From: Treponema sp.
Lineage (GTDB): Bacteria; Spirochaetota; Spirochaetia; Treponematales; Breznakiellaceae
Assembly (NCBI GenBank): GCA_031278095.1
Contig: JAITLC010000011.1
Location: 1 to 64,000 of the forward strand
Length of the DNA: 64,000 bases
Direction of reading: 5' to 3'
The notes beneath the pieces are model-generated. The model did not search any database. It had not been told where the DNA came from and saw only the letters and a list, made by a program, of their open reading frames with translations. The position numbers and the translations under genes were made by a program. Shown piece by piece: positions 1 through 64,000 of the stretch (position 1 is its first letter; the number at the start of each line of letters is the position of its first letter).

Positions 1-161
1 TCGACTCCCTTGGCAACGCCTACCACGTGTTCGGCAGCGAAACCGCCGCCGGCACTCTGTTCCTTAAACTTGGAAGCGGGCGCCCCGCAGGTAGGACATT
101 TCTCCGGGGACTGATCGCCTGAGTGAACATAACCGCAAACTTGACAAACCCATTTTTTCAT
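1..161 (-). CDS. rubrerythrin-type protein, N-terminal part (runs off window)
   Basis: This is the first 53 codons of a gene that continues past base 1. The start ATG at 161 has a good ribosome site (AGGGAGA) just upstream. The visible residues form a small rubredoxin domain with two Cys-x2-Cys knuckles (CQVCGY near residue 6 and CPTCG near 22) that would bind one iron. A linker with AAEHVVGVAKGV follows, as seen where rubredoxin precedes the diiron four-helix domain in 'reverse' rubrerythrins. Such proteins are cytoplasmic NAD(P)H-linked peroxidases in anaerobes. It lies 58 bp downstream of a PerR-like regulator on the same strand with no clear terminator between, so co-transcription and peroxide control are likely. 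The diiron domain is not visible, so a stand-alone rubredoxin-linked reductase is not excluded. Confidence 0.75.
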   Translation of the reverse strand, partial: MKKWVCQVCGYVHSGDQSPEKCPTCGAPASKFKEQSAGGGFAAEHVVGVAKGV

Positions 162-219
162 TTTTGTCTCCCTAAAAAAATACTATTACAACGGTGCAGC
201 CAACGGCTCTAACCGGTGT

Positions 220-660
220 TTACGTTTGGACATGTCCCGAAATTGGGACAGAATCATTTTTTAGACAATTTTCACAATAACCATAAAGCACTGTCTTGCC
301 GGTATCAATGAAAAAACTATTCGTTTTTAAGGATAATTTTGTGTCCAGTTCTTCCTGAAGCTCCGGCGGCAGATCCATAACCCTGCCGCAGCCTTCGCAT
401 ATAAGGTGGCTGTGTCTTTCCGTCCTTCCGTCGAAACGTTCCTCCCCGTTTACCACTCCCAGGGAGACTGCCGCTTTTTCCTCCCGGAAAAGACCGAGGT
501 TCCGGTAGATTGTTCCCAGCGAGAGGCCGGGAATCGAGGGTTTCAACTCTTCGTAGATCTGCCGGGCGCTGGGATGATCCTCCCTTCGGCAGAGGGCCGC
601 GAGTATCGCGTCCCGCTTGAAGCTGTGTTTTTTTGACTTCCTCTCTTTTATCCTTGACAT
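220..660 (-). CDS. perR: PerR-like Fur-family peroxide/metal repressor
   Basis: A 146-residue Fur-family DNA-binding repressor: winged helix (about residues 10-75), then a metal-binding dimerisation domain. Two Cys-x2-Cys pairs (CEGCG, YCENC) form the structural zinc site. Ligands that distinguish PerR from Fur are visible: His in EDHPS, Asp in RFDG (Fur usually has Glu here), the two His of RHSHL, and Asp in VMDL. I therefore favour PerR, a sensor that uses iron-catalysed histidine oxidation. The start at 660 was chosen because a perfect promoter ends six bases before it. The open frame extends upstream to 765, but only by translating the operator (an Asn/Tyr run) and an intergenic repeat. 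Rubrerythrin lies directly downstream. The large palindrome covering its promoter suggests autoregulation. Confidence 0.88.
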   Translation of the reverse strand: MSRIKERKSKKHSFKRDAILAALCRREDHPSARQIYEELKPSIPGLSLGTIYRNLGLFREEKAAVSLGVVNGEERFDGRTERHSHLICEGCGRVMDLPPELQEELDTKLSLKTNSFFIDTGKTVLYGYCENCLKNDSVPISGHVQT

Positions 661-695
661 ATAATAATAATAGTTATTATTATTATTTATGTCAA
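661..695 (-). promoter_or_regulatory. perR promoter inside a perfect palindromic operator; leaderless
   Basis: On the minus strand: -35 TTGACA (bases 690-695), a 17-bp spacer, -10 TATTAT (667-672), six bases, then ATG at 660. Bases 661-672 and 675-686 form a perfect 12-bp inverted repeat of ATA units around a 2-bp centre, overlapping the -10 box and the first transcribed bases. Per/Fur boxes are AT-rich palindromes of this kind, so I read it as an autorepressor site. There is no room for a Shine-Dalgarno sequence. Confidence 0.85.
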
Positions 696-744
696 GTCTT
701 TTTTGTAGGCGTTGAAGCGATTTTCCAGGGATGTTATCATGGAT

Positions 745-784
745 GAGGCTGTTCCAAAACTTCAATTTTTTTAGAACAAGCTCA
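745..784. repeat. dispersed hairpin, GAGGCTGTTCC family, copy 1
   Basis: Imperfect inverted repeat: left arm GAGGCTGTTCCAAAAC, right arm TTTAGAACAAGCTCA, with an AT-rich centre. It lies between the divergent perR and activase genes. Related copies occur across the window, always at gene ends or between genes. Confidence 0.8.
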
Positions 785-816
785 AATGTCAGTCAGAATA
801 GGTCAACGAGGTGTGT

Positions 817-3800
817 ATGCAGTCTTTGGGAATTAATATCGGATCCACCAGCCTGAAAATGGTTTTATTAGAAGACACGACGGTAAAGTGGAGCGCCGCA
901 GTCCCCCACGAGGGGGATTTTTATGCGGCGGTAGGCCGGCTGCTGGAAGAAGGTCATGCCGCCGAAGCTGCGCCCGCGCTGGTTACCGGAAATGAGGGGC
1001 GTTTCATGTTCAATGTGGCCGGTACCCTTGAACCTCTCTGTGTTGAGGCCGCGCTGCGGACTCTGAATCTCAAGGCCGATGCCGTGGTAAGTATGGGCGG
1101 TGAGGATCTGGTGGTCTACTCCCTGGATCAGAACGGGAAGATTATCAATAACTTCTCCGGCAACAAATGCGCCAGCGGTACCGGGGAATTCCTTAAGCAG
1201 CAGCTTGCCCGTATGGATATGACCCTGGATGACATCGATAAGGTGCCTGATACCGCCAAGGTCTATCCCCTCTCCACCCGTTGTTCGGTATTCATGAAGA
1301 GTGACTGTACCCACAGGCTCAACAAGCGGGAGGCCACAAAGGAGGATATTGTCCTTTCCCTGAGCGATGTCATGGCGGTCAAGGTTATCGACTTTTTGAA
1401 GCGGGCCAAGGTTACAAAGGGGAAGGTGATTCTCACCGGGGGCATCACCCTCAACCGGCATATCATACGGTTTATCCGGGAAAAGGCGCCGGAAATTGAA
1501 TTTATTATCCCCGATACGGCCCCGGTCTTCGAGGCGCTGGGAGCCGCGGCTCTGGCGCCCCAGTCGGGAAGTCCCCTTCCGGCCGCGGACAGTCTTCTTA
1601 AGCCCAACGAGATCCGTTTCGGTTCCCTTTCGGCCCTGAAAGACTGGACGGGCAAGGTAAAGAGTTTCGAGAAGGGGGAGGGCACGGTAAAGGCCGGGCG
1701 GCCCTACATTCTGGGGGTTGACGGCGGTTCTACCACTACCAAGGCATGTCTTGTGGATATGGAAACCGACGAGGTCGTGGCAAGCCATTACGGCCGTACC
1801 CACGGAGATCCGGTGAAGGCTCTCAAGGAATGCCTCGGGATCCTGCAGGAGAAGGTTATTGCCGACACGGGAAGCAAGGATATTGATATACGCCTTGTGT
1901 CTACCACGGGTTCCAGCCGGGAGATACTGGGAGTTTTCCTGGAAACTCCCGGTGTGTACAATGAAATTATCGCCCACTCGGTGGGGACTACCTATTTTGA
2001 CGCGGGGGTGGAAACGATCTTTGAAATCGGGGGGCAGGATGCAAAATATGTGCTCCTGAAAAACGGGGTTCCCATCGACTATGCGATGAACGAGGCGTGT
2101 TCCGCCGGAACCGGTTCCTTCCTTGAAGAATCCGCCGCGGGGGATCTCTCGATCCACAACGCCAAAGACATCGGGCCTGTCGCATTGGGAGCCGACGCTC
2201 CGCTTAAGTTTGGGGAGCACTGCAGCGCCTTTATCAACAGCGATATCCGCAAGGCGGTTCAGCAGGGGGCAACCAGGGAGAATATTACCGCGGGCATTGC
2301 CTGTTCCATCGTTTCCAATTACCTGAACCGGGTGGTGGGCAACAGAACCATTGGCGGGAAGATCTTTTTGCAGGGCGGGGTCGCCAAGAATCCTGCGGTG
2401 CCTCTGGCCTTTGCCATGCTTCTCGACAAGGAAATTCTCGTGCCCCCTGCGCCTGAGTTGATGGGCTGTTTCGGCGTCGCCCTTCTTGCCAGGCGCAAGC
2501 ATGCCGACGGCCTTCTTGAAGAACGCAGAGTCGTTATCGACGAACTTTTGAGCCGGGAAATCGGGTATGAGCGGGTCTTTACCTGCCAAAGCTGCGACAA
2601 CCGCTGTACCATTCAGGTGCTCACCGTGGCAGGCCGCAGGTACATGTTCGGCGGCCGCTGCAACAAGTACACGAATATGCGCAAGTCGGTAAAGGATGTA
2701 CCGGTTTTTGATTATGTTGAAAAGCGGCAGAGGATGCTCTTTGAAGAGTTTGCCGCACCGGCGGAGACGCGGAAAAAACGCAATTTTACTGTCGGTATTC
2801 CGCGGGCTTTCGGCGTTCATACACTCTATCCGCTCTATTCATGGTTTTTCCACGAATTGGGGATCAAGACCTTCCTCTCCACAGAGGTAGCCCATGCGGG
2901 TGTTGCCATGGCGGAATCCACCTACTGTTTCCCCGCGGAAATTGCCCATGGCGCCGTGCAGGATTGTCTGGACAAGGGGGCCGACTATGTGCTGCTTCCC
3001 CATTTCCGCGACATGCCCTCCTACGAAGAGGAGGTACACGCAAACTTTTGTCCCATAACACAAAGTCTGCCGTATTATATAGAAAAGGCTTTTCCGGACA
3101 TCGGCAAGAAACGCTGGCTGCCTTTGGTGGTGAGTTTCAAATTCGGCGAAGGTAAGGCGCTGGAGCTTTTCTGTCAGATGACGGCCCGCCTGGGTATAAG
3201 TGAAGAGGAAACGAAGGCGGCTTTTGAAAAGGCCCTGGCAAAGCAGAACGAGTACTTTGACGCGTGCAAAACCCTGGGGAAAGAGGCGCTTGAAGAATCC
3301 CGTAAGGCAGGCCGTCCTGTAATAGCCCTGCTGGGAAGGCCCTACAACGCCTTTACCGTGGAGGCCAACATGGGGATTCCCCGTAAATTTACCACCCGCG
3401 GGTACTCCATCGTACCCTTTGATATTCTTCCATTTCATGATGAAAAGATTTTCCCCAACATGTACTGGTACTACGGTCAGCAGGATGTGAAGGCGGCCGA
3501 ATTGCTCAAGAAAGAGGATAACATCTACCTTACCTATGTCACAAACTTTTCCTGCGCGCCGGATTCTTTTATCCTTCACTACATCAAGTGGGTGATGGGG
3601 CAGAAGCCTTTCCTCGTGCTGGAACTTGACAGTCATTCTGCGGATGCCGGTATCGACACACGGGTCGAGGCCTTCCTCGATATCATCGACGGTTACCGGG
3701 CCAAGAAGGTGGAAATTGAAGCGGAACGTTTCGACAACGGCTGGAAATTCGTTGCCGAAAGAATTCCGGGAAGATCATCTTCCAAGGGCGTCTTTGACCT

Positions 3801-5169
3801 GCGTATAGATAATACCAAAACCGGCGAGAAGGTTCCCATCGTGGGGAATAAACGGGTAAAGGTGCTGCTCTCCAACATGGGGGCTATCTCTACCGAGTAT
3901 ATAGGAGCCGCGGTGCGGAGCATGGGGATCAATGCGGAAGCCCTGCCGGTTGCAACGCCGAAGACCATACAGCTTGCCCGTTCTCACGCTTCCGGTAAGG
4001 AATGTGTGCCGAGCCATCTGGTGTTGGGCGGCGCATTACAGTATTTCTGGAGCGAGAAGTACCGCAAGGATGAACTCTACCTTCTCTTTGTGCCCATCAC
4101 CACAGGCCCGTGCCGCACGGGGCAGTACTATGTATACTACGAAAACCTCTTCAGGGATCTGCGACTTGAAAATGTGGTTATCTTTATTCTTTCCGCGGAT
4201 AATTCCTACGGGGAACTGGGGCCGGGCTTTGCCAAGGAAATGTGGCGGGGCTTTGTGCTTTCCGATTATCTCAAAGACATACAGACCAGCCTCAAGGCTC
4301 TTGCCGCCGACCCTGAAAAGGCGGTTGCCGATTATGAGCGCCTCTGGCGCGGCCTCATGCATACCGTGGAGGCGGAACCCGGAAAAGTCTGGAAGCGGCT
4401 TAAGGCAGTTGCCGGGGAAGTTAAAAAGATACCGCTCAAACGGAAACTCGCCGATTGTCCGCGGGTACTCATCGTGGGGGAGATCTATGTCCGCCGGGAT
4501 GACTTTGCAGTCGGCGAGTTGACGGATCTTATGAGCGAGCGGGGCATTGTAGTAAAGGTGGCGGGCATCTGCGAATGGATACACTACCTGGACTTTGTGC
4601 GGGAGTATTCCTACAAGAAACTCATGCGTCTTGAAAAACCGGGGAGACGGATCTTTTCAAAGCCCTGGAAGGATCTCAAGATGCTGGAAATTGAAGAGTG
4701 GTGGAAACATTCCATCGAAAAGAAGGTCTTGAAGATCCTGAATCCCACGGGCCTTGTTCCCGAAACTCCCCACGATATGCACGAGATCATGGAGAATACC
4801 CAGCAGAATTTTGTCAATCTGGAACTTAACAGTGAAATTGCCGTTTCCACCGGAGGCGCCGCCACCGCCATGGAGCACGGCTATTCGGGAATCGTGAATA
4901 TCAGTCCCTTTGCCTGCCTTATCGGCCGGGTAATCGAAGGCCTCTTTACCCCCTGGGCCCGGGAACGAAACTACCCGATCCTCTCCGTGGAGGTAGACGG
5001 GAATCTTCTGCCTCCGAACATCGTGAACAAGCTCAACATCTTTATGGTAAATGTGCTGCGTTTCCGGGGCGGCAGCGATCTTTCGGGCCTTGTGGACGCC
5101 GCCGGGAGCCACAACCGCAGGTTTCCCGCCGCCGGCCCAAAAAAGGAAAAAACCGCGGCCGTAACCTGA
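817..5169 (+). CDS. acyl-CoA dehydratase activase / 2-hydroxyacyl-CoA dehydratase fusion protein
   Basis: A 1450-residue cytoplasmic protein combining two BadF/BadG/HgdC-type ATPase domains with dehydratase-like regions. The first ATPase domain (about 4-255) starts GINIGSTS and has CASGTGEF near 120. The second (about 297-560) starts GVDGGSTTTK and has CSAGTGSFLEE near 427; its cysteine may help hold the [4Fe-4S] cluster bridging the activator dimer. A cysteine-rich stretch (CQSCDNRC near 590) leads into a DUF2229-type region (about 657-880) and a C-terminal region related to HgdB subunits. Activators of this family drive ATP-dependent single-electron transfer to dehydratases. Length matches the 1400-1500-residue fused forms found in anaerobes. 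The ATG at 817 is chosen over GTG 811 because GAGG at 807-810 is correctly spaced only for 817. The substrate is unknown. Confidence 0.85.
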   Translation: MQSLGINIGSTSLKMVLLEDTTVKWSAAVPHEGDFYAAVGRLLEEGHAAEAAPALVTGNEGRFMFNVAGTLEPLCVEAALRTLNLKADAVVSMGGEDLVVYSLDQNGKIINNFSGNKCASGTGEFLKQQLARMDMTLDDIDKVPDTAKVYPLSTRCSVFMKSDCTHRLNKREATKEDIVLSLSDVMAVKVIDFLKRAKVTKGKVILTGGITLNRHIIRFIREKAPEIEFIIPDTAPVFEALGAAALAPQSGSPLPAADSLLKPNEIRFGSLSALKDWTGKVKSFEKGEGTVKAGRPYILGVDGGSTTTKACLVDMETDEVVASHYGRTHGDPVKALKECLGILQEKVIADTGSKDIDIRLVSTTGSSREILGVFLETPGVYNEIIAHSVGTTYFDAGVETIFEIGGQDAKYVLLKNGVPIDYAMNEACSAGTGSFLEESAAGDLSIHNAKDIGPVALGADAPLKFGEHCSAFINSDIRKAVQQGATRENITAGIACSIVSNYLNRVVGNRTIGGKIFLQGGVAKNPAVPLAFAMLLDKEILVPPAPELMGCFGVALLARRKHADGLLEERRVVIDELLSREIGYERVFTCQSCDNRCTIQVLTVAGRRYMFGGRCNKYTNMRKSVKDVPVFDYVEKRQRMLFEEFAAPAETRKKRNFTVGIPRAFGVHTLYPLYSWFFHELGIKTFLSTEVAHAGVAMAESTYCFPAEIAHGAVQDCLDKGADYVLLPHFRDMPSYEEEVHANFCPITQSLPYYIEKAFPDIGKKRWLPLVVSFKFGEGKALELFCQMTARLGISEEETKAAFEKALAKQNEYFDACKTLGKEALEESRKAGRPVIALLGRPYNAFTVEANMGIPRKFTTRGYSIVPFDILPFHDEKIFPNMYWYYGQQDVKAAELLKKEDNIYLTYVTNFSCAPDSFILHYIKWVMGQKPFLVLELDSHSADAGIDTRVEAFLDIIDGYRAKKVEIEAERFDNGWKFVAERIPGRSSSKGVFDLRIDNTKTGEKVPIVGNKRVKVLLSNMGAISTEYIGAAVRSMGINAEALPVATPKTIQLARSHASGKECVPSHLVLGGALQYFWSEKYRKDELYLLFVPITTGPCRTGQYYVYYENLFRDLRLENVVIFILSADNSYGELGPGFAKEMWRGFVLSDYLKDIQTSLKALAADPEKAVADYERLWRGLMHTVEAEPGKVWKRLKAVAGEVKKIPLKRKLADCPRVLIVGEIYVRRDDFAVGELTDLMSERGIVVKVAGICEWIHYLDFVREYSYKKLMRLEKPGRRIFSKPWKDLKMLEIEEWWKHSIEKKVLKILNPTGLVPETPHDMHEIMENTQQNFVNLELNSEIAVSTGGAATAMEHGYSGIVNISPFACLIGRVIEGLFTPWARERNYPILSVEVDGNLLPPNIVNKLNIFMVNVLRFRGGSDLSGLVDAAGSHNRRFPAAGPKKEKTAAVT

Positions 5170-5182
5170 ATTTCCGAACGAA

Positions 5183-5211
5183 GAACCTCGCCCTTTTGGG
5201 TGAGGAGGTTC
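5183..5211. terminator. hairpin between convergent activase and ecfT genes
   Basis: GAACCTCGCCC, loop TTTT, then GGGTGAGGAGGTTC, a long stem with one bulge. It lies between two convergent stop codons and has no strong T-run, so it may act as a bidirectional terminator or as 3'-end protection. Confidence 0.6.
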
Positions 5212-5214
5212 ATT

Positions 5215-5976
5215 CTACAGAATTACTGCCGCCGCCATGATTCCTGCACAGATAAGCAGCATCACTGCGTCGGCAGGGTAAAAGGGGTATTTTTTACTTC
5301 CCGAAAGACGGCTGCGGAGATTGAAGCCCCGCAGCTCCGCAGAGATGGCGCCCCCTTCGATTTTCCGCACGCTGGAGATCAGCAGGGGGACGCAGAGGGG
5401 GAGGAGCAGCCGTATTTTCTTGAAGAAATTTTTTGTGTCAAATTCCACACCCCTTGAGATCTGGGCCTCCATGATCCCCGCCATCTCATTTGAAAAAATG
5501 GGGATAAAGCGCATGGCTGTGGTGAGCACAAAGGTATACTTGTAGGGGATACGGCAGCAGCGTACAAGGACATTGGAAATATCGCTTATCCTGGTAACCG
5601 ACAGCATAAGTGCAAGGGGCTGGGTGGCGGCTATGAGGCGCATGACAAAGAGAAGAGAGAAACGTAAGCCCATGTCCGTAATATAGATGTTGAGGGGGAA
5701 ACGGATGAGAACTTCACCTTCCCGTACAAAGAATATCTGCACGGCAAAAAGCACAATCGACAGTTTTATTAACGATACAAAGATCCGTACCGAACGGCGG
5801 AGTACTCCGGACAATGCGGAAAGAATCAGCGTAAAGCCGATGATCCCCAGTATCACAAGATGATTCATGCTGAGAAAACAGGATGCGCACAGGCCGAAGG
5901 CCAGCAGCAGCTTTGTGAGGGGGTTAAGCCGGTGGAGCAGGGAATTCCCGCTTACATAGTCAAGCAAGCCGCTCAT
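5215..5976 (-). CDS. ecfT: ECF transporter transmembrane coupling subunit EcfT
   Basis: A 253-residue integral membrane protein of the CbiQ/EcfT family with several hydrophobic helices (about 25-60, 75-95, 110-130, 235-253). It carries the two cytoplasmic coupling-helix signatures of the family, here SRGVEFD (near 175) and LRGFNLRSR (near 212), equivalents of the Ala-Arg-Gly motifs that dock into the ATPases. It couples ATP hydrolysis by the two EcfA subunits to rotation of the substrate-binding S subunit. It is the last gene of the four-gene operon, and its start overlaps the end of the upstream ATPase by 17 bases, indicating translational coupling. Confidence 0.88.
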   Translation of the reverse strand: MSGLLDYVSGNSLLHRLNPLTKLLLAFGLCASCFLSMNHLVILGIIGFTLILSALSGVLRRSVRIFVSLIKLSIVLFAVQIFFVREGEVLIRFPLNIYITDMGLRFSLLFVMRLIAATQPLALMLSVTRISDISNVLVRCCRIPYKYTFVLTTAMRFIPIFSNEMAGIMEAQISRGVEFDTKNFFKKIRLLLPLCVPLLISSVRKIEGGAISAELRGFNLRSRLSGSKKYPFYPADAVMLLICAGIMAAAVIL

Positions 5977-6784
5977 GTACAGCCTCTGTCATTTCATCAA
6001 CGGTATACACGTTTTCAAAGCCTTCCCCCAGGGCCATAGCCAGGGCGGGTATCTGGGCCGGCAGCAGGGATGCCGCTTCCAGAAGGGGTCTGTTCTTCAT
6101 GAGCGCCTTTACGCTCAGATCCCCGGTGAGTTTCCCGCCGCTTAGTACCAGGGCCCTCTCTGCGTAATCGGCTACCAGTTCCATGTCATGGCTGATCATG
6201 AGAACGGTTGTACCTTCCCCGTGCAGCCGTGAAATGATACCCATGATGTTGACGCATTCCCGGTAATCAAGACCCGTGGTTGGCTCGTCAAGGATCAGGA
6301 GTTCGGGTTTTATCGCCAGCACCGAGGCGAGGGCTATCTGCTGCCGTTCACCGCGGCTCATGCTGAAAGGATCGCCGCCGCCTTCAAGCTCAAAGAGTTC
6401 CAGCATTTCATTGAGCCGTTCTTCCCTGATTTTTGCGGCCCCTTCTTTATCGCCGCTCATGATCGCATTAAGGCCGAACAGAATCTCCTCCCGGACGGTG
6501 TTGCAGCAGATCTGCCGGTCAGGATTCTGGAAGAGGAACCCCAGCTTCCGTGCAATAAGGCTGGTTTTGACATGCCGGGTATCCATGCCTGCGACAGTAA
6601 CCCTGCCGCTGTCCGGTTTTAAAAGACCGTTGCACAGCCGCGCCAGGGTAGATTTTCCCGCGCCGTTTTCCCCGACAAGCGCGGCAAATTCCCCCTTCTC
6701 AAGACGGAAGCTTATCCCGCAAACGGCACTGGTTCTGCCGTCTCCCGTGCCGTAGGAGAAGGTGACGTTATCAAAATGCAGCAT
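5960..6784 (-). CDS. ecfA: ECF transporter ATP-binding subunit (second EcfA)
   Basis: A 274-residue ABC ATPase. Walker A GENGAGKST lies near residue 38, the Q-loop in FLFQNPDRQI near 85, a variant signature MSRGERQQ near 142 (Ser-Arg-Gly instead of Ser-Gly-Gly), and Walker B LLILDEPTTGLD near 162, followed by the switch His in MISHD. The Q-loop FQNPD is typical of ECF/cobalt-type ATPases. It pairs with the other EcfA encoded immediately upstream (2-base gap). The C-terminal tail overlaps the ecfT start. Confidence 0.88.
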   Translation of the reverse strand: MLHFDNVTFSYGTGDGRTSAVCGISFRLEKGEFAALVGENGAGKSTLARLCNGLLKPDSGRVTVAGMDTRHVKTSLIARKLGFLFQNPDRQICCNTVREEILFGLNAIMSGDKEGAAKIREERLNEMLELFELEGGGDPFSMSRGERQQIALASVLAIKPELLILDEPTTGLDYRECVNIMGIISRLHGEGTTVLMISHDMELVADYAERALVLSGGKLTGDLSVKALMKNRPLLEAASLLPAQIPALAMALGEGFENVYTVDEMTEAVHERLA

Positions 6785-6786
6785 GT

Positions 6787-7638
6787 TTAGCGCCTCCTTA
6801 AGCCGGGGATACCGCGTATCATCTTTTCCCCTTCGCTTAGATTTGAAACCACAGGCCCCGAATAGATGCCTCCGGCCCTGAGCCGCCGGGCCAGTGTGCT
6901 TACACGGGGGATGTTGACCCCCGCTTCCTCAAGCCGTTCCCCTTCCTGCAGAACTTCCGCCACGCTGCCTTCCAGAACGAGTTTTCCCCCGTCCATGACG
7001 GCAAGACGCTTTGCAAATTCACAGAGGAGCATGATCTTCTGTTCGACAATGACAATGGTAATCCCCTGTTCCCTGTTGAGCTTCCGCAGGAATTCAAAAA
7101 CACGCCGGGAAGAGACCGGGTCAAGTTCCCCCGTGGGCTCGTCCAGCACGATTATTGAGGGCTGCAGGGCGGTAATTGCCGCTATCGCCACCTTCTGTTT
7201 CTGCCCGCCCGAAAGGGAACTTAGGGAACGGTCACGGAGATTTTCAATTCCCGCGGCGGAGAGGGCTTCCTCAAGACGGCCCGGAATATCCTTATGGAGA
7301 ACGCCGAAATTTTCAAGACCGAAGAGAATTTCATCTTCCGTCACGGAGGCCGCCATCTGAGCGTCGATGTCCTGGAAAACGCTCCCTACATGCCGGGCCA
7401 GTTCCTCGCTTCCCGCATCAATACTGTCAAGGCCGTTGATCTTCACTTCGCCGTAGAAGTCGCCGGGAAAGTGGTGGGGAACAACACCGTTAATGGCATA
7501 GGTGAGCGTAGTCTTCCCGGCCCCTGAAGGCCCGATGATCCCGATAAAATCCCCGCCGGGCACTTCCAGGTTCACGGAGGAGAGGGCCTCCCTGCCGCCT
7601 CCCCTGTAACGAAAACTAAGATTGCGGATAGCTATCAT
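6787..7638 (-). CDS. ecfA: ECF transporter ATP-binding subunit (first EcfA)
   Basis: A 283-residue ABC ATPase: Walker A GPSGAGKTT near residue 36, Q-loop VFQDIDAQ, signature LSGGQKQK near 143 and Walker B IIVLDEPTGELD near 163. The usual switch histidine is replaced: the motif reads IVIVEQK, with Glu-Gln where many ABC ATPases have His. This is common in one of the two EcfA-like subunits, so the pair probably has one consensus and one degenerate site. The start at 7638 overlaps the S-subunit stop in a TAATG arrangement. An upstream open extension to 7890 is only the S-gene read in another frame. Confidence 0.88.
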   Translation of the reverse strand: MIAIRNLSFRYRGGGREALSSVNLEVPGGDFIGIIGPSGAGKTTLTYAINGVVPHHFPGDFYGEVKINGLDSIDAGSEELARHVGSVFQDIDAQMAASVTEDEILFGLENFGVLHKDIPGRLEEALSAAGIENLRDRSLSSLSGGQKQKVAIAAITALQPSIIVLDEPTGELDPVSSRRVFEFLRKLNREQGITIVIVEQKIMLLCEFAKRLAVMDGGKLVLEGSVAEVLQEGERLEEAGVNIPRVSTLARRLRAGGIYSGPVVSNLSEGEKMIRGIPGLRRR

Positions 7639-8228
7639 TACTGCTTTTTCAACGCAATCTTTAAGGGTATGTACAGTACCTGTACGATAACTGCATTGAT
7701 CGCCGCAGTCCCGAATATGATCGCCATAAAGATTGCAAGAGGCGTCGGCGTGATGTCGAAACCCGTGTAGTACATGAGGTACATGACACCGATAAAACTG
7801 AAGCCCGACACCAGGGTACTGAAGAAAGTGCAGAACATGGTTTTGACAGGAACCCTGCCGGTATTGACGGGGATCCTTATGAGGAGGCACATTGCGGCGG
7901 CCCCCAAAAATTCGCTGACAAAGTTGATGTAGGGCTGCCCCGGAAAGAACTGGCAGATGGCCCCGGAGAGCAGGCCGATTATCGCCGCTTCAACAATCCC
8001 CGGCTTGATGAGCAGGATCGTGAGGCAGTACATGGCGATGATGAAGTTGGGCTTCATCCCGAAGTTGATCACGGATCCCACAAAGAATTTGAGAACCGCG
8101 CCGGCGGCCAGAAGAATGCCGATCAGGAGCACATCGGCAATACCGAGCCCCTTCTTCTCTTTTTCCGCCACCATGCGTCTCCGGCCGTTTTCCGCCGCGA
8201 GCGCTTCCGCAGCTTTTTTCTGTTCCAT
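7638..8228 (-). CDS. ECF transporter S component, substrate unknown
   Basis: A 196-residue membrane protein with a charged N-terminal tail (1-30, rich in Lys/Glu/Ala) and about five to six hydrophobic helices between residues 32 and 190, typical of ECF substrate-binding (S) subunits. A conserved stretch MKPNFIIAMYCLTILLIKPG leads into a Gly/Ser-rich segment (GLLSGAICQFFPGQP) that probably lines the substrate pocket. It is first in the operon, followed by two ATPases and EcfT, so this is a dedicated transporter rather than one using a shared module. Start: ATG 8228 with AGGAGG upstream. I cannot name the vitamin or amino acid. The operator pair upstream shows it is repressor-controlled; I see no riboswitch. 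Confidence 0.8.
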   Translation of the reverse strand: MEQKKAAEALAAENGRRRMVAEKEKKGLGIADVLLIGILLAAGAVLKFFVGSVINFGMKPNFIIAMYCLTILLIKPGIVEAAIIGLLSGAICQFFPGQPYINFVSEFLGAAAMCLLIRIPVNTGRVPVKTMFCTFFSTLVSGFSFIGVMYLMYYTGFDITPTPLAIFMAIIFGTAAINAVIVQVLYIPLKIALKKQ

Positions 8229-8238
8229 ATTTCCTCCT

Positions 8239-8297
8239 TGTTACTATGTATAGTAACAGTTTCTATATATAGAAACACACCGGAAAAATCTTGTCAA
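8239..8297 (-). promoter_or_regulatory. ECF operon promoter with two abutting palindromic operators
   Basis: -35 TTGACA lies at 8292-8297 on the minus strand. A -10 falls 18-20 bp downstream, inside a perfect 18-bp palindrome at 8259-8276 (GTTTCTATATATAGAAAC). A second near-perfect 20-bp palindrome at 8239-8258 (TGTTACTATG/TATAGTAACA) abuts it and ends just before the AGGAGG ribosome site. The shared half-site is roughly GTTWCTATR. Centres are 19 bp apart, fitting two repressor dimers on one helix face. The regulator is unidentified. Confidence 0.8.
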
Positions 8298-8346
8298 GGG
8301 GAAAATCAACTTTTTTACGAAAATTGTGCATAGACCGAATGTCGAG

Positions 8347-8456
8347 TTACATAAATTTAAGAATTTAACCGCTGACCTCACGGACAAAAACGGACTTTTT
8401 GATCCGAATTCGCAGGTTTTGTCCGTGTCGGTCCGCATCCGTCCGTGGTAAAATTA
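8347..8456. repeat. dispersed 'accacggac' element, copy 1
   Basis: About 110 bp that reappears inverted at 49641-49768. Internal arms CACGGACAAAA and TTTTGTCCGTG make it a hairpin. The stretch AAGAATTTAA and an ACATAAATTT end are also shared. No reading frame is conserved, so it is non-coding. It fills most of the gap between the ECF operon and the serine acetyltransferase. Confidence 0.8.
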
Positions 8457-8492
8457 AAACCCTAAGTCCGGCCGCACAATTTTTTGAAAAAC

Positions 8493-8530
8493 GAAGCTGT
8501 TCCAAAACTTCAGCTTTTGAGACAGGCCCA
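8493..8530. repeat. dispersed hairpin, GAGGCTGTTCC family, copy 2
   Basis: Degenerate copy: GAAGCTGTTCCAAAACTT on the left and TTTTGAGACAGGCCCA on the right. It lies upstream of the serine acetyltransferase promoter. Confidence 0.65.
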
Positions 8531-8601
8531 AACTACCGGGCCGGACGAAAAAACTGAATTCCTTCCATGCCGCGTAAGGGCATGTAAATTTTTATGTTTT
8601 C

Positions 8602-8616
8602 TGCTATGCTTGAATC
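8602..8616 (+). promoter_or_regulatory. extended -10 promoter of serine acetyltransferase; leaderless
   Basis: TGC-TATGCT is an extended -10 box ending at 8610, six bases before ATG 8617. No Shine-Dalgarno sequence and no convincing -35 box are visible. Confidence 0.55.
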
Positions 8617-9501
8617 ATGAACCGTCTGGATCGCAGTATTGACGCCCTCATGGAATCCTATGGCGCCTATGGCATCGTAAACCATACGGGAGGAGCCAAC
8701 CTTCCCAACAGCGAGGCCATTGAGCAGATACTCAAGGGTCTCGAAAGCCTCATTTTTCCCGGATTCCGGGAAAATATCCGTCTGGATCACAACGATCTCC
8801 GCCTTATAACCGCAGAGAAGATCAACCGTCTGGCCCGCGATCTTATCCGCGAGGTGGAAAAGAGCCTTTCCTTCTATGCCCGGACACATAACTACTCAAG
8901 CGGCCTTGAAGGCTGCCATGCCGGGGCGGAACTGGTAGTCGAAGCCTTCTTTGAGGAACTCCCCCGCATCCGCAGGGCACTCGCCCTGGATATGCAGGCC
9001 GCTTTTGACGGAGACCCGGCAGCCAAAAGCGCCGAGGAGGTGATCCTCTCCTATCCCGGCTTCGCGGCTATCACGATTCACCGTGTGGCCCACTTTTTCT
9101 GGGAAAACAGCGTCCCCCTGATCCCCAGGATGATGAGTGAATACGTCCATTCCCGGACAGGCATCGACATACACCCCGGCGCGGATATCGGCTCCTCATT
9201 CTTTATCGATCACGGCACCGGAGCGGTAATCGGTGAAACTACAGTCATCGGGAAGAACGTCAAACTCTACCAGGGCGTTACCCTGGGAGCCCTTTCGGTC
9301 AAAAAGGAAGAAGCAGATACCAAACGCCACCCAACCATCGAAGATGATGTTACCATTTATTCCCACGCCACGATCCTCGGCGGAGAGACCCGCATCGGCC
9401 GGGGCAGCATCATCGGCGGTAACGTGTGGATTACCAGATCCGTCCCCCCCGGCTCAACCGTCTACATCCACGCCGGAGAACAGATTGAAAAAAATATGTG
9501 A
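8617..9501 (+). CDS. epsC: serine O-acetyltransferase (EpsC type)
   Basis: A 294-residue enzyme that acetylates L-serine with acetyl-CoA to O-acetylserine, the first step of cysteine synthesis. The N-terminal helical domain begins with the EpsC-like pattern [17 protein letters not shown]. The left-handed beta-helix of hexapeptide repeats occupies about residues 190-285 (for example [18 protein letters not shown], with the catalytic Asp/His pair in FIDHGTG). The tail lacks the long CysK-binding C-terminus of enteric CysE. It is monocistronic, with a leaderless promoter in front and a hairpin element after the stop. Its partner O-acetylserine sulfhydrylase is not in this window. Confidence 0.88.
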
Positions 9502-9507
9502 AAAGAT

Positions 9508-9547
9508 GGAGCCATTCCCAAAATTCAGATTTTTTGGAACAGATTCA
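9508..9547. repeat. dispersed hairpin, GAGGCTGTTCC family, copy 3 (degenerate)
   Basis: GGAGCCATTCCCAAAA on the left, TTTTTTGGAACAGATTCA on the right. It begins seven bases after the serine acetyltransferase stop. Confidence 0.6.
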
Positions 9548-9602
9548 GGATAAATTTAATTTTTCATTGAAGCGCCATACATCCTGACACCCTATTAAAG
9601 AT

Positions 9603-10646
9603 ATGGAAAAACATGATACCCACAATGTATTCGACAAGGTGTTCAAACGCCTCATCCTCTCCTCCAAAGGGGCTGTAATCCATCTTATTAACGGGCTTTT
9701 TGGAACCGATTACCCCTTGGACAGCAGTGTCGAGTATCCAAACACGGAATTCATCACCGGACAGATGAAACATCTCTACCCGGATATCCTCATTGTTATC
9801 GGCGGTATCCACCAGTACCATCTGGAGGCCCAGATTCAGAATGACACGAACATGACCCTGCGGATATTTGAGTACGGATTTCAGTATGCCCTCCGAAACA
9901 AGACCAGTTATAAGGGCCTTCTTACCATTTCCATGCCGCGGGCCTGCGTTATTTACCTGGGATCGGGTACAAAGAAGGCAAAACAGCCGGCATTCAGGCT
10001 TCTCTTTCCCGACGGCGGCGCCCACATATACAGAGTAAAAGCCTTTTATCTTTTGAACCATGACATACGGGAACTTGAGGAACGGAACATGGTGATACTG
10101 CTTCCGTTTTATATTCTGAAACTGAGGAAAGCCGCTGAAAAAGCGGGGAACCACAAAAGGCTGGAGGAACTGTCACGGGAGGCGGCCGGTATGGTGAATG
10201 AAATTCTAAAAACGGCGGAGAGAAGCGGAAGAAGGGGTATTTTGAATACCGAAGAACAGCGCGTATTGATAGAATTACTGGATCGCTTATATACTGAAGT
10301 ATACAGGAACTATATTGAATTCAAGGAGGCCGGTATGAGACTGCAGGACATCATAATGACCAGGGTTGAAGAGGCCGAGGCCGAGATGGAAGCCAGAATG
10401 GAAGCCAGAATGGAAGCGAGAATGGAAGCGAGAATGAAAGCCGAAGTGGAAGCCAGAGAAGCCGAAGTGGAAGCCAGAATGAAAGCCAGAGAAGCCGAAG
10501 TGGAAGCCAGAATGGAAGAACTCGCCCGGGCCCATTCGGAAGAGCGTGTACGCGAGGTTGCCCGCAACATGAAGAAAATAGGGCTCTCTACTGAGCAGAT
10601 TGCCCGGGTGAGCGGTTTTTCCGTCAAAGAGATTGAAGAACTGTAA
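9603..10646 (+). CDS. Rpn/PD-(D/E)XK nuclease family transposase-like protein
   Basis: A 347-residue protein of the Rpn/'PD-(D/E)XK nuclease family transposase' group, abundant in spirochaete and gut anaerobe genomes. The N-terminal 250 residues carry the nuclease-like core: Asp61 in YPDILIV and Glu75-x-Gln77 in HLEAQIQ, the D...ExQ form typical of this family. Residues about 255-305 are a highly charged coiled coil of EARM/EAEV repeats, and the C-terminus (about 315-347) looks like a small helix-turn-helix (STEQIARVSGFSVKEIEEL). No Shine-Dalgarno site; a TATTAA box lies four bases before the start. Known relatives (RpnA) are DNA endonucleases promoting RecA-independent recombination; whether this one is active is unknown. 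It has no terminal inverted repeats, so it is not an insertion sequence itself. Confidence 0.78.
   Translation: MEKHDTHNVFDKVFKRLILSSKGAVIHLINGLFGTDYPLDSSVEYPNTEFITGQMKHLYPDILIVIGGIHQYHLEAQIQNDTNMTLRIFEYGFQYALRNKTSYKGLLTISMPRACVIYLGSGTKKAKQPAFRLLFPDGGAHIYRVKAFYLLNHDIRELEERNMVILLPFYILKLRKAAEKAGNHKRLEELSREAAGMVNEILKTAERSGRRGILNTEEQRVLIELLDRLYTEVYRNYIEFKEAGMRLQDIIMTRVEEAEAEMEARMEARMEARMEARMKAEVEAREAEVEARMKAREAEVEARMEELARAHSEERVREVARNMKKIGLSTEQIARVSGFSVKEIEEL
10385..10520 (+). repeat. in-frame tandem repeat array in the nuclease-like gene
   Basis: Repeats of 12-15 bp (GAAGCCAGAATG, GAAGCCGAAGTG and variants) encode Glu-Ala-Arg-Met / Glu-Ala-Glu-Val heptad-like units. All units are multiples of three, so copy-number change would alter coiled-coil length without a frameshift. 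Confidence 0.8.
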
Positions 10647-10794
10647 GGGGCTTTCAAAGCAGATGCCTTAAATTCCCATTCCAAACAGCCGAAAATGTAG
10701 AGATGACTCCAAAATTCCGCGTTACAGGGCGTTTGACAGCCCCCGGGTATGTTTTTTTTCCGTATGTTGTTATACTTATATTTAAGGTTAAGGG

Positions 10795-13700
10795 ATGAAG
10801 AAATTTTGTACCGTATTGACGTTCCTCGTGTTTTGCGCCGCCGCCGGGTGGGGCGTGAATTATACATGGACAGGAGGAGGGTCTACGGGTGCATGGAATG
10901 AGACAACCAACTGGGATGCTGCCGGAGTTCCTGATTTTTCAACGACCGGTACAGGCGATACCTTGACGATTAATAGAACAGGCAGTCGGGACTTTACAGC
11001 TCCCGGCAGCTTTACCATTGGTTCCATAACCGTTACCGCCGGAACATTTACCACAGGCGCCAATACCATAACGGTCGGTTCCGGTTTTTCCGTAGACGTT
11101 ACCGGCTCTGTTACAGCAACCGGTTCTACTGTTATTTTGAATGGTGGAGGAACCATAGACTTGGGCGGTTCCAGCCTTAATGCTGTGGAAGTTGCAGGCG
11201 GTACGTGGACTGTTAGCAGCGGAACCGGAACACTGAATGCAACAAGTACGGTGTTGGCAGGGGGAAGCCTGGATACCTCCGGCACCACAGGGACAGTAGC
11301 CCTGGGAAATTTATCCATAACAGCCGCCGCCAGCACGCTGACTCTTGCAGGAACAGAAACCCTGACGCCCCTCAGCGTAGGCGGAACCGTAGTTTTTACC
11401 GGAGGCACGGATCTTGGGGGTATAACTGGATTCAATAACCTCACCATAAGCGGGGGGGGTCATACGGTACCCGGCGCTTTAACTGTCACCGGTGATCTGA
11501 CCGTAGACACTACGCTCACCCTTGGAGATGACAGCACGGTCGGGGGTAATTTAACTGTAAGCGGAACACTTACTAACGGCAGCTATACTCTTGGCGTTAC
11601 CGGGGACGTCGGCGGCGCCGGGCTTATAGAGGGAACAGGTCAAGTCACGGTCGGGGGAAACTGGACAGATACACGGGTAAACGGAACGGATAAACCCCCG
11701 GTAGAACTGACGGGTGCAACCGGTAATATCACTCAGGGGACCGGTGGTTTTGATGTATTAACCGTGAGCGGCAGCTATACGGCAATAAATTCCCTTACCG
11801 TAGAGACTTTGGACATAACAGGTTTGCTGGACTCGAATGGGAACAATTTGACCATAAGCGCCTCGCCGGGTACCTTGAGTTTTTCAGGAACCTTGCGGCT
11901 TAGAGGTAGCGAAACAATAAGCGGAGCGGCTAATTTTAACGGTACGGTGGAATACTACAATACAACCGCTTCGACGGTGCCAACCGGATACACTTATAAA
12001 GACCTTACCTTTACCGGCGGCAATATCTGGACGGTCGCTGCGCCTTTGGCGCCAACCGGAACCCTGACCATAGCAGCCGGTACTACCTTGAATATGAGCA
12101 ATTATTCCCTGAGCTACGCAACTCTGGCCGGCGGCGGAACCCTGGCAGGGCTTCCCGCAGCTTCGTTGCCAAATCCTATACCCACTAACGTAATCTACGG
12201 GGCTCTGGTTTTGGATGGAGGTACTGCTTATACAACTACCGGGTCTGACGACCTGAGATTTGACACTATTGACGTTCCATCCGGTTCAACTTTGAGTACT
12301 AACGGTGTAGCGATGACGCAGAGCGGTACGGTCGGGACCAACGACATCAAAGGAAACGTTACCGCTGCTAGCGGGATTTCTCTTACCGGGAATACAGGTC
12401 TGGTAGCTAATCTTACCGCCGCAACCGGAGATATTACCCTTGCCGGAACTACAACACTGACAGGCGGTGTTACCCTCACTGCTTCAGGCGGAAGTATCAG
12501 CCTTGCCGCGGTAACGGGGGGAAGCAATGATCTGACCTTAAGCTCCGGCGGCGCTGTGAGCAGTTCAGGAACTATCTCTACCAGCGGTACTGTTAGTGTT
12601 ACGGTGACCGGAACCGGGGCTCCCGGCATAACGCTGAATAACACATCCAATGCCATCGGAACTTTTACTGCCGATACCAGCGCCGGAGGTGGAACTATAG
12701 CGCTTGTCAACTCCACCGCCCTGATCCTGGGAAATGTAAACGCCGGAACCGGGAATGTATCTTTGACCAGCGGCGGCGCTGTAACCCAAACCGGATCTAC
12801 AGCCGTCACTGCCGGGGCGCTCACTTTAGGCGGCTCTTCCGCAACTTTTACCCTGAACCAAAGTAACAACGATGTAGATACCCTCCAGACCGATACGGCT
12901 TACCCTGTAGATATTACTTTTGTTGATACCGATGGCTTTTCTCTGGCGGCGGGTTTCCAGGCGAGTACAAGTCTAAGTTTTACCGCCAACGGCTCAATAA
13001 CCATGAACGGTACAATTGCTACACCCAGCCTGACTCTGGGCAGCGGGACTACTAATTTGGAACTGAACGGGAACAATATCACCGGGCCCGACGCCGATGC
13101 CGATATAGCCAACGGCGGCATTATCACCTTTACAAACGGAACGGAGAGTCTGGGGACTACCGGTACGGCGTTGGATACTCTGGGCGGGACGGTGATATTT
13201 GGAGGGGGTACAGGCTTTGCGGGCTACACAACATTCACCAATCTAACCCTGAACGGCGGGACGCATGTTGTGAATGCCGGTACGGGAGATATAACGGTAA
13301 ACGGAACTTTGACCATCGGCTCTTCGGGCGCCTTAACGCTGGACGGTGCGAATATGACCGGGCCCGACGCCGATGCCGATATAGCCAACGGCGGCATTAT
13401 CACCTTTACAAACGGAACGGAGAGTCTGGGGAGTACCGGGCCTGGACAGCTGGATACTCTGGGCGGGACGGTGATATTTTTGGACGGGGTGGATCTGCGG
13501 GGCATTACAGGTTTTAATATCCTTGAATTACGTAACGGCATTCATACTCCTTCTGCGGCAATAGTTGTCAGCGGTACCCTCTCCATAGGAGACGGGATCG
13601 GCCTTGCAGGAAGCGCCGGTCTGACTCTTGCTGCGAACAGCAGCGCACTCAATTTGGAGTTATATAGTCCTGACGGCATTTTGGATTTTGCCGGTTTTGA

Positions 13701-16700
13701 CTTTAACGTAACCGGTACTGTCGTCAATAACGGTACCATCCGTCTCCTGGGCCGTGAAACTTTGACATGGCTGCCGGGCAATATGTCCGGCAGTGGAACC
13801 ACGATATTTTACGGCACTGCTAACTCCGACAACAGGCTTGCCGGTTTGACTAAATTTTACCATCTTACCATAGAGGTGGGAGCTCATACCAACACTACCG
13901 CCGGTGCCGCACTCACCATCGGCGGCAATTTGCTTGTTAGTTCGGGAAGCCTTACCCTTGGTACAAATACCGGCAATGTTACCAGTAGGGTTACGGGGAA
14001 TGTAACAGTCGAGGATGCGACGCTGACAATCCCTGCCAATAATACCCTTGAAGTTAGCGGTTCTGCCACCAATGGCGCCGCCGGTACGGGAGCCAGAAAA
14101 ATCGAACTTTCCGCCGGTACCAGCGTCATGACCGTTGGCGGCGACTGGAATATTGCGGATCTCGATGCCAATTCGGGCTCCACCGTCACCTTTAACTCCG
14201 CCGTATCCGCTGCCATTACCACCAATGATCAGAATTTTGGTAACATTGTAGTGTATGCGGGGGGAGTAACAAAGACCGTAACCGGGGAAATAAATACCCA
14301 GTCGGATCTCACCGTTACCGCCGGAGCCCTGGTGTCCGATGCGGGAATTTCGGGGAGTAAAACGGAAAATTCCATAGGCGGAAATCTTTTGATAGACGGC
14401 GGAACCTTTACCGTATCGTCGTATAGTGAAAATACAATCGGCGGAAATCTTACGGTCAGCAGCGGGACATTGACTTTCTCCGCCGATAACGATACCGGCA
14501 TTACAGGAAATCTTACGGTCAGCGGCGGGACATTGACCTTCTCCGCCGATAACGATACCGATATTACAGGTTATGCCGTGGTTTCAGACGGGTCTCTAAT
14601 CCTCAACGGAACTACAGACATAACAGGTTCAAGCGGCGGAATCAGTATGGCTCTTTCCGGCGGAACTGTAACAATTCCGGACAATTCAGCGGTAACGGTA
14701 AGCGGTGCGGTTACCATGAGCGGCAGTACCGCCACGCTTGCAGGGCCTACCGTTTCGTCGCAATTCGGAGCCCTCAGCGCCCGGTCGATTAGTCAGGCAG
14801 TTACAGCAGGAAACAAGATAACAGGAAAGCTCCACATAACAACAGTTGAAGGTATTGACCTTCGCGGAAGTAATACGGCAACTGAGTTAAGTCTTGATAA
14901 CGATCCCGGAACCGGCGGCATACAATTGACCAATACAGCCGCATTAATCCTCGTAACAGCCGCAGCCACGGGTGCGGGAATAATAGATATTGACAATACC
15001 GGAACAATGAGCGTGACGGGAAATGTTACTACCGGTACCGGTAATATCACCCTGGCATCCAGCGGCAGTCTTACTATGGGAAGCAGTGTTACCGTAGAGA
15101 CTACCGGTACTATAACTCTTGAATCAGATGGTGCAATGGCTGTTGTTTCAGGGACCGCAATTAATTCAGGAACTATCTATATTCAGCCCAAAACCGCTTC
15201 CACTAATATCTATATAAATAATAACGGTACAGGTCTCTATGTACCTTCTGCGCTTTTGGAGGCCCTGAGTACCAGTGAAGTATATATAGGCCATCCTTCC
15301 GGTACCGGATCTTTTGGCATAGGCGGGCAGGGTGCAATAGGTGCAGGCTCAGGGCTTGACTATCATCTCACCCTGAGGAGCCCGGATGCAACAAACGCCG
15401 GTTCCATGTCTTTCAATTTTATCAATTCTAGCGATACATTCAGTTTGGCAAATGGCCGGAACTTTACCATTAATACCAATGACATGCCGGTAGCTCATAG
15501 CGGTTCCTCCACCTCCGATATTGCCCTTTCCGGTTCGGGGACGCTTGTCATTACCTCAGGCAGCGTAGGTGCTTCGGTTTCCCGTTTAACCGGATCTGTT
15601 CCAAATCTGGGGCCGGTAACTTTGACCATGGGAGCAGGCTTCTATTTTGGCAATACTACAGCCCTGGCTATCGTTGGGGATATTGAAGGAAGCTCCAATG
15701 CAAACGCCGGGGACATAGATATTACGTGTTCGTCTTCCATCACCCTGAATAATGGAAGCGCTGCCGCAGACGGAAGCCGTACTGATATTCTGGCAAGTAA
15801 CATAACGCTTACCGGAACCGGAACGGGAACCGCCGGAACAATCACACTCGGCAGTTATGCCAATCTTGTCGGTGTCGCCGTTACAATACAACTGACAGAC
15901 ACGGGCGCAATGGGCGGTATTACACAAAACGCCAATGGGATAATTAATGCGAGCAATACTGTCTCCATAAGCGCTTCCGGCGGTAATGTTATTCAAAATA
16001 ACAGCGCTTCGATCGGCGGAGGCAATACCGTCAGCTTAACCGCGAATACCGGCAATATCACCCAAAACGGCAGCGCTTCGATCGGCGGAGGCAATACCGT
16101 CAGCTTAACCGCTGCCGCCGGTAATGTCACACAGACGGTAAACACCACTGCAATCAGCGGAGATACAGTGACTGTTAGTGCCGGTGGCGGCATCAGTCTC
16201 ATTGGTCACGATGGCTCTGGTTCCGACAACACGGTAAATATCCTCCATCTATCCAATAGTACAAACGGAAATATTACCTACATAGGGGAAGCAGGTTCCG
16301 GAGGAACCATCACCCTGGATGCCCGCAATACCGCCGCCGGTGGAACGGTGAGCGTTACCGCGGTAACAGGAAACATTGCTGTGGCACACGACATTACGTA
16401 TGGCGCAGGGCCTGTTATAAGCAGCAGTAGCGGCGCTATAAGTATTACCGCCGGCACGGGAAACATTGGTACAGATTCGTATTCAGGTTCCTCTATCGGA
16501 AGCGGCGGCGGTGATATTACACTCCTTGCATCCGAAGGAACCGTAACGGTCGATTCTGCGGAAAGCGACGCGATAGTATCCGGCGGAGGGAATATAAGCC
16601 TGAATAACGGGATTGATGCGGATTCAATTACGCTCCATAGAAATGTGGTAAGCGGCACGGCGGCGGGCGGAAACATTGATTTTTATAAACCGGTCATTAT

Positions 16701-19700
16701 CGGCAATACGGTATCTGTTACTACCGGAACCGGCGCGGGGAATATAAGCTTCCATGATACCGTTGAGCAAATTTCCTCCGCGTTAAGTACAGGAGAGTAT
16801 AGCCTCACTCTTACAGCCGGGACGGGGAACATTGTTCTCAACGGCATCAAAGAAGAAAACAGCAAGCGTATCGGTGACTTTGAGGTAACAAGCGCCGTAG
16901 ATGTAACGTTGACTGCAAATAAACCGGTCTTTACCAACAGTACAATCGAGATTGAGCATACGGGTCTCTTTACTCAGAATGACGGCGCTAATATTGACGT
17001 ATCAAACGGAGGCTTCCATCAGACGAGCAATACGGGAACAAGCCGTATTGGCGCCAATATTGCTGTCTCGGGGTTAATCGGAGATATTATAAACAGCGAA
17101 ACAAGCTGGGGCATTGGCTTCAACAACAGCATAGAACTCCATGTCGATGATGCTGTAGTTGTCATGACTTCCAGGGGCGGAGATATTGTTTTGGGTGGAG
17201 CGCATAAACTAAGCCCGGTAGCTTCAAGCGCTATTACCGGAACCGCATTAAGGCATATCACCCTTGAAGCGGATGATGGAACTTATACCAACGGCAATTC
17301 CCATGACATCACCATCAATAGTAATATGGGATTCGGCGGAACAATTGGTAATGTAGTAGTAGTAAATGTCAATCGGCTCGAAGTAGAAGGAACGGTGAAC
17401 GCGGTGAGTTTTACCCAGCAAAGCGCAGACGGTGATGGTACAAATTCGGCGCTCAGTTGGTTTAAAGAAGTCCAAAATTATTCGGGTAATTTCTCCTTCA
17501 ACGGTAATGCCTTGAACATAGAAAACGCTATGTCGGTAACCGGAACCACAACGATAGTAAATACCGGCATTTTTGCGGTGCTGGATACTTCAGGTTCTTA
17601 TGCCGCGGATAGCGCAGCAACTGCCGGAACCGTAACTCTCGGCGATAAATTGACGGTTTCCGGCGTTACCATCAATAATGGTATTATCACTGCGGGTCCG
17701 ATAACAGGCGGAGCGGCCGCAGAGTTTCAAGATAACTATTACGGCAGCGGAACCCTGGTCGGGAATACGTCTCAAAATCCCAGTCTTGTCTTTAAGGGTG
17801 TTGTAACAGTCTTTGAGCATTTTATCCATAATGGTGATAAACTGGTTTTTAGCCGGGAAGGCGATCAGTCTTTCAAGGTATTAGACCCTATTGCGGATTT
17901 TACTCTTGACAGTCCCGGGGGAATTTTGCAGCTTGTAAATGATGCGGGAGTTTTATGTACCGATACTACGTCTCCTTCCCATATCATTCAAAACACTTCC
18001 GATCCGGTTCTTGAAATCGCCGCCGGCGTCCTCGATCCAAACAAACTCTGGCCTACGGAACCAAAAAAACTCTGGACTATGGGAAGCCGGACAACGGAAA
18101 CCGAAGTCTTTTTCGGCCAGGCAGGAACCCTGCGTTTCAGCGGGGTTCCTCCCAACCAGGGCGGAGACGCCAAGGAACTCATCGTCAGGGGGGATATGCT
18201 TCTGCGGGGAGGAAGCAGTCCCGCAGCGGCGTTTAAGGTGGAATCGGTCATGAATACACCGGCATCGCCTTCCGGGGGTCTTCCCGATTATACACAGACC
18301 GCCTGGATTAGTCTTATTGACGGAAACACACGTATTGGCCCCGATTCCACCCTTATCAACTCCAGTACCCATTCGGTTCTCTTCAATGCCAAGCCCTGGG
18401 ACATTACGCTTAATTTCCGGGCTGATAATTTGGGAGCGGTATATCTGGAAGCCCCGGTTCCCGTCGGCGGTCTTGCCTTTACAGGCTCTCTGGCCGAATC
18501 GGTACTGAGTTTTCGCTCGGATGTACACTTCCAGGGAAGCGTTGCCTTCGGCGAAGGCAGGACTATTGATCCCGTTCCGTCCGGCTATGGCTATTCTACT
18601 GAAGGATATCTAACGATAGGCGGAACACAGTATTTTTATAACCGCACGGTAATAGTAAACGGAAGCTGGATTAACAGGCGCACCGACGCAAAGCCGGGCT
18701 TCCGCAGCATGAGCCAGAACGCGGATTACGACGGAGACGAGGCTGAAAGGGAGGGAAGGCGTTCACGGGTAATTTTCAGGGGAAGGGAAACCTATATTGT
18801 AGGGAATTCGGACTGGTGGATCTTTGAGGCCGTTGCGGATGAAAATCCTCTCTTTTCATCAAATGGCGGTATGATGATCTTCTTCTCGCCCTTCCGGAAT
18901 AACATGATCGGGCCTTTCCATAAAGTAGAATATCTGTTCCGGGTTTTAGGACCGAGCGGCGTTCCTGCTGTTATCCCTGTTAATCCCGATCCGTCGGACA
19001 CCAGCGGACAGTCGCTTGATTCGGCGTCGAACAGACATGAGTGGATCACCATTTCGAAAATTTGGAACTGGAATTCGACCAAGCCGGAGCCCTGGGATTA
19101 TCCTCCGGACAATCTCCACCAGGATCCCGATCCTCCGGACATGACCAAGTGGAATCTCTGGCCCAGCCGGGAAAAATTCTGGGACTTCGATCTGCGGAAC
19201 AGCGCTAGGCTGGATATTAACCGGGTGCGTATTTTCTACAGTCATTCTATCCGTCGTATTCCTGTGCCGGGCCCCAACGATCCGGACGGCAGGATAGTAC
19301 AGGCGGATTCGAGTCAGGGGCTTTATTATGAATCTAAAGGGTATTGGGAAGGTTACTTCGATGTAAACTGGATACGCATGGACAGTTTCTACTACAGTTT
19401 CACCGAAGATTCAAACCGTAACGGCAGAATTGACCGCATTCGTATTCAGGCCGCCTATGAGCTGATGGGAAAAGCCGATGCGTTCAGCGAATTTGATATT
19501 GAAGTTGAAGACTACGAGGTTGACGCATCGCGTGGCTTCCGCGGTTATGAGCGGGTAGAGACAATGCCTAACCGTGACGGTATCTATATGTACCTCAAGG
19601 AAAAAGATTACAACGATACGGGCGCCATTCTCAAATGGAAGGTCGTAAAGAATGACAGCCTCTTTGAGACAATCACCGGTTCTACCAGGATAGGACGGGT

Positions 19701-21165
19701 TAATGAGATTGGAGAAACGATAGATACGGTTCCCCCCAGGATCAACTATGCCCTGGCACTGCCCCAGAGAAGTCAAATTTTCTTTCAGGTTTCAGAGCCT
19801 CTGGTAAGTATTGCCGGTAAGGATATGTTCTTCTCGTTCACGCGGCTCAGCGACGCTTTTACCACGCGGCTGAGGCTGGATCAGGTCCGTAAGGTTTCCG
19901 ATACCGAATATCTTCTCTATCTGGATGAGCCCCTGGGTCTTGAAGATCTTCTTACAGGAAACGCGGGTTTTGCCATCTCCGATGCCGCCGATCTCGCGGT
20001 GCGGGCCTATGATGTGAATAACTTCTATCCCGATGCGCCCATGTACCCGTCGCCCGCCTATCCTGTGAATTGGGATTATACAGAGTATAGATCGGTACTC
20101 TACGAAGACAGGCACCAGGGTATCATGATTCCGCAAAACCGTTTCTTTGATGATACCGGGATCAATCCTGATCACGGTCAATCTCACCGGGCTACGGATA
20201 TGCTCATATCTCTGCCCCCCGCAGCCGCGAATGACAGTAACTACTTTATATGGCCTGTCTGGGCGCGGGATAACGAAACTGCCCGTCCTGAAACTTCAGA
20301 CTTCTGGTCCGCGCAGGAGACTGATTTCGGTCTCGTGTGGGAATTTTCAGGCAGGGGAATTCTGCAGCACAGGGATATTACCATTCAGGCTCGTTTGAAC
20401 CCGGTCTTCTCCATTCAGGCCGCAGGCAATACGTATGGCAACTACAACATGGAAGTCTACTATACCAATCCTCTGGATGAGTTCCGCTCCCGCGATATAC
20501 ATAGTTCCATCGGACTCTGGCTGCCGCCCTTCAGGCCCGAGTGGGTATACAATGAGACGACAAACAGATATGACACGAGAACTGCGTATTCAAACCTGGT
20601 TCCCTGGCCGCACATGTCCTTATATGGAGCTCATGACACCGGAGTTGCAGGCGGCCGGCCCGTGGACAACAACCGTATTCTTTTCAATTTCGGTCTCAAC
20701 AAGGAGCTTTATAAGGATCGCGAATACCTGGACTTCTTCTTCCTCTTCAGGGATCCTGCGGGCAGCGCTTCTCCCATGTATGCGGGAAGGCTTGACATAC
20801 CCAGGGGCGCCGAAGTTCCCATAGACTGGTACAGGAAAATAAAACCTTTCACCGTGGAAGTGCATACTACTACCATCCAGAGAGGCGGGGTAACGATACT
20901 CAACAATGTTATTAATCCTACCAGGGGAGAGCAGGTCTATGTTAACTATAACATGACTCGTTCCGGCAGGGTTACCATTCAGGTCTTTACCCTGGACGGG
21001 AATCTGGTAAAGTCTCTGCGCAGGGAAAACCGCGCCGCAGGCGAATACCGGGAAGCCTGGGACGGAACCAACAGGGGTGGAAGGCCCGTAGCCAGAGGCA
21101 TGTACTTCATTCGGGTAGTTGGCCCCGATATAGACGAGATCCGCAAGGTAATGGTTGTAAAATAA
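10795..21165 (+). CDS. giant beta-strand-repeat surface protein with FlgD-like C-terminus
   Basis: A 3456-residue secreted or outer-surface protein. Residues 1-20 are a signal peptide (MKKFCTVLTFLVFCAAAGWG). About 25-2430 are low-complexity Gly/Thr/Ser/Asn/Val repeats (patterns such as GGNLTVSGGTLTF) that should fold as a long right-handed beta-helix like filamentous-haemagglutinin adhesins. About 2430-3350 are more complex and aromatic-rich. The last 80 residues form a FlgD/T9SS-type Ig-like fold (AWDGTNRGGRPVARGMYF) ending DEIRKVMVVK. Recent internal duplications are visible in the DNA. Cysteine is almost absent after the signal peptide. A likely role is adhesion or a surface layer; the substrate is unknown. 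No autotransporter beta-barrel is seen. The stop overlaps the era start (TAATG). Confidence 0.8.
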   Translation: MKKFCTVLTFLVFCAAAGWGVNYTWTGGGSTGAWNETTNWDAAGVPDFSTTGTGDTLTINRTGSRDFTAPGSFTIGSITVTAGTFTTGANTITVGSGFSVDVTGSVTATGSTVILNGGGTIDLGGSSLNAVEVAGGTWTVSSGTGTLNATSTVLAGGSLDTSGTTGTVALGNLSITAAASTLTLAGTETLTPLSVGGTVVFTGGTDLGGITGFNNLTISGGGHTVPGALTVTGDLTVDTTLTLGDDSTVGGNLTVSGTLTNGSYTLGVTGDVGGAGLIEGTGQVTVGGNWTDTRVNGTDKPPVELTGATGNITQGTGGFDVLTVSGSYTAINSLTVETLDITGLLDSNGNNLTISASPGTLSFSGTLRLRGSETISGAANFNGTVEYYNTTASTVPTGYTYKDLTFTGGNIWTVAAPLAPTGTLTIAAGTTLNMSNYSLSYATLAGGGTLAGLPAASLPNPIPTNVIYGALVLDGGTAYTTTGSDDLRFDTIDVPSGSTLSTNGVAMTQSGTVGTNDIKGNVTAASGISLTGNTGLVANLTAATGDITLAGTTTLTGGVTLTASGGSISLAAVTGGSNDLTLSSGGAVSSSGTISTSGTVSVTVTGTGAPGITLNNTSNAIGTFTADTSAGGGTIALVNSTALILGNVNAGTGNVSLTSGGAVTQTGSTAVTAGALTLGGSSATFTLNQSNNDVDTLQTDTAYPVDITFVDTDGFSLAAGFQASTSLSFTANGSITMNGTIATPSLTLGSGTTNLELNGNNITGPDADADIANGGIITFTNGTESLGTTGTALDTLGGTVIFGGGTGFAGYTTFTNLTLNGGTHVVNAGTGDITVNGTLTIGSSGALTLDGANMTGPDADADIANGGIITFTNGTESLGSTGPGQLDTLGGTVIFLDGVDLRGITGFNILELRNGIHTPSAAIVVSGTLSIGDGIGLAGSAGLTLAANSSALNLELYSPDGILDFAGFDFNVTGTVVNNGTIRLLGRETLTWLPGNMSGSGTTIFYGTANSDNRLAGLTKFYHLTIEVGAHTNTTAGAALTIGGNLLVSSGSLTLGTNTGNVTSRVTGNVTVEDATLTIPANNTLEVSGSATNGAAGTGARKIELSAGTSVMTVGGDWNIADLDANSGSTVTFNSAVSAAITTNDQNFGNIVVYAGGVTKTVTGEINTQSDLTVTAGALVSDAGISGSKTENSIGGNLLIDGGTFTVSSYSENTIGGNLTVSSGTLTFSADNDTGITGNLTVSGGTLTFSADNDTDITGYAVVSDGSLILNGTTDITGSSGGISMALSGGTVTIPDNSAVTVSGAVTMSGSTATLAGPTVSSQFGALSARSISQAVTAGNKITGKLHITTVEGIDLRGSNTATELSLDNDPGTGGIQLTNTAALILVTAAATGAGIIDIDNTGTMSVTGNVTTGTGNITLASSGSLTMGSSVTVETTGTITLESDGAMAVVSGTAINSGTIYIQPKTASTNIYINNNGTGLYVPSALLEALSTSEVYIGHPSGTGSFGIGGQGAIGAGSGLDYHLTLRSPDATNAGSMSFNFINSSDTFSLANGRNFTINTNDMPVAHSGSSTSDIALSGSGTLVITSGSVGASVSRLTGSVPNLGPVTLTMGAGFYFGNTTALAIVGDIEGSSNANAGDIDITCSSSITLNNGSAAADGSRTDILASNITLTGTGTGTAGTITLGSYANLVGVAVTIQLTDTGAMGGITQNANGIINASNTVSISASGGNVIQNNSASIGGGNTVSLTANTGNITQNGSASIGGGNTVSLTAAAGNVTQTVNTTAISGDTVTVSAGGGISLIGHDGSGSDNTVNILHLSNSTNGNITYIGEAGSGGTITLDARNTAAGGTVSVTAVTGNIAVAHDITYGAGPVISSSSGAISITAGTGNIGTDSYSGSSIGSGGGDITLLASEGTVTVDSAESDAIVSGGGNISLNNGIDADSITLHRNVVSGTAAGGNIDFYKPVIIGNTVSVTTGTGAGNISFHDTVEQISSALSTGEYSLTLTAGTGNIVLNGIKEENSKRIGDFEVTSAVDVTLTANKPVFTNSTIEIEHTGLFTQNDGANIDVSNGGFHQTSNTGTSRIGANIAVSGLIGDIINSETSWGIGFNNSIELHVDDAVVVMTSRGGDIVLGGAHKLSPVASSAITGTALRHITLEADDGTYTNGNSHDITINSNMGFGGTIGNVVVVNVNRLEVEGTVNAVSFTQQSADGDGTNSALSWFKEVQNYSGNFSFNGNALNIENAMSVTGTTTIVNTGIFAVLDTSGSYAADSAATAGTVTLGDKLTVSGVTINNGIITAGPITGGAAAEFQDNYYGSGTLVGNTSQNPSLVFKGVVTVFEHFIHNGDKLVFSREGDQSFKVLDPIADFTLDSPGGILQLVNDAGVLCTDTTSPSHIIQNTSDPVLEIAAGVLDPNKLWPTEPKKLWTMGSRTTETEVFFGQAGTLRFSGVPPNQGGDAKELIVRGDMLLRGGSSPAAAFKVESVMNTPASPSGGLPDYTQTAWISLIDGNTRIGPDSTLINSSTHSVLFNAKPWDITLNFRADNLGAVYLEAPVPVGGLAFTGSLAESVLSFRSDVHFQGSVAFGEGRTIDPVPSGYGYSTEGYLTIGGTQYFYNRTVIVNGSWINRRTDAKPGFRSMSQNADYDGDEAEREGRRSRVIFRGRETYIVGNSDWWIFEAVADENPLFSSNGGMMIFFSPFRNNMIGPFHKVEYLFRVLGPSGVPAVIPVNPDPSDTSGQSLDSASNRHEWITISKIWNWNSTKPEPWDYPPDNLHQDPDPPDMTKWNLWPSREKFWDFDLRNSARLDINRVRIFYSHSIRRIPVPGPNDPDGRIVQADSSQGLYYESKGYWEGYFDVNWIRMDSFYYSFTEDSNRNGRIDRIRIQAAYELMGKADAFSEFDIEVEDYEVDASRGFRGYERVETMPNRDGIYMYLKEKDYNDTGAILKWKVVKNDSLFETITGSTRIGRVNEIGETIDTVPPRINYALALPQRSQIFFQVSEPLVSIAGKDMFFSFTRLSDAFTTRLRLDQVRKVSDTEYLLYLDEPLGLEDLLTGNAGFAISDAADLAVRAYDVNNFYPDAPMYPSPAYPVNWDYTEYRSVLYEDRHQGIMIPQNRFFDDTGINPDHGQSHRATDMLISLPPAAANDSNYFIWPVWARDNETARPETSDFWSAQETDFGLVWEFSGRGILQHRDITIQARLNPVFSIQAAGNTYGNYNMEVYYTNPLDEFRSRDIHSSIGLWLPPFRPEWVYNETTNRYDTRTAYSNLVPWPHMSLYGAHDTGVAGGRPVDNNRILFNFGLNKELYKDREYLDFFFLFRDPAGSASPMYAGRLDIPRGAEVPIDWYRKIKPFTVEVHTTTIQRGGVTILNNVINPTRGEQVYVNYNMTRSGRVTIQVFTLDGNLVKSLRRENRAAGEYREAWDGTNRGGRPVARGMYFIRVVGPDIDEIRKVMVVK
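13081..13156 (+). repeat. 76-bp exact internal duplication, copy 1
   Basis: Identical to 13357-13432, offset 276 bp (92 codons, in frame). It encodes a stretch beginning TGPDADADIANGG. Exact identity indicates a recent duplication or gene conversion. Confidence 0.9.
13357..13432 (+). repeat. 76-bp exact internal duplication, copy 2
   Basis: Second copy of the 76-bp segment, after which the sequences diverge but stay recognisably similar through TGGATACTCTGGGCGGGACG. Confidence 0.9.
14444..14571 (+). repeat. tandem repeat in the giant surface gene
   Basis: Two near-identical units of about 63 bp (AATCTTACGGTCAGCRGCGG followed by ACATTGACYTTCTCCGCCGA and a short tail) encode a GNLTVSxGTLTFSADNDT motif, one beta-helix coil per unit. 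Confidence 0.8.
16000..16122 (+). repeat. tandem repeat (SASIGGGNTVSL units)
   Basis: A segment of about 42 bp beginning AGCGCTTCGATCGGCGGAGG occurs twice, encoding NSASIGGGNTVSLTA / GSASIGGGNTVSLTA. Confidence 0.8.
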
Positions 21166-22070
21166 TGACCGGAGTGAAAAAGGCGGCCCTCGTAGTGATT
21201 GTCGGGCGGCCTTCCACCGGAAAGTCCACGCTCCTCAACCGCCTCTGCGGAGAGAAGGTGGCTATCGTAAGCCCTGTGCCGCAGACGACACGGAACGCCA
21301 TCAGAGGTATTGTAAACCGGGAGCAGGGCCAGCTTGTCTTTGTCGATACTCCCGGCCGTCATGTGTCCGGGGAAAAGTTCAACAGAAAACTCATGGAAGT
21401 AGGGGAACGTTCCATTGGAGAGGCCGATATTGTCCTCTATATGCTGGATGCCTCCCGTATGCCGGCAGAGGAAGAAGAGGCTATTGTTTCGCTTGTCGCG
21501 CCCCTCAGGGGAAAAATGGTGTTTGCGGTAAACAAGATCGACGCTCCCCGTGCAGACCCGCAAGCCCTGTTGAATTTTCTGAATGAAAAGATCGGCTCCG
21601 TTGAAGATGAACGTTTTTTTAAAATTTCCGCGTTGAAGAATGAAGGCGTAGAATCCCTGTTGGACTGTCTCTTTTCCCTTGCACCGGAAGGAGACGCGTT
21701 CTACCCGGAAGAATTTTATACCGATCAGGAAGTGTCATTCAGAATTGCAGAGATTATACGGGAGAAGGCCATCAGGCATCTCAGGCAGGAGATTCCCCAT
21801 TCAATCTATGTTGATGTGGCGGATGCGGAATTGAAAACCCTTCCTGAAGGCGGACAGAAACTCTGGGTGCGGGCTTTCATCCTGACGGAACGGGAATCGC
21901 AGAAAGGTATGGTCATCGGCAAGGGCGGCGCCCTGATAAAACAGATACGGCTTGAAGCCCTCAAGGATCTCAAGCATATATTTGACTGGAAACTTGAACT
22001 GGATCTGCGTGTTAAGACCGCCCATGACTGGCGGCATAACGATGCCACCCTGCGCAGGATTATTGTTTAA
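21165..22070 (+). CDS. era: GTPase Era, 30S ribosome assembly factor
   Basis: A 301-residue Era GTPase. G1 is GRPSTGKST near residue 14 (most bacteria have GRPNVGKST), G2 in PVPQTTRN, G3 VDTPGRH, G4 NKID near 124, G5 SALKNEG. The C-terminal KH domain carries GKGGALIKQI near 250 and binds the 3' end of 16S rRNA. It is essential for 30S maturation. Its ATG shares a base with the stop of the giant surface gene (TAATG), with no separate ribosome site apparent, so translation may depend on termination of the 10-kb upstream gene unless an internal promoter exists. Confidence 0.93.
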   Translation: MTGVKKAALVVIVGRPSTGKSTLLNRLCGEKVAIVSPVPQTTRNAIRGIVNREQGQLVFVDTPGRHVSGEKFNRKLMEVGERSIGEADIVLYMLDASRMPAEEEEAIVSLVAPLRGKMVFAVNKIDAPRADPQALLNFLNEKIGSVEDERFFKISALKNEGVESLLDCLFSLAPEGDAFYPEEFYTDQEVSFRIAEIIREKAIRHLRQEIPHSIYVDVADAELKTLPEGGQKLWVRAFILTERESQKGMVIGKGGALIKQIRLEALKDLKHIFDWKLELDLRVKTAHDWRHNDATLRRIIV

Positions 22071-22127
22071 TTTCCCGCTCTTTAGGCTAAACCCGATCCG
22101 CATGTGTCTACATTACGGAATTATACC

Positions 22128-22188
22128 TGAGCCTGTTCCAAAACCGTGCGCGTTTAGCGCACAGTCAATTAGTTTTGGAACAGGCTCA
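22128..22188. repeat. dispersed hairpin, GAGGCTGTTCC family, copy 4 (perfect arms)
   Basis: Best-preserved copy: TGAGCCTGTTCCAAAAC (22128-22144) and its exact reverse complement (22172-22188), 17 bp each. An inner hairpin GTGCGC-GTTTA-GCGCAC lies at 22046+100 to 22162, i.e. 22146-22162. It sits between convergent era and thrH and contains the thrH stop codon. It could act as a bidirectional terminator. Confidence 0.9.
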
Positions 22189-22789
22189 CCTGTAAAAACG
22201 TTTCTATCCGTGACAGAAAATCCTCATAGGTATCCACACAGGGAACATCGCTCTCGATCTGCCGGATCTTTTCAGGAGCACGGAAGAGACAGCCGGCATT
22301 GGCCTCCCGGATCATCGCAAGATCGTTGAAGGAATCCCCCGCGGCAAAGACCTGCAGGTTTATCGACTTGAAAGCCCTGACCGCTTCCCGCTTCCCGTTT
22401 TCCTGGCGGAGTCTGTAGCCGCAGATTTTCCCGTCGGGGGCGGTTTCAAGATTGTTGCAGAAGAGAGTGGGGTAGCCGAGTTTTGCCATAAGCGGTTTTG
22501 CAAACTGTTCAAAGGTATCGGAAAGTATGACGAGCTGGGTTTGTTCCCGTATCTTCGCTGTAAATTCCGCCGCGCCGGGCAGGGGATCAAGAGTGCCGAT
22601 AACCTTCTGAATGTCGGGCAGACGGAGGGAATTCTTCTCAAGAATATCAAGCCTAAAACGCATGAGTTTGTTGTAATCGGGTTCGTCCCGTGTAGTCCGC
22701 CTCAGTTCGGGAATCCCGGTAGCTTCGGAAAATGCAATCCAGATTTCGGGTATCAGTACCCCTTCAAGATCAAGGCATACCAGTTTCAT
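22169..22789 (-). CDS. thrH: phosphoserine phosphatase / homoserine phosphotransferase ThrH
   Basis: A 206-residue HAD hydrolase very like Pseudomonas ThrH. Motif I is DLEGVLIPEIW (nucleophile Asp7, with Glu9 where most HADs have Asp, as in ThrH), the substrate stretch is TTRDEPDYNKLMRFR, motif II is ILSDTF, and motif III/IV is AAGDSFNDLAMI. ThrH dephosphorylates phosphoserine and can transfer the phosphate to homoserine. Start ATG 22789 with GAGGAGG upstream. The last codons (Ser-Leu-Phe-Gln-Asn-stop) are encoded by the intergenic hairpin, so the native C-terminus appears to have been replaced or extended by that repeat. Confidence 0.9.
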   Translation of the reverse strand: MKLVCLDLEGVLIPEIWIAFSEATGIPELRRTTRDEPDYNKLMRFRLDILEKNSLRLPDIQKVIGTLDPLPGAAEFTAKIREQTQLVILSDTFEQFAKPLMAKLGYPTLFCNNLETAPDGKICGYRLRQENGKREAVRAFKSINLQVFAAGDSFNDLAMIREANAGCLFRAPEKIRQIESDVPCVDTYEDFLSRIETFLQVSLFQN

Positions 22790-22864
22790 GCGTCCTCCTC
22801 AGGACAACATATCATATCTGCAAAAAAAATTCTAACCCTAAAAATTACAAGAGCCTGAAAAAAT

Positions 22865-22914
22865 GAAGAACCCAGGAGCAAGCTCCGGGGTATGAACCCA
22901 GGCCTGCGAATCAA
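22865..22914. repeat. 'CCCAGGAGCAAG' hairpin element, copy 1
   Basis: ACCCAGGAGC-AA-GCTCCGGGGT hairpin followed by ACCCAGGCCTGCGAATCAA. The same arrangement recurs at 37938-37968 and 38068-38108. It lies upstream of birA. Confidence 0.7.
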
Positions 22915-22953
22915 CCGGGCTTTGAAACCGGCTCGAACATGAAACGGTTTTCA

Positions 22954-22970
22954 TGCTATCATCATGGCGG
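22954..22970 (+). promoter_or_regulatory. birA extended -10 promoter; leaderless
   Basis: TGC-TATCAT ends at 22962, eight bases before ATG 22971, with a weak -35 (TCGAAC) 18 bp upstream. No Shine-Dalgarno spacing is possible on so short a leader. Confidence 0.55.
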
Positions 22971-23762
22971 ATGAAGCAGCTTGACATTAAAAATCCCTTT
23001 GGCGCTCCGGTGTGGCATGAGGAGAAGGTGGGCAGCACCATGGATGAAAGCCGCCGTCTTGCAGCGGAAGGGGCGCCGCACGGTACGGTTATCAGCGCAG
23101 GTTTTCAGGAGGCAGGCCGGGGCCGCATCAGGACACGTCCGTGGAAAGGCAACGCGGGAGAAAGCCTCGCCTTTACGATCCTCCTCCGTTTCGGGAGCAT
23201 AGAGAAAATTCCTGCCGCCTTTACGCTGAGGGCCGCCCTTGCGCTGCTTCTTGCGCTGGAAGACTTTGCCCCGCCCCTGAAAGGCAGGATTCTCGTAAAG
23301 TGGCCCAACGACATCATGATTACCCTGCCTTCCGGACGGCGCAAGGCGGCGGGAATACTTTCCGAGTCCGACGGAAAGACCGTGTACACAGGCATCGGGG
23401 TGAATGTGGCGCAGTCTGCCTTTCCTCCGGAACTGCAGGACAAGGCGGTAAGCATCGGCTCTGCCCTGAAGGAGTACCATGTTAAGGCGGGCGTGCTGAA
23501 TTCGTTTGTGCTGCTGGAAAAAATTCTCCTCAGGCTTCACGCGGAAAACGAGGATGGAAGCCCCGCCTGGAAAGACCGTCTTGAAGCGCGGCTCTACCGC
23601 AGGGGCGAAGAAGTGTGTTTCTTCCCCGGACCTGCGGAGACTACCGAAGAGTTGACAGGGATACTGCAGGGCGTCACTCCCGAAGGCGGCCTCATAATCC
23701 TCCCCAAAGGAAAAACAGAACCTGAATCCTTCATTACAGGTGAACTGAAACTTTACGAATAG
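22971..23762 (+). CDS. birA: biotin--[acetyl-CoA-carboxylase] ligase
   Basis: A 263-residue biotin protein ligase that activates biotin as biotinyl-AMP and attaches it to carboxylase carrier domains. The biotinyl-AMP loop appears as GRGRIRTRPW near residue 50, and KWPNDIM near 108 is the catalytic lysine motif; a C-terminal SH3-like domain follows. There is no N-terminal winged helix, so this is a monofunctional (class I) ligase and not a biotin repressor. The start at 22971 fits the promoter and the conserved N-terminus; an in-frame ATG at 22953 would lie upstream of the predicted transcription start. Confidence 0.88.
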   Translation: MKQLDIKNPFGAPVWHEEKVGSTMDESRRLAAEGAPHGTVISAGFQEAGRGRIRTRPWKGNAGESLAFTILLRFGSIEKIPAAFTLRAALALLLALEDFAPPLKGRILVKWPNDIMITLPSGRRKAAGILSESDGKTVYTGIGVNVAQSAFPPELQDKAVSIGSALKEYHVKAGVLNSFVLLEKILLRLHAENEDGSPAWKDRLEARLYRRGEEVCFFPGPAETTEELTGILQGVTPEGGLIILPKGKTEPESFITGELKLYE

Positions 23763-23850
23763 GCGCTTTCCCCTTTTCCTGATGATGGAAACATGATATG
23801 CTCATTTAGTAACAGAGCCGCCGTATGGCGGCGAACAGGGCGAATAGAAT

Positions 23851-23886
23851 AGACTGTTCGGAAATTTCAGGTTCCCGGACAAGTCA
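23851..23886. repeat. dispersed hairpin, GAGGCTGTTCC superfamily (divergent copy)
   Basis: GACTGTTCGGAAATTT on the left and GGTTCCCGGACAAGTCA on the right. Upstream of it (23819-23834) is a small GCCGCC-GTAT-GGCGGC hairpin. Both lie in the leader of serS. Confidence 0.5.
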
Positions 23887-23918
23887 TTTTCCTTGAGCCT
23901 CGCGGTCCGGAGAGACAC

Positions 23919-25211
23919 ATGCTTGACTATAGGTTTATTGTAGATAATCTGGATGCGGTAAAGGCCAACATTGCCGGCCGCTTCATGAAGGCCGACGCCG
24001 ATGCGGTAGTGGAGCTTTTTAACCGCCGGACGGAACTCAGCACCCGGCTGCAGGCCCTGCAGCAGCGGCGGAACGCCAATGCCGCCGCCATGAAAGGCAA
24101 ACTGGAAAACGAGGCCCGTCAGTCTCTCGTTGCGGAGGGCAAGCGCCTCAAGGAAGAGATTGCGGCAGCGGAAACGGAACTTGCCGCGGCGGAAAAAAAT
24201 CTGGAAACCGAAGCCCGCAAAATCCCCAACATGGCCCATCCCGAAGCCCCGCCCGGGAAAGAGGACAAGGATAACCTTGAGGTAAAGCGCGTCGGGGAGC
24301 CTGTCAAATTCGGCTTTGACCCAAAGGATCATATTACGCTGGGGCAGGATCTTGACATTATCGACTTTGACTCGGGAACCAAGGTGTCCGGGGTAAAGTT
24401 TTACTACCTAAAAAATGAAGGCGTATTTCTGGAACTGGGCCTTGTGCGCTACACGCTGGATATTCTGCAGAAGAAGGGTTTTATTCCTTTTATCACTCCT
24501 GATGTTGCAAAGGAAGAGATCCTTGAGGGCATCGGTTTTAATCCCCGCGGGCCTGAGTCCAATGTCTACGCTCTGGAGGGGGAGGGTTCCTGCCTTGTCG
24601 GGACAGCAGAAATTACGCTGGGCGGCTATCATGCCAACACAATATTTTCCAAAGAGGCCCTGCCTTTGAGAATGGCGGGCCTCAGTCACTGTTTTAGGCG
24701 GGAGGCGGGGGCAGCCGGCCAGTTCAGCAAGGGCCTTTACCGGGTACACCAGTTTACCAAACTTGAAATGTTTGTGTACTGCCTCCCGGAAGATTCAGGC
24801 CGTTTCCATGAGGAACTGCGGGCCGTTGAGGAAGAGATTTTCACGGGTCTTGAGATCCCTTTCCGGGTGGTGGATACCTGTACCGGAGATTTGGGCGCGC
24901 CGGCCTACCGCAAATGGGATCTTGAAGCCTGGATGCCCGGGAGGGCAAGCTCTCCCTCGCGAAGCGGCGGTGAGTGGGGGGAGGTTACCTCCACCAGTAA
25001 CTGTACCGACTATCAGGCCCGGCGTCTCAATGTCCGTTACAAGGATGATGACGGAAAAAATAAATTCGTGCACATGCTTAACGGTACTGCCATTGCGGTC
25101 AGCCGGGGCATCATCGCCATTCTGGAAAACTTTCAGCAGGAGGACGGTTCGGTAAAGCTGCCAAAGGCTCTGGTTCCCTACTGCGGTTTTGAAACAATAA
25201 AGAGAAAATAA
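23919..25211 (+). CDS. serS: seryl-tRNA synthetase
   Basis: A 430-residue class II synthetase. The N-terminal tRNA-binding coiled coil covers about 30-105. The catalytic core has the TAEITLGGYH region, motif 2 (FRREAGAAG near 265) and motif 3 (GTAIAVSRGIIAILE near 395). Between the conserved WMPGR and GEVTSTSNCTDYQ there is an extra eight-residue Ser-rich stretch (ASSPSRSG, bases 24945-24968), where most bacterial enzymes go directly to a short GE/W-GEV turn. Start ATG 23919 with GGAGAG upstream. The gene stands alone. Confidence 0.94.
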   Translation: MLDYRFIVDNLDAVKANIAGRFMKADADAVVELFNRRTELSTRLQALQQRRNANAAAMKGKLENEARQSLVAEGKRLKEEIAAAETELAAAEKNLETEARKIPNMAHPEAPPGKEDKDNLEVKRVGEPVKFGFDPKDHITLGQDLDIIDFDSGTKVSGVKFYYLKNEGVFLELGLVRYTLDILQKKGFIPFITPDVAKEEILEGIGFNPRGPESNVYALEGEGSCLVGTAEITLGGYHANTIFSKEALPLRMAGLSHCFRREAGAAGQFSKGLYRVHQFTKLEMFVYCLPEDSGRFHEELRAVEEEIFTGLEIPFRVVDTCTGDLGAPAYRKWDLEAWMPGRASSPSRSGGEWGEVTSTSNCTDYQARRLNVRYKDDDGKNKFVHMLNGTAIAVSRGIIAILENFQQEDGSVKLPKALVPYCGFETIKRK

Positions 25212-25216
25212 CATGA

Positions 25217-25264
25217 AAACTGCCGGATCGGGCCTGCGCCAAAACCACGGCGCCCCCGAGCGCC
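25217..25264. other. GC-rich imperfect hairpin after serS
   Basis: GCCGGATCGGGCCTGCGCC pairs imperfectly with GGCGCCCCCGAGCGCCGGC around AAAACCAC. It lies just after the serS stop, without a T-run. It may be the terminator of serS. A 33-codon open frame over it is not credible as a gene. Confidence 0.5.
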
Positions 25265-25300
25265 GGCATCAACGCCCCGATATGGTAAAGGATCTCAAAC

Positions 25301-25324
25301 CAGCCGGGTTTTGAAACAGCCTCA
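25301..25324. repeat. half copy of the GAGGCTGTTCC hairpin, copy 5
   Basis: Only the right arm, GGGTTTTGAAACAGCCTCA, is recognisable. Its outermost three bases (TCA, 25322-25324) are the TGA stop codon of leuS on the opposite strand. Confidence 0.65.
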
Positions 25325-27820
25325 CTTTACAACTATATTCACAAGCTTGTCCGTCACCGTTATTACCTTTACTACGGTTTTGCCTTCGAGCCAGCCTTTA
25401 ATGGCGGGCAGGGATTGAGCCTCTTTTTCAAGTTCTTCTTTGGCAGTACCGGCGGCGGCGGTAAACTTGTCCCGCAGTTTGCCGTTAATCTGTACCACGA
25501 TGGTTTTTTCGCTGTCCGCTGCCAAACCGGGATCGAAAACAGGCCAGGAGCTCTTTGACACTGATTCCGTGTGCCCCAGCTTTTCCCACAGTTCCTCCCC
25601 GAGGTGCGGCGCATATGCGGAAACCATGATCACCAGAGGCTCCCAGAGGGAGGGGGGAACCTTCTCCAGTTTGGCAAGCTCGCTTGAGTACACCATCATT
25701 GCGCTTATTGCCGTATTGAAGTTGAGGGCCGCCGTATCTTCGGAAACCTTCCTGATGGTCTTGTGGAGGAGTTTTAACGTTTCTTTTTCGATTTTCCCTT
25801 CGTTTCCAACTTTCTCCCCTATGCTCCAGAGCCGTTCCAGGAACCGCGAAACCCCCACGAGCCCCGCGGTCATCCAGGGTTTGCTTACCTCAAGCGGCCC
25901 CATGAACATCTCGTAAACCCGCATTGAATCTGCGCCGTAATCACGGATAATGTCGTCGGGGTTGACAACATTCCCGCGGCTCTTGCTCATCTTCTGGTTG
26001 TCCTCGCCAAGGATCATTCCCTGGTTGATAAGCCGCCGGAAAGGCTCCTTTGTATTTACCAGCCCCAGGTCGTAGAGAACCTTGTGCCAGAAACGGCTGT
26101 AGAGAAGGTGCAGCACCGCATGTTCCGCTCCACCCACATAGAGATCCACCGGAGCCCAGTAGTTGATCGCATCTTTTCCTGCAAAAGCAGCGCTGTTTTT
26201 GGGATCGAGGTAACGGAGATAGTACCAGCAGGAACCGGCCCACTGCGGCATGGTGTTGGTTTCCCGCCGGGCCTTGCCGCCGCATACGGGACAGGTAGTG
26301 TTGACCCATTCGTCAATCCCGGCCAGGGGACTTTCCCCGGTACCTGTCGGCGTGTAACGTTTCACTTCGGGGAGTTCCAGCGGAAGATCTTTTTCCTCCA
26401 GCGGCACAATCGCAGAGCCGCGTTCGGCGCCGCATTTCTCGCAGTGCAGCACCGGAATGGGCTCCCCCCAGTAACGCTGCCGGCTGAAGATCCAGTCGCG
26501 CAGCTTGTAGTTTACGGCCCCCTCGCCTATGCCCTGCTCTTCAAGCCAGGCGCATACCGCCTTGATCGCCTCCGCTGTAGAAAGGCCGTTGAACTGCCCG
26601 GAGTTTACCGCATAGCCATAAGCGGCGGTACACTCTGCGGGCTCCGCCGAATAATCCCGGCCCGGTTCAGGCGGCTTTGGATCCACAACCTGTATGACAG
26701 GCAGTCCGAATGTCTTTGCAAAGTCCCAGTCCCGCTCATCGTGGGCGGGAACGGCCATGATGGCCCCGGTGCCGTAGCTTATCAGTACATAATCCGCCGC
26801 CCAGATGGGGATCTTTTTTCCGTTGACAGGATTGATGGCATAGGCCCCGGTAAAGACGCCGGTCTTCTCCTTTGCAAGGTCCGTGCGCTCAAGATCGCTC
26901 TTGCGAGCGGCGGCTTCAAGATAGGCCGTCACCGCCTCCTTCTGTTCCGCGGTAGTAATTCTGTTTACCAGGGGATGTTCGGGCGCCAGTACCATATAGG
27001 TGGCCCCAAAGAGGGTGTCGGGCCGGGTCGTGTAAATTTCGATGAAAAGTTCTTCGGCCTCTTCATGCGGCAGTTTTGCCGCCGGCGTTCCCGCGGCATC
27101 CGCATCAACCCTGAAGATCACATTGGCGCCTTCGCTTTTGCCGATCCAGTTCCGCTGCATCAACTTTACAGGTTCAGGCCAGTCAAGTTCATCTAGATCC
27201 TCCAGCAGCCGTTCCGCATACGCGGTAATTTTGAGAATCCACTGGCGGATGCGTTTACGGGTTACCTTTTCGCCGCAGCGCTCGCAGCAGCCGTCCTTCA
27301 CTTCCTCATTGGCAAGCCCCGTCTTGCAGGAAGGACACCAGTTGATAGGAGTCTCCGCCTCGTAGGCCAGCCCCTTTTCAAAAAGCTTGAGGAAGATCCA
27401 CTGAGTCCATTTGAAGTAATCCGTGTCGGAAGTTACCACCTCCCTGTCCCAGTCGTAGGAGAAGCCCAGAGATTTAATCTGACTGCGGAAACGATCGATA
27501 TTGGCCTTTGTCGTCAGTGCGGGATGGGTTCCCGTCTGTATGGCATAGTTTTCCGCGGGCAGCCCAAAACTATCAAAACCCATTGGGTGCAGTACATTGT
27601 ACCCGTTCATGCGGAGGTAGCGGCAGTAGATATCCGTAGCGGTGTAGCCCTCAGGATGCCCGACATGGAGTCCCTGTCCCGAAGGGTAGGGAAACATATC
27701 CAGCACATAGCGCCGCTTCTCCTTGGGGAAGGACGGGTCTTCCTCAGCCCTGAAAGTCTTATGTTCTTCCCAGTACTTTTGCCACTTGGGTTCAATCTCA
27801 CTGAAGGGGTATTTCGCCAT
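25322..27820 (-). CDS. leuS: leucyl-tRNA synthetase
   Basis: An 832-residue class I synthetase. It has the HIGH-type motif in [10 protein letters not shown] (near 50), zinc-like Cys knuckles (CPSCK, CERCG near 160-180; CEKCG, CPVCGG in the CP core), the CP1 editing domain (about 220-410, with [12 protein letters not shown]), and KMSKS in [10 protein letters not shown] near 620. A C-terminal anticodon domain and a small tail end in VNIVVK. Length and order match bacterial LeuRS. Start ATG 27820 with AAGGAG upstream. The stop codon is provided by a dispersed hairpin element. Confidence 0.95.
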
Positions 27821-27852
27821 ACGGGGGGCTCCTTATGCTAACACGACGACTT

Positions 27853-27875
27853 GTCCGCAAAGCCGGTTGCTTTAC
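27853..27875. repeat. half hairpin of the GTCTGTCCGCAAA type
   Basis: TTGTCCGCAAAGCCGGTTGCTTT matches the left arm and loop of the complete hairpin at 49789-49823; the right arm is missing. It lies upstream of leuS. Confidence 0.6.
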
Positions 27876-27922
27876 CTCTATATAGTACCCTCCGTTCCCT
27901 TCTCTTTCAATCCCGCTAAGGA

Positions 27923-28041
27923 AGCACTGATTTATTCAATCGAGAATAAATCAGTGCTGCTTTAATGCGGTATGTGCGCCATGAAATGAGCACATACACA
28001 GGGAAACGCCGATTGACGTCGTTTAATCAGCGTTTCCCTAA
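27923..28041. repeat. cluster of three consecutive hairpins
   Basis: Hairpin 1: 15-bp perfect stem AGCACTGATTTATTC, loop 6 (27923-27958). Hairpin 2: GTATGTGC / GCACATAC, loop 12 (27970-27997). Hairpin 3: AGGGAAACGC / GCGTTTCCCT (28000-28039) with an inner GATT/AATC step. The last 17 bases (AATCAGCGTTTCCCTAA) recur exactly at 49767-49783 beside another hairpin cluster. The function is unknown; possibilities are terminator, REP-like element or small RNA. Confidence 0.8.
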
Positions 28042-28044
28042 AGG

Positions 28045-28347
28045 TATCAGACACCCGTATCCAAACTTAAACTTGACCCGTAACTTTTCCCAAACTTCCC
28101 TGCTGAGGTTCACAGGAGAGAACCGGGAATTGGCGCTCTCCTTTATGCGGGGCCTGATACCTCCGGAGGAAGAGCCTTCCCGGATATATGCCCCCTCTCA
28201 CGGCTCAGGACGTTTCCCATACCGCACCAGTACCATTGGGGCAGCCATTTTCCCGGAGCCTTCCGGCACCTACAGTCCAGGCCGATATACTCCGGACAGT
28301 GCCTTTCGCCCGGATAAAAGCCGGCGGCAGAAGAATGTGGCTGTCGA
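28045..28347. other. region without a supported gene
   Basis: Open frames cross this stretch (27965-28516 being the longest), but they begin inside the hairpin cluster, have no ribosome site and show no recognisable motifs. It may hold a decayed gene. Nothing else is identified. Confidence 0.5.
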
Positions 28348-28506
28348 ATGGCTCAAATCTCCCGCAATGCAATCAAATCGGGCATGGCCGGCAGCCTTAT
28401 CCGGCTTGACTCTCATCCAAACTGTCCGCCCTATAATCCTGCGGCTTCAACCGCACGTATCGCATGGCTTACCAGCGCCTATGTCCGGAAAGACCCTAAG
28501 CGGTAA
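28348..28506 (+). other. possible 52-residue small ORF or gene remnant
   Basis: The frame starting ATG 28348 encodes 52 residues with a patterned, protein-like composition: SRNAIKSGMAGS, then NCPPYNP, then ARIAWLTSAYVR. The G-x2-AG ... CPxY ... AW spacing loosely recalls ribosome-modulation-factor-like small proteins, but this is a weak, unaided impression. There is no ribosome site, and an in-frame TAA lies about 30 bases upstream. It ends three bases before the stop of the convergent GNAT-like gene. It could equally be the 3' remnant of a lost gene. Confidence 0.25.
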
Positions 28507-28508
28507 AA

Positions 28509-29660
28509 CTATTTGAAAGGCAGCTCCGCATTCAGGAGGGCAATGTTCTCTTCCTCATGAAGATTGACGGCATCGATATTGTTTATGAATAGCTGTTCCA
28601 GCAACGGATCAAAGAATTTGTGCCAGCTCCGGTTGGAACAAAGCCGGAATCCCCGGCGGATCTTGTGCGCCGATCCCGCCCCCGGATCAAAAAAATGGAT
28701 GCCTTCGCGGATACACCAGTCCATCGGCGCATAGTAACACGCCGCAAAGTGAAGATTGCGAATCTCTTCATAGGCGCCCCAGTAGCGGCCCCAGATTCTG
28801 TCGTTCTTGCGGACAAGAAAGGCAAGAGCCAGAATTTCGCCGCCTCTGCGGGCTTCAACAAAGGCAAGTCTTTTACGGTATTCCCTTTCAAGATACATAA
28901 AAAATTTTTCGTTTACCCAGCGGGCGTCCCAGGGATAAAATTTATCATTGGTAATGGTAAAGAGTTCAAACATCTTCCGGAAATGTTCTTCACTTGCCTT
29001 TTCTCCTTCCACGATGCCGACCACGATTCCCTGCCCGGAAGGGCTGCGGTATTCCTTGCGGATGTTTTTCCGTTGTCCCTTGGAAAAAAGATCCAGGTAC
29101 GCGTCAAAGTTTTTAAAATCATGATTCTGCCAGAGATAGTGGGAATGTTTCCATGCGGTGTATCCCAGGGAGGGCAGTATCCGTGAAAGGCCGGGATCGG
29201 CAAAGAGAAGGCTCAGGGAAGCGATATTGTTCTGCCTGCACACTTTTTCCGCCGCATCAAGAATAAGGGCAGTAACCGTATCGCCTGAAATTTCTTTCGT
29301 ATGCAGAAAATGATAGCCCTCGGCAGGAGTTGCCGGTACGGTTCCCACAAGTTTCGGATACCAGTGACGCCTGAGTGAATGAGCCGCTTCCGCCCAAAAG
29401 TAATCGTAAATATATTCACCGTCACTGTTGGTCTTCAGGTAAAAGGGAGCGGCGGCAAGCAGCCTTTCTCCCGACCAGAGTGTGAAGTGCAGGGGATGCC
29501 AGCCGGTTTGGGGACTTATGCTGCCCGATGTTTCCATGGCGGAAAGCCATTCCCATTCGAGGAAGGGAAGATCGTTTTCACCTGTTAACGCATTCCACTG
29601 TTCACGTTTTATCCGGTCAATGGAACGCAGGATCTTTAATTCATATCCGGCTGCCGCCAT
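28509..29660 (-). CDS. GNAT-like/FemAB-related acyltransferase (COG3146 type)
   Basis: A 383-residue protein resembling the 'peptidogalycan biosynthesis'/DUF482 family, which has the double-GNAT fold of FemAB-type aminoacyl transferases. Recognisable stretches are DLPFLEWEWLSAMETSGS near residue 30, KGQRKNIRKEYRS near 190, and the C-terminal FDPGAGSAHKIRRGF near 340, characteristic of the family. No signal peptide, so cytoplasmic. The substrate is not established for the family. The start at 29660 overlaps the ttcA stop by 20 bases; longer frames to 29777 only retranslate ttcA. It is the last gene of the queH operon. Confidence 0.75.
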   Translation of the reverse strand: MAAAGYELKILRSIDRIKREQWNALTGENDLPFLEWEWLSAMETSGSISPQTGWHPLHFTLWSGERLLAAAPFYLKTNSDGEYIYDYFWAEAAHSLRRHWYPKLVGTVPATPAEGYHFLHTKEISGDTVTALILDAAEKVCRQNNIASLSLLFADPGLSRILPSLGYTAWKHSHYLWQNHDFKNFDAYLDLFSKGQRKNIRKEYRSPSGQGIVVGIVEGEKASEEHFRKMFELFTITNDKFYPWDARWVNEKFFMYLEREYRKRLAFVEARRGGEILALAFLVRKNDRIWGRYWGAYEEIRNLHFAACYYAPMDWCIREGIHFFDPGAGSAHKIRRGFRLCSNRSWHKFFDPLLEQLFINNIDAVNLHEEENIALLNAELPFK

Positions 29661-30390
29661 CCTGAACCTCTTCGGTAATGGAAAGGGCCCTGAAGATGCG
29701 CCGTTTAACTGCGCCGGAATTACCGGTAAATGCGGCAATTTTTCCCCGAATCTCCTTCCGTTTGGAATTAAGCCCATAGGGGCAGGTACATGCCGCCTTC
29801 AGTATTTCAAGTTTATCCGCGCAGGAGATGATCTGCCGTTCTTCGAGAAGCCCCAGGGGCCGGATAAGGCTTACCGGATACTTGCGGTATCTGAGAAGCA
29901 CGGGCATGGTAGAAATTGTACCCTTTTCGGTAAGATTCATAAAAAAAGTTTCGATGATGTCATCCAGATGGTGCCCCAGGGCTATCTTGCTGAAATTGCC
30001 TTCCACGGCGTAGCGCAGTAACTCTGTGCGGCGTTGGGTGGAACACCAGTAACAGTTCATCTTTTTCCCCGGTTTCAGCCGTCCGGTGACGGGAACCGGA
30101 AGATCGGTAAAGGGGATACCCCATTCATCAAGACGATTTTTAAGTTCTCCCTTCCTGCAGCAGGCACAGAAATCGCTTGAAATATGCAGGGCTTCAAGGG
30201 TGTATTCAAATTGCAGTGACTTTTTTAGTGTCGAAAGCGCCCAGGCCAGGGTGCTTGAATCCTTTCCTCCCGAAACGGCGATAAGGATACGGTCACCTTT
30301 TTCCACAAGACCGAATTCCAGAATTGCCCTGGCACAAAGTTTCCGCACAATTTCTGCTGCTCCTGCACGGCGGAGAAACCTGTCTGCCAT
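29641..30390 (-). CDS. ttcA: TtcA-like tRNA 2-thiolation ATPase
   Basis: A 249-residue PP-loop ATPase of the TtcA/TilS superfamily. The ATP-binding SGGKDSSTLAW is near residue 40. Cys-x2-Cys pairs that could hold an Fe-S cluster are CACC (near 76) and CYWC (near 113), with a further CTCPYG near 200. The helix GHHLDDIIETFFMNL matches TtcA. TtcA thiolates cytidine 32 in tRNA using an Fe-S cluster; the exact target here is inferred. It abuts tcdA with no gap, and the neighbours (TcdA, QueH) also modify tRNA, which supports the assignment. Confidence 0.85.
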   Translation of the reverse strand: MADRFLRRAGAAEIVRKLCARAILEFGLVEKGDRILIAVSGGKDSSTLAWALSTLKKSLQFEYTLEALHISSDFCACCRKGELKNRLDEWGIPFTDLPVPVTGRLKPGKKMNCYWCSTQRRTELLRYAVEGNFSKIALGHHLDDIIETFFMNLTEKGTISTMPVLLRYRKYPVSLIRPLGLLEERQIISCADKLEILKAACTCPYGLNSKRKEIRGKIAAFTGNSGAVKRRIFRALSITEEVQDGGSRI

Positions 30391-31173
30391 CTATAAACCG
30401 GTTATGTCCCGTATCACGAGGCTTGCCAGTACCATTCCCGCAGCGGCCGTAACCATAACGGAACTGCCATTAATGACTTTTTTTGAAGAACACCATTCGT
30501 GTGTCCCGGGACTGCAGAAACAGGCGCCGCTTCCACAGGAAACCGGTATATCATCATGCCGGAGAAGGTTTTCCGTGCTGTATACCGTGGTGAAGCTGCC
30601 GGAAAAGCCGCGTTTCTTTAGGCCCTGCCTTACAAGCCGGGCCAGGGCGCAGCCATGTGTCTGCCAGATGTCCGCCGTTTTGATGCAGGTGGGATCAAGT
30701 TTTCCCGCCATTCCCATGGAAGAATAGACCCGTACTCCGGCCCGGGCGCAGGCTTCAATAAGATCCAGCTTGCTGGAAAGGCTGTCGATTGCGTCGATAA
30801 CATAGTCCGCCTTTTCAATGCCGAAGAGGGAGGAATTTTCCCGTGAGTAAACTTCCTCCCAGGTTTCAATGGTGCAACGGGGATTGATGTCGAGAAGCCG
30901 TTCCCCCAGCGCTTCAACTTTCGCTTTACCGAGACTGGAGACGAAGGCTTCGGACTGGCGGTTGATATTGGTGATACAAACTCTGTCGGAATCAACAAGG
31001 GCAATACAGCCGATGTCCGAACGCGCCAGGGCTTCCGCGGCCCAGGAACCCACGCCCCCGATCCCGAAAACCAGTACCCGTTTCTGTTCAAGCTCCCTGA
31101 GTTTTTCCGTTCCGGTTATGATGGCCAGCCTTTGAAAGGCCGGATTGATACTATCCAATACCTTCCCTCTCAA
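30391..31173 (-). CDS. tcdA: tRNA threonylcarbamoyladenosine dehydratase (TcdA/CsdL)
   Basis: A 260-residue E1-like/ThiF-fold enzyme that cyclises t6A37 of ANN-decoding tRNAs to ct6A using ATP. The nucleotide motif GIGGVGSWAAEALARS lies near residue 37, with the family's LVDSDRVCITNINRQ near 60 and the catalytic Cys region around CGSGACFC. The C-terminus carries a hydrophobic stretch (VMVTAAAGMVLASLVI) that in some homologues anchors the protein to the membrane. It overlaps queH by 4 bases and abuts ttcA, forming a tRNA-modification operon. Confidence 0.88.
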   Translation of the reverse strand: MRGKVLDSINPAFQRLAIITGTEKLRELEQKRVLVFGIGGVGSWAAEALARSDIGCIALVDSDRVCITNINRQSEAFVSSLGKAKVEALGERLLDINPRCTIETWEEVYSRENSSLFGIEKADYVIDAIDSLSSKLDLIEACARAGVRVYSSMGMAGKLDPTCIKTADIWQTHGCALARLVRQGLKKRGFSGSFTTVYSTENLLRHDDIPVSCGSGACFCSPGTHEWCSSKKVINGSSVMVTAAAGMVLASLVIRDITGL

Positions 31174-31769
31174 GCCCTCTGCGCCGCGTAACGTTCTTCT
31201 TCACTGAAGATACAGCCGCAGTATTTCTGCATGTAAAGCCCCATTCCCCGCGCCTCTTTTTGACCTTCACGGTAACGGGGACGGAAGTCACGGTAGAAAA
31301 AGGCGATACCGTAGACACCCGCGAGTTCTTCGGCTGTCTTTTTGATAAGCCCGTGATCCTGCCAGGGACTGACAAGCAGGCTTGTGCTGAAGTGGCTGTA
31401 ACCGTTGTCCGCCCCGTAGCGTGCCGTTTTCTCAAGCCGCATCCTGTAGCAGGAGACGCAGCGCCTGTTTCCGTTTTCGGGCCCTGCTTCAGGATCCGGA
31501 ACACTCAGCCGGAATCCGAATGGATCGGAGTTCCCCTCCCGATAAACGATGCGTATAAAGGATCGTAAACCGTATTCTTCTTCGATACGGAGATCCAGAT
31601 TGCGGGAAGCGGCAAAACTGACAAGAGATTCTCTGCGCTTTGAATATTCGGTAAAGGGATGTATGTTGGGATTGTACCAGTACAGATCCGGCTGTATGCC
31701 TTCCTCCAAAAGAACCGGAACAGAGCCCGAAGCGCAGGGGCCGCAGCAGGTATGAAACAGTAGACGCAT
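31170..31769 (-). CDS. queH: epoxyqueuosine reductase QueH
   Basis: A 199-residue enzyme of the QueH (former DUF208) family, which reduces epoxyqueuosine in tRNA to queuosine and replaces QueG in many anaerobes. Its [4Fe-4S] and metal ligands are visible: HTCCGPC near residue 6, RRCVSCYRMRL near 101, and KYCGCIFSEEERY near the C-terminus. It is first in the queH-tcdA-ttcA-GNAT operon. Start ATG 31769 lies five bases after a consensus -10 box, so its mRNA is probably leaderless. Confidence 0.93.
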   Translation of the reverse strand: MRLLFHTCCGPCASGSVPVLLEEGIQPDLYWYNPNIHPFTEYSKRRESLVSFAASRNLDLRIEEEYGLRSFIRIVYREGNSDPFGFRLSVPDPEAGPENGNRRCVSCYRMRLEKTARYGADNGYSHFSTSLLVSPWQDHGLIKKTAEELAGVYGIAFFYRDFRPRYREGQKEARGMGLYMQKYCGCIFSEEERYAAQRA

Positions 31770-31804
31770 GATTTATTATAGTGGAGGCTGTTCCAAAATG
31801 TCAA
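31770..31804 (-). promoter_or_regulatory. queH operon promoter, -35 inside a dispersed repeat; leaderless
   Basis: Minus strand: -35 TTGACA (31799-31804), 18-bp spacer, perfect -10 TATAAT (31775-31780), five bases, then ATG. The -35 lies in the centre of the GAGGCTGTTCC-type hairpin at 31784-31821, where other copies read TTCAA instead of TGTCAA. Confidence 0.8.
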
Positions 31805-31821
31805 ATTTTGGAATACGCTCA
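31784..31821. repeat. dispersed hairpin, GAGGCTGTTCC family, copy 6
   Basis: GAGGCTGTTCCAAAA on the left and ATTTTGGAATACGCTCA on the right. It carries the -35 box of queH. Just beyond (31829-31866) is a weaker GGGGAAAAC / GTTTCCC repeat resembling hairpin 3 at 28000. Confidence 0.8.
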
Positions 31822-31881
31822 GTGTTTCGGGGAAAACACGCCTATGCATAAAAATCGTTTCCCTCCCTTCTTTTACAACAA

Positions 31882-31917
31882 TTGTATGTTTCATCGTTCT
31901 GATGCTATCATGTAATG
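31882..31917 (+). promoter_or_regulatory. promoter of lactate-racemase-domain gene; leaderless
   Basis: -35 TTGTAT (31882-31887), 18 bp, extended -10 TGC-TATCAT ending at 31911. ATG codons follow after three bases (31915) and six bases (31918). No ribosome site. Confidence 0.6.
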
Positions 31918-33222
31918 ATGAGTGGAATAATCAGCCGCCTGTGTGCGGAAGTCCCTTTGCCCAAAATGATAAGAGTCAGGCAGCTCTTTGACCGGGGAAG
32001 AATTGAAACGGCGGATATTCCTTTTGCGGTGCTCAAAGAGATTAGCCTGAGCGAACTGGGCGATCCTGTCAAACCGGGTATGCGTATAGCCATTACCTGC
32101 GGCAGCCGGGGAGTGGCAAACATTGCGCTCATTATCCGTGCGCTGGCGGATTTTGTCAGATCGAGAGGCGCCCATCCTTTTGTCCTTCCTGCCATGGGCA
32201 GTCACGGAGGCGCCACCGGCGAAGGACAGCGGGCCTTAATCGAATCCTACGGAGTTACCGAAGAATTTACCGGATGTCCGATCCTCTCTTCCATGGAAAC
32301 GGTTGAAATAGGCCGGAGCGATGAGGGTCTTGGACCGGGAGCTTCGCCGGGTTTCCCGGTGCGTATCGATAAAAACGCCGCCCTCTCCGATGGTATCATT
32401 GTTGCGGGCCGGATCAAGCCCCATACGGATTTCCGCGGCCCCTACGAAAGCGGGATCATGAAGATGATGGCCATAGGGCTGGGAAAACGGGAAGGGGCCG
32501 ATATCTGCCATAATCCCGGTTTTGCCAACATGGCGCGTATGGTAGCGCTCTTCGGCAGAACCATTATCAGGCATGCGCCGGTGATACTGGGTTTCGGAAT
32601 TCTGGAAAACGCGTGCGGAGAAACCTGCAGATTTGCCGCGATGCGGCCCGATGAAATCGAAGCAAAAGAACCTCTGCTTCTCGAAGAGGCCCGCGCTCAT
32701 CTTCCGCTTATTCATTTTGACAGTGCAGATGTACTGGTGGTTGACAGAATCGGCAAGGACATTTCCGGAGACGGCATGGATCCCAACATTACGGGGGCAA
32801 GTCCCTGTTCCCCCTTCGTGGAAGGCGGACTTAAATCCGGGCGTACCGTGATACTGGATCTGACGGAGGCGACTCACGGTTCCGCCATGGGTATGGGAGC
32901 GGCGCATACCATTACCCGGAGGCTTTTCAACAAGATCGACTACGAAGCCACCTATATAAATGCCGTAACAAGCAGAGGATTGGATTTTGTGAGGATTCCC
33001 TGCATTCTTGAATCCGACCGTGAAGCGGTACAGCTTGCCCTGAGGACTGCTGTCGGCGCGGATCCTCTGCATCCCAGGATTATCCGTATTGCCGACAGTA
33101 TTCATACCGAAACACTATTTATCTCGGAAGCGATGAAGGAAGAGGCTTTGAAAAATTCCCGAATAGAAATTGAAGGAGAGGCCGAAGAATGGCCCTTTGA
33201 CGAAACAGGTAATCTGTGGTAA
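31918..33222 (+). CDS. lactate racemase domain (DUF2088/LarA-like) protein
   Basis: A 434-residue protein with the LarA N-terminal fold. The signatures include an early glycine-rich loop (TCGSRGVAN near 62), PAMGSHGGATGEGQ near 88, and GRIKPHTDFRGPYESGIMKM near 162. The family includes nickel-pincer lactate racemase and other hydroxyacid epimerases or racemases. This member is closer to the DUF2088 branch that lacks adjacent larB/larC genes, and none are visible here, so the substrate is unknown. It is monocistronic and divergent from queH. The start could be 31915 or 31918; 31918 fits the six-base spacing seen at other leaderless genes. Confidence 0.75.
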   Translation: MSGIISRLCAEVPLPKMIRVRQLFDRGRIETADIPFAVLKEISLSELGDPVKPGMRIAITCGSRGVANIALIIRALADFVRSRGAHPFVLPAMGSHGGATGEGQRALIESYGVTEEFTGCPILSSMETVEIGRSDEGLGPGASPGFPVRIDKNAALSDGIIVAGRIKPHTDFRGPYESGIMKMMAIGLGKREGADICHNPGFANMARMVALFGRTIIRHAPVILGFGILENACGETCRFAAMRPDEIEAKEPLLLEEARAHLPLIHFDSADVLVVDRIGKDISGDGMDPNITGASPCSPFVEGGLKSGRTVILDLTEATHGSAMGMGAAHTITRRLFNKIDYEATYINAVTSRGLDFVRIPCILESDREAVQLALRTAVGADPLHPRIIRIADSIHTETLFISEAMKEEALKNSRIEIEGEAEEWPFDETGNLW

Positions 33223-33260
33223 AGAAGGGCAGGCAAGCGGGGAGGGGCATCGGTCTGTTA

Positions 33261-33298
33261 AGCTTGTTTCGAAAAATTTAAGTTTTGGAACCGGCTCA
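33261..33298. repeat. dispersed hairpin, GAGGCTGTTCC family, copy 7
   Basis: AGCTTGTTTCGAAAAATTT on the left and AAGTTTTGGAACCGGCTCA on the right, between convergent genes, four bases from the sbcC stop. Confidence 0.75.
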
Positions 33299-33302
33299 AC
33301 TA

Positions 33303-36300
33303 TCAGGGCATTACGATCTTTGAACCCGAAGCGGTTTTTATTATTTCCACCTGACAGGGAATTCGGGAACGCATTTCGGGCACATGGGAGATGAGACCGA
33401 CCATCCGGCGATCCCTCAGTTCGTCCAGTATGGACAGAGCCTTGTCCAGGCTTCCTTCATCAAGGCTGCCGAAACCTTCATCGATAAAAACAGCGTCTAT
33501 GCGGAGTCCCCCGGAACGGGACTGTATCGAGTCCGCCAGTCCCAGGGCCAGGCTGATGGCAGCCATGAAACTTTCGCCGCCCGAAAGGGTTGCGCATGGT
33601 CTCGACTTGCCGGTAAAGGCGTCGAAGACCGAGAGATCAAGTCCCTTGTTTCCCCGGTTATTTGTTCCCTCGGTATCCAGAAGCAGAAAATAGCGGGAAT
33701 CACTCATCCTGGAGAGCCGCTTTGACGCATAGGCGGCCACTTCCTCCAGATACCGGCCCAGAAGCCAGGAATCAAAGGCGGTTTTTCTGGGGTTTTTACC
33801 CGAAAGATCATCGGCAAGGATCCGCAGTTTTCCTGCCTTTTGTGAACGTTCTTCAAACTCGGCGTTGGCCTTGATAAAAGAATCTCTGTTTTGCTCAAGA
33901 TTCTTCAGGGCAATCAGGGCCCTTTCCTGCTCTGTTTCCATGGTCTTTAGTTTTTCATTCAAATTCAAAAGCCGCTCCTCCGCTTCCTCCGCGGAAATAT
34001 TCAGCCTGCTTTTTTCAAGTTCCTTCCGCAGGGAAGAAAGCTGTTTCTCCTGTTCGGCAATGATCGTACTGTTTCTATTTTGCTCCTCCCTCTGTGCCTG
34101 TATCTCCGCTTCCAGAGCCTTTTCTTCGGCAGAGTCAATGATCGCCCCTTCAGCCTCATCCTCGCCGCCAAACGGCGAAGCCTTGATAACCGCGCCGAGT
34201 TTCTCTTTGGCTTCCGAGAACTCTTTTCCGGCTATTTCCCTGTTTTCGCAGGCCAGTTTCTCCGCAGAATGCGCCGCCGCAGCATCCCTGCCGGCCTTTT
34301 CGGTTTCCTCCCTGATCTGTTTGATGCGGCCGTCCGTTGCGGAAAGCTCTCTATTCAGAGCCTCAAGAGCCTCCGAAGCCCTGGTAAAATTTCCGCTCAA
34401 TCCGGTGGAATGTTCCGCAAGAAGTTTCCGGTGTTTTTCTTTTATCACAGCCATCGAAAGGGAAAGATTCTTCCGCCGTTCTTCAAGAGCCGCAAGCTTC
34501 TTCTCCATTCCCGCAAGGGCCGTGCGTCCTTCCTGCAGTTTTTTCCGCAAGGCGGGAAGCCGGTTTTGAAGTTTGCCGCGTTCCTGCAGAAGGCTGCTCT
34601 GACGCAGGATCTCCTCCCGGTAGTTTTTCTCTTCCTTTTCAAGATCCGCCATGGAGGGGAGGGGAGCCTCTCCAAGAATCTCCCGGACAGCGGCCCTGCA
34701 ATTTTCCGCGTCCGCCTCGAAACGTTTTTTTTCGCTTTGCCCCGACTTCAACCCCGCGGCCGCATCAGCCTTTTTTTGCAAGGCGTCCTGGAGACTCCCC
34801 GACAGGGTTTTAATGCGTTCATCAAAACTGAATTTTTCTTCCAGGGGAGAGGCAGGCCGGGGATGGTCGATCGAACCGCAGACAGGACAGGCTTCACCCT
34901 CCTTCAGATTCGATGCCAGAATCCCTGCGATAGACAGATGTTCCGCCCTCTTCTTTTCCGCTTCAAGGTTCTTTATTTCCTCATCCAGCATCCCGGTACG
35001 CCGTACATATTCAGCCTCTTCACCGCTAAACTTTTCAATAGCCTTTTCGTTTTGCCTAAGCTCTTCGGCATATTTTTCAGTTTCAGATCTGAGTTTTTTG
35101 AGTTTCTCCGTTATATCCCTTTGCCTGCGGGCCTCGTCAAGCCGTTCCTGCAGAAGAGGTATCTCTGCGGCAAGCCCCTCTTCCCGTGCCAGCGTTTCTT
35201 CTTCTTGTGAAACCTCTGCATTGACAGAGGAAACTTCCGCTTCAAGGGCCCTATATTCATTTTCGCAGTGTTTCTGTTCCCCTTCTTCCTGTTCAAGCTT
35301 CTCTTCTTCGGCAAGCATTTCCCTGAGCGGGGGCCTTTTTTCCGCAAGTGTGCGGGACAGGTTTTCAAGTCTTTCAAGTTCGGGCTTGAGGGCTTCCGCT
35401 GCGGCAAGGAACTTTTCAGCCTTCCGCCTTTCTTCCCCTGCCCTTTCCAGATTCAGCTCCGCCGTATCCAGGGATGCGCGTTTTTCCTTTTTTGAAACGA
35501 GGTACTGTTCCAGAGGCCGGGCCTGCCGGGACAGGCCAAGAATGATTTCTTTTTCCTTTATATGTTCTTCTTCTTCCTTCAGGATTGCTTGTCTTGCCTT
35601 TTCTTTTTGAAGATTTGACAGTGTTTCTTTTTCATCTTTTTTAATCCTGCGGTATTCTTTCAGGATTTCGATTTCTGCGTCAAGGGAAACACGGTTCTCC
35701 TTTGCCCCCGCGAGTTCCTGTTCCAGCCGTTCGTGGCCGGCTTCATAATCTGCAAAAGAAAAACGGCTGGAATACTCCTGTAATAAACGGGCGCTCTCTT
35801 CCGCCAGAAGGTTTGCATCCCTGGCCTTTTTTACTGCCGCCTCCCGGATAAGAATCGCATCCTCCACCGGGAAGAGCTTCCCCATAACCTTCTGCCGGTC
35901 ACTGGAATTCTGCCGCAGAAACTCTGCAAATTCGCCCTGGGGAAGCAGGATGATCCGGGAGAAATCCTTTGCCTCAAGCCCTAAGAGACTGCGAATCTTT
36001 TCATCCGCTTCGGATTTTTTTGAAGTAGCGCTGCTTTTCCTGCCGCCTGAAATTTCGTAGAGAGTCGCCGTCTCTTCGGCAAAGGTTGTACCGCCGCCCC
36101 GTTTCCGGGGCTTTTCCTGCCTGGGTCTCCGTTCCACGAGGTACTGTTTTCCTGCGGCGGAAAATTCAAGGCTTACCGAACATTCTTCCTCCGGAGAAGC
36201 ATGATCGCTTTTAAGGTGAACGGGATGATCCTTGCGGCTGCCCGGAACTTCTCCGTAAAGCGCAAAGCAGATACCGTCAAAGATACTGGTTTTCCCGGAG

Positions 36301-36407
36301 CCGGTTTTTCCGGTGATAAGGAAGATGTCTTCAAGGCGGCCAAAGTCAAGTTCGGCCTGCCCCGCGAAGGGGCCGAAATTCCGCATGCAGAGTTTAATAG
36401 GCTTCAT
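33303..36407 (-). CDS. sbcC: exonuclease subunit SbcC (Rad50-like)
   Basis: A 1034-residue SMC-like ATPase that, with SbcD, opens and degrades DNA hairpins and double-strand ends. Walker A TGKTGSGKTS is near residue 32. Long coiled coils (about 180-480 and 530-850) flank the zinc hook ACPVCGSIDHP near residue 505. The C-terminal signature LSGGESFMAAISLALGLAD and Walker B VFIDEGFGSLD complete the split ATPase. Length matches bacterial SbcC. The start at 36407 (MKPIKLCMRNFGPF) overlaps sbcD by 14 bases; a longer frame to 36440 is sbcD in another frame. SbcCD cleaves palindromes, which is notable in a genome full of hairpin elements. Confidence 0.93.
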   Translation of the reverse strand: MKPIKLCMRNFGPFAGQAELDFGRLEDIFLITGKTGSGKTSIFDGICFALYGEVPGSRKDHPVHLKSDHASPEEECSVSLEFSAAGKQYLVERRPRQEKPRKRGGGTTFAEETATLYEISGGRKSSATSKKSEADEKIRSLLGLEAKDFSRIILLPQGEFAEFLRQNSSDRQKVMGKLFPVEDAILIREAAVKKARDANLLAEESARLLQEYSSRFSFADYEAGHERLEQELAGAKENRVSLDAEIEILKEYRRIKKDEKETLSNLQKEKARQAILKEEEEHIKEKEIILGLSRQARPLEQYLVSKKEKRASLDTAELNLERAGEERRKAEKFLAAAEALKPELERLENLSRTLAEKRPPLREMLAEEEKLEQEEGEQKHCENEYRALEAEVSSVNAEVSQEEETLAREEGLAAEIPLLQERLDEARRQRDITEKLKKLRSETEKYAEELRQNEKAIEKFSGEEAEYVRRTGMLDEEIKNLEAEKKRAEHLSIAGILASNLKEGEACPVCGSIDHPRPASPLEEKFSFDERIKTLSGSLQDALQKKADAAAGLKSGQSEKKRFEADAENCRAAVREILGEAPLPSMADLEKEEKNYREEILRQSSLLQERGKLQNRLPALRKKLQEGRTALAGMEKKLAALEERRKNLSLSMAVIKEKHRKLLAEHSTGLSGNFTRASEALEALNRELSATDGRIKQIREETEKAGRDAAAAHSAEKLACENREIAGKEFSEAKEKLGAVIKASPFGGEDEAEGAIIDSAEEKALEAEIQAQREEQNRNSTIIAEQEKQLSSLRKELEKSRLNISAEEAEERLLNLNEKLKTMETEQERALIALKNLEQNRDSFIKANAEFEERSQKAGKLRILADDLSGKNPRKTAFDSWLLGRYLEEVAAYASKRLSRMSDSRYFLLLDTEGTNNRGNKGLDLSVFDAFTGKSRPCATLSGGESFMAAISLALGLADSIQSRSGGLRIDAVFIDEGFGSLDEGSLDKALSILDELRDRRMVGLISHVPEMRSRIPCQVEIIKTASGSKIVMP

Positions 36408-37605
36408 GCCGCACTTCCGCGGTCCCGGCGGCTTCCACACGTGTTTCGTTAAAAAGTTTTACTTTATCTTCTTCCGTTTCCCCGTAAAGCTCCGCAAGAA
36501 AATCTTTGAAGTCCGCCGTAATATCCCTGCGTCCGGTTCTCTCTTCATTTAAAGTCCTGTCTTTTCCGCTTTGCAGGGATGAAAGGGCCGCCTCCTGACG
36601 AACGGAGAGAAGATACGGAAAACGCATCTTTAGTATCGAAAGGGCGTTTTCTGTAAGTTCATTTCCCGTAAGGGTAATTTCAAGGTAATCGTTTTTTGCC
36701 GCTTTAAGTTCTTCATCCTGCACCGGTTCCGTCATGAAACGGCGGAAATTTCCTTCAAGCCTCCTCATCTTGCGCAAGGGCTGTACAGGAATACTGTCTG
36801 CTTTAACTTCCCCTCCCTCCAGTGTAAGTGAAACAAAACATTTTTCACCGCCGGCTTCATCAAAGGAGTAGGCAAGGGGGCTTCCCGAATACCGGGCAAA
36901 GACTTTGCCGTCCTTTACACCGGCCTTCTGAAAACGGTGAAGGTGCCCCAGGGCCGCATAGTCAAACCCGGAAAACATCCCCATGTCCACCTGTTCGGCG
37001 CCGCCGAGAAAGATCCTCTCCGAGTCCGACTCCCTTCCTCCCCCGGCAAAGAGATGGGCCGCAAGAATAGTGTAGGATGCGCCCTGAGCCCTGCATTCTC
37101 TTTGCGCCGCATCAAGCCTCTTTGCCGCCTCCGCGGCCAGTTCCGCCTGGCTGCGCAGAACCTCTCCCTCATCGTTTTTGAGACTGCCGGCGCCCAGAAA
37201 CGGCAGCAGAAAACAGGCGCAACTGTCCCCTTTGCCGCCCTGAAGGATAATCGCGGGCCTGAAAGCCTCTTCCGTTTCGCATACAAAATGGATCCCCAGG
37301 CTCCTGAAAAGTTCCTTGCCGTAACCCAGCCGTACTGCCGAATCGTGGTTACCCGGAATGACGAGAAGCTCGGGGGCACTCTCAAGCTTTCTTATGTCTG
37401 CAAGAAAAGCCGAAAAAAGACTCACCGCCTCCGGGGAAGGTATCGACCTGTCATACACATCCCCGGCAACGATGAGGGCGTGGAATTCTTGTGCCTTGAG
37501 AATTTCCGCCAGTTGTTTGAGAACATGGGCCTGATCTTCGGCAAGGCTCTGATCGTGGAGACTCTTCCCCAGATGGAGATCGGCAGTATGTAAAATTCTA
37601 ATCAT
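36394..37605 (-). CDS. sbcD: exonuclease subunit SbcD (Mre11-like)
   Basis: A 403-residue metallophosphoesterase nuclease. Motif I is HTADLHLGK at residue 6, motif II VAGDVYDR near 47, motif III IPGNHDS near 85, and later His motifs lie in LAAHLF and LGHLHR. A C-terminal capping domain contacts SbcC. The two genes overlap (translationally coupled). No strong ribosome site precedes the ATG at 37605; a TATTAA box lies about 19 bases upstream. Confidence 0.93.
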   Translation of the reverse strand: MIRILHTADLHLGKSLHDQSLAEDQAHVLKQLAEILKAQEFHALIVAGDVYDRSIPSPEAVSLFSAFLADIRKLESAPELLVIPGNHDSAVRLGYGKELFRSLGIHFVCETEEAFRPAIILQGGKGDSCACFLLPFLGAGSLKNDEGEVLRSQAELAAEAAKRLDAAQRECRAQGASYTILAAHLFAGGGRESDSERIFLGGAEQVDMGMFSGFDYAALGHLHRFQKAGVKDGKVFARYSGSPLAYSFDEAGGEKCFVSLTLEGGEVKADSIPVQPLRKMRRLEGNFRRFMTEPVQDEELKAAKNDYLEITLTGNELTENALSILKMRFPYLLSVRQEAALSSLQSGKDRTLNEERTGRRDITADFKDFLAELYGETEEDKVKLFNETRVEAAGTAEVRHEAY

Positions 37606-37668
37606 TTTTTATTCGCAGTGAGGTTTAATACCCACGAACCCGCTTGCACGGGGGAGCTTCAGGGCGCT

Positions 37669-37704
37669 TAAAAAAAGGTATTAAACCCCGAATAGAAATA
37701 CCTT
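37669..37704 (-). terminator. intrinsic terminator downstream of tRNA-Arg
   Basis: Minus strand: AAGGTATT, 14-base loop, AATACCTT, followed by a 7-base T-run. The tRNA transcript would end here, just before sbcD. Confidence 0.8.
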
Positions 37705-37710
37705 ATGAGA

Positions 37711-37742
37711 ACAACATACCTCGTCTCTTTAGGCGAGGTTGT
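37711..37742 (-). other. hairpin immediately 3' of tRNA-Arg
   Basis: ACAACCTCG pairs with CGAGGT-AT-GTTGT (2-base bulge). It starts three bases after the tRNA 3' end and precedes the intrinsic terminator. It is probably a processing or stabilising structure in the tRNA precursor. Confidence 0.6.
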
Positions 37743-37745
37743 TGA

Positions 37746-37817
37746 TGACCCTAGACGGAATCGAACCATCATGACAGGCTTAGAAGGCCTGGGCTCTATC
37801 CATTGAGCTATAGGGCC
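37746..37817 (-). tRNA. tRNA-Arg (anticodon TCT)
   Basis: A 72-nt cloverleaf: acceptor GGCCCTA/TAGGGTC with one G-T pair, D-arm GCTC/GAGC, anticodon stem CAGGC/GCCTG with loop CTTCTAA (anticodon TCT, reading AGA/AGG), T-arm GATGG-TTCGATT-CCGTC, discriminator A. CCA is not encoded. Its own promoter lies upstream and a terminator downstream, so it is a single-gene unit. Confidence 0.96.
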
Positions 37818-37831
37818 GGAATACTTTCGGT

Positions 37832-37860
37832 ATACTACCAGAAAACCGTAAAATAGGCAA
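37832..37860 (-). promoter_or_regulatory. tRNA-Arg promoter
   Basis: Minus strand: -35 TTGCCT (37855-37860), 17-bp spacer, -10 TAGTAT (37832-37837), then 14 bases to the mature tRNA 5' end, allowing a short leader for RNase P. Confidence 0.65.
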
Positions 37861-37937
37861 TCAGGGCTCCCGCATTTACAGGGCAACGGCATTTACTTTT
37901 TCTACCTCAAAAATCCATTTTTACCCGGGCGAATAAA

Positions 37938-37968
37938 TGAAGAACCCGGGAGCAAGTTTCTGGGTATC
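37938..37968. repeat. 'CCCGGGAGCAAG' hairpin element, copy 2
   Basis: TGAAGAACCCGGGAGCAAG followed by TTTCTGGGTATC, matching the start of the element at 22865. It lies in the 440-bp gap between tRNA-Arg and ilvN, which has no other gene. Confidence 0.65.
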
Positions 37969-38067
37969 TTCGTTCTATAAGGTATGGATTGTATGCGGAG
38001 TTCATGCCAATTTATACTTTTAGTGCCCATTATTCACTCCCATTACTCCAATTACGCTATTTAGCAG

Positions 38068-38108
38068 CAGGGGCAAGTCCCCGGGTACGGACCCCGCCTG
38101 CGAATCAA
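38068..38108. repeat. 'CCCGGGAGCAAG' hairpin element, copy 3
   Basis: CAGGGGCAAGTCCCCGGGTA followed by CGGACCCCGCCTGCGAATCAA. It shares the GCCTGCGAATCAA tail with copy 1. Confidence 0.65.
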
Positions 38109-38214
38109 AATTTGTAGCGGAATCCGTGGTCCAGCCCCAGAAAAAGCATCTATAGGACGGCGGTTCCCGGCATAAGCGTCTTTGTTCCGGGAAAGCAGCC
38201 TTTAAATCCCGCAC

Positions 38215-38243
38215 TTGTCATTGTTCTTGTTTTTTGCTAGGCT
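38215..38243 (+). promoter_or_regulatory. ilv-leu operon promoter
   Basis: -35 TTGTCA (38215-38220), 17-bp spacer, extended -10 TGC-TAGGCT (38238-38243). GGAGG and the GTG start follow within 18 bases, so there is no room for a T-box, leader peptide or riboswitch. Regulation, if any, must act at this promoter. Confidence 0.65.
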
Positions 38244-38260
38244 TTTTGGCGGAGGTCAAC

Positions 38261-38773
38261 GTGAAGCAGCATGTGGTGTCCGCTTTGGTGGAAAACCGCG
38301 CGGGTACCTTAAGCCGGGTTTCGGGGCTTTTTGCCCGCCGCGGTTTCAATATAGACAGTCTCACCGTCGGAGAAACCGAGGACGGTTCAATATCCCGGAT
38401 GACCATTGCTGTCAGCGGGGAAGATGATGTCCTCGAACAGATCATCAAGCAGCTCGGCAAACTGGTTGACGTAATCGCCGTCCGGGAACTGGAACCTGCA
38501 TCCTGTATCCGCCGGGAAATTATGCTGGTTAAGATCAAGGCCGGTGAAACTTCCCGTCCCGCGGTAATCGAAATTGCCGGGATCTTCCGTTCCCGGGTTA
38601 TAGACGTATCTCCTTCTACCATTACCATTGAGGCCACCGGCGACATAGAAAAGCTCAACGGCCTCCTTCTCCTGTTACGCCCTTACGGCATCCTTGAATT
38701 GGCCCGTACCGGTCTTGTTGCGTTGGAACGCGGCTCTCTCGTACTTTCCGTATCCGAACTGCTCATTAAATAG
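38261..38773 (+). CDS. ilvN: acetolactate synthase, regulatory small subunit
   Basis: A 170-residue regulatory subunit that stimulates the IlvB catalytic subunit and confers valine feedback inhibition. The N-terminal ACT domain (HVVSALVENRAGTLSRVSGL, residues 4-23) has the expected NxxGxL-type effector loop; the C-terminal ALS_ss_C domain spans about 80-165 (RSRVIDVSPSTITIEATG). GTG 38261 is chosen for its GGAGG at good spacing; the open frame to 38234 begins inside the promoter. Unusually, it heads the operon while ilvB is last, about 7.8 kb away. Confidence 0.92.
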   Translation: MKQHVVSALVENRAGTLSRVSGLFARRGFNIDSLTVGETEDGSISRMTIAVSGEDDVLEQIIKQLGKLVDVIAVRELEPASCIRREIMLVKIKAGETSRPAVIEIAGIFRSRVIDVSPSTITIEATGDIEKLNGLLLLLRPYGILELARTGLVALERGSLVLSVSELLIK

Positions 38774-38787
38774 CGGTAATTGCTTAG

Positions 38788-39855
<1,068 letters not shown>

Positions 39856-39866
39856 AGGAGAATGGT

Positions 39867-41465
39867 ATGCCAGGTAACGGTGAGGTACGTCGTGTTGTGA
39901 TATTTGATACGACACTGCGGGACGGGGAACAGGCGCCCGGATGCAGCATGAATTTGAAGGAAAAGATTGAAGTCGCACGGCAGCTTGAAAAACTCTCCGT
40001 GGATGTTATGGAAGCGGGTTTTCCTGCATCCAGTCCCGGAGATCTTGAATCGGTAAAGACTATCGCGGGTATCGTCAAAAACAGTATTGTTGCAGGACTC
40101 TGCCGTTGCAGGGAGCAGGATATTGATGCGGCGCGGGAGGCTCTGGCAAAGGCAGTCAGTCCCAGGGTGCATGTATTTCTTGCCACCAGTCCCATTCACA
40201 TGGAATACAAACTCAGGATGACCCCTGATCAGGTACTGGCCGGCGCCGTTGAATCCGTCAAATACGCAAAGAAATTCTGTTCCGATGTGGAGTTTTCCGC
40301 GGAAGACGCATTCCGCAGTGAACCTGATTTTGTCTGCAAGGTATTCGGAGCCGCCATTGAAGCCGGAGCCACAACGGTCAACTTTCCCGATACCGTCGGT
40401 TATGCAATGCCCGGCGAATTCGGGGAAAGGATACGTTACATCAGGGAACACACTCCCCATATTGAAAAGGTGCGGCTTTCGGTACACTGCCACAACGATC
40501 TGGGCCTCGCCGTAGCCAACAGTATCTCTGCGATTCTGAACGGCGCGGATCAGGCCGAATGTACCGTTAACGGCATAGGGGAGCGGGCGGGGAACGCGTC
40601 TTTAGAAGAGATCGTGATGAGTCTCCGGGTGCGGCGGGATCTGCTTGATGCGGATACCGGGATAGACAGTACCCAGATCTATGCGGCCAGCCGTCTTGTT
40701 TCCCAGGTAACCGGCGTAAAGGTTCAGCCCAACAAGGCCATTGTCGGGGACAATGCCTTTGCGCATGAAGCGGGGATACACCAGCACGGGATAATGGCAA
40801 AACGGGAAACCTACGAGATCATGACTCCCGAATCAATCGGTATTCCCCGCAAGGCGATGGTACTCGGTAAACATTCAGGCCGGCACGCCTTTGAGGATCG
40901 CCTGAAGGATCTTGGATTTGCACTGAACGGCGAAGTACTGGAAACCCTCTTTGCCCAATTCAAGGATCTTGCGGACAAGAAGAAAACTGTCAGCGACAGG
41001 GACATTGAGGCCCTGGTAATGGGTGTCTCCGCCGCGGCGCCTGAAACCTGGAAACTGGATCACTGGGCTGTCAATACCGGTTCCGCACTTGGAGCCACCG
41101 GGACAATCCGTTTACGGCACAAGAACGGAGAGACAAAAAAACTTGTCTCTCCGGGGGACGGCCCCATCGATTCGATCTTCAAGGCGATCAACCAGATCAT
41201 CGGGAAGGAACCGGAACTGGAACTCTACGAAATTGGAGCCATTACCGGCGGTTCCGCCTCCCAGGGTGAAACCATGGTGAGGATACTCTGGAAAGACAAA
41301 TACTATAACGGTCACGGTGTTTCTACCGATGTTATTGAATCTTCAATAAAGGCCTATCTTTCTGCCGTCAATGCGATGGAGTATGAGTCTGGAATATCCG
41401 GCCAGGCCGCAGTGGAGCGAAGGCGAAGATCCTCCTCCGGAAACAGGAAGAAGGAAAATGGATAA
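39867..41465 (+). CDS. leuA: 2-isopropylmalate synthase
   Basis: A 532-residue enzyme that condenses acetyl-CoA with 2-oxoisovalerate, the first committed step to leucine. The TIM barrel begins IFDTTLRDGEQAPGCSM (metal-binding Asp and catalytic Arg), with metal His pair HCHNDLGLA near 205, followed by the subdomains and the C-terminal LeuA dimer/leucine-regulatory domain (about 385-510). A Lys/Arg-rich tail (RRRRSSSGNRKK) follows. ATG 39867 has GAAGGAG; it starts 11 bases after the ilvC stop and overlaps cimA by 8 bases. Confidence 0.94.
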   Translation: MPGNGEVRRVVIFDTTLRDGEQAPGCSMNLKEKIEVARQLEKLSVDVMEAGFPASSPGDLESVKTIAGIVKNSIVAGLCRCREQDIDAAREALAKAVSPRVHVFLATSPIHMEYKLRMTPDQVLAGAVESVKYAKKFCSDVEFSAEDAFRSEPDFVCKVFGAAIEAGATTVNFPDTVGYAMPGEFGERIRYIREHTPHIEKVRLSVHCHNDLGLAVANSISAILNGADQAECTVNGIGERAGNASLEEIVMSLRVRRDLLDADTGIDSTQIYAASRLVSQVTGVKVQPNKAIVGDNAFAHEAGIHQHGIMAKRETYEIMTPESIGIPRKAMVLGKHSGRHAFEDRLKDLGFALNGEVLETLFAQFKDLADKKKTVSDRDIEALVMGVSAAAPETWKLDHWAVNTGSALGATGTIRLRHKNGETKKLVSPGDGPIDSIFKAINQIIGKEPELELYEIGAITGGSASQGETMVRILWKDKYYNGHGVSTDVIESSIKAYLSAVNAMEYESGISGQAAVERRRRSSSGNRKKENG

Positions 41466-43077
41466 CAGTGAACGCCGCATAGAGATACTCGATACCACCC
41501 TCCGCGACGGAGCGCAGGGGGAGGGGATCAGTTTCTCCGTGCGGGATAAACTTGCAGTGGCGGAAGCCCTCGACGATCTTGGTCTTGCATGGATCGAGGC
41601 GGGTAATCCGGGGAGCAATCCCAAGGATCTGGAATTTTTTCAGCAGGCTTCAGGACTCAAGCTAAAGTATGCAAGGCTCTGTGCCTTCGGTTCCACACGC
41701 AAAAAAGGAATCAGACCGGAGGAGGATTCCCAGATCCGCAGCCTTCTCGGCGCAGGCTGCGAAGGGATCGTAATATTCGGGAAGAGCTGGGATCTTCATG
41801 TTACAGAAGTTCTGCGGGTAAGTCCTGAGGAAAACATTGAAATGATCGCAGAAACAGTGTCATTTCTTAAAGAGGAGGGCCGCTTCGTCATCTATGATGC
41901 GGAACATTTCTTTGACGGTTTCAAGGCGAACCGGGATTATGCCCTCAGGACACTGAGGGCAGCCCGGGAAGCCGGTGCGGACCGTATCGTTCTGTGCGAC
42001 ACCAACGGCGGCTGTTTCTCCGATGAGATCATTGCCGCTGCCGGCGCCGTGATTGAGAGTATCGCACAGGGTTCGGCCCCTTCGCTTCAATTGGGAATCC
42101 ATGCGCACAATGACGCGGGGCTTGCCATTGCAAACAGCATCGCCGCCGTTCAGGCAGGGGCGGGCCATGTGCAGGGTACCCTTGCCGGTTTTGGGGAACG
42201 CTGCGGCAATACCAGCCTTGCGGCCCTTATCCCCAGCCTGGAATTGAAACTGAACTGCCGCTGCCTTCCCAAAGGAAACCTGGTGAACGTCTGTGAAGTA
42301 ACCAGAAAGGTTGCGGAGATTGCCAATGTCTCCCTGAGCGACGACATGCCCTATGTGGGGGCTCATGCCTTTGCCCACAAGGCGGGTATGCATGCCGACG
42401 GCATCCTCAAGATCCGCAGATCCTTTGAGCATGTCGATCCGTTTCTCGTGGGAAATGACAGGCATTTCCTCATGAGCGAAATGGGAGGCCGTTCCGCGAT
42501 CGCCGAAAGGGCAAAGAGGATTGATCCGTCTATAACAAAGGATCATCCGGTAACACAGATACTGTCTGAGAAGTTAAAGTCCCTTGAGGCTTCAGGCTGG
42601 GCCTTTGAAGGAGCCGACGCGAGTTTTGAAATTCTTGTACGCCGGGAACTGGGGCGTTACAAGCCCCTCTTCAAAATTCTTGCCTACAGGGTGATGAGTG
42701 AGCATCCTACAGGAGAAGCGCTCCTGTGTTCCCATGCCTGGGTCAAGGTTTGGGTGGAAGGCCAGGACGAGATAGCGGCCGCCGAGGGCGACGGGCCTGT
42801 AAACGCGCTGGACGGCGCGCTCCGCCGGGCGCTCCGGCATTTTTACCCTGAACTCGAACAGGTCAGGCTGGAGGACTACAAGGTCAGGGTTATTGACGGC
42901 AAAGATGCTACCGCGGCGCGGGTAAGGGTTCTCATTGAATCTACCGATGGTCAGCGAAGCTGGAGTACCGTAGGCGTCTCTGCCGACATTATTGATGCCA
43001 GCCGTGCCGCTCTGGTTGATTCAATTGAATACAAGCTTATCGGAGACATAGAGCGCAGATTCAAGGCGTATCTGTAG
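41458..43077 (+). CDS. cimA: (R)-citramalate synthase
   Basis: A 539-residue homologue of LeuA in the citramalate synthase branch. It would condense acetyl-CoA with pyruvate to make citramalate, giving 2-oxobutyrate for isoleucine without threonine deaminase. Barrel motifs are ILDTTLRDGAQGEGISF at residue 7, the metal His pair IHAHNDAGLA near 218, and FGERCGNTSL near 244. The region CAFGSTRKKG near 75 and the C-terminal domain (about 400-535) match the CimA/'2-isopropylmalate synthase/homocitrate synthase' family. Start 41458 has AGGAAGAAGGA upstream. Downstream steps need LeuCD (absent here) and LeuB (next gene). Confidence 0.9.
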   Translation: MDNSERRIEILDTTLRDGAQGEGISFSVRDKLAVAEALDDLGLAWIEAGNPGSNPKDLEFFQQASGLKLKYARLCAFGSTRKKGIRPEEDSQIRSLLGAGCEGIVIFGKSWDLHVTEVLRVSPEENIEMIAETVSFLKEEGRFVIYDAEHFFDGFKANRDYALRTLRAAREAGADRIVLCDTNGGCFSDEIIAAAGAVIESIAQGSAPSLQLGIHAHNDAGLAIANSIAAVQAGAGHVQGTLAGFGERCGNTSLAALIPSLELKLNCRCLPKGNLVNVCEVTRKVAEIANVSLSDDMPYVGAHAFAHKAGMHADGILKIRRSFEHVDPFLVGNDRHFLMSEMGGRSAIAERAKRIDPSITKDHPVTQILSEKLKSLEASGWAFEGADASFEILVRRELGRYKPLFKILAYRVMSEHPTGEALLCSHAWVKVWVEGQDEIAAAEGDGPVNALDGALRRALRHFYPELEQVRLEDYKVRVIDGKDATAARVRVLIESTDGQRSWSTVGVSADIIDASRAALVDSIEYKLIGDIERRFKAYL

Positions 43078-43080
43078 CAT

Positions 43081-43120
43081 GAGCGTGTTCCGGAACCCGG
43101 TTGGTTTGGGAACAGCCTCA
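43081..43120. repeat. dispersed hairpin, GAGGCTGTTCC family, copy 8 (inside operon)
   Basis: GAGCGTGTTCCGGAACCCGG on the left and GGTTTGGGAACAGCCTCA on the right, starting three bases after the cimA stop and 20 bp before the leuB start. It does not obviously end the operon, since leuB, ilvD and ilvB follow on the same strand. Confidence 0.75.
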
Positions 43121-43140
43121 CATATTAAGGAGAAGCGGAA

Positions 43141-44325
43141 ATGAACTATCAAATAGCGCTGGTTCCCGGAGACGGAATCGGGCCTGAGGTGATTAGCCAG
43201 GCAACGGAAGTGCTTGACTGCATTGGCGACAGGGCAGGGCATGTGTTTAACTATGTGGAATTACCGGCGGGAGGAAAGGCCATTGATGAAACCGGTGAGC
43301 CTCTGCCCGGGGAAACTCTTGAAACGGCAAAGCAGTGCGACGCCCTGTTCCTCGGAGCCGTAGGCGGGCCGAAATGGGATACCCTGCCGGGTCATCTGCG
43401 TCCCGAGCGCGCCCTCCTGGGGCTGCGGGCAGGCCTCGGTGTATTTGCAAATCTCCGCCCTGCAGTACTGCTGCCGCAGCTCAGGGCCGCCTGCCCCTTA
43501 AAAGATGAAGTTCTTAAGAACAGTAATCCTCAAGGGAAGGCTTCCTTCGACATCCTCATTGTCCGGGAACTTACCGGGGGTCTCTACTTCGGCAAGAGGG
43601 GCCGCAGCGAAGACGGAGAAACGGCATTCGATACGGAAACCTATTCCCGGACGGAGATTGAGAGGGTGCTCCGGGCCGGCTACAATGCGGCATCCCTGCG
43701 GAGAAAGAAGCTCTGTATTGTGGACAAGGCCAATGTACTTGAGTCCTCCCGTTTCTGGCGGGAAGTCGCCGCCACGGTTTCAAAGGACTACCCGGATATT
43801 GAAACCTCCTGTCTCTATGTGGATAACGCCGCCATGCAGCTGATCCGCGTTCCGGGAACCTTTGATGTGATTGTTACCAGCAATCTCTTCGGGGACATTC
43901 TCTCCGACGAGGCCTCGGTCCTCACCGGTTCAATCGGCATGCTGCCCTCGGCAAGTCTTGCAGGTTACAACAGCGCTTCCGCGGGAGGCGAAACGGTAAT
44001 GGGTATGTATGAGCCTATCCACGGTTCGGCTCCCGACATTGCAGGCAGGGACATTGCCAATCCCCTGGCGGCGATCCTCTCTGCAGCCATGATGCTCCGT
44101 TACTCCTTTGGCCTTGAAAAAGAGGCTGTCCGTATTGAAAAGGCAGTAAACCGGGTTCTGGACGAGGGCCTGCGTACCAGAGACATTGCTAACCTTAACA
44201 ATTCAATCGAATATGAAACGAAATTTTATTCAGGATATGACAGTGAAGGAATTCACGAAAAGATCGTTGGTACCAGGGAAATGGGCGACGCGGTTATAAA
44301 GGCGCTGGAAGCAATTGACAACTGA
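43141..44325 (+). CDS. leuB: 3-isopropylmalate dehydrogenase
   Basis: A 394-residue NAD-dependent decarboxylating dehydrogenase. GDGIGPEV is near residue 10. Substrate-binding Arg residues lie in [13 protein letters not shown] and [12 protein letters not shown], metal Asp residues in [12 protein letters not shown], and the NAD-adenine loop in [12 protein letters not shown]. It is about 30 residues longer than the common 355-365, mainly at the C-terminus ([15 protein letters not shown] and beyond). It probably also serves in the citramalate pathway. AAGGAG precedes the ATG. Confidence 0.94.
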
Positions 44326-44355
44326 GGTGCCTCAACTGACACCGGAGGAGAATAC

Positions 44356-46038
44356 ATGCGTAGTGATAGTGTGAATAAGGGGATACCCAGAGCGCCTCAC
44401 CGATCCCTTTTCAAGGCTCTCGGTTTTATTGAAGAAGAGTTCAGCCGGCCTCTCGTCGGTATTGTTTCCGCAAAAAGCGAAATTGTTCCCGGTCATCTCC
44501 ACCTGGACACAGTAGCCAGGGCGGCGGCCGACGGTGTCCGCATGGCGGGAGGAGTGCCGGTACTATTTCCCGTTATCGGCGTCTGTGACGGTATCGCCAT
44601 GGGGCACGAGGGCATGCGGTACTCCCTTGTTACCAGGGAACTCATTGCCGATTCCGTTGAATGTATGGCAATGGCCCACGGCTTTGACGCGCTGATCTTT
44701 ATTCCCAACTGCGACAAGATCGTACCGGGCATGCTCATGGCGGCCTCCAGAGTGAACCTTCCCGCAGTATTTGTGTCCGGAGGGCCCATGCTCGCAGGCC
44801 GCAGAGACGGGAAACCTCTCACTCTTACTACCATGTTTGAAGCCGTGGGAGCCGTAGGAGCGGGAAAGATGGATGAGGCCGAACTTGCCGAACTGGAGGA
44901 AATTTCCTGTCCGGGCTGCGGTTCGTGTTCAGGCATGTTTACCGCCAATTCGATGAACTGTGTCACCGAAGCCCTGGGTCTTGCCCTGCCCGGAAACGGT
45001 ACCATTCCTGCGGTAATGGCAGAACGTCTGCGTCTTGCCAAGCGCAGCGGCATGCTGGTACTTGATATTCTTGAAAAAGATATCCGCCCCCGTGTGATCC
45101 TCACGGAAAAGGCCTTTATCAATGCCCTTGCCCTGGACATGGCCCTGGGCTGTTCGACCAATACCGCCCTGCATCTCCCTGCTCTTGCCCATGAGGCCGG
45201 TTTCGTTTTCGATCCGGATCTGCTCAACACGGTAAGTGCCAGGACTCCCAATCTCTGCCGCCTTGCCCCCGCGGGCCCCCACGCAATTGAGGATCTCCAT
45301 GCGGCGGGAGGCATTCCTGCAGTCCTTGCCGAACTTGTAAAGAAACACCTGGTGGATCTTGGGGCAGCAACGGTCTACGGAACCCTGGAAGACGCTGTAA
45401 ACGGAAAGACGGATCCCCTGCACAGAAAGGCTGCAAATAGGAACCCTGAGATCATCCGGCCCGTCGAAAATCCCTATTCGCAAACAGGCGGACTTGCAGC
45501 CCTCAGGGGAAATCTTGCGCCGGAGGGATCCGTGGTAAAACGCAGCGCTGTTGCGCCTTCCATGCTTAAACATTCGGGGCCCGCCAGAATTTTTGATTCC
45601 GAAGAAGCGGCTTTTGACGCAATCATGGGAAAGAAGATCAAGGCCGGGGATGTAATTGTTATCCGTTATGAAGGTCCAAAGGGCGGCCCCGGTATGAAGG
45701 AAATGCTTGCCCCAACCGCGGCTCTTGCGGGCATGAGCCTGGACGATAAGGTGGCCCTTATAACCGACGGACGTTTTTCCGGCGCTACCAAGGGGGCGGC
45801 CATAGGGCATGTATCTCCGGAGGCGGCTGAGGGCGGCCCCATCGGTCTTCTTGCGGAAGGAGACATAATCGAAATTGATATAGACGCCCGCAGTATCTCT
45901 GTCGCTCTGGACGAAGAAGAGTTGAAAAGACGGAAAGAGGGCTGGAAACCCCTTCCCCCGAAAGTGAAAAGCGGCTATCTTGCCCGTTATGCAAAATTGG
46001 TGAGTTCCGCCGCAGACGGCGCTGTCTTTAAGGAGTAA
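44356..46038 (+). CDS. ilvD: dihydroxy-acid dehydratase
   Basis: A 560-residue Fe-S dehydratase that makes 2-oxoisovalerate and 2-oxo-3-methylvalerate. Cluster and metal ligands appear as [12 protein letters not shown] near 118 and [19 protein letters not shown] near 188, with the catalytic region [21 protein letters not shown] near 470. Length and order are standard. GGAGGAG lies upstream. The stop is followed directly by a half-element TAATTAGAGTCTGTCC. Confidence 0.95.
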
Positions 46039-46056
46039 TAATTAGAGTCTGTCCAT
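46039..46056. repeat. half element AGAGTCTGTCC between ilvD and ilvB
   Basis: TAATTAGAGTCTGTCCAT is an exact reverse-complement match to 49880-49897 at the end of the lipoprotein gene, and belongs to the wider TGAG(N)CTGTYC superfamily. It follows the ilvD stop directly. Confidence 0.7.
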
Positions 46057-46069
46057 TATAGGAGTTATT

Positions 46070-47788
46070 ATGCAGTATACCGGTTCCCGTATTTTGATCG
46101 AAGCCCTCATTGAACAAGGAGTGGACACAGTGTTCGGCTACCCCGGCGGGGCAGTGCTCAATATCTACGATGAACTCTACAAACAGCGGGGCAGGATACG
46201 TCACATTCTGGTAAGCCATGAACAGCACGCTGCCCATGCGGCAGACGGTTATGCCCGCTCCACCGGAAAACCCGGAGTCTGCTTTGCCACTTCCGGGCCC
46301 GGCGCGACGAATCTGGTTACAGGCATCGCAACTGCCGCCATTGATTCTGTGCCCCTCATCGCCATTACGGGTAACGTTGCCACCCCGCTTCTCGGTAAAG
46401 ACAGCTTTCAGGAGGTGGATATCGCCGGTATTACCATGCCGATTGTAAAGCACAACTGGATCGTCAGGGATGTGAAGGAACTGGCAGAGACTGTGCGGGA
46501 AGCCTTTATTGTTGCGGTTTCCGGCAGACCCGGCCCGGTATTAATAGACATACCCAAGGATATTACCGTGGCCATGACAGAATATGTACCGCTTAAGAAT
46601 GCCGGTATGGAGATTGAAGGTGAGGCCGGGGCAAGGGCAAGACGCCTGAGTGATCGGAACAGGCGCAAGACATTCGGTGAGGAGGACATTGAACAGGCGG
46701 TTTCCATGCTCAAAGCTGCAAAACGTCCGCTGATCTATGCGGGGGGCGGCGTCAACATTGCCGGAGCTTCAGGGGAACTGGCGATTCTGGCGGAGAGACT
46801 TTCCGCCCCCGTGGCCCTGAGCCTCATGGGGATTGGGGCCTTTCCCCAGGATCACAGGCTTTGTACCGGCCTTATCGGCATGCATGGAACCTTTGCCTCC
46901 AACAAGGCTGCACAGAAAGCCGATCTTCTCGTGGCGATCGGCGCCCGTTTCTCCGACCGGGTTACAAGTCACAAGGGCGAGTTTGCCAGATCCGCAAAAA
47001 TACTTCACCTTGACATTGATCCTGCGGAAGTAAACAAGAATGTTTCCGTTGACTTTTTTGTCATCGGGGATCTGAGGGACGTTCTCAAACGGATCAACAA
47101 GAAGCTTCCCGCCAAAAAGGAAAGCGAATGGAACGGGGATATTGAAAAATGGAAGGCCATCATCCCCAGGGATCATCACAGGAAGACGGCCCTTCATCCC
47201 CGGGTGGTGATTCGGGAAGTCGCAAAGGCTCTCGGTTATGACGCTATCGCTGTTACCGATGTGGGCCAGCACCAGATATGGACCGCCCAGTTCTTTCCCG
47301 CCAACAGGCCGCGGTCTTTCCTCAGTTCCGGCGGCATGGGAACCATGGGCTTCGGTCTTGGTGCGGCTGAGGGGGCAAAGATCGCCAATCCCCGCCGTCC
47401 TGTTGTCCTTTTTACCGGTGACGGCTGCTTCAGAATGAACTGTGCGGAAATGGGAACACTGGTACATTACAGTATCCCTGTGCTCATTGTGATCTTCAAT
47501 AACGGTACTCTGGGCATGGTAAGACAGTGGCAGAACTTCTTTTACGAAGGCCGCTATTCGGAAACGGATCTTGACGACAGGCCGCCTGACTTCCTCAAGC
47601 TGGCGGAGGCCTACGGGGTAAGGGCATACCGTGCGGGAACCGAAGCGGAATTCGGCGCCGCCCTGAACAGCGGAAAGAGGGATCTCGCCGCAGGGAGACC
47701 TGTGCTTATCGATTCCCTCATCGACAAAGATGAACGCGTGCTCCCCATGGTTCCCGGCGGCAAGCCCATAGATGAGCAGATAATGTGA
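46070..47788 (+). CDS. ilvB: acetolactate synthase, catalytic large subunit
   Basis: A 572-residue ThDP- and FAD-dependent enzyme. The catalytic Glu of the N-terminal domain lies in SHEQHAAHAADGYAR near 50, and ThDP binding is by the GDGCFRMN ... NNGTLGMV segment near 450-480. The central FAD domain covers about 190-340. It condenses two pyruvates, or pyruvate and 2-oxobutyrate. It closes the seven-gene operon whose first gene is its regulatory subunit. TAGGAG precedes the ATG. Confidence 0.95.
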   Translation: MQYTGSRILIEALIEQGVDTVFGYPGGAVLNIYDELYKQRGRIRHILVSHEQHAAHAADGYARSTGKPGVCFATSGPGATNLVTGIATAAIDSVPLIAITGNVATPLLGKDSFQEVDIAGITMPIVKHNWIVRDVKELAETVREAFIVAVSGRPGPVLIDIPKDITVAMTEYVPLKNAGMEIEGEAGARARRLSDRNRRKTFGEEDIEQAVSMLKAAKRPLIYAGGGVNIAGASGELAILAERLSAPVALSLMGIGAFPQDHRLCTGLIGMHGTFASNKAAQKADLLVAIGARFSDRVTSHKGEFARSAKILHLDIDPAEVNKNVSVDFFVIGDLRDVLKRINKKLPAKKESEWNGDIEKWKAIIPRDHHRKTALHPRVVIREVAKALGYDAIAVTDVGQHQIWTAQFFPANRPRSFLSSGGMGTMGFGLGAAEGAKIANPRRPVVLFTGDGCFRMNCAEMGTLVHYSIPVLIVIFNNGTLGMVRQWQNFFYEGRYSETDLDDRPPDFLKLAEAYGVRAYRAGTEAEFGAALNSGKRDLAAGRPVLIDSLIDKDERVLPMVPGGKPIDEQIM

Positions 47789-47789
47789 C

Positions 47790-47803
47790 GGTATCATAGC
47801 GTC
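47790..47803 (+). promoter_or_regulatory. TATCAT box before the HAD gene; possible leaderless internal promoter
   Basis: GGTATCAT ends at 47797, six bases before ATG 47804. The gene lies 15 bp from the ilvB stop and lacks a ribosome site. No good -35, so it is only suggestive. Confidence 0.4.
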
Positions 47804-48613
47804 ATGAAAAACATTGCGGAGATGAGCGCCGTCGAGGCCGCCGGGGTAAAATATATTCTTATGGACATTGACGATACCATCACCCATGAGGGGAAACTTC
47901 CTGCCTCTTCATACGGCGCCCTCTGGAAACTAAAAGAGGCGGGTCTTAAAGTGATCCCCGTTACCGGAAGGCCTGCGGGCTGGTGCGATCTTATTGCACG
48001 GGAGTGGCCTGTCGATGGTGTAGTTGGCGAGAACGGAGCCCTGGCATTTCGGGAAGAGAGAACAGGCGGTTTCCCGGTACTCAAGGCAGAGTACCACCCC
48101 AATGCGGTGCGGAACGATCATCCGGTGTTAAAAAAGATCCGTGAACGGGCATTGAAGGAAGTACCGGGACTGCGGGACGCAAAGGATCAGTTTGCCCGGC
48201 TCTTTGATATTGCCCTTGACTTTGCCGAGGAGGAACCTGTACTCCCCCTTGCCTCCGCAGAAAGAGTGCGGGATATTGCTCTGGAGGAGGGCGCTATGGC
48301 AAAGATATCTTCGATTCATGTAAATATCTGGATGGGAAAATACGACAAGCTCTCCATGACCGAGCATTTTCTTGCAGATCATTTCGGCTGGAGCCAGGCC
48401 GGAGGAGACAAGGAGGTAGTTTTTGTGGGAGACTCCCCCAACGATGAGCCAATGTTTGCCCGCTTTCCCCTGGCCTGTGCCGTTGCAAACGTAGAAAAGT
48501 ACAGGGATTATATCAGGCGGCTTCCCGCGTTTGTTGCGTCAAAGGAATGCGGCGACGGCTTCACTGAGATCGCGGAAACAATACTGGTCAAGCGCAAGAC
48601 CGGTCTCAACTGA
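47804..48613 (+). CDS. HAD-superfamily phosphatase, subfamily IIB
   Basis: A 269-residue phosphatase. Motif I is LMDIDDTITHEG near 20 (nucleophile Asp and second Asp), motif II VTGRPAGW near 53, motif III Lys in MGKYDKLS near 193, and motif IV VFVGDSPNDEPMF near 215. A cap of the IIB type lies between motifs II and III. Relatives act on sugar phosphates such as mannosyl-3-phosphoglycerate or sucrose-6-phosphate; the substrate here is unknown. It directly follows ilvB but probably has its own start signal. Confidence 0.8.
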   Translation: MKNIAEMSAVEAAGVKYILMDIDDTITHEGKLPASSYGALWKLKEAGLKVIPVTGRPAGWCDLIAREWPVDGVVGENGALAFREERTGGFPVLKAEYHPNAVRNDHPVLKKIRERALKEVPGLRDAKDQFARLFDIALDFAEEEPVLPLASAERVRDIALEEGAMAKISSIHVNIWMGKYDKLSMTEHFLADHFGWSQAGGDKEVVFVGDSPNDEPMFARFPLACAVANVEKYRDYIRRLPAFVASKECGDGFTEIAETILVKRKTGLN

Positions 48614-48636
48614 AAGCCCCTTTTCGATATATCCGG

Positions 48637-48914
48637 TTACCCCTTAACACTGCCTAATACGATACCTTTTACAAAATGTTTCTGGGCAAATGGATAGACG
48701 ATAAAGATGGGGATCATGGCGCTAAAAATTTTAGCGGCATCGGCGCCGTCAGTGGATACCAGCATTTGAAGCATAGATATGTCTCCGGCGCCCTGAGATA
48801 AGGCAAGGTCAGGCTTGATAACAACCGTGCGGAGATAGATCTGGAGCGGGAATTTATGGTTATCGTTGATATAAAGCATGCCATCGTACCAGGCGTTCCG
48901 GCTGTTTTGCTCAT
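48637..48914 (-). pseudogene. sugar ABC permease (YtcP/LplC type), internal deletion
   Basis: The start is intact (AAGGGAG then ATG 48914, MSKTA), but after five or six codons the sequence jumps to the last part of the gene. NAWYDGMLYINDNHKFPLQI, VYPFAQKHFVKGIVLGSVKG and other stretches of the C-terminal 85 residues are in another frame. Roughly 200 codons are missing at a junction near 48900. The product would have been the second permease of a carbohydrate ABC importer; it cannot be functional. Confidence 0.85.
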
Positions 48915-48924
48915 TGATGCTCCC

Positions 48925-49323
48925 TTAGAATACCCGGTAACCGCTGAACTTATACGCCGCCTTGTATGACATGACAATCAAAAAGCAGCCTATTGCGGAC
49001 TTAAATAGCCCGGCGGCCGTAGAAATGCCAAACCGGACGCTTTCAAAGGCCATGCGATAGGTAAAGGTATCTATAATATCCCCGGTTTTGTAGACAATGG
49101 GTGAATAAAGGTTAAAGATCTGGTCGAAGCCGGCGTCCAGAATCCTGCCCAAGGCCAGGGTTGTCATAAGAACAATTGTGGGGGCAATTCCCGGAAGGGT
49201 AACATGGACAGTCTGCCGCCAGCGTCCCGCGCTGTCTATTGACGCCGCTTCATAGAGATTGGGGTCTATGCCGGTGATGGCCGCCAGGTATACGATGTTT
49301 CCACAGCCAAATTCCTTCCATAT
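48925..49323 (-). pseudogene. sugar ABC permease (LplB/YtfT type), N-terminus lost
   Basis: The C-terminal ~133 residues of a LplB-like permease are intact: IWKEFGCGNIVYLAAITGID, the EAA coupling loop YEAASIDSAGRWRQ, ILDAGFDQIFNLYSPIVY, and the end KFSGYRVF. Homology stops at the Ile-Trp of IWKEFG, base 49323, where an unrelated fragment begins. Its partner permease follows 10 bp later, so this was an lplB-lplC-type operon. Confidence 0.85.
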
Positions 49324-49324
49324 C

Positions 49325-49561
49325 AAATATCTTCTGAACAACGCCGCTGAAAAGGTTTGGATACATATACCGGTTATTCCTGACTTCAATGCGGAAAAGG
49401 AAGACATGGAAAAAATACAGGATATTCTTTTTCCCATGCCTGCCCGCATAGAGCTTCTTCCCTATCATAGGCTTGGAAAAAACAAGTACGAGGCTCTGGG
49501 TATTAAAAATGAATTTATCCCTAATGCTCCATCCGAAGAAACTATGAAAAACTTGCGGGTA
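49325..49561 (+). pseudogene. glycyl-radical enzyme activase C-terminal fragment
   Basis: Reading plus from 49325, the residues KVWIHIPVIPDFN, then ARIELLPYHRLGKNKYEALG, match the C-terminal third of radical-SAM pyruvate-formate-lyase-type activating enzymes (EVWIRIPVIPG ... ELLPYHRLG). The N-terminal two thirds with the CxxxCxxC cluster are absent, being replaced by the permease remnant in the opposite direction. A different frame from about 49556 to 49637 also looks coding (YQFDTIAWEVFDLTGRI), which could be a third fragment. Confidence 0.75.
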
Positions 49562-49640
49562 TCATTTACCAATTTGACACCATCGCCTGGGAAGTATTCG
49601 ATCTCACAGGAAGGATTACAGTTGGGTGGCAAGGTTTGAA

Positions 49641-49768
49641 TAATTTTACCACGGATGGACTCAGACTCTACCCGGACAAAATCTGCGAATTCAGGTCAAA
49701 AAGTCCGTTTTTGTCCGTGAGGCGCCGTCCACAGGACGGTTTGTGGTCAAATTCTTAAATTTATGTAA
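49641..49768. repeat. dispersed 'accacggac' element, copy 2 (inverted)
   Basis: Reverse-complement relative of 8347-8456. Shared blocks include TAATTTTACCACGGA, CGGACAAAA, CTGCGAATTC, TCAAAAAGTCCGTTTTTGTC and AAATTCTTAAATTTATGTAA. This copy has a 15-20 bp insertion (GCGCCGTCCACAGGACGG). It borders the decayed region. Confidence 0.8.
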
Positions 49769-49881
49769 TCAGCGTTTCCCTAAGTAGTGTCTGTCCGCAA
49801 AACCGGTTACTTTGCGGACAGACCTTGCATGTGCGCATCTTTTTGTACCAAAACGGTGCGCACATAATGTGTCTACATTAT
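49767..49881. repeat. hairpin cluster downstream of the lipoprotein gene
   Basis: AATCAGCGTTTCCCTAA (49767-49783, shared with 28025-28041) is followed by a perfect 13-bp stem GTCTGTCCGCAAA / TTTGCGGACAGAC with 9-base loop (49789-49823). Then come ATGTGCGCA / TGCGCACAT (49829-49865) and ATAATGT-GTCT-ACATTAT (49864-49881). It resembles the three-hairpin cluster at 27.9 kb in composition and could terminate the lipoprotein transcript. Confidence 0.8.
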
Positions 49882-49890
49882 GGACAGACT

Positions 49891-52029
49891 CTAATTAACC
49901 GTTGTTTCCGCCGAGAGTGTAAAGTCGGAAGTACCCGAGGGCGGCGTTATGTTGATACTAGCGCCGGAATCAGGTTTGATGAAAAGGAATTTGCTTTCAC
50001 TATCCTTCCTCAGTGCAAATTTTCCACCGGTAATACCAAGGCCGGTAATACTTGTACCTGCGGTTCCCTGGCTGTCATCGATAGTATCGGCACAGATAAT
50101 ACCGTCTCCGATTAACCTGACAAGGCCCTTATTTGCGCTCGTACCTTCTAATACCAGACTGCCTTTTTTCTCCTTCGTTGAAAATACCCCAAGGTCGATA
50201 CGGCACCCGATTATGAGCTCGCTGCCGGCGTTTCCCTGTTTCTGGGTTATTACAGGTAAGACAGTGGCGGAAGGAGATTCGGCACAAAGATAAGCGTCGC
50301 CTGTAGCCGCAATGGAACTTGTGTAAGTGCCGGTACGGGTTATCGTAACATGTCCGGTAATACCCGCGGTCCTCCACATACTAGCCTCGGAGTCGCCGAA
50401 ACTGAATTCCGTCTGCCCTGCGACAACTTTGCCGTAACCAACCATGCGGGTATTACCACCATCATGTCGCAGAATCAGACTACTGTTTACTCCCAGAACC
50501 AAATGGCTTGAAGAATTGAAGCTGAGTGTCGTACCGTCCGGCATGGCGAGACTTGAGTTGTCAGGCACGGCGAATGCATCATCACTGTGATCTCCTTGAA
50601 AACTTAATTTCGTACCGGGGAATGTTCCTGATATCTCTATCGGCTCATTGGTACCGGCGGCCCAGTTGCCAAGTGTTACATAACCATCAAGAATACTTTG
50701 AATCGAATCAAAGTCGATGTTCCAGCCGGCCGCTGCCATTTTTAAGAGGGAGGATACTTTCCCGCCTTCGATTTTTACGTCGTTGCCTGTACCTATGTTA
50801 CTGAACAGGCGGTGGAACTCGTCATCAGCCGGGGAAGCCAGGTTTGCCGTGCGTTTTTCGGAATTGTACCGGTAGGTCAATACTCTGGTACTACCGTCAT
50901 AGTGGATCTTGCTTGAAGGCCCATCATAGATGTGGGAGTTATTGGGTACCTTTGTAGAATCCACATCGCCTGCCGAGGCTTCCATTACATTCCAGCCGTT
51001 AAGCTCCGATGCATTGAAGCTTAACAGCGGTGCGCTTACGGTCAGGCCTTTAACAGCGGAATAATAGCTGCCAATGAGAGCCCTGAAGTAATAGACGCCC
51101 ATGGAAACCGTACTGTTCACCGTGAAGGTTATGGTTGATGTTTCATGATCCCCTTCGGTCGTAAAGGACGGCGTTGAACCGCTTATATCGGCAGGATCGG
51201 GTATTTCCGTTGTTCCGGCGGGATCACTGTACCATTTAATAGTAACAGCACCGGTACTAATGTTATATTTGTTGATCTGGTATGTTGCCGTGCCGCCTGT
51301 CCCTGCAGTAATACTGCCGGACTGGTTCAATACTTCCACCTTCTTCTGGGTAAAAGCCTGGAATGTACCGGTATAGGATATGGTGGTACTTTTCTCATCG
51401 AAACCGATTTTTACCGTGCTGACTTCCGTTGCCATGGAACTCCCGTCCCAGCAGAGGTATACATAGTAGCTGCCGCTGCCTGTCCACAGAGGGGGAGAAC
51501 CGCCTTCTTCCGAATACCGGTAGAGGAGGTAACTTACCCGGCTTGCGGAAATAGTTCCTCCCGAAGGCAAACCTCCGGCCGCGGCAATATCCGAATTACC
51601 GGACAGATCCTGTACCTCCGACAGATATACTGCCAGGGTGCTGTGCCCTCCCGGAAGATCCGTAATGGTTATCGTCTTTTCTATTTCCTGTTCTTTGAAA
51701 ATAATTACCCATTGGGCCGTCAGGGACAGATCTTCATCCTTACTGTAGGAATTTCCCGCGGCATAGGCGTTTCCCGCCCCGTCCTTCCAGTTATCAAATT
51801 TTTTGCCCTCCGGGGCTGTAAACCCTGAGCCGTCCGAGAGCCTGATCGTTTCGCCTTCCCTTTTTGTGACCGGCGCTATTGAGCCTGAACCCTCACCGGG
51901 AGAATAGCTGACGGTGTAAAAAGACGGGGAATTTTCAGGCGTATCCATGGGGCAGGCGCTAAAGAGAACGACCAGCAGTGCTGCCGCAATGCCTGTCCAT
52001 ACCGTTTTAACAATTATATTTCCTTTCAT
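49891..52029 (-). CDS. lipoprotein with InlB-type repeat, surface protein
   Basis: A 712-residue putative surface lipoprotein. The signal sequence (MKGNIIVKTVWTG, then a hydrophobic stretch) ends in LFSAC with Cys26 as the likely lipid anchor. Residues about 37-107 form one InlB B-repeat/Listeria-Bacteroides repeat (YTVSYSPGEGSGS ... LSLTAQW). About 110-335 contain Ig-like strands. The remainder (340-712) is Gly/Ser/Thr-rich, without recognised domains. GGAGG precedes the ATG. The stop TAG lies within a dispersed element. A long G/C homopolymer upstream suggests variable expression. It may be an adhesin or host/particle-contact protein; the role is unknown. Confidence 0.75.
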   Translation of the reverse strand: MKGNIIVKTVWTGIAAALLVVLFSACPMDTPENSPSFYTVSYSPGEGSGSIAPVTKREGETIRLSDGSGFTAPEGKKFDNWKDGAGNAYAAGNSYSKDEDLSLTAQWVIIFKEQEIEKTITITDLPGGHSTLAVYLSEVQDLSGNSDIAAAGGLPSGGTISASRVSYLLYRYSEEGGSPPLWTGSGSYYVYLCWDGSSMATEVSTVKIGFDEKSTTISYTGTFQAFTQKKVEVLNQSGSITAGTGGTATYQINKYNISTGAVTIKWYSDPAGTTEIPDPADISGSTPSFTTEGDHETSTITFTVNSTVSMGVYYFRALIGSYYSAVKGLTVSAPLLSFNASELNGWNVMEASAGDVDSTKVPNNSHIYDGPSSKIHYDGSTRVLTYRYNSEKRTANLASPADDEFHRLFSNIGTGNDVKIEGGKVSSLLKMAAAGWNIDFDSIQSILDGYVTLGNWAAGTNEPIEISGTFPGTKLSFQGDHSDDAFAVPDNSSLAMPDGTTLSFNSSSHLVLGVNSSLILRHDGGNTRMVGYGKVVAGQTEFSFGDSEASMWRTAGITGHVTITRTGTYTSSIAATGDAYLCAESPSATVLPVITQKQGNAGSELIIGCRIDLGVFSTKEKKGSLVLEGTSANKGLVRLIGDGIICADTIDDSQGTAGTSITGLGITGGKFALRKDSESKFLFIKPDSGASINITPPSGTSDFTLSAETTVN

Positions 52030-52061
52030 ATATGCCTCCGTTGGTAAAATTTATAAATAGG

Positions 52062-52090
52062 GTTTTTCGGAAACTTAAATTTTCCGAACA
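52062..52090. repeat. degenerate hairpin related to the GAGGCTGTTCC family
   Basis: TTTTTCGGAAACTTAAATTTTCCGAACAAA, divided as TTTTTCGGAAACTT and AAATTTTCCGAACAAA, in the leader of the lipoprotein gene. Confidence 0.5.
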
Positions 52091-52159
52091 AATCTGTCTT
52101 GAGGGAAAGTAAGGAGGAGGGCGGATGACCGGATTATTCTCCGTGTTTGCAGGGAAACT

Positions 52160-52196
52160 ACTATACGCCTTTTTTTTTTTTGGGGGGGGGGGGGGG
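52160..52196 (-). promoter_or_regulatory. T12G15 homopolymer tract next to the lipoprotein promoter
   Basis: The plus strand reads 12 T (52170-52181) then 15 G (52182-52196). On the gene's strand this is C15-A12, followed by GGCG and a -10-like TATAGT (52160-52165), about 130 bp before the ATG. A -35 at standard spacing would fall inside the C-run, so slippage would change the promoter. Flanking bases AAACTA/TAGTTT are inverted. Confidence 0.75.
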
Positions 52197-52209
52197 TAGT
52201 TTGTATTAA

Positions 52210-52512
52210 GAACCTATGCGGTTCCCTTGTAGTATTACAAGGCGCCTGGCAGGAAAGCATGGCGGATAACCTCTTTGAAAACACGCAAGAACTAAAACAG
52301 TCCCCAAACCGGAATATTTTATTTATATGGCATTATTCGGCCCGTGTCAATCCATTTCAGGGTGTCGCCACGAATTCAGAATTCAACCATCGGCCGGCAC
52401 AAACCCGGCAATTCTCAGTTTACCACGAATGTTTGCTTTGACAGCCTTCATTTTTACCCGAATTCTCTTCTGTTCGTATGGTTCGGGTCGTTCGCGGTTA
52501 AAATCTTCCGCC
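52210..52512. other. intergenic region without a supported gene
   Basis: Contains fragments resembling the dispersed elements (CACGAATTCAGAATTC near 52370, TTTACCACGAATG near 52418, TTTACCCGAATTCTC near 52453). The short open frames here have no ribosome sites or protein-like features. Confidence 0.5.
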
Positions 52513-54264
52513 TCAAGGATTCTCGTAACTCTTGTATAAAAACCTGCGTACCTTCTGCTGGGCATTTTTTTCGAAAGGCTCAATGCGGAAAATAAAGTCG
52601 GTAATCTTCTTGTAGCCGGGAAGGCCGCGGTTTATAGTTTCAATTTCGTTCTTGATAAGCTTCCTGACGAACGCTTCGTCATGTTCCCTGCCCGGATAAT
52701 CTTCGGCGAGCGTTTCAAGATTGGGAACCGTTACCGCCACTACCTGTTCGCCTCCGAAATCCTTCTCCTTGCGGCCTATCACGAGAATTTCACCGATGAC
52801 CCGTGAAGAGGAAAAATATTTTTCAATCTCTTCGGGGTAGATATTCTTGCCTCCGGAACTTACGATGAGGTTCTTCTTCCTTCCGTTGATGTAGATAAAG
52901 CCGTCGCTGTCCAGATAGCCCAGATCCCCTGTCTTGAGATAACCGTTCTCATCGAACACTTCCGCTGTGGCTTCGGGATTTTCAAAGTATCCGAGCATGA
53001 GGGAAGGCGACATTATCGCGATTTCCCCGCGGCCTTCCTGATCCGCTTCGATTATCTTTACAAAGGTGTCCTTCACCGGGAGGCCTACGGATTCATTGCG
53101 CCGGTGCCAGGGTGTGTTTACACTGATAAGGGGACTGTTCTCGCTCATGCCGTAACCGTGCACCATGTTGAAACCGAAGGAATCAAAAAAGTCGGCTGTT
53201 TTGGGATTGAGAGCCCCGCCCCCGGCTACCATTATCCGTATCGACGAAAGTTTTGCCTTTTTCCTGATGATGTAGAGCATCACCCGCCCAAAACCAATCC
53301 GCCCCTTGTTCGCTTCGGCCAGGGAGATCTTCCTCAGCAGATTGAATACCATCCTGAGGAGAAAGGGGAGTTCCTGGAAACCCTGGTTCAGGGCCACCAT
53401 AACTTTGTCGTAGAGCAGGGGTACGGCAATGAGGAAAGTCCCCTTGGCATCGTGTATATCATCCACTACCACTTTTCCCACCAGTTTTTCTACGATGATC
53501 GTTCCGGCTCCCACCGTGAGGGGAGCAATGAAGGAACAGGTTGTAGGATAGGTATGGTGAAGGGGGAGTACATTGATAAAACGATCCCATGGGTATGCCT
53601 TCAGGGAGAGGATTGCCCCGTTTACATTGGCGATGATCCCCCTGTGGCAGAGGGTAACGCCCTTGGCAAAACCCGTGGTACCGCTGGTAAAGACGATGGA
53701 AACCGGATCTCTCCCGGCAATAGAAGAGGCGCCGGGAAGCGGTTGATTTTCATTCCCCTTTCCAAAACTGTAGAAGGGGGTGTCTTCAGCTCCGCCGGAA
53801 CCGTCCGCCCTGCTGAGGCAGACCTTTACGGCAAGCCGCAGGTTTTCAGCCTCAAGGGAATCGACAAAGCTCTGTTTTCTCCCGGAATAAAAAAAAGCCC
53901 TGGCCCTGATCATCCTGATGATATTGAGGCATTCTTTTTCCGAGACAAGAAAGTCAACCGGAACGATGACAAGCCCCGCTATTGCCGCTCCCATCCAGAC
54001 CGCCATCCACTCGGGACGGTTTTCCGCCCAGAGAACTACCCTGTCTCCCTTGCCGAGACCCGCAGCCAGAAGCCCCCGGGCGATTCTGCGGCATTCACAG
54101 GCATACTTTGTATAGTTCCAGACGGTAAAATCTCTTTGTTTTCCTGCCCTATAGAAGATGGCGGGATTGCCGGGAAACTTTTTTTCCCCGGCGTCCAGCC
54201 ATTCAATAAAGTTTTGATAGGTTACATCCGGCCAATCCGCCAGATAGTCTTTGAATTTTAACAT
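52513..54264 (-). CDS. AMP-dependent acyl-CoA synthetase (long-chain fatty acid--CoA ligase type)
   Basis: A 583-residue ANL-superfamily ligase that adenylates a carboxylate and transfers it to CoA or another thiol. The P-loop-like A3 motif is FTSGTTGFAKGV near 195, A5 is HGYGMSENSPLIS near 370, A7 TGDLGYLDSDGFIYI near 450, A8 GRKKNLIVSSGGKNIYPEEIE near 465, and the late lysine lies in NAQQKVRRF near 572. The closest family appears to be FadD-like/long-chain ligases. It is monocistronic with a strong leaderless promoter. Confidence 0.85.
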   Translation of the reverse strand: MLKFKDYLADWPDVTYQNFIEWLDAGEKKFPGNPAIFYRAGKQRDFTVWNYTKYACECRRIARGLLAAGLGKGDRVVLWAENRPEWMAVWMGAAIAGLVIVPVDFLVSEKECLNIIRMIRARAFFYSGRKQSFVDSLEAENLRLAVKVCLSRADGSGGAEDTPFYSFGKGNENQPLPGASSIAGRDPVSIVFTSGTTGFAKGVTLCHRGIIANVNGAILSLKAYPWDRFINVLPLHHTYPTTCSFIAPLTVGAGTIIVEKLVGKVVVDDIHDAKGTFLIAVPLLYDKVMVALNQGFQELPFLLRMVFNLLRKISLAEANKGRIGFGRVMLYIIRKKAKLSSIRIMVAGGGALNPKTADFFDSFGFNMVHGYGMSENSPLISVNTPWHRRNESVGLPVKDTFVKIIEADQEGRGEIAIMSPSLMLGYFENPEATAEVFDENGYLKTGDLGYLDSDGFIYINGRKKNLIVSSGGKNIYPEEIEKYFSSSRVIGEILVIGRKEKDFGGEQVVAVTVPNLETLAEDYPGREHDEAFVRKLIKNEIETINRGLPGYKKITDFIFRIEPFEKNAQQKVRRFLYKSYENP

Positions 54265-54299
54265 ACGTATATAATAAACGAAATTTAATTTTTTGTCAA
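54265..54299 (-). promoter_or_regulatory. consensus promoter of the acyl-CoA ligase; leaderless
   Basis: Minus strand: -35 TTGACA (54294-54299), exactly 17 bp, -10 TATTAT (54271-54276), six bases, ATG 54264. There is no ribosome site. Transcription should start at or within a base of the A of ATG. Confidence 0.85.
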
Positions 54300-54301
54300 A
54301 A

Positions 54302-54342
54302 TGAACTTGTTCCGAAACCGGCCAGGTTTTGGAACAAGATCA
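54302..54342. repeat. dispersed hairpin, GAGGCTGTTCC family, copy 9
   Basis: TGAACTTGTTCCGAAACCGG on the left and GGTTTTGGAACAAGATCA on the right. Its last three bases (54340-54342) are the TGA stop of the GGDEF gene. It lies just upstream of the ligase promoter. Confidence 0.85.
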
Positions 54343-55782
54343 CCTGTTGTTCGGCGGGCCGGAGAGGTGGAAACCGTGTTTGCCGCTTTCTTTCACGGTG
54401 TACATGGCGGCATCCGCCTGCTCGATGATCTCATTGGTTTCCATTTCGCCTGAAGGATAGGGACAGGCGCCTATACTTATCCCGCATTTTACCGAGTGCT
54501 CCTTAAGCCGCCAGCGTTTTCCAAAACGGTCAAGGAGCAGATCCCGGATACTGTCGAGTTCTTTGGGCGTCCTGTCTGCCGTAATGATCACAAATTCATC
54601 CCCGCCGTAGCGGTAGGGCATACCCAGCGTATCTTTTTGGGCATAGAGCCAATTCCCAATCGAACGAAGCAGGGCGTCTCCGGTAAGGTGGCCCAGAGTG
54701 TCATTCGTTTTCTTGAAATCATCCAGATCCATGAAGAGGAGATAGCCTCCCCAGCCCCCTGTCCGGGCACTTTTGAGATTATTTTCCAGATCCTGAATGA
54801 ACTTCCTCCGGTTGGGAAGCCCGGTGAGGGTATCGTGTTCCGCCATTTTGCGGATCAGCTCTTCATTCTTCTTGTTTTCGGTAATATCGACAGAACTTAC
54901 CACATGGGCAAGCCGTCCGTCTACCCAGTGGCAGGGAGTATCGAGAATGTGGTACCAGGTATCGTTCTTTTCATCGTGGTAATCCCAGACAAAAAGGCCG
55001 CCTTTTTCTCCCGATATATCCCGGTTTTTCCCGGGACAGTTATCGTAGGATTCTCCCGGGCTTTTTCCCGTGGAAAAGAGTTCCCAGCAGTGCTTTCCGA
55101 TAACCTTCTTACTGCCCCCGTAACGGGAAACGAGGGATTCATTGGCAAAGATCACCTCGCTGCTCTGGAAATCGCTTACATAGATGTCCAACCCCGCATT
55201 ATCCACGATGTTTTTCATAGATTCGAGGGCATATTCAAGCCGTTTCTGGTAAACCCGCGTCTTGATATGGCCTGCCAGCACGGAAAGCACCGCGTCGGCG
55301 TCGTCTATTTCCCGTTTGGAGAGACGGATGGGCCTCCGGCGATCCATGAGACCCGCAAAGGCAATAGGAAACTGAGTTTCAAAGATAACCGGCACCATGA
55401 TCAGCGTCTTCGCGGAGAAAAACTCAAGAAATTTTGACCCCATTTTGTTTTTCCTGGAGTTGATGTAGACAATTTCCCCGGTCTGTCCTGTAAGAAGCTC
55501 AATATCCCTGCGGGAAAGGTAGTCTGAAAGAAGAAATTCATCTTTCAGGCTGGAAGCACCGTCGTGAATATAGCGTTCAATTAAATGGAAAACATGTGAA
55601 TGATCCGCCTCATAGACAAAACCTGAATAGAATCCAAAAAAATCGCAGAGATCGCCCAAAATATCGGTAATAGACTGGTAAGGATCCCGGTATGCGGCAA
55701 GTTTCCGGAAGATCTTCACAAAAAGATCTTTTTCCTGTTCATCAATGGTTTTTTCTATATCCACAGTATAAATTCCCGCCAT
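54340..55782 (-). CDS. GGDEF diguanylate cyclase with GAF-like and PAS sensor domains
   Basis: A 480-residue putative diguanylate cyclase making cyclic di-GMP. A GAF-like domain (about 15-185) and a PAS domain (about 195-310, VFANESLVSRYG ... HCWELF) precede the GGDEF domain (about 320-480). Catalytic motif RYGGDEFVII and metal motif FMDLDDFKKTNDTLGH are intact; I see no RxxD inhibitory site in the usual place. No membrane segments, so a cytoplasmic sensor. ATG 55782 is preferred; the open frame to 55803 starts inside the flanking hairpin with TTG. The stop codon also comes from a hairpin element, so repeats bracket this gene at both ends. Confidence 0.87.
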   Translation of the reverse strand: MAGIYTVDIEKTIDEQEKDLFVKIFRKLAAYRDPYQSITDILGDLCDFFGFYSGFVYEADHSHVFHLIERYIHDGASSLKDEFLLSDYLSRRDIELLTGQTGEIVYINSRKNKMGSKFLEFFSAKTLIMVPVIFETQFPIAFAGLMDRRRPIRLSKREIDDADAVLSVLAGHIKTRVYQKRLEYALESMKNIVDNAGLDIYVSDFQSSEVIFANESLVSRYGGSKKVIGKHCWELFSTGKSPGESYDNCPGKNRDISGEKGGLFVWDYHDEKNDTWYHILDTPCHWVDGRLAHVVSSVDITENKKNEELIRKMAEHDTLTGLPNRRKFIQDLENNLKSARTGGWGGYLLFMDLDDFKKTNDTLGHLTGDALLRSIGNWLYAQKDTLGMPYRYGGDEFVIITADRTPKELDSIRDLLLDRFGKRWRLKEHSVKCGISIGACPYPSGEMETNEIIEQADAAMYTVKESGKHGFHLSGPPNNR

Positions 55783-55821
55783 GAGGCTGTTCCGGAACTT
55801 CAATTTTTTGGAACAAGCTCA
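55782..55821. repeat. dispersed hairpin, GAGGCTGTTCC family, copy 10
   Basis: TGAGGCTGTTCCGGAACTTC on the left and TTTTTTGGAACAAGCTCA on the right. It begins on the start codon of the GGDEF gene and occupies its 5' leader. Confidence 0.85.
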
Positions 55822-55855
55822 CTATACTATCGGAAAATTCAAGTCTCCCCATGAG

Positions 55856-55891
55856 TGGACAGGTCCGGGTTTTCGGCATATAGTGTTATTC
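55856..55891 (+). promoter_or_regulatory. promoter of membrane protein gene; leaderless
   Basis: -35 TGGACA (55856-55861), 17-bp spacer, -10 TATAGT (55879-55884), seven bases, ATG 55892. No ribosome site. Confidence 0.75.
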
Positions 55892-56683
55892 ATGATTGGT
55901 TTTTTGATAAAGAAGAACTTCTTTGACCTCTGGGACAACATGTTCAGGGTTGCGCTGCTCAATTTGGGTTTCTTTGCGCCTCTTGCCTTTACCCTTATGC
56001 TCCCCAGCCTGCTTGTGGGCATCCCCGTCCTCTTCATCGCCGTGATCCTTACCGGAATCTTCATGTGCTGCGTATATCTGTCTACTGCGGCCCTCTGCCT
56101 TAAAACCGTTTCCGACAACAGCGGCTTCGGCTTCCGGGATTTTTTTGACAATCTCAAAACCGCCTGGCCCGCGGGCCTCGTGATGGGGGGTCTGGCGTTC
56201 CTGGCCTTTGCCATGGTTACCATGGTAATCCCCTTCTACCTTCAGTTGAACAGCCTCATCGGCCTCCTTCTGGCCTCGGTGATCTTCTGGACCATGGTGG
56301 TTGCGGTTCTTTCCCTCCAGTTCTTCTTTACCGTCTGTTCCCGGCTTGAGCCTAAACTCTCCAAAGCCCTCAAGAAGTGTTTTATCATCTTTTTTGACAA
56401 TCCCGGTTTCGCTTTCTTTACCTTTATCAGCACAGTATTTATGATGGCGCTTTCCGTCCTCCTGGCCTTCCTTTTTCCCGGCTTCGCAGGAATGCTGCTC
56501 TACCAGGATGAAGCCCTGCGCCTGCGTCTCTTCAAATACGACTGGCTTGAAGCCAATCCCGAGGCCATTTCTTCCGCGGGAAAGAAGAAACCCCAGATCC
56601 CCTGGGACGCGATTCTTATTGATGAACGGGAGAGAACCGGCACCCGCACCCTGAAGAATTTTATTTTCCCCTGGAAGGATTAG
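55892..56683 (+). CDS. integral membrane protein, possibly YesL/DUF624-like
   Basis: A 263-residue protein with about five or six hydrophobic helices (residues 15-45, 45-72, 95-125, 130-160, 190-225) and a hydrophilic C-terminal tail. The N-terminus FFDLWDNMFRVALLNLGF and overall layout recall YesL-type (DUF624) proteins, which often accompany sugar transporters, but similarity is weak by eye. The start at 55892 is chosen from its promoter; the frame to 55781 only translates the hairpin and promoter. It may be transcribed with hutI, 65 bp downstream. No function is assigned. Confidence 0.65.
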   Translation: MIGFLIKKNFFDLWDNMFRVALLNLGFFAPLAFTLMLPSLLVGIPVLFIAVILTGIFMCCVYLSTAALCLKTVSDNSGFGFRDFFDNLKTAWPAGLVMGGLAFLAFAMVTMVIPFYLQLNSLIGLLLASVIFWTMVVAVLSLQFFFTVCSRLEPKLSKALKKCFIIFFDNPGFAFFTFISTVFMMALSVLLAFLFPGFAGMLLYQDEALRLRLFKYDWLEANPEAISSAGKKKPQIPWDAILIDERERTGTRTLKNFIFPWKD

Positions 56684-56748
56684 AAAAGTGGGCTTGTTGC
56701 ATAAACCGGAACAGGAAGGAAGAATGCGGCTCGAAGTACCTTTTATTT

Positions 56749-57972
56749 ATGGATACTGAAAATCCTGAAACAAGAGCCTGGATACACGGAAAGCTTGTAA
56801 GCATGGATCCCTGTCTGGATGGGGAGTACGGGTTTCTTGAAGGCCATGCGCTTCTCACCGAAGGGGGCCTCATAAAAGACCTTGTTCCGGAGGGAATGCT
56901 CAATCCGGCCTTAAAGGTAACGGATCTCAAAGGCGCCCTTGTTACTCCGGGTTTTATCGACTGCCACACCCACCTTGTGTTTGCGGGGAAGCGGGCCCAT
57001 GAATGGGAGATGAGGCTCAACGGCGCTTCCTATGAGGATATTGCCGTTGCGGGAGGCGGTATACAGTCCACGGTGAATGCAAGCAGGGCGGCGTCCTTTG
57101 AAGAGCTCCGTTCCGTAGCGCTGAAGCGTCTTGAGGCCATGGCTGCCGAAGGCGTCTGCACCGTGGAAATAAAATCGGGTTACGGTCTCGATCTTGAAAC
57201 CGAGCGGAAGCTTCTCCTCGTGATTAAAAGCCTCAGGGAGGGATGCAACATGGATGTTGCCGCAACCCTTCTGGCAGCCCACAGTGTTCCTGCGGAATTT
57301 GCAGGCGGAGCTGCCGCCTATATGGATGAGGTATGCGGACGCATCATGCCGGAACTGTGGGAGGAAGGGCTCTTCGAGGCGGCCGATGTTTTCTGTGAGA
57401 ACATTGCCTTTGATGTGTCCATGACAGAAAAACTGTTCAGGACGGCAGCGGAACTGGGCATCCCCGTAAAGGGCCACAATGAGCAGATGAGCAATACCGG
57501 CGGCACCGAGCTGCTGGCCCGTTATCACGGCCTTTCAAGCGACCATCTTGAGAACCTGGATGAGCGGGGGGTGAAGGCTCTTTCTCAGGCGGGAACTGTT
57601 GCGGTTCTCCTGCCCGCGGCTTTTTATTTTCTTAAGGATACTCATAAGCCGCCGGTAGAACTTCTGCGGAAGCATGATGTTCCCGTTGCGGTGGCTACGG
57701 ACTACAATCCCGGTACCAGTCCCTTTATTTCATTGAGGCTTGCCATGAACATGGCCTGTACTCTTTTCGGTCTTAAACCCGCGGAAGCTCTGGCCGGGGT
57801 TACTAGGAATGCGGCCAGGGCTCTTGGACGGCAGAATTGCTGCGGAATGTTGAAGCCTGGTTTCCGTGCGGACTTTGATGTTTGGGATGCGGAAGAGCCT
57901 GCGGAGTTACTGTATGAACCGGAAGCAAGGCTGCTGCTCAGGCGGGTCTGCCGCAGCAGGGAAGAATTTTAA
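56749..57972 (+). CDS. hutI: imidazolonepropionase
   Basis: A 407-residue amidohydrolase that opens the imidazolone ring to N-formimino-L-glutamate, step three of histidine degradation. Metal ligands are visible in FIDCHTHLVFAG near 68 (His-x-His), KGHNEQMSN near 242 and ATDYNPGTSP near 325; the substrate loop EIKSGYGLDLETE is near 143. The start at 56749 is supported by conservation of the early AWIHGKLVSMDP strand, although no ribosome site precedes it. It is first in hutI-ftcD-fchA, the genes that end the pathway via tetrahydrofolate. Confidence 0.93.
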   Translation: MDTENPETRAWIHGKLVSMDPCLDGEYGFLEGHALLTEGGLIKDLVPEGMLNPALKVTDLKGALVTPGFIDCHTHLVFAGKRAHEWEMRLNGASYEDIAVAGGGIQSTVNASRAASFEELRSVALKRLEAMAAEGVCTVEIKSGYGLDLETERKLLLVIKSLREGCNMDVAATLLAAHSVPAEFAGGAAAYMDEVCGRIMPELWEEGLFEAADVFCENIAFDVSMTEKLFRTAAELGIPVKGHNEQMSNTGGTELLARYHGLSSDHLENLDERGVKALSQAGTVAVLLPAAFYFLKDTHKPPVELLRKHDVPVAVATDYNPGTSPFISLRLAMNMACTLFGLKPAEALAGVTRNAARALGRQNCCGMLKPGFRADFDVWDAEEPAELLYEPEARLLLRRVCRSREEF

Positions 57973-57985
57973 CGGAGGAGCGAAG

Positions 57986-58882
57986 ATGGCAAGGCTGGTC
58001 GAGTTTATTCCCAATTTTAGTGAAGGGCGCAGACAGGATGTAATAGATCTGCTGGTAAAGGAAGCCCAGAGCGTGGGCGGGGTGAGTCTTCTGGATCATT
58101 CAAGCGATGCAAACCATAACCGGAGCGTTTTTACGCTTGCCGGTACGCCTGAAGGCATCGCCGAAGCGGCTCTGAGGCTCTGCAGAACCGCAATGGAACA
58201 TATCGACCTCAGACAGCATAAGGGCGAACATCCACGCATGGGGGCCAGCGACGTGTTTCCCTTTGTGCCCCTGAAGGAAGTAAGTATCGAAGAATGCGTG
58301 GAACTGTCAAAGCGTGTAGCCGGACGGATATGGGAGGAATTGGGAATTCCGAGTTTCCTCTACGAATATTCCGCCGTAAAGCCGGAGCGGCGGAACCTGG
58401 CGGACCTGCGCCGGGGAGAATTTGAAGGTATGCCGGAAAAGCTCCTGAAGGACGAATGGGCGCCGGATTTTGGAGAACGGAAGATTCATCCCGGCGCGGG
58501 GATCATGGCCATTGGCGCACGACCGCCGCTTATCGCCTTCAACGTCAATCTGGACACCCCGGACATTAAGATTGCCAAAGCCATTGCAAAGACCATCCGC
58601 GGTTCCAGCGGCGGCTATAGATACTGCAAGGCTCTGGGCGTGATGCTTGAAGACAGGAACATTGCTCAGGTTTCCATGAACATGGTTAATACCGAGGGAA
58701 CTCCCATATACCGTGTCTTCGAGGCGATCCGTGCGGAGGCCCGGCGCTGGGGGGTGAGTATCACAGGCACGGAACTGGTTGGTCTTTCTCCGGCAAAGGC
58801 CCTTATCGACTGCGCCGAATACTACCTCAGAATCGAAGACTTCGATTATAAAAAACAGATCCTGGAGAATTATCTTATTTGA
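57986..58882 (+). CDS. ftcD: glutamate formimidoyltransferase
   Basis: A 298-residue enzyme that moves the formimino group from formiminoglutamate to tetrahydrofolate, releasing glutamate. It matches the N-terminal half of mammalian FTCD: VEFIPNFSEGRRQDVID at residue 4, the catalytic HKGEHPRMGASDVFPFVP near 78, and GARPPLIAFNVNLDT near 175. The cyclodeaminase half is a separate gene (fchA) immediately downstream. GGAGGAG precedes ATG 57986; a frame to 57866 is hutI in another phase. Its TGA stop is the first codon of a dispersed hairpin. Confidence 0.92.
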   Translation: MARLVEFIPNFSEGRRQDVIDLLVKEAQSVGGVSLLDHSSDANHNRSVFTLAGTPEGIAEAALRLCRTAMEHIDLRQHKGEHPRMGASDVFPFVPLKEVSIEECVELSKRVAGRIWEELGIPSFLYEYSAVKPERRNLADLRRGEFEGMPEKLLKDEWAPDFGERKIHPGAGIMAIGARPPLIAFNVNLDTPDIKIAKAIAKTIRGSSGGYRYCKALGVMLEDRNIAQVSMNMVNTEGTPIYRVFEAIRAEARRWGVSITGTELVGLSPAKALIDCAEYYLRIEDFDYKKQILENYLI

Positions 58883-58934
58883 GGCTGTTCCAAAATCCGG
58901 CGATCCGGCAGGATCATAATTTTGGAACAGACTC
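58880..58934. repeat. dispersed hairpin, GAGGCTGTTCC family, copy 11
   Basis: TGAGGCTGTTCCAAAATCCG on the left and ATAATTTTGGAACAGACTC on the right, with an inner CCGGCGATCCGG palindrome. The first three bases are the ftcD stop. It lies within the hut operon, between ftcD and fchA. Confidence 0.88.
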
Positions 58935-58955
58935 GTTTGAGTTGTGGAGCAAAGC

Positions 58956-59564
58956 ATGCTTGTTGATTTAACGGTAAAAGAATTTCTTGCGGAAACCGCA
59001 TCGGAGTCCCCGGCGCCGGGGGGCGGCAGCGCTGCCGCTCTTGCAGGCGCTCTGGGCGCCGCCCTGGCAGTGATGGTGGCGAATTTGAGCGAAGGGAACG
59101 AAGAAATTGTACGATTGCGGGAGAGGGGCGGTTCATATCTTTCGGAATTTGAAGCTTTCATTGACAGGGATACTGAAGCCTTCAACGCGGTGATGGCATC
59201 TTACCGCAGGCCCAAAAATACCGGCGAAGAGAAGAAGGAACGGAGTGAGGCCATACAGACCGCACTGAAATCCGCCGCCTCTTCCCCCATGTCTATCGCG
59301 GAACTTTGCGTACGTGTCATTCGGCTGGCGCTGGAGGCCCTGAAGGCGGGCAGCAGTAACGCTGCAAGTGACGCCGCAAGCGCGGGCTGCATGGCTCATG
59401 CCGGTTTTTGGGCCGCCGTTTACAATGTGCGGATCAATCTCAAATCAATAAAGGACGAAGAATTCAACGCCGAAATGCGTAAAAAAACTGCGGAACTGAT
59501 CCGGAAGGCCGAAGCCCTCATCACTGAACTTTCAAAAACAGCAGACGAAAAAGCCGGACTCTAG
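58956..59564 (+). CDS. fchA: formiminotetrahydrofolate cyclodeaminase
   Basis: A 202-residue all-helical enzyme that converts 5-formimino-THF to 5,10-methenyl-THF and ammonia, recovering the one-carbon unit. The family signature SPAPGGGSAAALAGALGAAL is near residue 18; DRDTEAFNAVM near 68 and GSSNAASDAASAG near 130 are also typical. It is homologous to the C-terminal half of FTCD. ATG 58956 has GGAG at good spacing; the frame starts earlier at GTG 58944. It overlaps nothing and ends two bases before the convergent hutH stop. Confidence 0.92.
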   Translation: MLVDLTVKEFLAETASESPAPGGGSAAALAGALGAALAVMVANLSEGNEEIVRLRERGGSYLSEFEAFIDRDTEAFNAVMASYRRPKNTGEEKKERSEAIQTALKSAASSPMSIAELCVRVIRLALEALKAGSSNAASDAASAGCMAHAGFWAAVYNVRINLKSIKDEEFNAEMRKKTAELIRKAEALITELSKTADEKAGL

Positions 59565-59566
59565 TT

Positions 59567-61090
59567 TCAGGCAAAGAAGTCTAAAGGCAGCGCATCCTGA
59601 AAGAGTCCTTCCGCAATAAGGGAAGACGCGGTTTCAATGTCGGGAGCCAGGAAACGGTCATGATCGTAGTAAGCTACTTTTTCCCGCAGCCCTTTGCGGT
59701 ATTTTTCCAGGAGAGCGGAACTCTTTAGCCCATTTTTGAAATCTATTCCCTGAACCGCGGCCAGCAATTCTATTGCCAGAACATAACGCAGATTATCCGC
59801 CATCTCCCACAGACGGCGTCCCGCATTGGGAGCCATGGAGACAAAGTCTTCCTGATTGGCGGAAGTCGGCAGGCTGTCCACGCAGGAGGGGAAGGCCAGT
59901 GTCTTGTTCTGGCTGGCAAGACTTGCGGCGCTTACATGGGCGATCATGAATCCTGAATTGACTCCCGCATCGCGTACCAGGAAAGGAGGCAGCCGGGAGA
60001 TGCCGGGATCGACCAGCATGGCTATACGGCGTTCCGCAATGGCGGCCAGCTCCGACAGTACCAGCGCCAGATTGTCCGCGGCCATGGCCACGGGCTCCGC
60101 ATGGAAGTTGCCGCCTGAGATTATGTCTCCGTTGCCGGGGAAAACCAGGGGATTGTCGGAGGCCGCATTGGCTTCAGTTTCCAGCACTACGGCCGCATTG
60201 CGGATCTGGGTAAGGCAGGCCCCCATCACCTGCGGCATACAGCGGAGACAGTAGGGATCCTGCACCCGGTCACAGTCGGCGTGGGCGTCCCCTATTTCGC
60301 TATGGCTTTCCAGAAGCCTTCGGAAGGCGGCGGCGGCCTCTATCTGCCCCCGCTGGCCCCTCACTTCATGTATTCTCTGATCAAAGGGAGCGCGGGAACC
60401 GGAAAAGGCTTCTACGCTCAAAGCGCCGCAGGCCGTGGAGGCCGCAAAAAGTTCTTCAGCCAGAAAGAGTCCCTTGAGCGCAAAAGCGGTGGAAACCTGG
60501 GTACCGTTGAGAAGACCCAGCCCTTCCTTGGGCTCCAGTTCCAGAGGCTTAACCCCCGCCGTTTCCAGGGCTTCCCGGCCCGAAAGCCGCTTCCCTTTGC
60601 AGCGGGCAAAACCTTCACCTATCAGCACCAGGGTAAGGTGGGCAAGGGGGGCAAGATCTCCGGAAGCTCCAACAGAACCCTTGCAGGGAATGATGGGATA
60701 CACTTCGGCATTGATCAGGGCCGCCAGATTCCGTACCACTTCCGGCCTGACGCCGGAGTAGCCCCGCGAAAGACCCTTCAGCTTGAGGAACATGATCAGC
60801 CGCACCAGCGCGTCTTCCACCGGCTCTCCCACCCCCGAGGCATGGGAGAGAACCAGGGAACGCTGGAGAAGAAGCAGATCCTTTGCATCAATGCGTTTGT
60901 TTGCCAGATGCCCAAAACCCGTATTGATTCCGTAGACAACGGCGTTTTTTCCGATAACTTCGTTTACGCAATCTACGCTTTTCCGCATGGTCTCTTTAAC
61001 ATCCGGCCCGATTTTTACTTCCACCGGAGATCGGTAAATTTCCCGGAGTTGAACAAGATTCAGGTTTTCAGAATCGATAATGATTTGCAT
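59567..61090 (-). CDS. hutH: histidine ammonia-lyase
   Basis: A 507-residue lyase that removes ammonia from histidine to give urocanate. The MIO prosthetic group forms from Ala-Ser-Gly in [15 protein letters not shown] near 143. Active-site motifs [11 protein letters not shown] near 53, [18 protein letters not shown] near 310 and [18 protein letters not shown] near 405 are intact. It is encoded opposite to the rest of the pathway, sharing the 61091-61174 gap with hutU. Its promoter runs up to the start codon. Confidence 0.95.
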
Positions 61091-61126
61091 AACTTAAATG
61101 TTAGAGTATACTTATTGAAATGTAAA
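61091..61126 (-). promoter_or_regulatory. hutH promoter, probably leaderless
   Basis: Minus strand: -35 TTTACA (61121-61126), 17 bp, -10 TAACAT (61098-61103), seven bases, ATG 61090. An alternative -10, TATACT (61107-61112), with CTGACT as -35, would give a leader of about 8 nt. Neither leaves space for a ribosome site. Confidence 0.65.
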
Positions 61127-61177
61127 TCAGTCAGGCTTAAAATTGAACCGAATGAGCCTGTTTCTAAGGAGGGAATG

Positions 61178-63166
61178 ATGTCAGTCGCACTTGAATTTGA
61201 AAACGGCCTTCCTGAGATGCCGTCCTTTATGGAAGGAATACGCCGTGCGCCGGTGCGGAATTTCAGCCTTTCAAAGGAGCAGACCAGGATAGCGGTAGCC
61301 AATGCGCTCCGCTATATTGAGAGCAAGTACCATGAACAGCTTGCCGGAGAATTCCTTTCGGAACTTAAGACCTATGGCAGAATCTACGGATACCGCTTCC
61401 GGCCGCAGGGCCGTATCTACGGCAAGCCCATTGATGAGTATAAGGGCCGCTGCATTGAGGGCAGGGCCTTCCAGGTGATGATCGACAACAACCTTGACTT
61501 TGAAGTTGCCCTATACCCCTACGAGCTTGTTACCTACGGCGAGACAGGGAGTGTATGCCAGAACTGGATGCAGTATCTTCTGATTAAACGCTGCCTGGAA
61601 GAATTAACCGAAAATCAGACACTGGTTGTACAGTCGGGCCACCCTCTGGGGCTCTTCATATCGGGGCCCGAAGCGCCCAGGGTCATTATCACTAATGCGA
61701 TCATGGTGGGCCTCTTTGACAACCAGAAGGACTGGGAAGTTGCCGAGCAGATGGGGGTTGCCAATTACGGTCAGATGACTGCAGGCGGCTGGATGTATAT
61801 AGGGCCGCAGGGAATCGTTCACGGCACCTACAATACCCTGCTCAATGCGGGAAGAAAATTCTTAAACGTTTCCAATACCGGAGATCTCAAAGGCAGACTC
61901 TTTGTCAGTTCGGGCCTTGGGGGGATGAGCGGAGCGCAGTCAAAGGCGGTGGAGATTGCCGGCGGGGTGGGCATCATTGCCGAAGTTGATCCTTCCCGCA
62001 TAGAAACCAGGCTCAGGCAGGGATGGCTGCGGAAGTCATCTCCTAATCTTGAAGAACTTTTTTCCATGACCGGGGAATGCATGTCAAAGGGTGAAACCAT
62101 GTCCCTTGCCTACGAGGGAAACATCGTGGATCTCCTTGAGTATGCGGTGGAAAAGGGCATAAAGATAGATCTTCTGTCGGATCAGACTTCCTGTCATGCC
62201 GCCTATGACGGAGGCTACTGTCCCCAGGGCGTCTCCTTTGCAGAGCGCACACGTTTACTGTCGGAGGACAGGGAGACTTTCAGAAAACTTGTGGATAGAT
62301 CCCTGCGCCGTCACTTTGAACTCATCAGAATCTGTGTTGAAAGGGGAACCTATTTCTTCGATTACGGCAACTCCTTCCTCAAGGCGGTTTACGATGCGGG
62401 AGTCAGGGAGATCTCCAAAAACGGCGTCGATGAAAAGGACGGCTTTATATATCCCTCCTATGTGGAGGATATCATGGGGCCTGAACTCTTTGACTACGGT
62501 TACGGCCCCTTCCGCTGGGTATGTCTTTCCGGCAGGGATTCGGATCTTCTCGCCACCGATCATGCGGCCATGAGCTGCATCGATCCCCGGCGCCGCAGCC
62601 AGGACATGGATAACTACAACTGGATTCGGGATGCGGACAAAAACAGACTGGTGGTGGGTACAAAGGCGAGGATACTCTATCAGGATGCGGAAGGCCGCCT
62701 TGCCATTGCCCTCAGGTTTAATGAAATGGTACGGAATGGCGAAATAGGCCCCGTGATGATAGGCCGGGATCACCATGATGTAAGCGGCGCCGATTCCCCC
62801 TTCCGGGAAACGGCAAACATTAAGGACGGCAGCAATGTCATGGCCGACATGGCGGTGCAGAACTTTGCGGGGGATGCCTGCAGGGGAATGTCTCTGGTAG
62901 CCCTGCATAACGGGGGCGGGGTAGGCATAGGCAAGGCCTTCAACGGCGGTTTCGGTCTTGTGCTGGACGGCAGCAGCCGTGTTGATGCAGTGATTAAGAA
63001 CGCCCTGCTCTGGGACGTGATCAACGGTGTTGCCCGGAGAAGCTGGGCCCGCAATCCCCATGCCATGGAAACCGCCATCGGGTACAACGGTAAATATGCG
63101 GGGAAAAGCCAAATCCTCATTCCCCATCTAGTTGATCCGAAACTTCTGGAAAAATTGGCGATCTAA
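61178..63166 (+). CDS. hutU: urocanate hydratase, long form
   Basis: A 662-residue urocanase that hydrates urocanate to imidazolonepropionate using tightly bound NAD+ as an electrophile. The NAD-binding segment VSSGLGGMSGAQSKA is near 248, and the catalytic region with Cys in SDQTSCHAAYDGGYCPQG is near 335. It is about 100 residues longer than the common 555-residue bacterial enzyme and resembles the 660-680-residue form known from animals and some anaerobes. A strong AAGGAGG precedes two ATGs; 61178 has better spacing than 61175. A long open frame upstream to 60281 is merely antisense to hutH. Its stop shares bases with the convergent phosphoesterase stop (CTAA). Confidence 0.94.
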   Translation: MSVALEFENGLPEMPSFMEGIRRAPVRNFSLSKEQTRIAVANALRYIESKYHEQLAGEFLSELKTYGRIYGYRFRPQGRIYGKPIDEYKGRCIEGRAFQVMIDNNLDFEVALYPYELVTYGETGSVCQNWMQYLLIKRCLEELTENQTLVVQSGHPLGLFISGPEAPRVIITNAIMVGLFDNQKDWEVAEQMGVANYGQMTAGGWMYIGPQGIVHGTYNTLLNAGRKFLNVSNTGDLKGRLFVSSGLGGMSGAQSKAVEIAGGVGIIAEVDPSRIETRLRQGWLRKSSPNLEELFSMTGECMSKGETMSLAYEGNIVDLLEYAVEKGIKIDLLSDQTSCHAAYDGGYCPQGVSFAERTRLLSEDRETFRKLVDRSLRRHFELIRICVERGTYFFDYGNSFLKAVYDAGVREISKNGVDEKDGFIYPSYVEDIMGPELFDYGYGPFRWVCLSGRDSDLLATDHAAMSCIDPRRRSQDMDNYNWIRDADKNRLVVGTKARILYQDAEGRLAIALRFNEMVRNGEIGPVMIGRDHHDVSGADSPFRETANIKDGSNVMADMAVQNFAGDACRGMSLVALHNGGGVGIGKAFNGGFGLVLDGSSRVDAVIKNALLWDVINGVARRSWARNPHAMETAIGYNGKYAGKSQILIPHLVDPKLLEKLAI

Positions 63167-63846
63167 AACCAGTATACAAGATCCCTGTCTCCGGTATCGC
63201 AGATTACGAGAGTGAGGGTTTTTTTTCCTGCAGACGCCTTTTCCATGGTAAATATCCCAATGTCCGCACGTTCCGTATGCCCTACGATCTGACTGTATCC
63301 TGCAAGGTGATCTTTAATCAGGGAAACAGGCCGTATCCAGATGGGGCTCTGTGTTACGTCGTCTCCGTAGATGTTGGCGCCTGAAAAGGTAAGAACATTG
63401 CGATCCTGCAGAAACGCTGTGTTAATGTCTTCCGGTTTATGTACGCCATGAGCCTTCATCCGCCTCATGAATGTAGTTGAAACGCCTGCATGGGAAATGA
63501 TGATCCTGTCTTCGGTAACATAGAGAACCTTGATAAGATCCATGTTCTCTTCCAGGGCCTTCCGGATTCCGGGGAGTTTCCCGGACTGGAATCCTGAATA
63601 CTCCTGGGAAAAAATGTTTTTCAGGTAATGGTAGTCATGGTTCCCCAGGCAGAGCTTTATACGGCTGTCCGTCCGGGCGGCTTTACAGAGTTCCAGAAAA
63701 TTTTCCAGTTGGAATTCAAAGGACACATCAAAACTGTCAAAGTAATCGCCAAGAATATAGAATTCGGAAAAATCCTTTTCAAGATGCCGCTTCCATAAGT
63801 CTCTGCCGTGAACATCCCCCATAACAAGACGTTTAAGCCGCTTCAC
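63163..63846 (-). CDS. calcineurin-like metallophosphoesterase
   Basis: A 227-residue phosphoesterase with the two-metal core: VMGDVHGRDLW near 8, ILGDYFDSF near 31 (Tyr replaces the usual Arg-x-Asp spacing), CLGNHDYHYL near 68, ISHAGVS near 115 and VGHTERAD near 194. It resembles serine/threonine phosphatase-like and symmetrical Ap4A-hydrolase-like enzymes; the substrate is unknown. Start GTG 63846 is preceded by GAGGA. It overlaps the hutU stop by four bases, tail to tail. Confidence 0.85.
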   Translation of the reverse strand: MKRLKRLVMGDVHGRDLWKRHLEKDFSEFYILGDYFDSFDVSFEFQLENFLELCKAARTDSRIKLCLGNHDYHYLKNIFSQEYSGFQSGKLPGIRKALEENMDLIKVLYVTEDRIIISHAGVSTTFMRRMKAHGVHKPEDINTAFLQDRNVLTFSGANIYGDDVTQSPIWIRPVSLIKDHLAGYSQIVGHTERADIGIFTMEKASAGKKTLTLVICDTGDRDLVYWF

Positions 63847-63911
63847 TTTTTCCTCGACTTCATTGGGGCCCTTCAGCCCGGCGGGCCCGGTTGAATGTTT
63901 CGGAGCAACCG

Positions 63912-63950
63912 GGTCTGTCTTAAGGAAATTTTCAGGCTTTCCGGACAGTC
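63912..63950. repeat. dispersed hairpin, divergent member of the CTGTYC superfamily
   Basis: GTCTGTCTTAAGGAAATTTT pairs with GGCTTTCCGGACAGTC. It lies upstream of the phosphoesterase; no gene is seen from 63847 to the window end. Confidence 0.5.
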
Positions 63951-64000
63951 CCGGTCTTTTCTATTAAAAAAATTAATACTCTGTCCGGCCCTTTCTGGAC

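Follow-up and report, generated by a model that had tools for sequence, protein, structure and literature searches.

What governs the ECF transporter operon at this locus, and what does the transporter carry? The window (the whole stretch of DNA analysed, 64,000 nucleotides of the contig JAITLC010000011.1 of Treponema sp., a gut spirochaete) holds an operon in the order S-A-A'-T, that is, an S gene, two ECF ATPases and EcfT, with two palindromes in front of it. A preliminary description of the DNA had read the palindromes as a tandem operator controlling an ECF transporter of unknown substrate, without a recognisable vitamin signature, and had proposed that the operator could reveal the regulator and, through its regulon, the substrate. 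From the comparisons set out below, we consider it highly likely that the palindromes are the tandem operator of a spirochaete TrpR-family repressor that senses tryptophan and acts on the operon of a tryptophan ECF importer. This reading names a substrate for an ECF transporter that had none and defines a tryptophan regulon for a phylum from which our literature searches turned up none.

Table 1. Features of the ECF operon and of its putative control region in the window.
Feature	Position	Strand	Basis or remark
ECF transmembrane subunit EcfT	5215–5976	-	Pfam PF02361, 99 bits, over cut-off 25
ECF ATPase EcfA'	5960–6784	-	NCBIfam TIGR04521, 206 bits, below cut-off 330
ECF ATPase EcfA	6787–7638	-	NCBIfam TIGR04520, 216 bits, below cut-off 315
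S component of the ECF transporter (196 aa; TrpP family), predicted to bind tryptophan	7638–8228	-	Pfam PF17099, 33.5 bits, cut-off 27.2
Ribosome binding site AGGAGG	8233–8238	-	Read from sequence
Proximal operator palindrome GTTACTATGTATAGTAAC	8240–8257	.	Between transcription start region and ribosome site
Distal operator palindrome GTTTCTATATATAGAAAC	8259–8276	.	Halves 8259–8267/8268–8276, 9 + 9 nt, 100% complementary; overlaps inferred -10
Inferred -10 TTCTAT	8269–8274	-	Read from sequence; weak match, 17-bp spacing
-35 box TTGACA	8292–8297	-	Read from sequence; TTGAC near site cluster in spirochaete loci

The two palindromes abut each other with their centres 19 bp apart and are built from half-sites, GTTACTATG and GTTTCTATA, that match GTTWCTATR, just as had been described. 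Together with its flanking T and A, the proximal palindrome extends to 20 bp (8239–8258; halves 8239–8247 and 8250–8258, 9 + 9 nt, 100% complementary, around a 2-nt centre). For all searches we used the pattern GTTWCTATNNATAGWAAC, counting mismatches, and took the reversed pattern as control. With up to three mismatches allowed, the window contains two matches, both free of mismatches, against a mean of 0.44 in the dinucleotide-shuffled window. The genome search that had been suggested proved informative: over the 3.05 Mb of the genome, the tandem pair provides the sole exact matches, one mismatch is found at only one other place, which leads to a paaK gene (see below), and no place fits the reversed pattern with zero or one mismatch. 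Further upstream in the intergenic region (8379–8455) lie several inverted repeats of another kind, built on CACGGACAAAA / TTTTGTCCGTG.

The position of the palindromes relative to the promoter follows from the TTGACA box on the minus strand: at a 17-bp spacing from it, the -10 falls within the distal palindrome. This palindrome thus covers the inferred -10, and the proximal one occupies the start region as far as AGGAGG. The operator had been placed between the -10 and the ribosome site, which holds for the proximal palindrome and has to be corrected for the distal one. A consensus promoter scan reported no sigma-70 site by its own rule and did not find the -10 TTCTAT. Among the orthologues, 44 of the 45 spirochaete S loci have TTGAC close to the site cluster, compared with 3 of 45 in a control stretch, and we therefore regard the tie between operator and promoter as conserved. 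In most loci, the distance from the start of TTGAC to the first site is 21 to 27 nt; some orthologues have a first (distal) site that overlaps or contains the -35 itself (GTTTCTATTGACAGAAAC).

A scan of contigs gave 80 orthologous S loci, 77 of which had at least 50 nt of upstream DNA (three were too short and were dropped); by record title, 45 of these are spirochaetes and 32 are non-spirochaetes. The site occurs upstream of S with three or fewer mismatches in all 45 spirochaete loci, with two or fewer in 40, with one or none in 26 and exactly in 13, the reversed control giving 3, 1, 0 and 0, respectively. At up to three mismatches, it is found in none of the 32 non-spirochaete S orthologues. 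The spacing between neighbouring sites is most commonly 18 bp (16 cases) and in five cases the 19 bp of the window; other spacings include 28 and 47–52 bp. Lack of conservation upstream of orthologues had been named beforehand as the observation that would refute the operator; the palindromes are kept throughout the spirochaete loci, which supports a tandem operator controlling the ECF transporter.

The same site leads to the other genes under its putative control. In the 58 nearest genomes, 98 sites are found at zero or one mismatch, against 10 for the reversed pattern. We tested 58 site regions, asking for the start of a suspected regulon gene -40 to 330 nt from the site, and found one just downstream in 51: TrpB-like (15), trpE (10), TrpX (8), S (7), paaK (6), trpB (3), trpD (1) and a sodium symporter (1), with none in seven regions. 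This count is partly circular, the reference genes having been drawn from the same loci; NCBIfam identified the references for trpE, trpB, trpD, TrpB-like and TrpX independently, and PaaK and the symporter at family level, with the TrpX and PaaK scores below their equivalog cut-offs. In one of the seven regions (L139), a tryptophanase gene lies 138 nt from the site, while no regulon gene was found in the other six (L128, L152, L153, L166, L176, L177). On these comparisons, the palindrome marks a tryptophan regulon in spirochaetes, and, as had been expected, the regulon pointed to both substrate and regulator: to tryptophan and, very probably, to a TrpR-family protein. In a literature search of open-licence papers, we found no description of a spirochaete TrpR regulon. 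Separately, a small spirochaete genome without TrpR (G163) carries one and the same one-mismatch palindrome, TTTACTATTAATAGTAAC, at four places (C2:18637, C3:19336, C4:19973 and C4:49723), with similar copies in two further genomes (G070 and G141); these are perhaps another protein's site or a repeat.

As to the transporter itself, the S protein passes the gathering score of the Pfam TrpP family and has an S-component fold next to genes for A, A' and T. Its AlphaFold2 model, built from an alignment of 46 sequences, has a pLDDT of 82.5, and its ten best PDB matches are all either S components, such as RibU and ThiT, or chains of ECF transporters; the E-values are modest, 0.005 for the best. The structural comparison that had been proposed for the S subunit therefore yields the fold, as the matches to RibU and ThiT show, and does not on its own name the substrate; vitamin substrates were considered, and a fold search cannot tell substrates apart. 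The substrate is instead indicated by the TrpP family score and by the regulation of the S orthologues, because of which we conclude that the S subunit very probably binds and imports tryptophan. The description of the substrate as unknown accordingly does not hold, given the Pfam TrpP assignment and three tryptophan-sensing devices before the orthologues. Tryptophan is counted among the ECF substrates in one paper (PMC11487621), and the TrpP of B. subtilis is an accepted tryptophan importer, under TRAP, according to another (PMC13170310).

The non-spirochaete S loci carry devices of a different nature. A pattern search found a T-box antiterminator motif in 14 of the 32 and a UGG specifier in 12 of the 32; none of the 45 spirochaete S loci showed the T-box motifs. 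Rfam at its gathering threshold reported no T-box in 17 loci, and a permissive Rfam search of 11 loci gave a full-length T-box in seven (L044, L064, L068, L069, L070, L072 and L085), all below the gathering cut-off of 93 bits. In all seven alignments, the tryptophan codon UGG stands, by reading, at the specifier place; L085 was recognised by Rfam and not by the pattern. Nine Synergistaceae loci lack a T-box, and in eight of them (L034, L035, L039, L040, L042, L049, L050 and L055) there is a short frame in which WW or WWW occurs close to the end; L047 has no such frame. The stretch of L049 that holds the leader frame folds strongly (z = -4.1), as expected of an attenuator. These eight gut Synergistaceae loci likely have trp leader-peptide attenuators before the tryptophan importer gene. 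The leader frames are found ≈ 190–260 nt upstream of the S orthologue, and a hairpin with a T run follows in those that were read. No sensor was assigned at nine of the non-spirochaete S loci (L047, L056, L057, L062, L076, L077, L079, L080 and L081).

These three devices, the repressor operator, the T-box and the leader peptide, are unrelated and all point to tryptophan. One importer family is under three unrelated tryptophan sensors according to phylum, the regulation having been swapped around a conserved gene. Across phyla (gut Treponema, Synergistaceae, Christensenellaceae and others), the S proteins (L016–L095) are 70–77% identical and the regulation in front of their genes differs, which suggests transfer of the S gene followed by a change of regulator.

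Which protein reads the operator in spirochaetes? The genome encodes one protein of the TrpR family (PF01371; C25:22483–22728), at 67.1 bits against a cut-off of 27. It scores 54.9 bits with the TrpR model and 22.8 with that of YerC/HisR, the latter under the YerC cut-off; it also stays below the 67.25 bits of the TrpR equivalog TIGR01321, and is best described as a TrpR relative and not as a certified equivalent. In E. coli TrpR, Ile79, Ala80 and Thr81 contact DNA, and Arg54 and Arg84 contact tryptophan. All 39 aligned spirochaete proteins have the recognition helix SLC(K/N)ITRG (N in one row), against GIATITRG in E. coli, with the residues at the places of Ile79, Ala80 and Thr81 replaced; the arginines aligned to Arg54 and Arg84 are kept in 39/39 rows.

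The distribution of the protein follows that of the sites across the class and not among the nearest relatives. In 197 genomes of the class, sites with zero or one mismatch occur in 105 of the 140 genomes that have a TrpR-family protein over the cut-off and in 12 of the 57 that do not (Fisher test, which ignores relatedness), leaving 35 of the 140 without such a site; the reversed control shows no difference (39/140 and 16/57). No co-variation of TrpR with the sites is seen in the 58 nearest relatives (34 with both, 10 with sites only, 11 with TrpR only, 3 with neither; p = 1), in part because many of these genomes are incomplete drafts. The 10 genomes in which sites are present and TrpR was not found include one of the same genus (G004) that is 92% complete.

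Sites also lie before the regulator gene itself. Among TrpR loci that were not picked for sites, 9 of 66 have one with two or fewer mismatches within 350 nt upstream of trpR, and one locus (L265) repeats the design of the window, with two sites 18 bp apart that end just before the trpR start codon. Sites are further found between trpR and a TrpB-like gene (L187, L199) and between trpR and TrpX (L217, L219). Upstream of the window genome's own trpR, there is no site at two or fewer mismatches, and autoregulation is not supported in this genome. Taken with the regulon, the data indicate that the regulator is very probably the TrpR-family protein; we infer that it binds the sites and that tryptophan is its co-repressor. 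One spirochaete has a second PF01371 protein (L257, G215:C70:41680–41913) with a differing recognition helix, ISSATLSRVSR, which by eye is nearer to HisR than to TrpR.

The arrangement resembles that of E. coli TrpR in several respects: a TrpR-family protein, a 20-bp palindrome with TGT…ACA ends, operators at genes for trp biosynthesis and for uptake and, in some spirochaete lineages, ahead of the regulator gene, and a repressor logic that we infer for the spirochaetes. As expected of a TrpR-type operator, a palindrome of ≈ 20 bp lies on trp promoters, and class-wide, though not among the 58 nearest relatives, the operator is associated with a TrpR-family gene. The motif itself differs, the published TrpR consensus being TGTAcTnGTnnACnAgTACA (PMC9413887) and that of the spirochaetes TGTTtCTATnnATAGaAACA: the outer TGT/ACA agree and the inner half-site does not. 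The spirochaete proteins also have the helix SLCKITRG instead of GIATITRG, and their tandem sites are 18–19 bp apart. Another TrpR-family member with lineage-specific 20-bp palindromes is HisR (YerC), from Firmicutes and others; unlike the present case, it has a histidine regulon and the motif cacTTTAnnnnnnTAAAgtg, which like the TrpR motif is given as a 20-bp palindrome (PMC9413887), and our protein falls under the YerC cut-off. TrpP (YhaG) of B. subtilis shares with the S subunit the Pfam family PF17099, by name, and is a tryptophan-regulated tryptophan importer, but its control is translational, by TRAP (PMC13170310), rather than at the DNA level. The tryptophan T-box and leader-peptide attenuation likewise respond to how much tryptophan is available, and precede the S orthologues of other phyla, but are RNA devices, whose place the operator takes in the 45 spirochaete loci. 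The operator thus seems to work like a TrpR operator without having the known motif, and represents TrpR control in a form new to this lineage. A third operator type in the TrpR family, together with the matching change in the recognition helix, offers a clean case for studying shifts in DNA specificity.

In the proposed mechanism, a tryptophan-bound repressor dimer would sit on each palindrome, the distal dimer covering the -10 and the proximal one the start region, and RNA polymerase would thereby be kept from the S-A-A'-T promoter; once tryptophan is scarce, the repressor would leave and the tryptophan-specific ECF importer would be made. It is conceivable, and in our judgement improbable, that the tryptophan-regulon operator is read by an unrelated DNA-binding protein and that the TrpR-family protein is a bystander. 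The nearest relatives do include genomes with sites in which TrpR was not found, and the half-site presumably recalls operators of the YodB/HxlR type. A regulator of the latter type had been considered on account of the half-site and was dropped once the regulon turned out to consist of trp genes. Against an unrelated reader stand the class-wide co-occurrence of TrpR and sites, which is missing in the reversed control, the sites found immediately upstream of trpR in several lineages, or in the stretch that separates it from a TrpB-like or TrpX gene, and the palindrome size of 20 bp, which fits the TrpR family (PMC9413887).

Even less probable is a HisR-like (YerC) regulator that senses another amino acid. 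Our protein scores far higher to TrpR than to YerC, the regulon is made up of trp genes, and the two arginines aligned to the tryptophan contacts of E. coli TrpR are kept in all 39 rows. HisR does belong to the TrpR family and has 20-bp palindromes, but its published consensus, cacTTTAnnnnnnTAAAgtg, is a different one (PMC9413887). We give next to no weight to the palindromes being RNA hairpins in the leader, for attenuation or translational control, in place of a DNA operator: the proximal palindrome is indeed close to the ribosome site, but the distal one, which overlaps the -10 (the -35 in some orthologues, GTTTCTATTGACAGAAAC), would lie outside the transcript. Orthologues also differ in the spacing of the sites and in how far these are from the start codon, and the stems are AT-rich. 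A tandem operator of a TrpR-family repressor accommodates these observations best.

The single one-mismatch site elsewhere in the genome (C133:15395–15412) lies 30 nt before a gene for a PaaK-type CoA ligase, with iorA and iorB (indolepyruvate ferredoxin oxidoreductase) just upstream of paaK in the same direction. In G001–G004, which belong to the same genus, paaK is likewise preceded by this site, and seven genomes have iorA, iorB and paaK side by side. Of 15 paaK orthologues (at least 60% identity) with upstream sequence, eight have the site at three or fewer mismatches (six of them at one or none) and seven have none, so that control of paaK in all relatives is not supported; two further orthologues came without upstream sequence and stand outside the 15. 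In 13 paaK paralogue loci, there is no site with two or fewer mismatches and three with 3. No trpA, trpE or full TrpB-like gene was found in the five genomes of the genus, all of which are less than 93% complete and three less than 85%; TrpB-like fragments were seen in G003 only.

If a repressor turns paaK off when tryptophan is plentiful, salvage of indoleacetate gives the simplest sense: PaaK would make indoleacetyl-CoA from indoleacetate, and IorAB would carboxylate it to indolepyruvate, a tryptophan precursor. The aryl-acid route of Methanococcus maripaludis, as outlined in two papers (PMC4162585, PMC3462420), serves as the model. These arrangements hint that indoleacetate salvage belongs to the regulon; the role of paaK and ior may also be aromatic amino acid breakdown by the same enzymes. 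The wider proposal, in which spirochaetes have a separate TrpR branch with its own operator that in this genus controls both ECF import and PaaK/IorAB indoleacetate salvage, is a tentative one, to which we give somewhat less than an even chance. Were it true, a tryptophan repressor would govern the recycling of auxin-like indoleacetate in the insect gut.

Several neighbours of the operon in the window deserve mention. Converging with it is a gene for a 1452-aa protein (811–5169, plus strand) that by eye has the look of a fused CoA-dehydratase activase. On the other side, a serine O-acetyltransferase-like gene (8617–9501, plus strand; EpsC model, 160.8 bits, above the cut-off of 150) is divergent from the operon and shares its intergenic region, starting ≈ 340 nt from the operator. 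It is followed on the plus strand by a frame of 347 aa (9603–10646) with an internal repeat of MEAR-type units, by eye resembling a transposase/nuclease-type element protein, and by one of 3456 aa (10795–21165) that starts in a signal-like manner and has long repetitive stretches rich in Thr, Gly and Ser; its product is, judged by eye, probably a giant surface protein.

Follow-up and report, generated by a model that had tools for sequence, protein, structure and literature searches.

What does a long homopolymer do upstream of a lipoprotein gene, and at which step of expression would it act? This question is raised by a locus in a window of 64,000 nucleotides (the whole stretch of DNA analysed here), which forms contig 43 in the 3.05-Mb draft assembly of a Treponema species. 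From assembly names, we take this organism and its relatives in the Breznakiellaceae to be termite-gut treponemes. A preliminary description of the window had proposed that a T12G15 tract beside a promoter is a phase-variation switch. We analysed the tract, its counterparts in the same genome and family, and the reading frames that cross them.

The tract and the lipoprotein gene

The tract was present as described: on the plus strand, T12 occupies 52170-52181 and is followed by G15 at 52182-52196. A first-order Markov model gave expectations far below one for the window (0.0009 for G15 or longer and 0.03 for T12 or longer). The tract was also rightly called the only one of its kind in the window, where it is the only G run of at least 9 residues and the runner-up is G8; yet about 30 G/C runs of 12 residues or longer occur in the same genome, some of which, at contig ends, look like sequencing artefacts. 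This is a homopolymer beyond chance at a gene-control position, as in slipped-strand contingency loci. It is internal to the contig and has unique flanks; its run lengths come from a draft assembly and are uncertain by about one base.

49891..52029, minus strand: lipoprotein gene, 712 aa, with a signal peptide carrying a lipobox (..LFSAC..) and a GGAGG Shine-Dalgarno sequence
52170..52181, minus strand: A12 tract (T12 on the plus strand), directly after the C run, a second possible slippage site
52182..52196, minus strand: C15 tract (G15 on the plus strand), predicted slippage site, with TA just before it on the coding strand

Because the lipoprotein gene lies on the minus strand, the order in gene orientation is C15-A12-GGCG-TATAGT. 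The coding strand reads TA-C15-A12-GGCG-TATAGTAGTTTCCC, and 152 nt separate the end of the C run from the ATG.

The lipoprotein (712 aa) had no match in Pfam, a search of named genomes with it returned no relative, and only partial relatives were found elsewhere. The acyl-CoA synthetase gene just upstream was 92-93% identical to genes of two Treponema metagenome assemblies and showed 61-74% identity to many further Treponema and Spirochaetaceae assemblies. The two close relatives carried neither the tract nor the lipoprotein at the corresponding site. Since both are missing there and the lipoprotein has only partial relatives, tract and gene together look like a lineage-specific insertion.

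A family of tracts and the position of the promoter

Runs of at least 12 G were counted on both strands of the source genome; there were 29, where 2-3 (about 2.5) are expected. The family maximum was found in the relative G015, with 135 G/C runs of at least 12, and most genomes of other families in the order had near zero runs of at least 12 G. At most tracts, the strand with the C run was also the coding strand of the next gene, and the next gene along this strand was mostly a lipoprotein gene or an ABC sugar-transporter operon carrying Pfam domains SBP_bac_1, SBP_bac_8 and BPD_transp_1. Next genes in G015 included a glycosyltransferase, among others, as read from the sequence with no domain scan. 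Several tracts of G015 were seen at the 5' ends of glycosyltransferase-like genes (for example at loci L218, L222 and L198), which suggests that surface glycans may be phase-variable in this genome.

Tract lengths were mostly 12-23 and reached 45 across loci. Related loci, each species being represented by one genome, differed in length (C15 at L059 versus C14 at L265; C12, C16 and C19 at L242, L244 and L260). The longest run, C45 at L315 in the single-contig genome G033, precedes a lipoprotein gene, and the leader frame there overlaps the next gene through a GTGA. At L226 and L246, from two genera, the tract was C13 in both, unlike other tracts, and its conserved flanks included the palindrome CTTCTGGCCAGAAG.

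Most tracts had the dinucleotide TA right before the C run on the coding strand, whatever the leader frame; most of those outside the window genome had been chosen for this context. As the leader frame relative to TA varies, TA is not a codon effect. Its presence at most loci led us to consider a mobile element or repeat carrying the tract, which was rejected: beyond close paralogues, the flanks are not otherwise shared. Loss of mismatch repair was likewise rejected as a cause, MutS being present in 59 of 59 genomes. Since tracts with this orientation recur across the genome and the family ahead of genes for surface and transport functions, a slippage switch at the window tract is, from sequence comparison, well supported.

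The preliminary description placed this switch in a promoter, with TATAGT as the -10 element and the -35 inside the run. The minus strand does carry a TATAGT box, at 52165-52160, and the lipoprotein ATG (52029) lies about 130 nt downstream of it. At a spacing of 17 bp, the matching -35 would read CCCCCC at any tract length. The only strong sigma70 promoter, TTGACA-17-TATAAA, was predicted upstream of the tract.

52322..52350, minus strand: predicted sigma70 promoter of the leader/lipoprotein transcript, TTGACA at 52350-52345, 17-nt spacer, TATAAA at 52327-52322

This promoter scored 11.5 of 12.5, and its -35 begins 154 nt upstream of the C run. The tract thus sits neither between nor over the -35 and -10 elements. 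Scores of at least 11 of 12.5 were obtained upstream of the tract at 9 of 28 genus loci (0.000 in shuffles) and downstream at 0 of 27; scores of at least 10.5 were obtained upstream at 8 of 34 replication loci from ten other genera and downstream at 0 of 34. No strong promoter above shuffle level was found between tract and gene at the 27 genus and 34 replication loci. A -10 directly before the C run was considered from TA(N)4TA patterns in genome G014 and dropped, the patterns not being seen in other genomes. What is supported of the original proposal, in light of the tract family, is a homopolymer phase-variation switch before the lipoprotein gene; the promoter mechanism is not supported, the promoter being upstream. 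The leader start codon fell 6-8 nt after the -10 at L048, L242, L265, L310 and L325, which suggests leaderless transcripts at these loci.

Leader reading frames across the tracts

The sequence downstream of the predicted promoter contains an open reading frame that runs through the tract.

52075..52260, minus strand: leader ORF as assembled (C15, A12), ATG at 52260-52258, 61 codons, TAA at 52077-52075, inferred translation MLSCQAPCNTTREPHRFLIQTTPPPPQKKKRRIVVSLQTRRIIRSSALLLTFPQDRFVRKI
52005..52009 (approximate), minus strand: leader stop when the tract is C13, C16 or C19 (predicted ON frame), 23 nt beyond the start of the lipoprotein ATG
52154..52165, minus strand: segment TATAGTAGTTTC, initially taken for the -10; frame d=1 reads TAT AGT AGT TTC = YSSF, frame d=0 reads TAG
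52066..52091, minus strand: inverted repeat TTGTTCGGAAAATTTAAGTTTCCGAA, with the C15-state leader stop inside the loop

The leader ORF has a GAGG Shine-Dalgarno sequence at about 52273-52270, and the proline run of its predicted peptide is encoded by the C15 tract. The frame assembled as C15/A12 ends at 52075, leaving 45 nt to the lipoprotein ATG, and a tract of C14 or C17 would bring a stop 21 nt downstream of the tract. The d=1 frame with the YSSF segment results from C13 or C16; this segment also occurs in open frames of L268, L299 and L325. At other loci, a conserved leader segment, TATAGTAGTTT or TATAGCGTAGTTT, was found in the same place as TATAGT. Its open frame encodes Tyr-Ser-Ser-Phe or Tyr-Ser-Val-Val, with stop codons in the other frames.

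The window locus is among those that match the leader-frame pattern less closely. Coding-sequence phase variation would require a frame running from the tract into that of the lipoprotein, and none does so. The locus showed no exact ATGA overlap, the 23-nt overlap occurring in the C13/C16 frame only, and the chance of having a reaching frame was 0.18. No terminator and no Shine-Dalgarno-sequestering hairpin were found there, so that coupling is the most likely route in the window. A 46-nt stretch in the region of 52066-52091 was 85% identical to the leader region of another genus (L201). The A12 run next to the C run was peculiar to the window locus and absent at other loci. RNA polymerase slippage on A runs is established, and slippage on A12 could blur the leader frames.

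Across the genus loci, one post-tract frame was open to the gene start at 16 of 25, where 5.1 are expected from dinucleotide shuffles. An ATGA stop/start overlap was present at 8 of 25 (1.2 expected), and at 10 of 25 one frame was open and both others met a stop within 45 nt (1.5 expected). Because these measures had been chosen after looking at the first set, they were repeated unchanged on a second set from ten other genera, which comprised 40 tracts, almost all of them newly retrieved, and 15 loci testable for frames. The frame was open to the gene start at 10 of 15 loci (4.25 expected, p about 2e-4), and the ATGA overlap was found at 4 of 15 (0.97 expected, p about 0.006). In the replication set, both remaining frames were closed at 3 of 15 loci (1.17 expected), which was not significant; nor was such closure enriched in genome G014. 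The null is a simple one, made of shuffles, and gene starts were picked by Shine-Dalgarno score. At the level of the family, upstream ORFs often end at or overlap the gene start, as in translationally coupled leaders.

Leader starts with a Shine-Dalgarno sequence or a leaderless context were located upstream at 10 of 26 loci (3.6 expected). Among the 17 leaders with assigned starts, 5 were in the longest frame, near one third, and the tract phases look random. No amino-acid constraint or conservation was found in the leader codons, which is compatible with the leader serving as a ribosome path but does not independently prove its translation.

Of 38 genus loci, 13 had a hairpin resembling an intrinsic terminator (-12 kcal/mol or better) between the tract and the gene, against 6% in shuffles. 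The open leader frame crosses the terminator at L251, L261, L252 and L258. Promoter, purine-rich Shine-Dalgarno sequence, ATG and C16 are all present at L308, in a single-contig 3.9-Mb family genome, where the leader frame runs through the terminator and stops 12 nt before the gene. At L059 and its relative L265, the Shine-Dalgarno sequence is masked by a conserved hairpin. As a general mechanism, Shine-Dalgarno sequestration was unsupported, since it was seen at 5 of 24 loci only.

Proposed mechanism, alternatives and known systems

From the tract, promoter positions, frame statistics, terminators and gene classes, which were read directly from the sequence, we infer length variation, leader translation and an effect on expression. 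The tract is probably a slippage site in a leader ORF, whose length sets the frame, with one frame bringing ribosomes to the lipoprotein start. Transcription would begin at the promoter upstream of the tract and run through the leader ORF. Slipped-strand mispairing would add or remove C residues and thereby shift the leader reading frame. In one frame out of three, the ribosome would remain in an open frame up to, or beyond, the lipoprotein start codon, and the gene would be expressed through translational coupling or reinitiation; where a terminator or ribosome-binding-site hairpin exists, the passing ribosome would disable it. In the other frames, an early stop would leave the gene off or weak. 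For the window, the model predicts that C16 or C13 is ON and that C14 or C17 is OFF, with the C15 of the assembly being intermediate or OFF. Many lipoprotein and ABC-transporter loci of the genome and the family would use the same device. More tentatively, and at somewhat less than even chances, these loci may form a family-wide regulon of poly-C (polyproline-coding) leader ORFs acting as phase-variable attenuators that turn dozens of genes for lipoproteins, sugar transporters and glycans on and off. Ribosome read-through of a terminator, or arrival at an ATGA start codon, would then decide the state of the downstream gene.

Four other explanations were weighed. The tract could belong to an N-terminal extension or to a separate small secreted protein and undergo ordinary coding-sequence phase variation, the lipoprotein being a mere neighbour. 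This has precedents among the loci, as the open frame runs straight into the gene at, for example, L050, L060, L253, L254, L190 and L310, and the glycosyltransferase genes L218 and L222 have coding-sequence tracts. It is nevertheless unlikely for the window, where the long leader frame and the overlapping lipoprotein gene are in different frames and the lipoprotein has its own Shine-Dalgarno sequence and signal peptide; leader peptides free of amino-acid constraint also argue against it, and ATGA overlaps point to coupling. We consider similarly unlikely a promoter-type switch, in which the C run overlaps or spaces the -35 before TATAGT and its length tunes binding of RNA polymerase or an activator. 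TATAGT is where this reading places it, and promoter tracts with such behaviour are documented: the activity of the T. pallidum tpr, tprL and tp0126 promoters varies with the length of their poly-G tracts, and a poly-C tract lies over the -35 of opc (PMC7864442). Against it, the -35 at 17-bp spacing would be the same CCCCCC at any length, none of the 27 genus and 34 replication loci had a promoter above shuffle level between tract and gene, strong ones being upstream, and the conserved post-tract segment behaves like reading-frame sequence. Such a switch also leaves the frame statistics unexplained.

Length effects acting on the RNA only, through small-RNA binding or mRNA structure and with no leader translation, are improbable. 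A homopolymer in a long 5' untranslated region would suit them, and Helicobacter RepG-tlpB is a precedent from H. pylori (PMC8295292), but they do not account for the open frames to the start codon, the ATGA overlaps and the leader starts. Least probable is a sequencing or assembly artefact, from two-colour poly-G tails or misjoins. Exact run lengths are uncertain in a draft genome, and contig ends of the assembly (G000) do include G-rich low-complexity tails like two-colour sequencing artefacts (C54, C56, C95, C125 and C28), while many others stop at genuine-looking C/G runs. The window tract, however, lies inside its contig between unique flanks, the single-contig 3.9-Mb genome shows this arrangement as well (L308, L315 and L317), and TA, promoters and frames are common to the flanks across genera.

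The leader-ORF model, with slippage in a translated leader, predicts a period-3 dependence on tract length. Homopolymer phase variation is known in promoters and coding sequences, mostly of vertebrate pathogens. Throughout this family of insect-gut symbionts, dozens of tracts seem to occupy a third position, namely a translated leader that precedes the gene. If true, surface lipoproteins and sugar uptake would be subject to bet-hedging in the absence of adaptive immunity as a driver, and phage, protist contact or diet may be alternative drivers. Poly-G tracts before other spirochaete genes, including presumed promoter elements, would then merit a check for leader ORFs. A literature search of partial coverage returned no description of phase-variable tracts in such leader ORFs, and the leader-ORF tract would be a variant of homopolymer phase variation for which no published description was found.

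The closest comparison is with the poly-G tracts of T. pallidum (tprE/G/J, tprL and tp0126), where length variation has been demonstrated and tied to expression (PMC7864442). Both are homopolymers upstream of surface-protein genes in spirochaetes of the same order. In T. pallidum, however, the G run lies within the promoter and measures 7-11 at tprL, whereas the runs described here have C on the sense strand, are usually 12-23 residues long with a maximum of 45, and lie downstream of the promoter in a leader ORF. The slippage switches of Neisseria meningitidis opc and porA similarly use poly-C or poly-G tracts (PMC7864442) near a surface-protein gene; these are part of the promoter, unlike the tracts described here, which have no suitably flanking promoter elements. 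In H. pylori, a G-repeat in the mRNA leader of tlpB is read by the small RNA RepG (PMC8295292). There too, a homopolymer in an mRNA leader tunes downstream genes, but by small-RNA pairing in 5' untranslated sequence and gradually rather than with period 3 (PMC8295292). As in classical contingency genes, tract length would set the frame and two thirds of lengths would be off, although it is a leader ORF before the gene that would shift and not usually the gene itself. As in leader-peptide attenuation and coupling, the position of the ribosome on the leader would decide access to the terminator or the start site, with an ATGA overlap; the signal here would be a heritable change of tract length and not amino-acid supply or a drug.
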